Source: a virus. From it: a stretch of DNA of 22,855 bases. The first letter of the stretch is position 1; each line of letters opens with the position of its first letter. Below, one piece after another: positions 1 to 22,855 of this stretch. Both the position numbers and the translations under genes were made by a program. Under the pieces are notes generated by a model. That model ran no database searches. It was not told where the DNA came from and worked only from the letters and a program-made list of their open reading frames with translations. The DNA lies in IMG/VR virus record IMGVR_UViG_3300008107_000810, positions 1 through 22,855 of that record. One strand, 5' to 3'.

Positions 1-1
1 G

Positions 2-502
2 AACCCCAAGCCAGATTGGGAACGTCAGCTTAATTCCTACGCCTACCTTATCGAGAAAGAGAAAGGCTGGGAGGTAACAGACCTGACCATCAATGCCGTT
101 GTGCGTGATTGGTCCAGGCATGAAGCGGCCCGGCGCGAAGGCTATCCGCAAGCCCCGCTTGTTGTTCTGCCCCAAACACTCTGGTCATTCAAAGCCCGCG
201 AGGAATACGTCACCGGGCGCATCAAGATACACCAAGAGGCAGAGCGCGCCTTCGATTGGGGCGAGGCAATGCCCGACTGCTCCGACGAAGAACGCTGGTT
301 CAAGCCGGGCAAACTCGCCATCATGAAAGAAGGCCGAGTCAAAGCGTTGAAGCTATTCGACATCAATGAAAGGGAGCAAGCGGAAGCCTATGCTACAGAA
401 AATAAAGCTACAGTTACAGAACGCCCTGGCGAAAATACGCGATGCGAAAACTTCTGTCAGGTGGCGCAGTGGTGCGAGCAATTCAAGCGTCTTCAGGAAT
501 GA
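2..502 (+). CDS. Cas4/RecB-like PD-(D/E)XK exonuclease, C-terminal part
   Basis: The reading frame is open from the window edge, so the N-terminus and probably the nuclease core lie outside. The visible 166 residues start with NPKPDWERQLNSYAYL and continue with a beta-strand segment ending VVRDWSRHEA. This is the W..QLN.YA.L pattern of the helix and strand that follow the active site in Cas4/RecB-type phage exonucleases. The C-terminus has three cysteines (about residues 148, 152 and 158 of the visible part), which fits the Fe-S or zinc cysteine cluster of that family. Such enzymes trim DNA ends during recombination or replication. The family call is an inference from motifs, because the catalytic D/E-x-K residues are not in the window. 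The next gene starts inside this one in another frame. Confidence 0.7.
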   Translation, partial: NPKPDWERQLNSYAYLIEKEKGWEVTDLTINAVVRDWSRHEAARREGYPQAPLVVLPQTLWSFKAREEYVTGRIKIHQEAERAFDWGEAMPDCSDEERWFKPGKLAIMKEGRVKALKLFDINEREQAEAYATENKATVTERPGENTRCENFCQVAQWCEQFKRLQE

Positions 503-596
503 TACGGCGGCAGCAGCTATGGCCCTTCTAATGATCTTCCTTGGTGGATTCTTTGGCGGTCTAGCTGCGGCACTACTTGTTCGGTGGATACCATGA
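390..596 (+). CDS. small membrane protein, unknown function
   Basis: A 68-residue protein with a basic N-terminal half (MLQKIKLQLQNALAKIRDAK) and one strongly hydrophobic C-terminal segment (roughly AMALLMIFLGGFFGGLAAALL) followed by RW: probably a single membrane span. It overlaps the nuclease gene by about 110 bases in another frame. An in-frame ATG at 366 has no ribosome binding site; the ATG at 390 follows GCGGAAG and is preferred. It ends in ATGA at 593-596, shared with the start of the next gene, which supports it being translated. It could be a holin-like or spanin-like protein, but nothing proves that. It is the least certain gene of the + strand block. Confidence 0.45.
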   Translation: MLQKIKLQLQNALAKIRDAKTSVRWRSGASNSSVFRNDTAAAAMALLMIFLGGFFGGLAAALLVRWIP

Positions 597-835
597 GGAT
601 CACTAAACAAGTCCGTGAATATATAAGTCTTGCCACTAAAGAATTAGATGAGCTTGGTCTGGAATGGACCGTTGAAATAGACAGCCGACATTCCCGCCTG
701 ATCTACGTTGTTGGTGGCAGAACATTAGTGACAAGCCTGAGTAATTCGCCGTCAGATAAAAGAGCGGCACTCAATCTCAGGACTCAGGTGAGAATAGCAG
801 TAAAGCAGGAAATGGAGAGACAGCAATGCAGATAG
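593..835 (+). CDS. small conserved phage protein, unknown function
   Basis: An 80-residue protein. The start at 593 is chosen because it overlaps the upstream stop as ATGA and follows GGTGGAT; an ATG at 584 in the same frame is less likely. Pattern: an N-terminal helix, then LGLEWTVEIDSRHSRLIYV, a GGR turn, and SLSNSPSDKRAALNLRTQVR. The last segment (S-x-SP-x-D-x-RA, then N and R) is a recurrent signature of small proteobacterial phage proteins of unknown role. The alternation of a helix, a strand with His and a Gly turn loosely resembles small dsRNA-binding-like or HicA-like folds, but I do not claim that function. The last ten bases overlap the next gene. Confidence 0.65.
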   Translation: MRITKQVREYISLATKELDELGLEWTVEIDSRHSRLIYVVGGRTLVTSLSNSPSDKRAALNLRTQVRIAVKQEMERQQCR

Positions 836-1077
836 AAGCATCCGACACCAGCAGCACTACGGCGGAAGTCACTCGAATGAAAGCCGAATTGATCCTCCTT
901 CTCACAGAGAACGGAACGCTAAGATCGCTCCTCAAAGAATGCGCTGATGACCTGGAAGATGAAATAACAGACAGATTCCGTGGCAGTCAGCACATCTACC
1001 CAGACGAGATGCGTAGGTTTGATCGAGACATGGAGCCAGTAAAGAAAGCCCGCGCGGCGCTGGGAGAAAAGGAATGA
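826..1077 (+). CDS. Ead/Ea22-like coiled-coil protein, first gene of the cassette chain
   Basis: An 83-residue protein that is mostly predicted helix (AEVTRMKAELILLLTENG, then LRSLLKECADDLEDEI) and ends KARAALGEKE. The start follows GGAGAG and overlaps the previous stop by ten bases. It is the first gene to carry the chain's signature 3' end: bases 1062-1077 encode GEKE plus the stop and contain the ribosome binding site and start of the next gene. The charged helical composition resembles accessory Ead/Ea22-type early phage proteins, whose function is poorly known. No enzymatic motif is visible. Confidence 0.65.
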   Translation: MQIEASDTSSTTAEVTRMKAELILLLTENGTLRSLLKECADDLEDEITDRFRGSQHIYPDEMRRFDRDMEPVKKARAALGEKE

Positions 1078-1313
1078 GCGACATTGTGGACCGGTTGCGA
1101 GATGATCAGCCGGGAGAGCGCCAATGCGTGCGCGAAGCGCGCATGGATTTGGGAGGCTTGCTTATGGAAGCCGCCGACGAAATCGAAAAGCTGCGGGCGG
1201 CGCTGACCGAAGTGATGGTGTGGATCAATGAATGGGAACCAGCTTTCATTCAGGACGGAGAATGGCGGGAGACAAAACGGATGGTGCGCGCGGCGCTGGG
1301 AGAAAAGCAATGA
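1074..1313 (+). CDS. Ead/Ea22-like small protein with MSDIV head and ALGEKQ tail
   Basis: A 79-residue protein. The start overlaps the previous stop as ATGA, with GGGAGAAAAGGA just upstream as ribosome binding site. Three shared modules are visible: the head MSDIVDRL, the middle EAADEIEKLRAAL (about residues 32-44) and the tail VRAALGEKQ. Between them are unique segments, including VMVWINEWEPAF. The head and middle are typical of Ead/Ea22-like proteins of alphaproteobacterial phages. The role is unknown; a helical protein-interaction function is plausible. The DNA of the middle module recurs in at least four other genes of this chain. Confidence 0.65.
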   Translation: MSDIVDRLRDDQPGERQCVREARMDLGGLLMEAADEIEKLRAALTEVMVWINEWEPAFIQDGEWRETKRMVRAALGEKQ

Positions 1314-1969
1314 GCGACAACAATGGATGGCCCGACCCCGCGCGCCCTGGGGTGCCGCTGAACCCGGAGCGGGATGGGTGGCATTGGCTGGAATGGATGG
1401 ATTATTGCGGCACAAAACCAACCGGCATTATTGATCAATTCAAATGGGAACGCGATGGTTATTGGGATCGCACCACGCACCGGTCTGCACGATATTGGGC
1501 TTGTTGGCGCTACTTAGGCCCATGCCTGACGCCCGCCGAAGTGGATGCGCGCTTCAAGGAAGCCCGGCGCGATGCGCTGGAAGAAGCGGCGCGGGCGATG
1601 CAGCCGATGCTACGCAGTATGATTTCACGCGATGAGGCTGTACGCATAATCCGCGCGCTGACAGACACGCCACCCGGCACTTACGTCAGCAAAGCCGAAC
1701 AAGAGCGCGATGAATTTTTTAACCGCTTGGGTCGCATCACGGAGGACTTGCGCCTTCCCATGGACGCAACGGCGAGCCGGATCATCGAAGCTATCCGCGA
1801 GCGTGTGGATAACGAGCGCGAGGCGTGTGCTAGTGTTAGCGTTCATTTGAAGGTGCCGGAAGGAGCCGAAAATTGGACGCCGCTTGAGGCATGGGAAGAA
1901 GCGTTGATTGTGTTCGACGGGGCATTTCGTGACGCTATTCGTAGCCGCGCGCTGGGAGAAAAGCAATGA
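1310..1969 (+). CDS. phage accessory protein of unknown function, ALGEKQ tail
   Basis: A 219-residue protein. The frame is open further upstream, but the start at 1310 overlaps the previous stop as ATGA with GGGAGAAAAGCA upstream, exactly as in the neighbouring genes. The N-terminal third is rich in Trp, Gly and Pro (NGWPDPARPGVPLNPERDGW, then WLEWMDY and WACWRYLGPCLTP), a composition seen in phage accessory proteins. The central part has the module EARRDALEEAARA (about residues 84-96), present also in the genes at 3212 and 3457. The C-terminal part is helical and ends IRSRALGEKQ. It may be a fusion of two once separate modules. No catalytic motif was recognised. Confidence 0.65.
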   Translation: MSDNNGWPDPARPGVPLNPERDGWHWLEWMDYCGTKPTGIIDQFKWERDGYWDRTTHRSARYWACWRYLGPCLTPAEVDARFKEARRDALEEAARAMQPMLRSMISRDEAVRIIRALTDTPPGTYVSKAEQERDEFFNRLGRITEDLRLPMDATASRIIEAIRERVDNEREACASVSVHLKVPEGAENWTPLEAWEEALIVFDGAFRDAIRSRALGEKQ

Positions 1970-2187
1970 CGCAAGAAGAACTCGACGCCGTGCTGGCGGA
2001 TCATGAGTTATGGCTGGGAGAGAAGGGTGGAAAACGTGCAAACCTCTATGGAGCCAAGCTAGACTTCGCTGACCTGACAGGCGCCAGACTATGCGGTGCC
2101 AACCTCAATGCCACCAACCTTCATCGCGCCAAGATGAGAAACGCCGACCTCAATGGCGCCAGCCTGGTTTCCAAGGCGCAGAGATAG
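1966..2187 (+). CDS. pentapeptide-repeat protein, N-terminal part of a frameshifted gene
   Basis: A 73-residue reading frame with about nine consecutive pentapeptide repeats (A-D/N-L-x-x), for example ANLYGAKLDFADLTGARL and ANLNATNLHRAKMRNADL. Such repeats fold into a right-handed quadrilateral beta helix; some family members mimic DNA and bind gyrase, but nothing here shows that activity. The frame stops abruptly just after NGASL, and this is the only gene in the first half of the chain without the GEKE-type end. One additional base in the run GGTTTCC near 2166-2172 would join it to the following frame, giving SLVFQGAEIEGG and a protein of about 154 residues ending ARALGEKE. It is therefore probably a broken or frameshifted gene. 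Confidence 0.7.
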   Translation: MTQEELDAVLADHELWLGEKGGKRANLYGAKLDFADLTGARLCGANLNATNLHRAKMRNADLNGASLVSKAQR

Positions 2188-2210
2188 AAGGAGGAAGAAA
2201 AGTTATCCAG

Positions 2211-2429
2211 TTGCTCCGCCGTGCCATGCGTAGTGACGGGCAGGAATTGTTTTTGTGGCAAGGTATGGACGGGTTCTACATTAAATCCGGGCAGATGATC
2301 TTACCGATTGAGGAGGCTGCACCCTTTTGGGAAGAAACAAGGGGAGGCACCCCTCTTGGAGATGAGTGCTTGGACATTGTTGATATGTTCAAGAAAGCAA
2401 TCGCCCGCGCGCTGGGAGAAAAGGAATGA
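2211..2429 (+). CDS. C-terminal part of the frameshifted pentapeptide-repeat gene
   Basis: This frame contains RSDGQELFLWQGMDGFYIKS, then EEAAPFW and PLGDECLDIVDMF, and ends IARALGEKE. From memory, the pattern R-S-D-G, a hydrophobic strand, D-G, an A/S-G segment, a helix with W, and L-G-D-E follows pentapeptide repeats in other phage proteins. It has no convincing start of its own: a GGAGG lies at 2190-2194, but the nearest possible starts in frame are a TTG at 2211 and an ATG at 2226, both too far away. Reinitiation from the GGAGG is possible, yet a one-base deletion splitting a single gene is the simpler reading. The boundary given is therefore nominal. Confidence 0.5.
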   Translation: MLRRAMRSDGQELFLWQGMDGFYIKSGQMILPIEEAAPFWEETRGGTPLGDECLDIVDMFKKAIARALGEKE

Positions 2430-2644
2430 GCGACATTGTGGAACGCTTGAAATTTGCGTGCTGTGACGCAGAAGGCGAGCCGCTTGAGCCTGGGCAGTTG
2501 ATTAGTCCGCCTTTGAAAGATGTGCAATGCGCCATCATCGAAATAGAAAAGCTGCGGCGGGAAAACGAAATTATAGTGGGGATGATAAATGATATGGGAG
2601 CCATAGTCATAAAAGCCCGCGCCTCGCTGGGAGAAAAGGAATGA
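2426..2644 (+). CDS. Ead/Ea22-like small coiled-coil protein
   Basis: A 72-residue protein made almost entirely of modules shared with its neighbours: the head MSDIVERL, the middle IIEIEKLRRENEIIVGMIND and the tail ARASLGEKE. Residues 14-35 (around AEGEPLEPGQ and ISPPLKD) are unique. Its last 84 bases (2561-2644) are about 86 percent identical to the end of the gene at 2964. The start overlaps the previous stop as ATGA. The Leu/Glu/Lys heptad-like middle suggests a short coiled coil. The function is not known. Confidence 0.65.
   Translation: MSDIVERLKFACCDAEGEPLEPGQLISPPLKDVQCAIIEIEKLRRENEIIVGMINDMGAIVIKARASLGEKE
2561..2644 (+). repeat. 84-bp duplicated gene end, copy 1 (copy 2 at 3132-3215)
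   Basis: These bases are about 86 percent identical (12 differences by hand count, no gaps) to 3132-3215 and encode NEI-x-VGMINDM and following residues up to the stop. The genes differ upstream of the block. Confidence 0.8.
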
Positions 2645-2967
2645 AGAAGAAGCCCTGTCCATTTTGCGGTGGCAAACGCTTATCAATAACGAAATCGGAT
2701 TGCACTTGGCATGATCCTCCTATTGCATATGCCGTGTCGTGCGCTGGTGGTGACTGCCACGGACACATCTTCGCCCTTGGTCATGACCTATTCAAGACTG
2801 AAGAGGAAGCGATTGAGGCTTGGAATGAACGGGCTGAAACGGCAGAAATTAGAAAGCTAAGAGGGGCGTTGCTTGCGATTAAGGCGCATACACAAGACGC
2901 TCACCCCATGACATACATGGATCAACTTTTCCAAATCGCTCGCGCGGCTCTGGGAGAAAAGGAGTGA
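2641..2967 (+). CDS. Lar-like restriction-alleviation zinc ribbon protein with a chain-type C-terminus
   Basis: A 108-residue protein. Residues 1-62 follow the Lar family pattern: KKPCPFCGG (Cys pair near residues 5 and 8), a second Cys pair in SCAGGDC, then EEEAIEAWNERA. In the Lar/Ral family such proteins moderate type I restriction of incoming phage DNA; that role is inferred here from family membership. The rest (LRGALLAIKAHTQDAHPM to ARAALGEKE) is not part of Lar: it is the same 105-base segment that ends the gene at 4058, so a chain module has been fused behind the zinc ribbon. The start overlaps the previous stop as ATGA. Confidence 0.75.
   Translation: MKKKPCPFCGGKRLSITKSDCTWHDPPIAYAVSCAGGDCHGHIFALGHDLFKTEEEAIEAWNERAETAEIRKLRGALLAIKAHTQDAHPMTYMDQLFQIARAALGEKE
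2863..2967 (+). repeat. 105-bp duplicated gene end, copy 1 (copy 2 at 4181-4285)
   Basis: These bases are about 87 percent identical (14 differences by hand count, no gaps) to 4181-4285 and encode GALLAIKAHTQDAHPM and following residues up to the stop. About two thirds of the differences are synonymous. Upstream of this block the two genes are unrelated: one has a Lar-like zinc ribbon, the other an MSDIVERL head. Confidence 0.85.
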
Positions 2968-3215
2968 GCGACACAAGCACAAAGCGCGCGGAAGAAATAG
3001 CGTATAACCTCCAATTATCCGGGGTCAGCGGGTCAACTTGGAGGGCGACTGAGGTAGATGCTTCAAATATGTTAAGATCTTTAGCAGCGGAACGTGACGC
3101 TCTGCGGGCGGAACGGGATATGCTGAAGCGTGACAACGAAATAATGGTGGGAATGATAAATGACATGGCAACCATAGTCATCAAAGCCCGAGCGGCGCTG
3201 GGAGAAAAGAAATGA
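2964..3215 (+). CDS. small coiled-coil protein with GTG start
   Basis: An 83-residue protein starting with GTG inside GGAGTGA, which overlaps the stop of the Lar-like gene. The N-terminal part (TKRAEEIAYNLQLSGVSGST) is unique. The middle LAAERDALRAERDMLKRDNE is a charged coiled-coil stretch related to the one in the gene at 3457 (TERDALRAEIEKLRAAL). The end NEIMVGMINDMATIVIKARA is shared with the gene at 2426. The tail is ALGEKK. No function was recognised. Confidence 0.65.
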   Translation: MSDTSTKRAEEIAYNLQLSGVSGSTWRATEVDASNMLRSLAAERDALRAERDMLKRDNEIMVGMINDMATIVIKARAALGEKK

Positions 3216-3460
3216 CAGACATCGCAGATAAAATCTATGCCGCCACCGGACTGACGCTCAACGCAGAGGCGGCGGCAAAGATTGGGCAGATGATCCAGCA
3301 AGCCCGGCGGGATGCGCTGGAAGAATCGGCGTCACTGGTTGATGATGTGCATCAATGGGACGGTAGAGATGAGTATTGCGAAAGCTGTAAAGGCGGCGCG
3401 GTTTACCCTGACGCGCGAGATGTAGCCGCCATCATCCGTGCGCTGGGAGAAAAGGAATGA
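3212..3460 (+). CDS. small phage protein with ARRDALEE module
   Basis: An 82-residue protein. The start overlaps the previous stop (ATGA). It opens MTDIADKIYAATGLTLNAEA, followed by the helix AKIGQMIQQARRDALEESAS; the DNA of the ARRDALEE part matches the genes at 1310 and 3457. A YCESCKGGAVYPDARDVAAI segment contains a CxxC pair, which is too little to call a zinc site. The tail is IRALGEKE. The function is unknown. Confidence 0.6.
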   Translation: MTDIADKIYAATGLTLNAEAAAKIGQMIQQARRDALEESASLVDDVHQWDGRDEYCESCKGGAVYPDARDVAAIIRALGEKE

Positions 3461-3855
3461 GCGACATAAATGCAGCGCGAGTAAAAGAAGTGGCAGCTTT
3501 TTTTGAAAGCACTGCGACAACAGTTTCGGAAAATCCTGACGCTATTGAAAAGGGGCTGTATTTTATGTGCGTTGAAACCGCCGCCATGCTTCGCGCACTA
3601 GGTACAGAACGTGATGCGTTAAGGGCGGAAATCGAAAAGCTGCGGGCGGCGCTGCAAACCGCCCGGCGCGATGCGCTGGGAGAGTGCATTTCAATCTGCA
3701 ATGCAGTCGCCCACGCGAACCGCGTTGAATACCCTGCAAAGTGGAAAGATCGCCCCGAAGGCATTCCTCATGATTGGCAACAGGCGTGGGAGACTTGCGC
3801 TGAAACTGCGGAAGATATCGCCGCCACCATCCGCGCGCTGGGAGAAAAGGAATGA
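3457..3855 (+). CDS. accessory protein combining several chain modules
   Basis: A 132-residue protein that reads like a concatenation: a unique N-terminal helix region (MSDINAARVKEVAAFFESTA), the coiled-coil module ERDALRAEIEKLRAAL (about residues 51-66), the module ARRDALGE (about 70-77), then a unique segment (VEYPAKWKDRPEGIPHDWQQ) and the tail IRALGEKE. It is the longest intact helical member of the chain and shows most clearly that modules found singly elsewhere can occur together. The start and stop both form ATGA overlaps. The function is unknown. Confidence 0.65.
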   Translation: MSDINAARVKEVAAFFESTATTVSENPDAIEKGLYFMCVETAAMLRALGTERDALRAEIEKLRAALQTARRDALGECISICNAVAHANRVEYPAKWKDRPEGIPHDWQQAWETCAETAEDIAATIRALGEKE

Positions 3856-4061
3856 GCGATTGGGATAAACCCAAGGAGGATATGGTGAATGAAATGCTGG
3901 ATAGAAAAACCCTGATAAAAACCCAAGCAAAAGAAATCGAAAAGCTGCGGGCGGCGCTAAAAAAAATTAGTGTTACCGCAAGGCGGAAAGACGAAACACC
4001 AGAGGCGCTGCTAGTGGTATGTGATGCAATCGCCCGCGCTCCGCTGGGAGAAGGGCCATGA
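3852..4061 (+). CDS. small coiled-coil protein with EIEKLRAAL module
   Basis: A 69-residue basic protein. The start overlaps the previous stop (ATGA). After MSDWDKPKEDMVNEMLDRKT comes AKEIEKLRAALKKI, whose DNA is nearly identical to the middle module of the genes at 1074 and 3457. The end is IARAPLGEGP rather than GEKE, because the junction reads GGGAGAAGGGCCATGA. That is still a strong ribosome binding site, so the translation signal is kept while the peptide tail changes. The function is unknown. Confidence 0.6.
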   Translation: MSDWDKPKEDMVNEMLDRKTLIKTQAKEIEKLRAALKKISVTARRKDETPEALLVVCDAIARAPLGEGP

Positions 4062-4285
4062 GCGACATTGTGGAACGGCTGCGGGCGGATTTATCGTCAG
4101 GGCTATCAGCAAGCCTTGGCGACACAAAAGAAGCAGCCAACGAAATAGAAAAGCTGCGGGCAGAACGGCGCGCGATGCAGGGGGCGTTGCTTGCGATCAA
4201 AGCGCACACACAAGATGCACACCCTATGTCATACATGGATCAACTGTGCAGAATCGCCCGCGCGGCGCTGGGAGAAAAGGAATGA
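4058..4285 (+). CDS. Ead/Ea22-like small protein sharing its C-terminus with the Lar-like gene
   Basis: A 75-residue protein with head MSDIVERLRADL, middle EAANEIEKLRAERRAMQ and a C-terminal half (GALLAIKAHTQDAHPMSYMD to ARAALGEKE) shared with the Lar-like protein at 2641. The shared 105 bases (4181-4285) are about 87 percent identical to 2863-2967. Most differences are synonymous, so the shared part has been selected as protein. The start overlaps the previous stop (ATGA). The function is unknown. Confidence 0.65.
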   Translation: MSDIVERLRADLSSGLSASLGDTKEAANEIEKLRAERRAMQGALLAIKAHTQDAHPMSYMDQLCRIARAALGEKE

Positions 4286-4497
4286 AGTTTACCATGAAAG
4301 TAGCGGCAGTGTTTATGGCCCCGCTCATAGGGTTCTGCTGGGTATATGCGCTGGGCGAAATGGCAATGTATCTGTGGGAGTGGTCACTTCCAACTGCGCT
4401 TTTCGTTGCCGCATCAGTAACAATGATTCAAATAATGTTTGTATCATTTGCATTTGACGCTGGGTTTATAAAGAAAAACCCAGGAGAAAAAGAATGA
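4282..4497 (+). CDS. small two-span membrane protein, GEKE tail
   Basis: A 71-residue protein whose start at 4282 overlaps the previous stop as ATGA with GGGAGAAAAGGA upstream; the frame is open further upstream, but that part is not coding. Two hydrophobic segments are visible: VAAVFMAPLIGFCWVYAL near residues 7-24 and ALFVAASVTMIQIMFVSFAF near residues 40-60, separated by an acidic and aromatic loop. The C-terminus is FIKKNPGEKE, so even this membrane protein keeps the chain's tail. Size and topology would suit a holin, but the lysin gene is 2 kb downstream and no specific holin family is recognised. Confidence 0.6.
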   Translation: MKFTMKVAAVFMAPLIGFCWVYALGEMAMYLWEWSLPTALFVAASVTMIQIMFVSFAFDAGFIKKNPGEKE

Positions 4498-4703
4498 GCG
4501 AACTTCGAGTGGTCACTGGCCGCGCTTCAGATTGGAGCGGCCTATGGATCGCCGCCGTCTTGCTTGACAACACGGTCATGACGATTGGCTATGAGGAAAC
4601 ACAAGAAGAAGCACTGGCATGGGGGCAGAAAGCTATGGAAGCCCGCGCATGGGAGGGCGAGAACAAAGATCCTCCCGATTACTACGAAAGGAAAAAGCAA
4701 TGA
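4494..4703 (+). CDS. small phage protein, unknown function
   Basis: A 69-residue protein; the start overlaps the previous stop (ATGA) after GGAGAAAAAGA. It opens MSELRVVTGRASDWSGLWIA, followed by a hydrophobic strand, YEETQEEALAWGQKAMEARA and a charged end, YYERKKQ. The E-E-A-L-x-W helix next to strands looks like a small alpha/beta domain. The GEKE tail is replaced by ERKKQ, because the junction is GAAAGGAAAAAGCAATGA. The function is not known. Confidence 0.55.
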   Translation: MSELRVVTGRASDWSGLWIAAVLLDNTVMTIGYEETQEEALAWGQKAMEARAWEGENKDPPDYYERKKQ

Positions 4704-5071
4704 CCGACATCGTGGAACTTCTTCGCTCCGTGGCACACACATACGATGAGCATGGTGTGCATTCTGAGATTGAACTAGAGGCAGCAAAAGAAATAGAAAG
4801 GCTCCGCAAATACTTCGCCAAAGCCGAAGAGGAGATGAAGATTGCTGACCGCAATAGAATCTTCTTTCAGAAAGAGTATGAGCGGTGGATGAATATGAGC
4901 CAGGAACTGAATGATTATACCATTCAGCTAGAGACAGCCATTTTCAATTACGTCAACACAGTAATGTATTGCGAAGGCGTGACATTTATTGATGGCCTTG
5001 ATGATGAGTGGGCGAAGTTGATATGCGATGTCTGGAAAGAGCAGCGCAAGAAGATGGAGGAAAAGGAATGA
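4700..5071 (+). CDS. Ead/Ea22-like coiled-coil protein
   Basis: A 123-residue protein. The start at 4700 is the ATGA overlap with the previous gene; the frame extends upstream but without a signal. It opens MTDIVELLRSVAHTYDEHGV, then AAKEIERLRKYFAKAEEEMK, a long helical stretch to about residue 80, and a C-terminal part with YVNTVMYCEGVTFIDGLDDE. It ends KKMEEKE, a diverged version of the chain tail (junction GGAGGAAAAGGAATGA). Head and middle clearly relate it to the genes at 1074, 2426 and 4058. The function is unknown. Confidence 0.65.
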   Translation: MTDIVELLRSVAHTYDEHGVHSEIELEAAKEIERLRKYFAKAEEEMKIADRNRIFFQKEYERWMNMSQELNDYTIQLETAIFNYVNTVMYCEGVTFIDGLDDEWAKLICDVWKEQRKKMEEKE

Positions 5072-5445
5072 TCAAGCTTGCAATGCAGATTCGTGAAGGC
5101 GCGTATTACCGGACGCGGGGCGGCGATGTTGTTGGGCCGATGCAACCAAGCAAGCGTGAAAAACTCGGTGGTTGGATTGGTATTGATCACTCTTGGTATG
5201 AGGATGGTCGTTTCCTCAATAGCGGCGCGCAACATATACTCGACCTAATCTCCGAAGTCTATGTCAGCGACACGCCGCCTGATGCGCCATTGCCTGACAT
5301 TATCACAGATCAGCCATGCAAAACCCTGCGCGATGAATTTGCGATGGCACTAATGAAGGCGGATGATTTTATGGTTGGCTTCAAAGAACACGCGGAGCAG
5401 TTATACCGCGCAGCCGATGCAATGATGGAGGCGCGGAAGAAGTGA
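5068..5445 (+). CDS. phage accessory protein with YYRTRGGDVVGP motif, unknown function
   Basis: A 125-residue protein; the start at 5068 overlaps the previous stop as ATGA, after GGAGGAAAAGGA. The first part, MQIREGAYYRTRGGDVVGPM followed by GWIGIDHSWYEDGRFL, is a beta-rich domain of a kind seen in many phage and prophage accessory genes (Y-Y-x-T-R-G-G-x-V-V-G-P), with no known role. After a Pro-rich linker (SDTPPDAPLPDI) comes a helical end, MKADDFMVGFKEHAEQLYRA. It ends in EARKK, not GEKE, and the downstream gene uses a GTG start. Confidence 0.6.
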   Translation: MIKLAMQIREGAYYRTRGGDVVGPMQPSKREKLGGWIGIDHSWYEDGRFLNSGAQHILDLISEVYVSDTPPDAPLPDIITDQPCKTLRDEFAMALMKADDFMVGFKEHAEQLYRAADAMMEARKK

Positions 5446-5600
5446 GCGACGAACAACTAGCGCGCGCGGAAATGTTGCGCGCCGCCACCGAAATCGAAAA
5501 GCTGCGCGCTGCTGTGCAGGATTTGGCAAAGCACATCTGGCGCGGCGATTGGGATAAGCTGAAGCCGGAAACACGCGAGTTGCTGGGAGAAAAACAATGA
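5442..5600 (+). CDS. 52-residue coiled-coil protein with GTG start
   Basis: A very short gene that begins with GTG inside GTGA, which overlaps the previous stop. The product starts MSDEQLARAEMLRAA, continues TEIEKLRAAVQDLAKHIW and ends LKPETRELLGEKQ. It contains the MSD head, the EIEKLRAA middle and the LGEKQ tail, in the same order as larger chain members, and its 3' end (5585-5600) is the standard junction. This makes it the minimal version of the family. The shared modules at both ends make it convincing despite its size. Confidence 0.65.
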   Translation: MSDEQLARAEMLRAATEIEKLRAAVQDLAKHIWRGDWDKLKPETRELLGEKQ

Positions 5601-5791
5601 GGTGGAAGGCAATAGACAAGACCGATTGGCATAGGGTGTTCGCTTGGCTTCCGGTAGAAACCGTATGCAAGACCATGGTTTGGCTTGAGTGGGTTGAATA
5701 CAGAGACAAGAACTGGGAGCAAATCGCTTTTGGGCATATTATTCGCAGGCCCGCTCAGTATCGGTTGATAGATATGGGAGAGAAAGAATGA
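5597..5791 (+). CDS. small Trp-rich phage protein, unknown function
   Basis: A 64-residue protein rich in Trp and aromatic residues: WHRVFAWLPVETVCKTMVWL, then EWVEYRDKNWEQIAFGHIIR. The W-L-P-V and V-W-L-E-W pattern resembles small one-domain phage proteins of unknown role. The tail is LIDMGEKE. Start and stop both lie in ATGA overlaps. No catalytic residues are evident. Confidence 0.55.
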   Translation: MRWKAIDKTDWHRVFAWLPVETVCKTMVWLEWVEYRDKNWEQIAFGHIIRRPAQYRLIDMGEKE

Positions 5792-6030
5792 ACATCACCG
5801 TTGAAGAGTTAATGTCTTTGATGAAGGAAATCCGGGCAGAGGCTTTTAAGGAAGCCGCAATGGAAGCCCGTGTTACGGGGAAGAGGCATGAGCAAGCGGG
5901 GTATCGTATGGGCTTCACGCCCACCATTGGCGGAGCAACCGTAGCTATTCATCAGGTTCTCTTGGCGTTAGCAAAAGGCGAGCGACGCACTCCCGAAGAA
6001 GCTATCCGCGACATGGGAGAGAAAGAATGA
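5788..6030 (+). CDS. small helical phage protein, unknown function
   Basis: An 80-residue protein: MNITVEELMSLMKEIRAEAF, then a charged helix, KEAAMEARVTGKRHEQ, then a Gly-rich segment, GYRMGFTPTIGGATVA, and a hydrophobic helix. It ends AIRDMGEKE with junction GGGAGAGAAAGAATGA. It resembles the previous gene only in its 3' end. The function is unknown. Confidence 0.55.
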   Translation: MNITVEELMSLMKEIRAEAFKEAAMEARVTGKRHEQAGYRMGFTPTIGGATVAIHQVLLALAKGERRTPEEAIRDMGEKE

Positions 6031-6533
6031 AGCGGATTATCTTGGCTGCTGCGTTATCGCTTGGCATATCGGTCCCGGCGCTATCGCAAAATTCTGCCAC
6101 CCTAGAACAGCGAGGGCATTGGAGTTCTTTCGTGGCAAGGACGCCAAGCAATTCCGTTGTCTGTGGGATTGATGTGATTGACCCGAATGACGGGCGGCAC
6201 CTCATGATCAAGTGGTTCCAGGGATCAGACAGGATCATCTTCCATGCGGTCCATCCAAGGTGGAACGTGACGCCGGGCAGGATAGTGGCTGTGTCCTTTC
6301 AGGTGGATGGGTATGAAAACTGGTCTGCAAATGCCAACGCCGTAAACAACAAGTCCCTTGAATGGCACATCTCGTCTCGCTTTATCGGACGGTTTGAGAA
6401 TCAGTTTCGCCTCGGGCAGAGGATGTTTCTGGGATTCCCTGGTGCGGGTGAACCCTCGTGGACCATCTCACTTCTCGGAACAAACGCTATCGTTAATTCC
6501 CTCGTTGACTGCATGAAGTCTGTGGGGAATTGA
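6027..6533 (+). CDS. secreted protein with signal peptide, unknown function
   Basis: A 168-residue protein and the last gene reached by the repeated stop/start junction. The N-terminus MKRIILAAALSLGISVPALS followed by Q is a classical signal peptide with cleavage predicted after ALS, so the product probably goes to the periplasm. The mature part is beta-rich, with two cysteines (in VVCGIDVIDP and LVDCMKSVGN) that could form a disulfide. It is followed immediately by a secreted lysin gene, so a role in lysis or in the cell envelope is possible, but no family was recognised. Confidence 0.7.
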   Translation: MKRIILAAALSLGISVPALSQNSATLEQRGHWSSFVARTPSNSVVCGIDVIDPNDGRHLMIKWFQGSDRIIFHAVHPRWNVTPGRIVAVSFQVDGYENWSANANAVNNKSLEWHISSRFIGRFENQFRLGQRMFLGFPGAGEPSWTISLLGTNAIVNSLVDCMKSVGN

Positions 6534-6964
6534 TGAAGGCGATCTTCCTTGCTGTTACGCTAACCGTCATGGCGCCTGTCGTCCATGCTGCGGATCAGCG
6601 GGATTGCATCGCCAGGGCTATTTACTGGGAGGCGCGCGGTCTGTCTGATGACGGACAACGGGCGGTAGCTGAGGTTGTCTGGAATAGAGTAAGACATCCA
6701 GCGTTCCCCAAAACTCCATGCGCCGTGGTCTATCAGCGCAGGGGGAATGTATGTCAGTTTTCGTGGGTCTGCACGAGATCCAAGAATATCAGGCCCCCTA
6801 ATAATTCCGCTTGGCAGACAGCCTATCGCATTGCCGGGGAACAACCAGGGAACCTGACCAAGGGTGCTATCTATTTCCATGCAAAGCGTCACCGCGTTAG
6901 GTGGCGTCACCTGTTGGAGGTGGCAGAAATAGACAGCCAAGTCTTTTACACACACAGGAGATAG
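6533..6964 (+). CDS. SleB-type cell wall hydrolase (endolysin)
   Basis: A 143-residue protein. Residues 1-19 (MKAIFLAVTLTVMAPVVHA) form a signal peptide; the mature protein begins near ADQRDCIARAIYWEARGLSD. The Y-W-E-A-R-G motif (Glu 33), followed by GQRAVAEVVWNRVRHPAFP, CAVVYQ and QFSW, matches the SleB/Hydrolase_2 family, which cuts peptidoglycan. It is probably the phage lysin, exported by the host secretion system. The start at 6533 overlaps the previous stop as TGATG and is preferred over the ATG at 6530 because of its spacing to GGGGA. Only the catalytic domain is present; there is no separate binding domain. Confidence 0.85.
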   Translation: MKAIFLAVTLTVMAPVVHAADQRDCIARAIYWEARGLSDDGQRAVAEVVWNRVRHPAFPKTPCAVVYQRRGNVCQFSWVCTRSKNIRPPNNSAWQTAYRIAGEQPGNLTKGAIYFHAKRHRVRWRHLLEVAEIDSQVFYTHRR

Positions 6965-6966
6965 AG

Positions 6967-7257
6967 ATGACTACCGAAGAAAAGGCGAAGCTTATTGCTG
7001 GTGTCCTCAAGGCATCCGGCGATCTGAAGGGAGTCCGGCTCAGGATTATGCTTGAACTCTATACTGCCACAGAAGCACCTGTGGTTAATGCCCTCGCCAA
7101 AGCTTGCGGCTTCACCGCCCCGGCAATCTCTCGCGCGCTTGATGAACTCGAAAGGAGTGGTTTGGTGCGGCGTAGCTGGGACAAGAAAGATCGGCGCCGG
7201 GTGTATATTCATATCACAGCCAAGGGTAAGAATGCCCTTGATAAGATCCTGGCATAG
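6967..7257 (+). CDS. MarR-like winged-helix transcriptional regulator
   Basis: A 96-residue protein starting after GGAGATAG. It contains a single winged helix-turn-helix: VVNALAKACGFTAPAISRAL (recognition helix) followed by ELERSGLVRR and the wing with DKKDRRRVYIHITAKGK. This is the MarR pattern, here short and without long dimerisation helices. It may control early genes or a host promoter. It lies two bases after the lysin and ten before the MazG-like gene, so the three could share a transcript. Confidence 0.8.
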   Translation: MTTEEKAKLIAGVLKASGDLKGVRLRIMLELYTATEAPVVNALAKACGFTAPAISRALDELERSGLVRRSWDKKDRRRVYIHITAKGKNALDKILA

Positions 7258-7266
7258 GAGAAACCC

Positions 7267-7761
7267 ATGACTACGATGGCAACCTCAATTCATGACTTCA
7301 ACGAGACGGACTTCAAGCTGTTCGCCACGCGGTCTGGTGATCGTTGGACGTTCACCATCCCGGCAGAAGAATTACAGAACATGGACTCATTGATTCCAGA
7401 CTATGTTGATGATCAGGCGAAATTCATGACCGCTTGCGGGCAGACCGTGAATGAGAACAACCCAGATCAATTTGAACTCTACCTGAACTTGATTAGGGAA
7501 GAGGCAACCGAATTGTTTGATGCGGTTGGGACAAACAGGAAGTCGGAGATGTTCGATGCCCTGCTGGACATTATCGTTGTCTGTATTGGGGCGGGATTGT
7601 CTGCTGGCTTCCCCATGCAAAAGGGCTGGGACGAAGTAATCCGGTCCAACATGGATAAGGTTGATCCAGAAACCGGATATGTGCGTAGGCGCTCCGATGG
7701 AAAAATCTTAAAACCTGAAAATTGGACGCCACCAAGGCTTGCACAAATGCTGGAAGAATGA
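7267..7761 (+). CDS. MazG-like nucleoside triphosphate pyrophosphohydrolase
   Basis: A 164-residue protein. The all-alpha NTP-PPase signature is visible: EEATE at residues 78-82 and E94, D97 and D101 on the next helix (the EExxE plus ExxD metal site). The region between FMTACGQTV and GWDEVIRSNMDKVDPETGYV is typical of phage MazG/HisE-like enzymes, and the end has SDGKILKPENWTPP. Phage versions hydrolyse nucleotides, either to sanitise or tune the dNTP pool or to lower alarmone-type signals; which one applies here is unknown. The start follows AGGAGAAACCC. The N-terminal 50 residues are an extra strand-rich segment. Confidence 0.85.
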   Translation: MTTMATSIHDFNETDFKLFATRSGDRWTFTIPAEELQNMDSLIPDYVDDQAKFMTACGQTVNENNPDQFELYLNLIREEATELFDAVGTNRKSEMFDALLDIIVVCIGAGLSAGFPMQKGWDEVIRSNMDKVDPETGYVRRRSDGKILKPENWTPPRLAQMLEE

Positions 7762-7789
7762 TAAAGATACCACAGAAAGGAGAACCTAA

Positions 7790-7852
7790 GTGAAACCAGA
7801 AACAATCAAAGCGATCATTGAAACGCGCACCAAGGTAGGATGTGTCCATTGA
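7790..7852 (+). CDS. 20-residue leader ORF overlapping the ERF gene start
   Basis: A GTG start follows AAAGGAGAACCTAA, the best ribosome binding site in this part, and opens a 20-codon frame (MKPETIKAIIETRTKVGCVH) that ends at 7852, ten bases inside the ERF gene. It may be a leader peptide for translational coupling. It may instead be the leftover N-terminus of the ERF protein after a small deletion or frameshift, since ERF proteins normally have a helix here before the Y-V-S-I-D segment. The sequence shows the signal; its translation is inferred. Confidence 0.4.
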   Translation: MKPETIKAIIETRTKVGCVH

Positions 7853-8435
7853 TACATACTATGAAAAGGTGGCTGCTGCTGCGGCGGCTAATGGGCTGGC
7901 CTGGGTGGCAAACGAGATCAAGTTTGATTTGCTGCCCGATGTAGGGAAGACGGGTATCATCCGCGCTACCTACTCCATGACCCTGATGCACTCATCCGGG
8001 GACTGCCTGCAACACTTCTCTACCATCACCATCGTCCACCCCATCCAGGGCGCGCAGACGGTTGGCTCTGCCATGTCCTATGTGGACAAGGTGTTTATGC
8101 GCCAGTTGTTCTCTGTCGCCACGGGCGAGGCTGGGGCTGATGCTGACGAGACGAACCCCGAAGACCTGATGCTTGGCGAGAAGGCTCCAAGGGAGAACCC
8201 TGTTCTCAAGGAAGTGATTGCCCCCAAAGGCCCAGGCGAAGAAGACCTCAAGCAGCTTGAGGATGTATTTGTAACCTTCGTCCCGACTGCCGAGACCGAG
8301 AACGACCTGAAACAATTCTGGTCCGACAATATCAAGGGCCTGGATCTTTTGAAGATTCATGCCCCTGAAAAGCATAAGCGGATCATCGCCGCTTTCTCAG
8401 AGCGCAAGGCTCAGATCAAAAAGGAAAATGTGTAA
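7842..8435 (+). CDS. erf: ERF-type single-strand annealing protein
   Basis: A 197-residue protein starting with GTG (after GGTAGGA). VSIDTYYEKVAAAA, GLAW, KTGIIRATYSMTL, HSSGDCL and the conserved core GSAMSYVDKVFMRQLFSVAT followed by GE with acidic residues match the ERF superfamily of phage recombinases, which anneal complementary single strands for homologous recombination and end repair. The family's usual first 20-30 residues are missing: a stop precedes the GTG in frame, and a 20-codon ORF sits there in another frame. The C-terminal 90 residues are charged and helical. SSB-like and nuclease genes follow directly with TAATG overlaps, as expected for a phage recombination cluster. Confidence 0.8.
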   Translation: MSIDTYYEKVAAAAAANGLAWVANEIKFDLLPDVGKTGIIRATYSMTLMHSSGDCLQHFSTITIVHPIQGAQTVGSAMSYVDKVFMRQLFSVATGEAGADADETNPEDLMLGEKAPRENPVLKEVIAPKGPGEEDLKQLEDVFVTFVPTAETENDLKQFWSDNIKGLDLLKIHAPEKHKRIIAAFSERKAQIKKENV

Positions 8436-8722
8436 TGGAAAAGAAGAAGTATTACGGCGGGACGTTGAACATCAACCGCGCCAAGACCAACGAGAAGGCT
8501 CCTGACCTGAAGGGCGATATGGAGTTATCTCCTGAGCAGTTCCAGGCGCTTGTCGAGTTGGCTGAGGCTGGCAAGCCCATCTCTCTTTGGGTGTCTGCTT
8601 GGGTCCGCAATGGCCGCGATGGCAAGTTCTATTCCTTGGCCTTCGATCCCCGCAAACCGAAGGGCGGCGGCGAATACAAGAAGCGGTCCAACGACGATCT
8701 CGATGATCTGATCCCGTTCTAA
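8435..8722 (+). CDS. single-stranded DNA binding protein-like, with DDLIPF tip
   Basis: A 95-residue protein whose C-terminus NDDLDDLIPF closely resembles the acidic tip of bacterial SSB (DDDIPF), the tail by which SSB recruits repair and replication proteins. Before it are a basic linker (FDPRKPKGGGEYKKRS), a beta-rich region (YYGGTLNINRAKTN, ISLWVSAWVRNGRDGKFYSL) and a helix (SPEQFQALVELAEAGK). The beta part is compatible with a small OB-like fold but does not match classical SSB. Its position between ERF and a nuclease, joined by TAATG at both ends, supports a role in handling single strands during recombination. The function is inferred from tail and context. Confidence 0.65.
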   Translation: MEKKKYYGGTLNINRAKTNEKAPDLKGDMELSPEQFQALVELAEAGKPISLWVSAWVRNGRDGKFYSLAFDPRKPKGGGEYKKRSNDDLDDLIPF

Positions 8723-9225
8723 TGTTGGTTCGGCTCTCCCCCGGTGAAGTTAAACTGGCCTGCCTACACGCAGCCGAAAGGTATGCGAGTGCAGTTAGCC
8801 GGGGGGCCAAGCCGAAAGAAAACATTGACCAGCCAGAAGATAGGTCTGCCACAGACTTCATCTCCTGTATGGCGGAGTTGGCCGCAGCAAAAGGACTGAA
8901 CCTGTATTGGTCGGGGGTAGCCGGGATCGGCTCCAACGATGTTGGTCCTTATGAGGTGCGGTCAACACATCACCAAAATGGTAAGTTGGTGATTTACGAA
9001 AAAGACAGAAATGATCAAGACATAGTGCTTGTCATTTGCAACCCGCCAGAGTTTAATGTAGTTGGGTATATCAATGCGAAAGAAGGCAAAAAAGACTCCT
9101 ATAAATACACAAGTCCAAGAGGATGGTGTTGGATGGTTCCGCAAGACAGGCTCCAAAGGTTCGAGAATAAAATCGAACAAGCACCTCCAATGGATTCGTA
9201 TGAAAGGCTGTTTGATTTGCGGTAG
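8722..9225 (+). CDS. PD-(D/E)XK-like nuclease or Holliday-junction enzyme
   Basis: A 167-residue protein. The pattern fits restriction-endonuclease-like folds: an early helix with E52 (AELAAAKGLN), then SNDVGPYEVRSTHHQNG with D73 and E78-V79-R80 in place of E-x-K, then LVIYEKDRND and a beta strand IVLVICNPPEF. The family has wide roles, including phage recombination nucleases; DNA cleavage here is an inference. The location after ERF and SSB-like genes (TAATG overlap) supports recombination. Its last 150 bases also encode the start of the next gene in another frame. Confidence 0.55.
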   Translation: MLVRLSPGEVKLACLHAAERYASAVSRGAKPKENIDQPEDRSATDFISCMAELAAAKGLNLYWSGVAGIGSNDVGPYEVRSTHHQNGKLVIYEKDRNDQDIVLVICNPPEFNVVGYINAKEGKKDSYKYTSPRGWCWMVPQDRLQRFENKIEQAPPMDSYERLFDLR

Positions 9226-9418
9226 GTTCTCACAGGCCCATCACCTAATGTTCGCGGAACCTTCCGCGATGGGGATGAAGTCTGGAGATAATTGGGCAGT
9301 GCCTCTGTGTGCTGACCATCATACCGAGTTGCATAGTTATGGGGACGAAAAGACATGGTGGGATTTGCAGGGAGTGGACCCGATCAAATGGTGCGAGCAG
9401 TTCGGGCAAGAGGAATAA
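9074..9418 (+). CDS. HNH-type zinc protein (Ref/DUF968-like)
   Basis: A 114-residue protein. The visible motif series is HLQWIRMKGCLICGRF (C-x2-C), QAHHL, a loop with GMKSGDNWAVPLC, then DHHTELH and the end EKTWWDLQGVDPIKW. This is the pattern of phage HNH-like proteins such as the Ref and DUF968 groups, which nick or cut DNA or help recombinase loading. The start is uncertain: a TTG at 9062 and an ATG at 9074 are in frame, and I chose 9074. The segment K..HLQWIR before the first cysteine belongs to the family, so the 150-base overlap with the previous gene appears real. Confidence 0.7.
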   Translation: MRKKAKKTPINTQVQEDGVGWFRKTGSKGSRIKSNKHLQWIRMKGCLICGRFSQAHHLMFAEPSAMGMKSGDNWAVPLCADHHTELHSYGDEKTWWDLQGVDPIKWCEQFGQEE

Positions 9419-9633
9419 ACCCTAACTACCCAGGGCTTATTCACAGAGAGTTTGACTTACTGCCCCGAGGGAACGGGGTGGAATGGAAAGTCGGAGATGA
9501 GGTCGGTCTGAATGGAGGAGTTTGGTCTGAGCGTAATGGCGCTCAGGTCTATGCAGTAATCACGGAGATAGTAGATGTTTCAGATCGAGAAGAATGTTCC
9601 CGTCCCCAGGACTTACCTGGGCAGGAAGTCTAA
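9388..9633 (+). CDS. small phage protein with SH3-like strand pattern, unknown
   Basis: An 81-residue reading frame. The best part is REFDLLPRGNGVEWKVGDEV, then LNGGVWSERNGAQVYAVITE, which reads as a small beta barrel like those of short nucleic-acid-associated phage proteins (compare ASCH or DUF3850 style). The start is unclear: an ATG at 9388 overlaps the end of the HNH gene and has no good ribosome binding site, while AGAGGAATA at 9408 would need a rare start. The last 59 bases overlap the next gene. The function is not known. Confidence 0.5.
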   Translation: MVRAVRARGINPNYPGLIHREFDLLPRGNGVEWKVGDEVGLNGGVWSERNGAQVYAVITEIVDVSDREECSRPQDLPGQEV

Positions 9634-9805
9634 GAAGCGCGAGGGTATGATTGCCACCATGCACGCTATGGATGTGGGTGACAGCTTCCGCGTTGAATAC
9701 AAGCTGGCCTCGATGCGTAACTTCATTCGCAACAGCAAGATCGAAGGTCAGTTTCGTGCGGCGCAAGATGGTGAGAACACCGTCCGCGTCTGGAAAGTCG
9801 GCTAA
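9575..9805 (+). CDS. small phage protein of unknown function
   Basis: A 76-residue protein after a GGAG at 9565-9568. It opens FQIEKNVPVPRTYLGRKSKK, followed by MHAMDVGDSFRVEYKLASMR and ends NTVRVWKVG. The pattern (P-x-P-R, a basic stretch, M-x-V-G-D-S-F, then R-V-W-K/R-V at the end) recurs in small phage proteins of unknown role, sometimes near recombination genes. A strong hairpin follows four bases after the stop, which makes this the last gene of the recombination cluster. Confidence 0.6.
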   Translation: MFQIEKNVPVPRTYLGRKSKKREGMIATMHAMDVGDSFRVEYKLASMRNFIRNSKIEGQFRAAQDGENTVRVWKVG

Positions 9806-9809
9806 TCAA

Positions 9810-9829
9810 GTGGGGGCGCAAGCCCCCAC
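9810..9829 (+). terminator. GNRA-capped hairpin after the recombination cluster
   Basis: The sequence GTGGGGGCGCAAGCCCCCAC forms an 8-bp perfect stem closed by a GCAA tetraloop, in a 45-base gap between two genes on the same strand. No T-run follows, so it is not a typical intrinsic terminator. It could act as a weak terminator, an RNA processing site or a 3'-end stabiliser. Confidence 0.5.
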
Positions 9830-9850
9830 ACCAACCAGAGGGGAATAAAC

Positions 9851-10672
9851 ATGAGTGACCTAGACCTAACACCCGTCATTCGTTTGACGAAAGACCTAAA
9901 GAACGCAGCGAGAACATTGTCTGATGACGAGGCTCGTTTCCTTGTTGATGCGTATTACGCAATGCAGGATGACCGCATTCGTGCTGCCCACCAACACAGA
10001 AGCCTGACCGAATCCGGCGAACCCGCCGATGTCATGACATGGCTCCTCGACCAGCGGGAGATCCTTGAGAAGCAAGTCGCCCGCGCCCTGGACGCTTATA
10101 GTGGCAGTAACCAAGTCGGCGCTTGGATGCGCTCTATCGTGGGGATTGGGCCTGTCATATCGGCTGGGATGCTGGCCCATATCGACATTACCAAGGCACC
10201 CACCGTGGGGCATATCTGGCGCTACGCTGGTCTCGATCCCACCCAGACCTGGGATAAGGGGCAGAAGCGGCCATGGAACGCCCGCCTCAAGACGCTCTGC
10301 TGGAAGATCGGGGAGTCCTTCGTGAAGGTGTCGGGCAACGAGAACGACATCTATGGGAAGGTCTATAAGGAACGCAAAGAGATCGAGTTGGCGCGCAACG
10401 AGAACCTTGAGTTCTCAGCGCAGGCCAAGAGCATCCTTGAGCGCAAGAAGTTTGGGGCAGATACCCAGGCCAAGAAGTTCTACGAGGCCGGCAAACTTCC
10501 TCCTGCCCACATCCACGCCAGGGCAAAGAGATACGCCGTGAAGCTGTTCATCTCACACCTTCACCATGTCTGGTGGGAAATCTCCACGGGCGAAAAGCCT
10601 GTAAAGCCGTATGTCCTTACCCACATGGACCATGCCCATTATATCGCGCCGCCTAACTGGCCAATGAAGTAA
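9851..10672 (+). CDS. IS110-type Tnp_20 domain protein lacking the RuvC domain
   Basis: A 273-residue protein after GAGGGGAATAAAC. Residues 60-90 are a coiled-coil-like helix; 96-130 (IVGIGPVISAGMLAHIDITK to YAGLDP) match the helix-hairpin-helix start of the Transposase_20 domain of IS110/IS116 transposases. The next part (QTWDKGQKRPWNARLKTLCW) sits where those enzymes carry S-G and their catalytic serine; here I see Thr and no clear equivalent. The N-terminal DEDD/RuvC domain of IS110 transposases is absent, there are no obvious element ends, and the C-terminus (VWWEISTGEKPVKPYVLTH) is different. It is thus a phage protein that uses only the DNA- or RNA-handling half. It lies directly before the 18-bp repeat array. 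The domain call is fairly secure; the function is unknown. Confidence 0.7.
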   Translation: MSDLDLTPVIRLTKDLKNAARTLSDDEARFLVDAYYAMQDDRIRAAHQHRSLTESGEPADVMTWLLDQREILEKQVARALDAYSGSNQVGAWMRSIVGIGPVISAGMLAHIDITKAPTVGHIWRYAGLDPTQTWDKGQKRPWNARLKTLCWKIGESFVKVSGNENDIYGKVYKERKEIELARNENLEFSAQAKSILERKKFGADTQAKKFYEAGKLPPAHIHARAKRYAVKLFISHLHHVWWEISTGEKPVKPYVLTHMDHAHYIAPPNWPMK

Positions 10673-10684
10673 TCCGTCAATGTC

Positions 10685-11631
10685 GAGAGTTCCAAAAAGG
10701 CAGAGAGATCCATTGTGGATGAGAGCGCCTTGGTCGAGAAGAGAACCAGCACTAGCGAAAGCTACAAGCTACTTGAGTGAACCAGAACCGCAGGGAGTGC
10801 CATTGTGCTGAAGTGAACCATTCACAGCGAGAGTTCCAACATAGGTAAGTGAACCATTGATTAGGATAGCGCCGAGGAGAATGAGTGAATCAGATCACGC
10901 TAGAGTTCCATGACGCGAAAGTGAATCACGCTGGAAGAGGGTTCCATGACTCGCGAGTGAACCATGCCCGGAGAAAGTAACTGCGCCGCTAAGTGAGACA
11001 TCCAGCCAGACAGTAACGAGAAAGAAGATCGAACCATGCGTCGAAGAGAGTTCCATGGTCGTCGAGTGAACCATCGTAATCGAGAGTACCAACGTCGAGA
11101 AGTGAACCGGACCTCTTGAGAGTTTCAGAGCAATGAAGTGAACCATGTCGTCAGATAGTTTCCAATCGGCTGAGTGAGCCATCATGATGGAGAGTGCCAA
11201 CTTTTAGGAGTGAACCATTCGGATGGAGAGTGCCATCGAGAAGGAGTGAACCATCACAAAAGAGAGTTCCAGCGGGACAAAGTGAACCATCGAAACGGAG
11301 AGTGCCATAAAGCGAGAGTGAACCATCATGTAAGAGAGTTCCATAAAGTTAGAGTGAATCACAAGGTTTAAAAGTTCCATCAGCCGAGAATGAACCATGC
11401 ACAATGAAAGCTACACGCAAGATGAGTGAACCATACGCATCGAGAGTTCCAAAAGGGCAAAGTGAATCATTACAAGCGAGAGTTTCAACACCTTCGAGTG
11501 ATCCATAGAGAGTGAGAGTTCCAGAGAGGTGAAGAGAACCATGTCAAGAGAGAGTGCCATCATTTTTGAGTGAACCATATAAATTGAGAGTTCCAATTCT
11601 TGGGAGTGATCCACCACAGAAGAGAGTGCCA
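10685..11631. repeat. array of 53 18-bp units of two alternating types
   Basis: This fills the 979-base gene-free stretch between 10673 and 11651. Each unit is a 10-base conserved box plus an 8-base variable spacer. Boxes alternate strictly between type A (consensus GAGAGTTCCA, often GAGAGTGCCA) and type B (consensus GAGTGAACCA, with AAG and AATCA variants), so the full period is 36 bases. A and B differ at three positions, each an A/T swap (consensus GAGWGWWCCA). Twenty units occupy 10685-11036; one extra base follows, and 33 more run from 11046 to 11631 with alternation kept. The first base of the spacer is often T; otherwise the spacers look unrelated to each other. The units on the left (near 10721, 10865, 10973 and 11009) are more decayed than those on the right. 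No promoter or gene was recognised inside. Confidence 0.93.
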
Positions 11632-11651
11632 TTGAAGACGAGGCAAGGAAG

Positions 11652-11987
11652 ATGACAGGAAAACCTTTCTTAACAGACGAAGAAATCAAAGAAAGAATCT
11701 CTTTCATTAAAGACAGGAAAGAGGAGGGGAAAACATGGGCAACCATAGGAGAGGAGTTGGGAGTAAAGGGGTGGAATGTTGAAAGCTTCTGGCGGCGCCA
11801 TGCCAAGGAAGAGAAGGTTCAATACGCCCTAATCACAAAGAACAACGAAAGATCGAAACCAAAGCCGGTCATTGTATTCCAAGAAAGGAAGTGCATGACT
11901 TGCCGAAAACCATTCAGGTCTGAGGGTTCGCACAACAGAATGTGCAGCCCATGCAAGCTTGAATCACATTCAACCATGGGGATATGA
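11652..11987 (+). CDS. HTH and zinc-ribbon protein, possible DNA-binding protein
   Basis: A 111-residue protein. An N-terminal helical part contains GKTWATIGEELGVKGWNVES (about residues 26-45), a helix-turn-helix-like segment of the kind used for DNA recognition. The C-terminal part has CMTCRKPFRSEGSHNRMCSP plus a further Cys: cysteines 81, 84, 98 and 101 form a treble-clef or zinc-ribbon motif common in phage proteins. Its start lies 20 bases after the last clear repeat unit, and its ribosome binding site (AGGAAG) sits where the next unit would be. It is therefore a candidate to bind the repeat array, but this is inference from position. Confidence 0.65.
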   Translation: MTGKPFLTDEEIKERISFIKDRKEEGKTWATIGEELGVKGWNVESFWRRHAKEEKVQYALITKNNERSKPKPVIVFQERKCMTCRKPFRSEGSHNRMCSPCKLESHSTMGI

Positions 11988-11988
11988 A

Positions 11989-12420
11989 ATGTCAGAACCC
12001 AAACAACCATGGCTAAAATTCGAGGCAATCAAAACCTCGATGCGTCAGGATGGAAAGGGAACATATATCGTTCTCACAATCCATCCAAACGAAACTCCCC
12101 TAGACCTATTGGGCGCCAGACCCGGCACCCGATACATGGTCGGAATGCTGCCCCTCGATGATCATGACCAGCCCATCAAAGGCAAGGATATGGAGGAAGG
12201 GGAGAGGGCGGTTCAATCCGCTGGTATGCTTTGCCGGAATATGAAGTTCCAGAAATGGCTTCAAGAAAAAGGCTTTGCATTTGACCTTAGCGAAGACGCC
12301 GCCGCCGAGGCAGTAAAGGAAATCTGCAATGTCGAAAGCAGATCTGAGTTGAAAGACAACCGAGCAGCCAGAAAGCTGTTCCTTGAATTGAGAGAGAGGT
12401 TTGAAAATGAAAGCCGGTGA
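11989..12420 (+). CDS. phage protein of unknown function
   Basis: A 143-residue protein starting one base after the previous stop, with GGGGAT upstream; a longer in-frame start exists but overlaps the previous gene. It opens MSEPKQPWLKFEAIKTSMRQ, then GKGTYIVLTIHPNETPLDLL and PGTRYMVGMLPLDD: a beta-rich domain with the pattern hPxE/D-x-P-x-D-L-L and G-T-R-Y seen in phage proteins near replication genes. The C-terminal half is helical and charged (AVQSAGMLCRNMKFQKWLQE). I cannot name a family. The stop overlaps the next gene by 14 bases. Confidence 0.6.
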   Translation: MSEPKQPWLKFEAIKTSMRQDGKGTYIVLTIHPNETPLDLLGARPGTRYMVGMLPLDDHDQPIKGKDMEEGERAVQSAGMLCRNMKFQKWLQEKGFAFDLSEDAAAEAVKEICNVESRSELKDNRAARKLFLELRERFENESR

Positions 12421-12733
12421 AATGCTGGGTCATGCTGCCACCCTGGTATCGGGGCAGAGGGCTATTGACTATGGCGACAAGACCATCAACCATGAACGCA
12501 TCGCAAGCTTGTGGAATTTCTGGCTTCAGGAAACCCGCAAGGGTGAAAACTTCCTGTCTGAAAGCCCAGACCTCAAGGCATACGATGTTGCCATGATGAT
12601 GCTGCTTCTGAAGGTCGCCCGTCTGATGCACTCCCCGGGACACCGCGATAGCCATGTCGATATTGCTGGCTACGCGGCAATCCTAGAAGAGATCAATAGT
12701 CCGCAATTTGTCGAGTCAACGAAGCCTTTTTAG
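12407..12733 (+). CDS. DUF6378-like phage protein
   Basis: A 108-residue protein. The start at 12407 follows GAGAGAGG at seven bases; an upstream TTG is less likely. The pattern GEMLGHAATLVSGQRAIDYG, then HERIASLWNFWL, AYDVAMMMLLLKVARLMHSP, and HVDIAGYAAI matches the DUF6378 family, widespread in phages. The all-helical pattern with acidic and His residues recalls MazG-like or dCTPase-like enzymes, but activity is not established. It is the last + strand gene, and its stop codon overlaps the stop of the giant - strand gene. Confidence 0.75.
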   Translation: MKAGEMLGHAATLVSGQRAIDYGDKTINHERIASLWNFWLQETRKGENFLSESPDLKAYDVAMMMLLLKVARLMHSPGHRDSHVDIAGYAAILEEINSPQFVESTKPF

Positions 12734-12739
12734 AAGGCT
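12723..12739. terminator. small hairpin at the convergent gene ends
   Basis: AGCCTT and AAGGCT pair over a TTTAG loop (6-bp stem) exactly across the two overlapping stop codons. On neither strand is it followed by a convincing T-run, so it is a weak candidate for a bidirectional terminator. Its position between two long convergent transcripts is the main argument. Confidence 0.35.
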
Positions 12740-15700
12740 CCGATGTTTCGGGCTTGATCAACCACCCGTTTCGCCACCTGATCGCGCCGCCTAATCAGCG
12801 GCTCGATTGCATTGGCCTTATCCAAGGCATCTCTATCACTGCGCTCGATCATTCGTATCCGCTTGTTGAGGTCGGCAATCTGCTCAGATGCGGTGTTCAC
12901 AGAAGAACGCAACCGGAGGGGCAGACCGGCCTCGCCCTGAAGTTCCGTCAGACGCTCAAAGTCCCGAGCCTGCCGAGCAAGGTTCTGAGACCGAACAAGC
13001 TGGTCCGTCATCTCCTTGATCTTGTAGAAGTCACCCACAAATCGGCTGACCATCTGTTCATCTTCACGGTAGAACCTCTGCATCCCAGCAAAGTTGGCAA
13101 GGATTGCGGGCATAGATGAAGGATCGCCAAACGCCCCAGCAGGCTTCCCTGGTATCAGACCGCCAGCAGCCAGGATACTATCAAACCCCGCCATCAACGA
13201 AGCCCCCAGCGTTCCTGTATAGCCGTCTAGCAGGGCCTGAGCCTTGATAGGGCTAAGAATATCGCCAAAGATAGAGTTGACCACGGCAGACAAAGCCTCA
13301 CCCGTCTTGGTGGTGCTGCGGTTAATGCGCTCACCAACCGGAAGGGCCTGCTCACCCTTGGTCTCAAGGGGTCTGCCACGGAAGAAGTCATAGTTGGTGA
13401 AGGCACCGAGGATCGGGTCAATCGCCTTGGGGATGGGGTTCATCCAGAAGGTGTTTTTCCCAACCTCAACCAAAGCCTCGGCCAAATCCTTACCCTCACC
13501 ACGGCGAATCGCATCGAGGACAAAGATCGGCAGCGCACCAAAAACCTGACCGATTTCAAACGCCCGAGGCAGGGTGATGTAGTTACCCATGAATGGGATG
13601 ATGTCGTAGTTGAGTTTCATGTAAGGCGGGATCTTGTCCCACTTTTCCTCGTCATCCTCTAAGTTCAAGCCATAGGCCATGAGAGAAAATGCGGTAAGAA
13701 CAAGTCCACGCAGGAAAATTTGCTGTGGAATACCAAGGGTCCACAGCCTGCGCTTGTCGCCCTTTTCATTTTCAACAAGGCGATAGGTCGTCTGCAATTT
13801 TGCGTTCAAGAACGGCACAAGCGGCATCATGAACTGCATACTGGCGCCCAGCCACCCTTCGCCCGTTCCACGACGAGAATAAGGAGCAAGAAGATACCCC
13901 TGGAAATCAGCGTCTTCCTGGCTCATTCCTTTTTTGACAAGATTTTCTGATAGCTTCAGGCGCTCTGCCATTTCGGTGGCTTCTGAAAGCTCCTGCATTT
14001 TACCGTAAGCCTGCCTTATGGCAGACAGAGCTTTGCCTTTGGACAGCGACTTCATAATGCCTTCGTCAGTAAGCTTCCGGGCAAAAATCTTGGCCATGTT
14101 CCTTGGCTCCATCCCGTACTCCATACCGCCAAAGCCGGTCTGAAGTGCGAAGTTTTGCGCGGACTCGCTGGCATTCAGGAAATCGCGTACACCCGCCAGG
14201 GTGTTAGTCGTAAATGGCTGCCCCTCCTGAACATAGGCAGAGATCTTGCCTTTGTAGAGGTTGGAGAAGATGAAGGATGGTGCGCTTGTAACGAAATCAC
14301 GGAAGATAGCCGCCGTCTTTGCCATGGTATTGTAGATACCGTTCTGCATGGTGCGGGGCATACCAGCCAGCGCACTAAACAGAGCCGCATCCTCAACATC
14401 AAAGGCAATGTCCTTGCCATTAACCTTATAGGTGATGGTGTTCTCGTTCTTCGTGCCTGTAAGGTTTTTCTTCCCAAGCTTTGCAAACTCCATGACCTCG
14501 GCAGAGGTCTTCATGGCAAGGTTCTTCAACCCGGCCTTCATGATCGAGTCTGCATTTAAGATGATATTGGAAATCAAATCGCCCAACGGGCTTTCGCCGC
14601 CCTTTAGTTCGCGGTTAATCGCGCTCGCTACGTTGGTGAAGCTTTCTCCAATTCTAGGTGATACGGAACGGCTTGGCTCCGCAGTAATGTCCTTCTCCAT
14701 AATCCGATAAAACGGAGTATAGAATACATCGCGCAGCTTCTGAGACTGATCCTTACTTATGATGCCGGTATCAACAGACCAGTCAATAAGCGCGTTATTG
14801 AGCTTATCAATGTCCGCTGCTGTTTGCTTCCAATTCGGATGCTTGGCTTCGGCAGTATTGATAGCATCTAATACAGCGCCGTCTGGTATATTTGTGAAAC
14901 CCTGCCTTCCATTCTTCCGAAGGTCACGTTCCTTCAGGGCGGCAAGATAAACTTGCAACTCGTTTATGTCGTCTGGATTTTTTACCCCAGCATCTTTCAT
15001 GATGGTGAACAGAGGCTTAACATCCCTGCGTGGAGTAATTCTTCCCGTTACAGGGTCTATCCTGCCCATAGCTTGAAAGAGCATTTGCTGAACGCGGGCA
15101 GTATTGGTCAGCGCCATTTCCATAGCGCGCCCAGCAGAGCGCCCAGTGTAACCGTTCGCAGAAGCCATCTCGTCTGCGTTGTACAAGCCAGCCGCGCGAT
15201 TTATGGTGGTGCGGGCAATCGCCGCTCCAGGACTTTCACCCTTCTTCTTGTCAATAAGAACCGACAGAACCTTATCGAGAAGCCCCATCTTTTCGGCTTC
15301 TGGAATTACCGCCTTATAGAAATCAGCAGCACTACCGAGCGGCAGCTTTGGCTGAGGAGGCGGCGGAGTGGGCTGTTGTGGCGCTGGAGTAAGGAGCGTT
15401 GGACCTGGAGGCTGAGGTGGCTGCGTGGGCGCACGAGAAGCCTCGATCTCAGTCTCAGGAGCCTGGACAAGAGCGGTCCCAGCAGAGAACTCCATGGAAA
15501 GCTGCTTGGGCTTCTTGGTCCAACCCTTCGTCTTAACGGGGTCAAACATCGGAGCCTCAGTCGGGTCCGTGCTGAGGAGGTGGCGCTTGCGATGATCCTC
15601 GATGAACTTGGCAACGGTTTGGTTTGGCAAACCAACATCACCCATAGCTGCCACAATCTTCCGATAAGCAGCGGCGATCTTTTGGAAGAACCGGCCCATG

Positions 15701-18700
15701 AGGCTTTCGGCTGGCTTGGAAACCAAAGACCACCGAGCAACCTGATCAGCAAACCACTCACTAAAGCTGAGGTAGTAAGAATCTAGCGTCTGATATGCAG
15801 GGCTATTCGGGTAGCCGCTTGCGATCTTCTTCCCAACAACTGCCGTCCTCAAGAGCTTGATGTATTGAGGGGTCGGAAGCTTCTTGTTCTTTAATAGCCA
15901 CTGGTCAAACGCATTCATCACCTCATTGACGGTTGCGTTTGATTCCTTCTTGAGAATTTGCTTGTCAAAGACATGGCCAATTTCATGAGCTAAGGTTTCA
16001 ATTTGTTGAGAAAGGCGAACATCATCTTTGATTGCGATTGTGTATGCGTTTTCTCCAACGCGACTTATGGTTACACCAAAATAATCCCCCTCACGGTAGT
16101 ATGCCGCACGGCGAGAACGAAACCAATCATCGCCATACAGATTATTTCTTTCGGCGTAGTCAGGGTCTTTCGTTCCATTGAAGGTGGTGAAGAAAATCTT
16201 GGCATCAGACATACCAAGCTCTTTGAGAAGCTCAGATGTCCACCCACGCAGTCTTTCTGGAAACGATTTATCGAAGCCGATATTAGACCCCACAGGAATC
16301 GGGCCGTTTGGATTCTGTTTGATGCGCTGATTTGCGCGAGCAACAGCATCCTTCTTGGCCTCCCTCATGCGGTCCAAAATAAACTCAGGAACAAACGGGC
16401 CGTTGTATTTATCTACATCAATCAACGCACCCTTATCTCGGGTCGTCTGCCCGTTAGTCATGGCCCCGAAGTAAACCGGGTTCCCGTTTCGATCAATGCC
16501 CTCAAGGATTGCGAAGTCTTTGTCTTGATAGACAATAGGCGCGTAGTGCCTGCGCGAGTATTCTTGAATGGGATTGACCGCTGATGCGGGGGAAACAGAA
16601 GGCTCTTCTACAGTCTCAATAGGACGACCACGCGAGAACATAGCCGTCTGGTCTGGATTAAGAGACGCAAGGATAGCTTGCTCTGGAGTAATGCGCCGCT
16701 CTTTGCCAACCAAATCAACATCAGGTGTTTGGGTGGCAGCTTCTTCCGCGTAAGCCTTTAGACGACGAGTAATAGCTGCCTTGGAGGCAACCTTACTCAT
16801 GTTGTCATTAGACATGAGGCGAATAATGGACGCCTCTAGTGGAGTGACGGGATTCATCATGTCCTCAATCTTGAGGACTTCCGCAGGGGTCATGCCCCTG
16901 TCACGACCAGACCTAATCCTATCAGACGCCCGCACAATATCAGGAACAATGTTGAACTCTTCCCTGATGCGGCCAGACTCAACTCCTCTGCGGAGAGCGA
17001 GCATTGAGGGCGTTGCGTTGACCATTGCGCCCGTGATGGATTTTAGGTCATCGTCCGCGCTGCTGATGGACTTTTCTAAAAGGGTTTGATCGTTATATGC
17101 CGCAGCAAATAAAGCTCGGTTAATTCTATTGATACCGTCAGGAAGAAGCTTTCCGCTTTTAGCATCAATGAAATCACTGAGGTCGTTTCCAGAAGAAATC
17201 GCATTAACAAAATCATTAACGAACCCGCGATTCTTTGCGGCTTCAATCCCAGCCTCTAACGTCCCGTCAAACTTAGCCAACAACTGATCGGTTAAAGCCT
17301 CAGCGTCTTCACGGGCCAACTCGACAGGGCCTAGGTTTTGGCTGGCGCTTTTGTTGGCAGCTTTTACAAACCGAACACGCTGGTTCTCATCAAGGTCCGT
17401 TAAGCGGCGGCGCACCAGAACCGGAAACTGCATCCCGGCAGTATCATACCCAGCGTTCTGAAGAGACTGAACATAGGCCCTGAACCCTTCTGGGTTGTTC
17501 TCAGCAGCCTTTTTCAGACCAGCAATACGGTGGTTGCCCACCTCAACGATGTTATCTGCCCCAACAACCGGAGCGCCACGATCCGCGTATTGGCTGGTGG
17601 TAAGCTGAGAGAAGTCGGGGCGATTGGCGATCTTTGAGATCAGAAGCTCATTGGCTTTGGCGTCAATGTTCCTGTTCTGAAGCCTGCCGCTGGCTGGAGT
17701 GAGAGAATACAGATCCACAACCTCTGGCACCACATCAACAGACATGGTTTGCCCACCAGGGCCGGGCGGCGTGATGACGGGGAACTGAGTTCCTACGGGA
17801 ACATTGAATGAGACAAACTGAGGGGGCGCCACAGACGCAGGCGGCTCAACAACGGGAGCGGCTTCTTGCTGCTCAGGGGCTTGAGTGGTTAGGGTCTCTG
17901 GTGGCTGTGGGTTTTGAGACTCCCACTGCCAAAACCTATTCATAATATCTACGGGAGACGGCAGATTGGCAGCGTCAGGACCACCAGCAGCGCGGCGCCT
18001 TTCGTTGTCAATAATCTCTTTCTCGACATCGCCGAGTGTTGCGGCCCTACGTTCTTGCCAATCGGTGTATGCCGGATTCACTTGCTCTTGAGGTGCAGCA
18101 GGGACAGCAGCGGGGATGGGCGGGGCTGGCGGAACAGCCTCAGTCGGCGCAGGAGGGACCGGAGGGGGTGGGGTTACAGCAGGAATGGCCGGGCCAGCAG
18201 TGGGCGGGGCTGGAGATGCAGGAGGAGCGGGAGGTGCAGCGGGGGGCGGCGGTGCGCCGGGAGGAGTGACTTGCGCTTCGGGGCGGCTAATTGCCCCAGA
18301 AACGCCACCCAGAACTGCGCCAAGAGCGGCCCCAGTTGCGGCCTGTCCTGCAACGCCACGGCTAATATCGCGCTCAACATCAGCCCGGAGGGCAGCAATG
18401 TTTTGTGACGCCCTACCCCCACCTTCTTCGATACCTTCCTGAAGGGCTTCCCATCCAGAGGTTCCGAGAACACGGGAAATAATGCTGCGTTTAGCGTTCC
18501 CAACCAACAGAGCTTTTTCTGCGCCGGGAAGAACAGCCATGGTCCCAGCAGAAATACCGCCACCCATAATACCAGCAAGGCGAGCGCCTTCAGTGGCAAG
18601 CTGCTGACGAGCTTCTTCTGGTGAGAGCCTTTCGACAAGAGCCTGATAGTTTGGACTTGCGTTCAGAACTTCAGGAGCCAAGCCCATGATGTCCTGATAA

Positions 18701-19383
18701 GTCTGATTTGCAACTTCGCCGCCCTGCAACCCAGCGCCGGAACCAACGGCTGCTGCTAGACCAGCCCTTTGCCCAGCCTCAGCCGCAGCCCTCTCGGCAC
18801 CAACAGCGGCGGCTCTCGCTCCTGTTCGACCAGCGATTTGACCAGCGGCTGTTGCGACTCGACCAATTCCAAAAGACGCAAGAAGCTGAGGAATTTGCTC
18901 GACAGCCATAGACCCAAGCAGCCCCGGGTTTTGCGCTAAGGTGGAAACCACAGCACCGACTTCTTCGCGGAACCCTTGGCCCTCAGCTTCTTTTAATGCT
19001 TGGTCCAGAAGCTGTCTTTTTTGGATAAGCTCGGGAGACATGAGGCTTTCGCCTGCCCCCCGAATACTTTGCCCAAGGCGAGTAAGGGGATTGTCAAAAG
19101 ACCCAGTGCCAATACCAACAATCCCGCCAAGCCCACTAGCAATACCGCCAAGCCCAGATACAGTAGAGCCAGCAACATCTCCAACCCGCGCACCAATCGT
19201 TCCAAGGAAACCCCTTTCTGGAATAGGCGCCGGAGCAGCAGGCCCCATCGGCTCTTCTGAAACCTGTCTTGACGCACGAGCTTGGGGTAGAATATCTCGC
19301 TCAATGGCTTGAACAATTTGATCTCCAGACATGGAGTCTGGAAATTGAATCGGGCCAAGCCCAGGAACTTCAATAGTTGGCAT
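12730..19383 (-). CDS. giant polyvalent protein: ParB-like, zincin and LPD38-like domains
   Basis: A 2,217-residue protein started by ATG after GGGAG. Visible order: a short N-terminal motif (MPTIEVPGLGPIQFPDSMSG); Gly/Ala-rich hydrophobic segments (residues ~70-350); a Pro-rich linker (~367-440); a DdrB-like ParB domain (~560-690) with NIDAKANE, GAPVVGADNIVEVGNHRIAG and an N-x-S region; a zincin-type metallopeptidase with HEIGH at 1133-1137 and a likely third ligand, E1209, in SFSEWFADQ; a second Pro-rich linker (~1318-1348); a long LPD38-like region with a hydrophobic stretch near 1888-1905; and a C-terminal coiled coil. This is the layout of large polyvalent proteins, which are thought to be packaged in the virion and injected with the DNA to act on host factors. 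It lies downstream of virion-type genes on the same strand. The target of the peptidase is unknown. Confidence 0.85.
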   Translation of the reverse strand: MPTIEVPGLGPIQFPDSMSGDQIVQAIERDILPQARASRQVSEEPMGPAAPAPIPERGFLGTIGARVGDVAGSTVSGLGGIASGLGGIVGIGTGSFDNPLTRLGQSIRGAGESLMSPELIQKRQLLDQALKEAEGQGFREEVGAVVSTLAQNPGLLGSMAVEQIPQLLASFGIGRVATAAGQIAGRTGARAAAVGAERAAAEAGQRAGLAAAVGSGAGLQGGEVANQTYQDIMGLAPEVLNASPNYQALVERLSPEEARQQLATEGARLAGIMGGGISAGTMAVLPGAEKALLVGNAKRSIISRVLGTSGWEALQEGIEEGGGRASQNIAALRADVERDISRGVAGQAATGAALGAVLGGVSGAISRPEAQVTPPGAPPPPAAPPAPPASPAPPTAGPAIPAVTPPPPVPPAPTEAVPPAPPIPAAVPAAPQEQVNPAYTDWQERRAATLGDVEKEIIDNERRRAAGGPDAANLPSPVDIMNRFWQWESQNPQPPETLTTQAPEQQEAAPVVEPPASVAPPQFVSFNVPVGTQFPVITPPGPGGQTMSVDVVPEVVDLYSLTPASGRLQNRNIDAKANELLISKIANRPDFSQLTTSQYADRGAPVVGADNIVEVGNHRIAGLKKAAENNPEGFRAYVQSLQNAGYDTAGMQFPVLVRRRLTDLDENQRVRFVKAANKSASQNLGPVELAREDAEALTDQLLAKFDGTLEAGIEAAKNRGFVNDFVNAISSGNDLSDFIDAKSGKLLPDGINRINRALFAAAYNDQTLLEKSISSADDDLKSITGAMVNATPSMLALRRGVESGRIREEFNIVPDIVRASDRIRSGRDRGMTPAEVLKIEDMMNPVTPLEASIIRLMSNDNMSKVASKAAITRRLKAYAEEAATQTPDVDLVGKERRITPEQAILASLNPDQTAMFSRGRPIETVEEPSVSPASAVNPIQEYSRRHYAPIVYQDKDFAILEGIDRNGNPVYFGAMTNGQTTRDKGALIDVDKYNGPFVPEFILDRMREAKKDAVARANQRIKQNPNGPIPVGSNIGFDKSFPERLRGWTSELLKELGMSDAKIFFTTFNGTKDPDYAERNNLYGDDWFRSRRAAYYREGDYFGVTISRVGENAYTIAIKDDVRLSQQIETLAHEIGHVFDKQILKKESNATVNEVMNAFDQWLLKNKKLPTPQYIKLLRTAVVGKKIASGYPNSPAYQTLDSYYLSFSEWFADQVARWSLVSKPAESLMGRFFQKIAAAYRKIVAAMGDVGLPNQTVAKFIEDHRKRHLLSTDPTEAPMFDPVKTKGWTKKPKQLSMEFSAGTALVQAPETEIEASRAPTQPPQPPGPTLLTPAPQQPTPPPPQPKLPLGSAADFYKAVIPEAEKMGLLDKVLSVLIDKKKGESPGAAIARTTINRAAGLYNADEMASANGYTGRSAGRAMEMALTNTARVQQMLFQAMGRIDPVTGRITPRRDVKPLFTIMKDAGVKNPDDINELQVYLAALKERDLRKNGRQGFTNIPDGAVLDAINTAEAKHPNWKQTAADIDKLNNALIDWSVDTGIISKDQSQKLRDVFYTPFYRIMEKDITAEPSRSVSPRIGESFTNVASAINRELKGGESPLGDLISNIILNADSIMKAGLKNLAMKTSAEVMEFAKLGKKNLTGTKNENTITYKVNGKDIAFDVEDAALFSALAGMPRTMQNGIYNTMAKTAAIFRDFVTSAPSFIFSNLYKGKISAYVQEGQPFTTNTLAGVRDFLNASESAQNFALQTGFGGMEYGMEPRNMAKIFARKLTDEGIMKSLSKGKALSAIRQAYGKMQELSEATEMAERLKLSENLVKKGMSQEDADFQGYLLAPYSRRGTGEGWLGASMQFMMPLVPFLNAKLQTTYRLVENEKGDKRRLWTLGIPQQIFLRGLVLTAFSLMAYGLNLEDDEEKWDKIPPYMKLNYDIIPFMGNYITLPRAFEIGQVFGALPIFVLDAIRRGEGKDLAEALVEVGKNTFWMNPIPKAIDPILGAFTNYDFFRGRPLETKGEQALPVGERINRSTTKTGEALSAVVNSIFGDILSPIKAQALLDGYTGTLGASLMAGFDSILAAGGLIPGKPAGAFGDPSSMPAILANFAGMQRFYREDEQMVSRFVGDFYKIKEMTDQLVRSQNLARQARDFERLTELQGEAGLPLRLRSSVNTASEQIADLNKRIRMIERSDRDALDKANAIEPLIRRRDQVAKRVVDQARNIGAF

Positions 19384-19386
19384 TAT

Positions 19387-20721
19387 TTAGCTCCCAGGAG
19401 GGATGTACCTACCGTCTTCAATTCTGCCACCAAGGGGGCCAGCCGGTAAAGAAGGCGCCGATGGTTGCCCTTGAGTTTCAGAAACGGAGCCACGCCTGCC
19501 GGTAAGATTAATCTGCTGAAGCTGCAAAAGACGACTTTGATTCGCTTCAATCTGCCTCATCAAATCATCCCGTTCAGTTTTCCAGGCGTCATACGCAGGA
19601 TTTCGCCGGGGTTCGCCAAGTCCCAAATAAGTGGACCGGGTTTCTGGCGGGGCATTTCCAAGTGTACTTAGCCGCTCCCTCAAAGCTGGTAGCGTTCTTT
19701 GTATGGTGTTAATTTCCCCTGTGATGCCAGCAACATCTAACCTTGGTTCCGGTCTGCGAATGCGAAGCATATCTTCCACCGCAGCGCGCCGCTCTGGAGA
19801 CATGGCGTTCCATTCTTCGGCAGTGTAATATCCTTGCTGACGAAGAAGATCAGCCTGTCTTTGAGCCGCATTTCCAGCGCGCCTGTCCTCAAGCTCCAAA
19901 GCTCGCCTACTTATTTCTTCCTGCGACCTAATCGTCCGATCAGTATTAGCGGCCTGACCGGCAAGCTGTGCGCGCAGTCTGTTATTCGCGCCAATCTCGG
20001 CGGTTAGGTTGCGATGCTCCGCAGCACTAATCTGCCCCACCATATACTGACGGGTGATTTCCTGCTTCGCCAGATCCATCTCATCCCGCAGACCCTGACG
20101 CTGTTCAGCGCGTATTTGACCGGCTTGCTGTGTGTAGGACTGAACCGCAGGGGCGGCACCCTCACCAACTGCCCCAAGGAAGCTTGGGTTCTTGCTCGCG
20201 GCCATGCGAAGGCCAGCTTCAACCAACGCAAGGTTGATAGCCTCGTTCTTGCGAGCGGCAGGATCAATCCGCTCTTTCTGCATCCGCTCACGCAGACCGC
20301 CCATCATATCTGGGAACAGACCGGCATTGCGCTGATAGACTTCAGCCAAGGTCGGAACGCGATCCCCGGGGGCATAAGACGCGGCAGGATCAGCCTGAAC
20401 AACATCGCCTTCTGCCATGCGAACAATGCCGCCACTACGGAATTGCTGGGCTTCTTCGGCAGCTTGTTCTTCTGCCTCGTAGCCAGGGGTGCGTAGAGAA
20501 CGAATACCCTGCTCGTCCGCGTAAGTTTGAGGAGGCGCCGCTAGATCCTCAGCAACGGTAGTCTCAGGTTCCTGCTGCTGCTGCGCTCGCATATCCTTGC
20601 GGCGGCGGATCTCAGATAGAACCAAGTATGAAGGCGCAGAGCTATCAGGCGCCTGCATCAACTGCATAAGCTGATCGTCTGATGCGTTCTTGAGGGCGTC
20701 TTGGATCTTGAGGAGGTTCAT
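19387..20721 (-). CDS. internal-virion-like protein, Gln/Ala/Arg-rich
   Basis: A 444-residue protein rich in Gln, Ala, Arg and Glu, with long predicted helices (for example residues ~150-320, around EAINLALVEAGLRMAA, AEHRNLTAEIGANNRLRAQL and ISRRALELEDRRAGNAAQRQ). The FRSGGIVRMAEGDVV motif near residue 100 is a turn often seen in structural proteins of podovirus-like marine and freshwater phages. The C-terminus is low-complexity (SETQGQPSAPSLPAGPLGGR). It starts after AGGATTTAG and ends three bases before the giant gene. It is probably a minor virion or core component, ejected or structural; the exact role is unknown. Confidence 0.6.
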   Translation of the reverse strand: MNLLKIQDALKNASDDQLMQLMQAPDSSAPSYLVLSEIRRRKDMRAQQQQEPETTVAEDLAAPPQTYADEQGIRSLRTPGYEAEEQAAEEAQQFRSGGIVRMAEGDVVQADPAASYAPGDRVPTLAEVYQRNAGLFPDMMGGLRERMQKERIDPAARKNEAINLALVEAGLRMAASKNPSFLGAVGEGAAPAVQSYTQQAGQIRAEQRQGLRDEMDLAKQEITRQYMVGQISAAEHRNLTAEIGANNRLRAQLAGQAANTDRTIRSQEEISRRALELEDRRAGNAAQRQADLLRQQGYYTAEEWNAMSPERRAAVEDMLRIRRPEPRLDVAGITGEINTIQRTLPALRERLSTLGNAPPETRSTYLGLGEPRRNPAYDAWKTERDDLMRQIEANQSRLLQLQQINLTGRRGSVSETQGQPSAPSLPAGPLGGRIEDGRYIPPGS

Positions 20722-20733
20722 GTCTAAATCCTA

Positions 20734-21702
20734 TCAGCGCATCAAGCCAAGGCCAGCGATGCCAAGACCAGCAAACTGGGCAAACGGATTGGGGTTTGCG
20801 TATTGGTTTTGCACAGTGGCAGGCTGAACCGGAATACCGCGCAGAATGCTCGACATAAAGTTGATTTGCTGCTTGTCAAAATCACGCTGATTCAAGAAGT
20901 CCTGATACGCAGTATCAAGAGACTTCTGCTCCTGACCCTGCTGCACACCGCCCTGCTGTTGCAGGGCCTGAGCCTGTTGCAGAGTAAGACCCTGACGCAT
21001 CGCACCAAGCTGCCCCAAGCCAGTGCCAGCCTGTAAGCCAAGGCCCGCGCCAGCTAGACCGTATTGCTGGCCAGCAAGGCGCTGTTGTTCGGTCTGAGCC
21101 TGTGCCTGCATTGACGCCGCACGATCCCGCTCAAACTGCCCCTGTGCGCTTTCATAAGCCTTCTGCTGGCCCATGGCTTCAATGTCACCAAGGCGCTGCT
21201 GCAACCCACGTTGCGCCACACCTTCCTGAATCGCCTGACGGTAGCCACCAAACGCACCAGCCTTGATCGCCTGTGTCTCGCGGGATGGACGACCCTCATC
21301 ATAGTTACGGATCTCAGCCTGCCGCTGCCGCTCAATCACATTCTGCATATAGGGCGACATATACTGAGCCGCCTGCTCTTGCCCGAATGCTGTTTGCTGA
21401 ATGGGGGTTGATGCGTAGTTACTAGCCTGGAAGCCGCGCTGCGCTGCCGCACCCATAATACCAGTGCCAGCCGCAAGTTCAGGATTACCCTGAGCAGCTA
21501 GATTGCGGGTGATGTTAAACCCAGCCTGAGTATCGGGCGTAAAGCCAGCCAACCTCTGACCCTGGTAGCCAACATAAGGCTGATTGCTCTCAGCCTCACT
21601 TCGACTCATCATCCGCTCGAAATATGGACGCGCATATTCCGGGAGGTTCGAGGTATAGGTTGTGCTTTGGGTAGGTGCGCCGCCGCCAGAACCGCCGCCC
21701 AT
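20734..21702 (-). CDS. Gln/Ala-rich internal-virion-like protein
   Basis: A 322-residue protein. A TTG six codons upstream is in frame, but the ATG at 21702 follows AAGGA at a proper distance and gives MGGGSGGGAPTQSTTYTSNL. Then come EYARPYFERMMSRSEAESNQ, YVGYQGQRLAGFTPDTQAGF and many Gln/Ala/Gly-rich helices (for example QQRLAGQQYGLAGAGLGLQA), with a hydrophobic C-terminus, FAGLGIAGLGLMR. The P-Y-x-x-Y-x-G-Q-R-x-A-x-F-T segment is recurrent in phage structural proteins located before internal core proteins. It is probably a virion component; no enzymatic motif is seen. Confidence 0.6.
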   Translation of the reverse strand: MGGGSGGGAPTQSTTYTSNLPEYARPYFERMMSRSEAESNQPYVGYQGQRLAGFTPDTQAGFNITRNLAAQGNPELAAGTGIMGAAAQRGFQASNYASTPIQQTAFGQEQAAQYMSPYMQNVIERQRQAEIRNYDEGRPSRETQAIKAGAFGGYRQAIQEGVAQRGLQQRLGDIEAMGQQKAYESAQGQFERDRAASMQAQAQTEQQRLAGQQYGLAGAGLGLQAGTGLGQLGAMRQGLTLQQAQALQQQGGVQQGQEQKSLDTAYQDFLNQRDFDKQQINFMSSILRGIPVQPATVQNQYANPNPFAQFAGLGIAGLGLMR

Positions 21703-21703
21703 C

Positions 21704-22117
21704 TTACAGTTCCTTCTCAAACATGATCAGGTTCTCTTTCACCCCGTAAGGCTCCAGCATTTTAATCCAACCTTTTCTACCATAGCCCTCAATCCCTGTG
21801 CATTCATTATCTTCTGCCCAGCGAATAAGAACACCCATCATTTCATCTCTCCATTCCCGGAGCCGTTTCCCTCCGGTGAACCAAGAGGTGAGAAGGCGCC
21901 TGGAAGGATAGTCCGTGACTGTAGTTACCTGACAACCAAGGATCTCATTCTGGTCATCAAAGGCAATCCACAACTGCATCCTGCCTTGTTGCACCGCAAC
22001 ATAAACATCGTACAACATATACCTGCCATTTGTAACCTTTACAGCAGGTAATAGGTACTCTTTAACTTTATCCCAAACATCATTGATGTGATCTATGGGA
22101 ACTAAACTCACATTCAT
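21704..22117 (-). CDS. GNAT-like protein similar in style to T7 gp13
   Basis: A 137-residue protein: IDHINDVWDKVKEYLLPAVK, then YDVYVAVQQGRMQLWIAFDD, EILGCQVTTVTDYPSRRLLT, GKRLREWRDEMM and a C-terminal GYGRKGWIKMLEPYG. The order of strands and helices and the endings C-T-G-I-E-G-Y-G-R-K-G-W match the acetyltransferase-like fold found in small virion-cluster proteins such as T7 gp13. Those may be scaffolding or modifying factors without proven acetyltransferase activity. The start overlaps the stop of the HNH gene by four bases, and the stop lies one base before the next start, so it is part of the same transcript. Confidence 0.65.
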   Translation of the reverse strand: MNVSLVPIDHINDVWDKVKEYLLPAVKVTNGRYMLYDVYVAVQQGRMQLWIAFDDQNEILGCQVTTVTDYPSRRLLTSWFTGGKRLREWRDEMMGVLIRWAEDNECTGIEGYGRKGWIKMLEPYGVKENLIMFEKEL

Positions 22118-22671
22118 GGTAAATCAAACCTGTTATTCTTCCTCATATTATCAATAGCAGGAAGATACTGAAGATTGTAATGAACGTGAAGGCCGGAAAC
22201 ATTCTTTGCCCGTAGCGGGACAATGTGATCAACATGATACCCTTCCGGGCAACCCTTATAAATCTCCAGTATTCGGGTAAGGTCTGCCCATTTTGGTGTT
22301 CTGTTGCCCTTGTCTGCTATGTATTTCCTTTTGAGCGCATTCCTGTGGGCAGGGTTGTTTTGCCGCCAAGCCCGAGACCTGATTTTTGCAGCATCTCTAT
22401 GTGCAGCAATTTGATCATCCGACCACTTGGCTCTAATTTCTGCCATCTTTTTAGCGGCCTTTGCCTTCTCCTCTGGCTTTGTGCGGCGCGGCTTGATCTT
22501 TAACTCATACCTTTCTTTGTACTTATCACGTTCCAACGCGCGGCGACATTCAACACAGACGCCGTTGTCGGTAAGGCGTTCAGACATATGGCCGCGCTTG
22601 CAGGGCTTTGAGGAAAAATAGAATCTTTCCCCGCGCAGCATAGCAACATATCTGGCGCCACGTTCACTCAT
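22114..22671 (-). CDS. HNH endonuclease with zinc-finger N-terminus
   Basis: A 185-residue basic protein. The N-terminus has a cysteine finger (FYFSSKPCKRGHMSERLT, then NGVCVECRRALER), a typical target-binding module of phage HNH proteins. A charged helical linker follows, and the C-terminus carries CPEGYHVDHIVPLRAKNVSG followed by HYNLQYLPAIDNMRKNNRF, the HNH-type H-V-D-H-I-V-P-L core. Such proteins are usually mobile homing-type nucleases or phage nucleases. It sits between virion genes, sharing 8 bases with one and 4 with the other, so it is translated with them and is not a separate insertion with its own signals. Confidence 0.8.
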   Translation of the reverse strand: MSERGARYVAMLRGERFYFSSKPCKRGHMSERLTDNGVCVECRRALERDKYKERYELKIKPRRTKPEEKAKAAKKMAEIRAKWSDDQIAAHRDAAKIRSRAWRQNNPAHRNALKRKYIADKGNRTPKWADLTRILEIYKGCPEGYHVDHIVPLRAKNVSGLHVHYNLQYLPAIDNMRKNNRFDLP

Positions 22672-22855
22672 CTACAAGCGTTCCCTTTTTAAGGCGCTTT
22701 GGTAATGAGTCTGATTTGTATTTTTGCCTGTAGATCGAATCCATCATTTCCTTCAGGCGACGAACACCATGGTCAGTAGAGCCGTCCCCGATTGCAGAGA
22801 CAATGTGGGCTGGCAAAACAAACTCCCCATCCGCAAGGCGAACCTGTTGGCGACC
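22664..22855 (-). CDS. virion structural protein, C-terminal end
   Basis: The frame is open from the right window edge and ends at TGA in 22664-22666. The 63 visible residues contain RLADGEFVLPAHIVSAIGDG, then STDHGVRRLKEMMDSIYRQK and a basic end. The pattern L-x-D-G-E-F-V-L-P-A-x-I-V-S-A-I-G-x-G-S-T is a familiar C-terminus of internal or structural proteins of podovirus-like phages. Function beyond that cannot be read. The stop lies inside the start region of the HNH gene. Confidence 0.55.
   Translation of the reverse strand, partial: GRQQVRLADGEFVLPAHIVSAIGDGSTDHGVRRLKEMMDSIYRQKYKSDSLPKRLKKGTLVDE

What the first reader, a model, noticed from the sequence alone, without database searches (positions are those of the whole stretch)
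10685..11631. A 53-unit, 18-bp array with two strictly alternating boxes in a gene-free stretch
Seen directly: 10-base boxes every 18 bases, alternating GAGAGTTCCA and GAGTGAACCA, separated by 8-base spacers that look unrelated. It is not CRISPR (units far too short), not a simple tandem repeat (spacers not conserved) and not an insertion sequence. The two boxes differ only by three A/T swaps, as if two related sites are recognised by one protein in two states or by a heterodimer. Iteron arrays at origins and partition sites have units of similar size but are normally much shorter. Possible roles, all inferred: origin or partition site, protein-loading scaffold, decoy for a host factor, or a structured RNA.
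Basis: seen in the sequence. Interest (0 to 1): 0.9.

Follow-up and report, generated by a model that had tools for sequence, protein, structure and literature searches.

The report
Phage RNA-guide array (TIGR) with TasA
The repeat array is a bank of 27 short guide RNAs of the recently described TIGR-Tas type, read out by the Nop-domain protein TasA made by the gene just in front of it; the kind of system is known, but what such nuclease-less systems target in nature is an open question, and a related system in a bacterial genome gives a first candidate target.

Summary
The array is real: 53 ten-base boxes on an 18-bp grid, 10685-11631, plus a truncated box at each end (10667, 11640). It is a dual-repeat TIGR array (Faure et al. 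2025, PMC12045711). The gene touching it (9851-10672) encodes a nuclease-less Nop-domain protein, TasA: its best solved relatives are TasR and TasH (E 3e-15 and 1e-9; fold Z 18-19).

GAGTGAACCA is the edge repeat and GAGAGTTCCA the loop repeat, giving 27 guide RNAs of 36 nt with two 8-nt spacers each. The new evidence is compensatory change inside the array: bases 7 and 8 of every edge repeat pair with bases 4 and 3 of the next, 54 of 54 (shuffled order 43 +/- 2, 0 of 100,000). G-U pairs fix the transcript on the + strand. The rule recurs in arrays of many other phages. Related phages gain and lose whole guide units.

No targets of the window's guides were found in 3.4 Mb of phage DNA. In a homologous prophage system (Acidobacteriaceae KBS 96), one of six guides exactly matches one site in the 6.7-Mb genome: the excisionase-like gene of a different element whose capsid resembles the prophage's own. 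A candidate, not proof. Verdict: new member of a known kind, with a testable lead.

The parts
9851..10672 (+). tasA: 273-aa Nop-domain (IS110 RNA-binding-domain-like) protein without a nuclease domain
   Evidence: PDB 9mty TasR E=3.3e-15, TasH E=1.2e-9; Pfam Transposase_20 above cut-off; model fits TasH Z 19.4 and TasR Z 18.1 from residue 21-24 on
10667..10676 (+). first, 5'-truncated edge repeat AAGTAATCCG, overlapping the tasA stop codon
   Evidence: its base 7 (T) pairs with base 4 (A) of the next edge repeat at 10703
10685..11631 (+). TIGR array: 27 loop repeats (GAGAGTTCCA type) alternating with 26 full edge repeats (GAGTGAACCA type), 8-nt spacers
10672..11644 (+). 27 predicted tigRNA units, 36 nt each (one of 37 nt, 11032-11068): half edge, spacer A, loop, spacer B, half edge
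   Evidence: edge-to-edge pairing 54/54; alignment A2 of 26 units without gaps
11640..11649 (+). last, 3'-truncated edge repeat GAGGCAAGGA
   Evidence: pairs G-U with the edge at 11604; the equivalent truncated edge in L071/L074 is GAACGAAAGG

Best explanation
A phage-borne TIGR-TasA system. Shown by sequence: tasA, the array directly behind it, the 36-nt unit, its edge/loop structure, the + strand orientation and the whole-unit turnover. Inferred from the TIGR-Tas literature: the transcript of tasA and the array is cut inside each edge repeat into 36-nt tigRNAs. One tigRNA sits in a TasA homodimer, with the edge repeat (its two halves paired) on one protomer and the loop repeat on the other. 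Spacer A pairs with one strand and spacer B with the other strand of a DNA site of the form spacerA + 0-2 nt + reverse complement of spacerB. Lacking a nuclease, TasA would bind and bend the site and so block a gene or replication. Most speculative: the targets are rival mobile elements (related phages or satellites in the same host). The confidence given is for the identification as a TIGR-TasA guide system; for the rival-element role see the section on the most novel reading.
For: Protein: closest solved structures are TasR (3.3e-15) and TasH (1.2e-9), 3e-25 and 4.6e-15 with the family profile, then IS621; model pLDDT 85, Z 19.4 TasH, 18.1 TasR, 13 IS621, 7.5 Nop5p. Array: 54/54 edge pairs vs 43.1+/-1.6 on shuffled order, with T-A, G-C, A-T, T-G and G-T replacements. 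The same rule, for one parity only, holds in many other arrays: L031 66/66 vs 53.7, L016 44/44 vs 31.8, L059 33/34 vs 20.2, L011 54/58 vs 41.6. The experimentally studied SpTIGR array of Salicola phage CGphi29 has the same 10+8 layout and 22/22 edge pairs. A Tas-like ORF lies beside the array in 44 loci. Within-unit spacer pairs are co-inherited (48 together, 16 split) more than spacers across units (29, 55), OR 5.7. TasA is under strong purifying selection: 1 aa change against 20% divergence at fourfold sites, window vs L057. Role: in KBS 96 one guide has an exact zero-gap match in an xis-like gene of another element.
Against: No transcript or tigRNA has been seen for this phage. No terminator or promoter was found at the array. 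In 7 of 27 loop repeats the 3-8 pair is broken, so some units may be dead. No targets were found for the window's guides. Box D is AG rather than the UG of TasR arrays. The role rests on one candidate target in another organism; chance of at least one exact hit for those six guides was about 0.04 before its location is considered.
Confidence: 0.93

Rival explanations
1. DNA-level protein-binding array (iterons of an origin, a partition or centromere site, or a decoy): a protein binds the double-stranded boxes.
For: Unit size resembles iterons; regular 18-bp spacing.
Against: Spacers are unit-specific and co-inherited in pairs. Compensatory changes couple bases 7/8 of one edge box with bases 4/3 of the next, including G-U pairs that would be A-C mismatches on the other strand: an RNA signature. 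TasA is adjacent in dozens of loci.
Confidence: 0.03
2. TIGR locus, but serving the phage itself (regulating its own genes, replication or integration) or the host chromosome, not rival elements.
For: TasA lacks a nuclease; PMC12045711 suggests regulation or help to integrases.
Against: No excess of matches to the phages' own contigs over re-paired spacers; whole-unit turnover resembles adaptation to changing targets; the only exact genomic match found lies in a foreign element.
Confidence: 0.3
3. A decaying, non-functional TIGR locus.
For: Several degenerate boxes between 10721 and 11027; 7 of 27 loop pairs broken.
Against: 54/54 edge pairs intact, TasA protein almost unchanged despite 20% fourfold divergence, and shared spacers differ at only 2.8% of bases between window and L057.
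Confidence: 0.05
4. snoRNA-like guides acting on RNA (a TasA RNP without methyltransferase).
For: Nop fold shared with box C/D proteins.
Against: TasR and TasH act on DNA and TasR not on RNA (PMC12045711); no RNA target was looked for here.
Confidence: 0.06

Closest known systems
TIGR-TasH of Salicola phage CGphi29 (SpTIGR; PMC12045711; PDB 21kl, 9vzx, 9w04)
   Same: 10-nt alternating repeats + 8-nt spacers, 36-nt unit, edge AAGCGAGCCA / loop AAGACAACCA, one-base slip, truncated edges at both ends, edge pairing 22/22; homologous Nop domain
   Different: SpTas carries an HNH nuclease and its array has 11 units and a terminator; the window protein has no nuclease, 27 units and no terminator found
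TIGR-TasA (e.g. Flavonifractor plautii FpTIGR, PMC12045711)
   Same: solo Nop-domain effector with a dual-repeat array
   Different: array about twice the 5-15 units the paper calls usual; repeat sequences not compared directly (supplement not available)
TIGR-TasR (PDB 9mty)
   Same: Nop domain over TasR residues 111-322, Z 18.1; box C CCA in both repeats
   Different: no RuvC domain; box D AG instead of UG; 8-nt instead of 9-nt spacers
IS110/IS621 bridge-RNA recombinases
   Same: related RNA-binding domain (profile E 8e-5, Z 13); hence the database label 'transposase'
   Different: no DEDD recombinase domain, no bridge RNA; an array of guides instead

Membership tests
TIGR-Tas, dual-repeat type | Nop-domain Tas protein encoded next to the array | tested here: met
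   array starts at the tasA stop codon
TIGR-Tas, dual-repeat type | two distinct alternating 8-12-nt repeats separated by ~9-nt variable spacers (8 in SpTIGR) | tested here: met
   10-nt repeats, 8-nt spacers; same layout in SpTIGR
TIGR-Tas, dual-repeat type | 36-nt repeating unit (edge, spacer A, loop, spacer B) | tested here: met
   26 of 27 units are 36 nt, one 37
TIGR-Tas, dual-repeat type | base pair between edge halves additional to the box C/D pair, supported by covariation | tested here: met
   54/54 pairs, shuffled 43.1; 100% of cells, 7 double changes vs 1.7
[quoted passage not shown]
   GAG...CCA in both; relatives L077/L078 have CCG in both. Box D is AG, not UG
TIGR-Tas, dual-repeat type | array bounded by truncated edge repeats (typical) | tested here: met
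   10667 and 11640; L071/L074 end in GAACGAAAGG
TIGR-Tas, dual-repeat type | rho-independent terminator after the array (typical, not defining) | tested here: inconclusive
   none found by a consensus scan in the window; present as a GC hairpin in the relative L171 and in SpTIGR
TIGR-Tas, dual-repeat type | array processed into 36-nt tigRNAs bound by Tas; dual-strand DNA targeting | not testable with these tools
   needs RNA-seq and binding assays
TasA subtype | no HNH or RuvC nuclease domain | tested here: met
   only ~21 residues precede the Nop domain (TasR has 110, TasH 64); no nuclease family in Pfam or PHROGs
CRISPR array | one repeat of 25-36 nt with spacers of similar length | tested here: not met
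   two 10-nt repeats, 8-nt spacers
IS110 transposon | DEDD recombinase domain plus Transposase_20 domain | tested here: not met
   only the Transposase_20/Nop part is present

The most novel reading that the evidence does not exclude
Nuclease-less TIGR-TasA arrays of phages are weapons against related rival elements or satellites: their tigRNAs bind, without cutting, regulatory genes such as excisionase, and whole guide units are gained and lost as the rivals change.
Probability: 0.35. Interest if true: 0.88.

Novelty: new member of a known kind. Interest (0 to 1): 0.62.

Why it matters
TIGR-Tas was described in 2025; its natural targets, the role of the nuclease-less TasA and the way arrays change are stated there as open. 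Covariation inside one array gives a sequence-only test that tells edge from loop, the transcribed strand and the guide pairing, usable on any uncharacterised array. Close relatives with shared and replaced units show how arrays turn over. The KBS 96 match names one concrete guide-target pair that can be tested directly.

Tried and rejected
Targets: 751 guides against 1.73 Mb of phage DNA, including close relatives, no excess over re-paired spacers in either orientation. Own contigs: none. Three guides kept in several relatives were scanned through IMG/VR (55, 77 and 74 hits, the order expected by chance), and other guides of the family do not hit the same contigs. Halomonas sp. NO4, 1.53 of 4.0 Mb, seven guides: no exact match; one-mismatch matches 4 against 0.83 for re-paired spacers, not conclusive. 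Rfam: no match. Plasmids: no TasA relative. The - strand open frames over the array were taken as by-products of box composition. The 11652 gene was considered as a partner and set aside, as it is absent at that place in L071/L074. Iterons, partition site, CRISPR and insertion sequence were considered and rejected.

Full report
Observation. The window is a 22,855-base virus record. From 10685 to 11631 ten-base boxes lie on an 18-bp grid: 53 slots, odd slots like GAGAGTTCCA and even slots like GAGTGAACCA, with eight nearly random bases between. 45 slots are within two mismatches of a box; the rest are degenerate. The grid slips once, by +1, between 11027 and 11046. A two-box pattern with up to two mismatches gives 34 forward matches and none on the other strand or for the reversed control. 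The array also reaches a little further than described: a partial even-type box lies at 10667, over the stop codon of the upstream gene, and another at 11640.

The neighbour. The gene 9851-10672 is labelled 'transposase' in PHROGs and passes Pfam Transposase_20. Its best solved relatives are TasR (9mty, E 3.3e-15) and TasH (21kl and others, E 1.2e-9); with a 25-member profile, 3e-25 and 4.6e-15, then IS621 at 8e-5. The AlphaFold2 model (pLDDT 85) matches TasH at Z 19.4 over 220 residues, TasR at Z 18.1 over 194 residues (28% identity), IS621 at about 13 and Nop5p at 7.5. The match begins at residue 21-24 of the model but at residue 111 of TasR and 64-66 of TasH, so the nuclease domains of those proteins have no counterpart. 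This is a TasA.

What the array is. Faure et al. 2025 (PMC12045711; [quoted passage not shown] A Nop-domain Tas protein is encoded alongside; arrays begin and end with truncated edge repeats. I read the array of Salicola phage CGphi29, a system that paper tested, as a yardstick: same 10+8 layout, edge AAGCGAGCCA, loop AAGACAACCA, even a one-base slip.

Edge and loop, strand and unit, from covariation. In the published structure the two halves of the edge repeat pair within one tigRNA, so base pairs should link successive edge repeats of the array. In the window, taking GAGTGAACCA as edge, base 7 of each edge pairs with base 4 of the next and base 8 with base 3 in 54 of 54 cases. Shuffled order gives 43.1 +/- 1.6 and none of 100,000 shuffles reached 54. 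Changes are compensatory: for example GAGAGATCCA (10703, T7) is followed by AAGAGAACCA (10739, A4), and AAGTGAGACA (10991, G7 A8) by GATCGAACCA (11027, C4 T3). Pairing within the same repeat, with the edge two further on, or in reverse order is much poorer, and the other box type shows nothing. The independent pair counter gives 100% paired for this helix, seven cells changed on both sides against 1.7 by shuffling for the whole named structure, and nothing comparable for slid partners. Five pairs are G-U on the + strand, which would be A-C mismatches on the other strand; so the transcript is the + strand and the constraint is on RNA. The array thus encodes 27 tigRNAs. The loop pair 3-8 is weaker: 20 of 27 kept.

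Generality. A scan of IMG/VR for two boxes found 61 stretches, many in arrays. Exactly one parity of most arrays obeys the edge rule, whatever the edge sequence (GAGTGAACCA, GAACGAGTCA, GAGCGAGCCG, GAGAGATCCA): for example 66/66 vs 53.7 in L031, 44/44 vs 31.8 in L016, 33/34 vs 20.2 in L059. A Tas-like open frame was found beside the array in 44 loci. In L077/L078 box C has become CCG in both repeats. Some large phages carry several arrays of more than 30 slots each.

Turnover. The relatives L057, L070 and L012 have TasA proteins with 0-4 amino-acid differences from the window's but different arrays. Shared units keep their order; blocks of one or more whole [edge-spacer-loop-spacer] units are present or absent, and unshared spacers are simply different. 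Two spacers of one tigRNA are kept together (48 together, 16 split) more than neighbouring spacers of different tigRNAs (29, 55): OR 5.7, p 1e-6, though the comparisons are not independent. In units shared with L057 the spacers differ at 2.8% of bases, against 20% at fourfold sites of tasA and 3 of 38 in the downstream gene. This suggests, but because shared units were chosen by similarity does not prove, selection on the spacers. The system is accessory: 28 of 29 relatives by an ejection-protein gene had no TasA match, although many are fragments. In one (G006) the same place, between homologues of the genes at 9575 and 12007, holds other genes.

Targets. The paper's cleavage geometry (8-nt 3' overhangs) implies a target strand reading spacerA + 0-2 nt + reverse complement of spacerB; this orientation is my derivation. 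No excess over re-paired spacers was found in 1.73 Mb of viral DNA, in own contigs or in 1.7 Mb around chance hits of three kept guides. TasA relatives also occur in bacterial genomes, among them the isolate Acidobacteriaceae bacterium KBS 96 (61% identity, six-unit array). All six guides were searched in its 6.7-Mb genome. Guide 2 has a single exact, zero-gap match at C1:6329962-6329977; the other orientation of this guide has none. The site lies in the first codons of an 86-aa excisionase/Cox-like gene (PHROG 66, Pfam HTH_17) of another element, about 7 kb long, with integrase, repressor, replication-like gene, small terminase subunit, capsid and protease. That element's capsid is about 74% identical in amino acids to the capsid of the TasA-bearing prophage. 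A second guide matches the same element at 14 of 16 positions with zero gap, both mismatches at the outer end of spacer A; such a match is expected about 0.02-0.07 times in an element this size (my estimate), and re-paired guides give 1.2 matches of that quality per 100 kb, so it adds little. Chance of an exact match anywhere for the six guides was 0.042; that it falls in a rival element makes chance less likely, but the location was judged afterwards. I treat it as a candidate. A second genome (Halomonas sp. NO4, 38% held) gave nothing clear.

Mechanism. Shown: protein identity, unit, strand, edge pairing, turnover. Inferred from the family: processing, dimer loading, dual-strand DNA recognition. 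Speculative: non-cleaving silencing of rival elements.

Verdict. A new member of a known kind (dual-repeat TIGR-TasA), on the long side with 27 units. What is added is the within-array covariation test, the pattern of unit turnover, and one candidate natural target.

Noticed in passing
window 1048-6030: A run of small genes whose stop/start junctions share a 25-nt sequence (GCTGGGAGAAAAGGAATGA type, 13 copies), so that many of the small proteins end in ALGEKE or similar; looks like exchangeable gene cassettes.
   Followed up: partly
L172 17860-18370 (relative G006, same genomic place as tasA and array): A gene-poor tract with a 5-bp-periodic C[TG]CNN pattern in place of the TIGR locus; unexplained.
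   Followed up: partly
L031, L037, L044, L045, L020: Other phage contigs with one very long array or several arrays: 69 slots in a row in L031 and about 80-120 slots in total in several others, far above the 5-15 units called usual.
   Followed up: partly
L407 5.6-12.05 kb (Acidobacteriaceae KBS 96): Compact 7-kb element with integrase, repressor, excisionase-like gene, small terminase subunit, capsid and protease but no large terminase or portal seen: possible capsid-carrying phage satellite.
   Followed up: partly
window array, loop repeats (e.g. 10757, 11406): Loop consensus G-AG[TC]N-C resembles an AGNN tetraloop closed by G-C; two loops have the same odd variant GAAAGCTACA kept in relatives.
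   Followed up: no
window 12730-19383 (-): One 2217-aa open frame; the relative L172 has one of 2912 aa: very large protein of unknown role, possibly carried in the virion.
   Followed up: no
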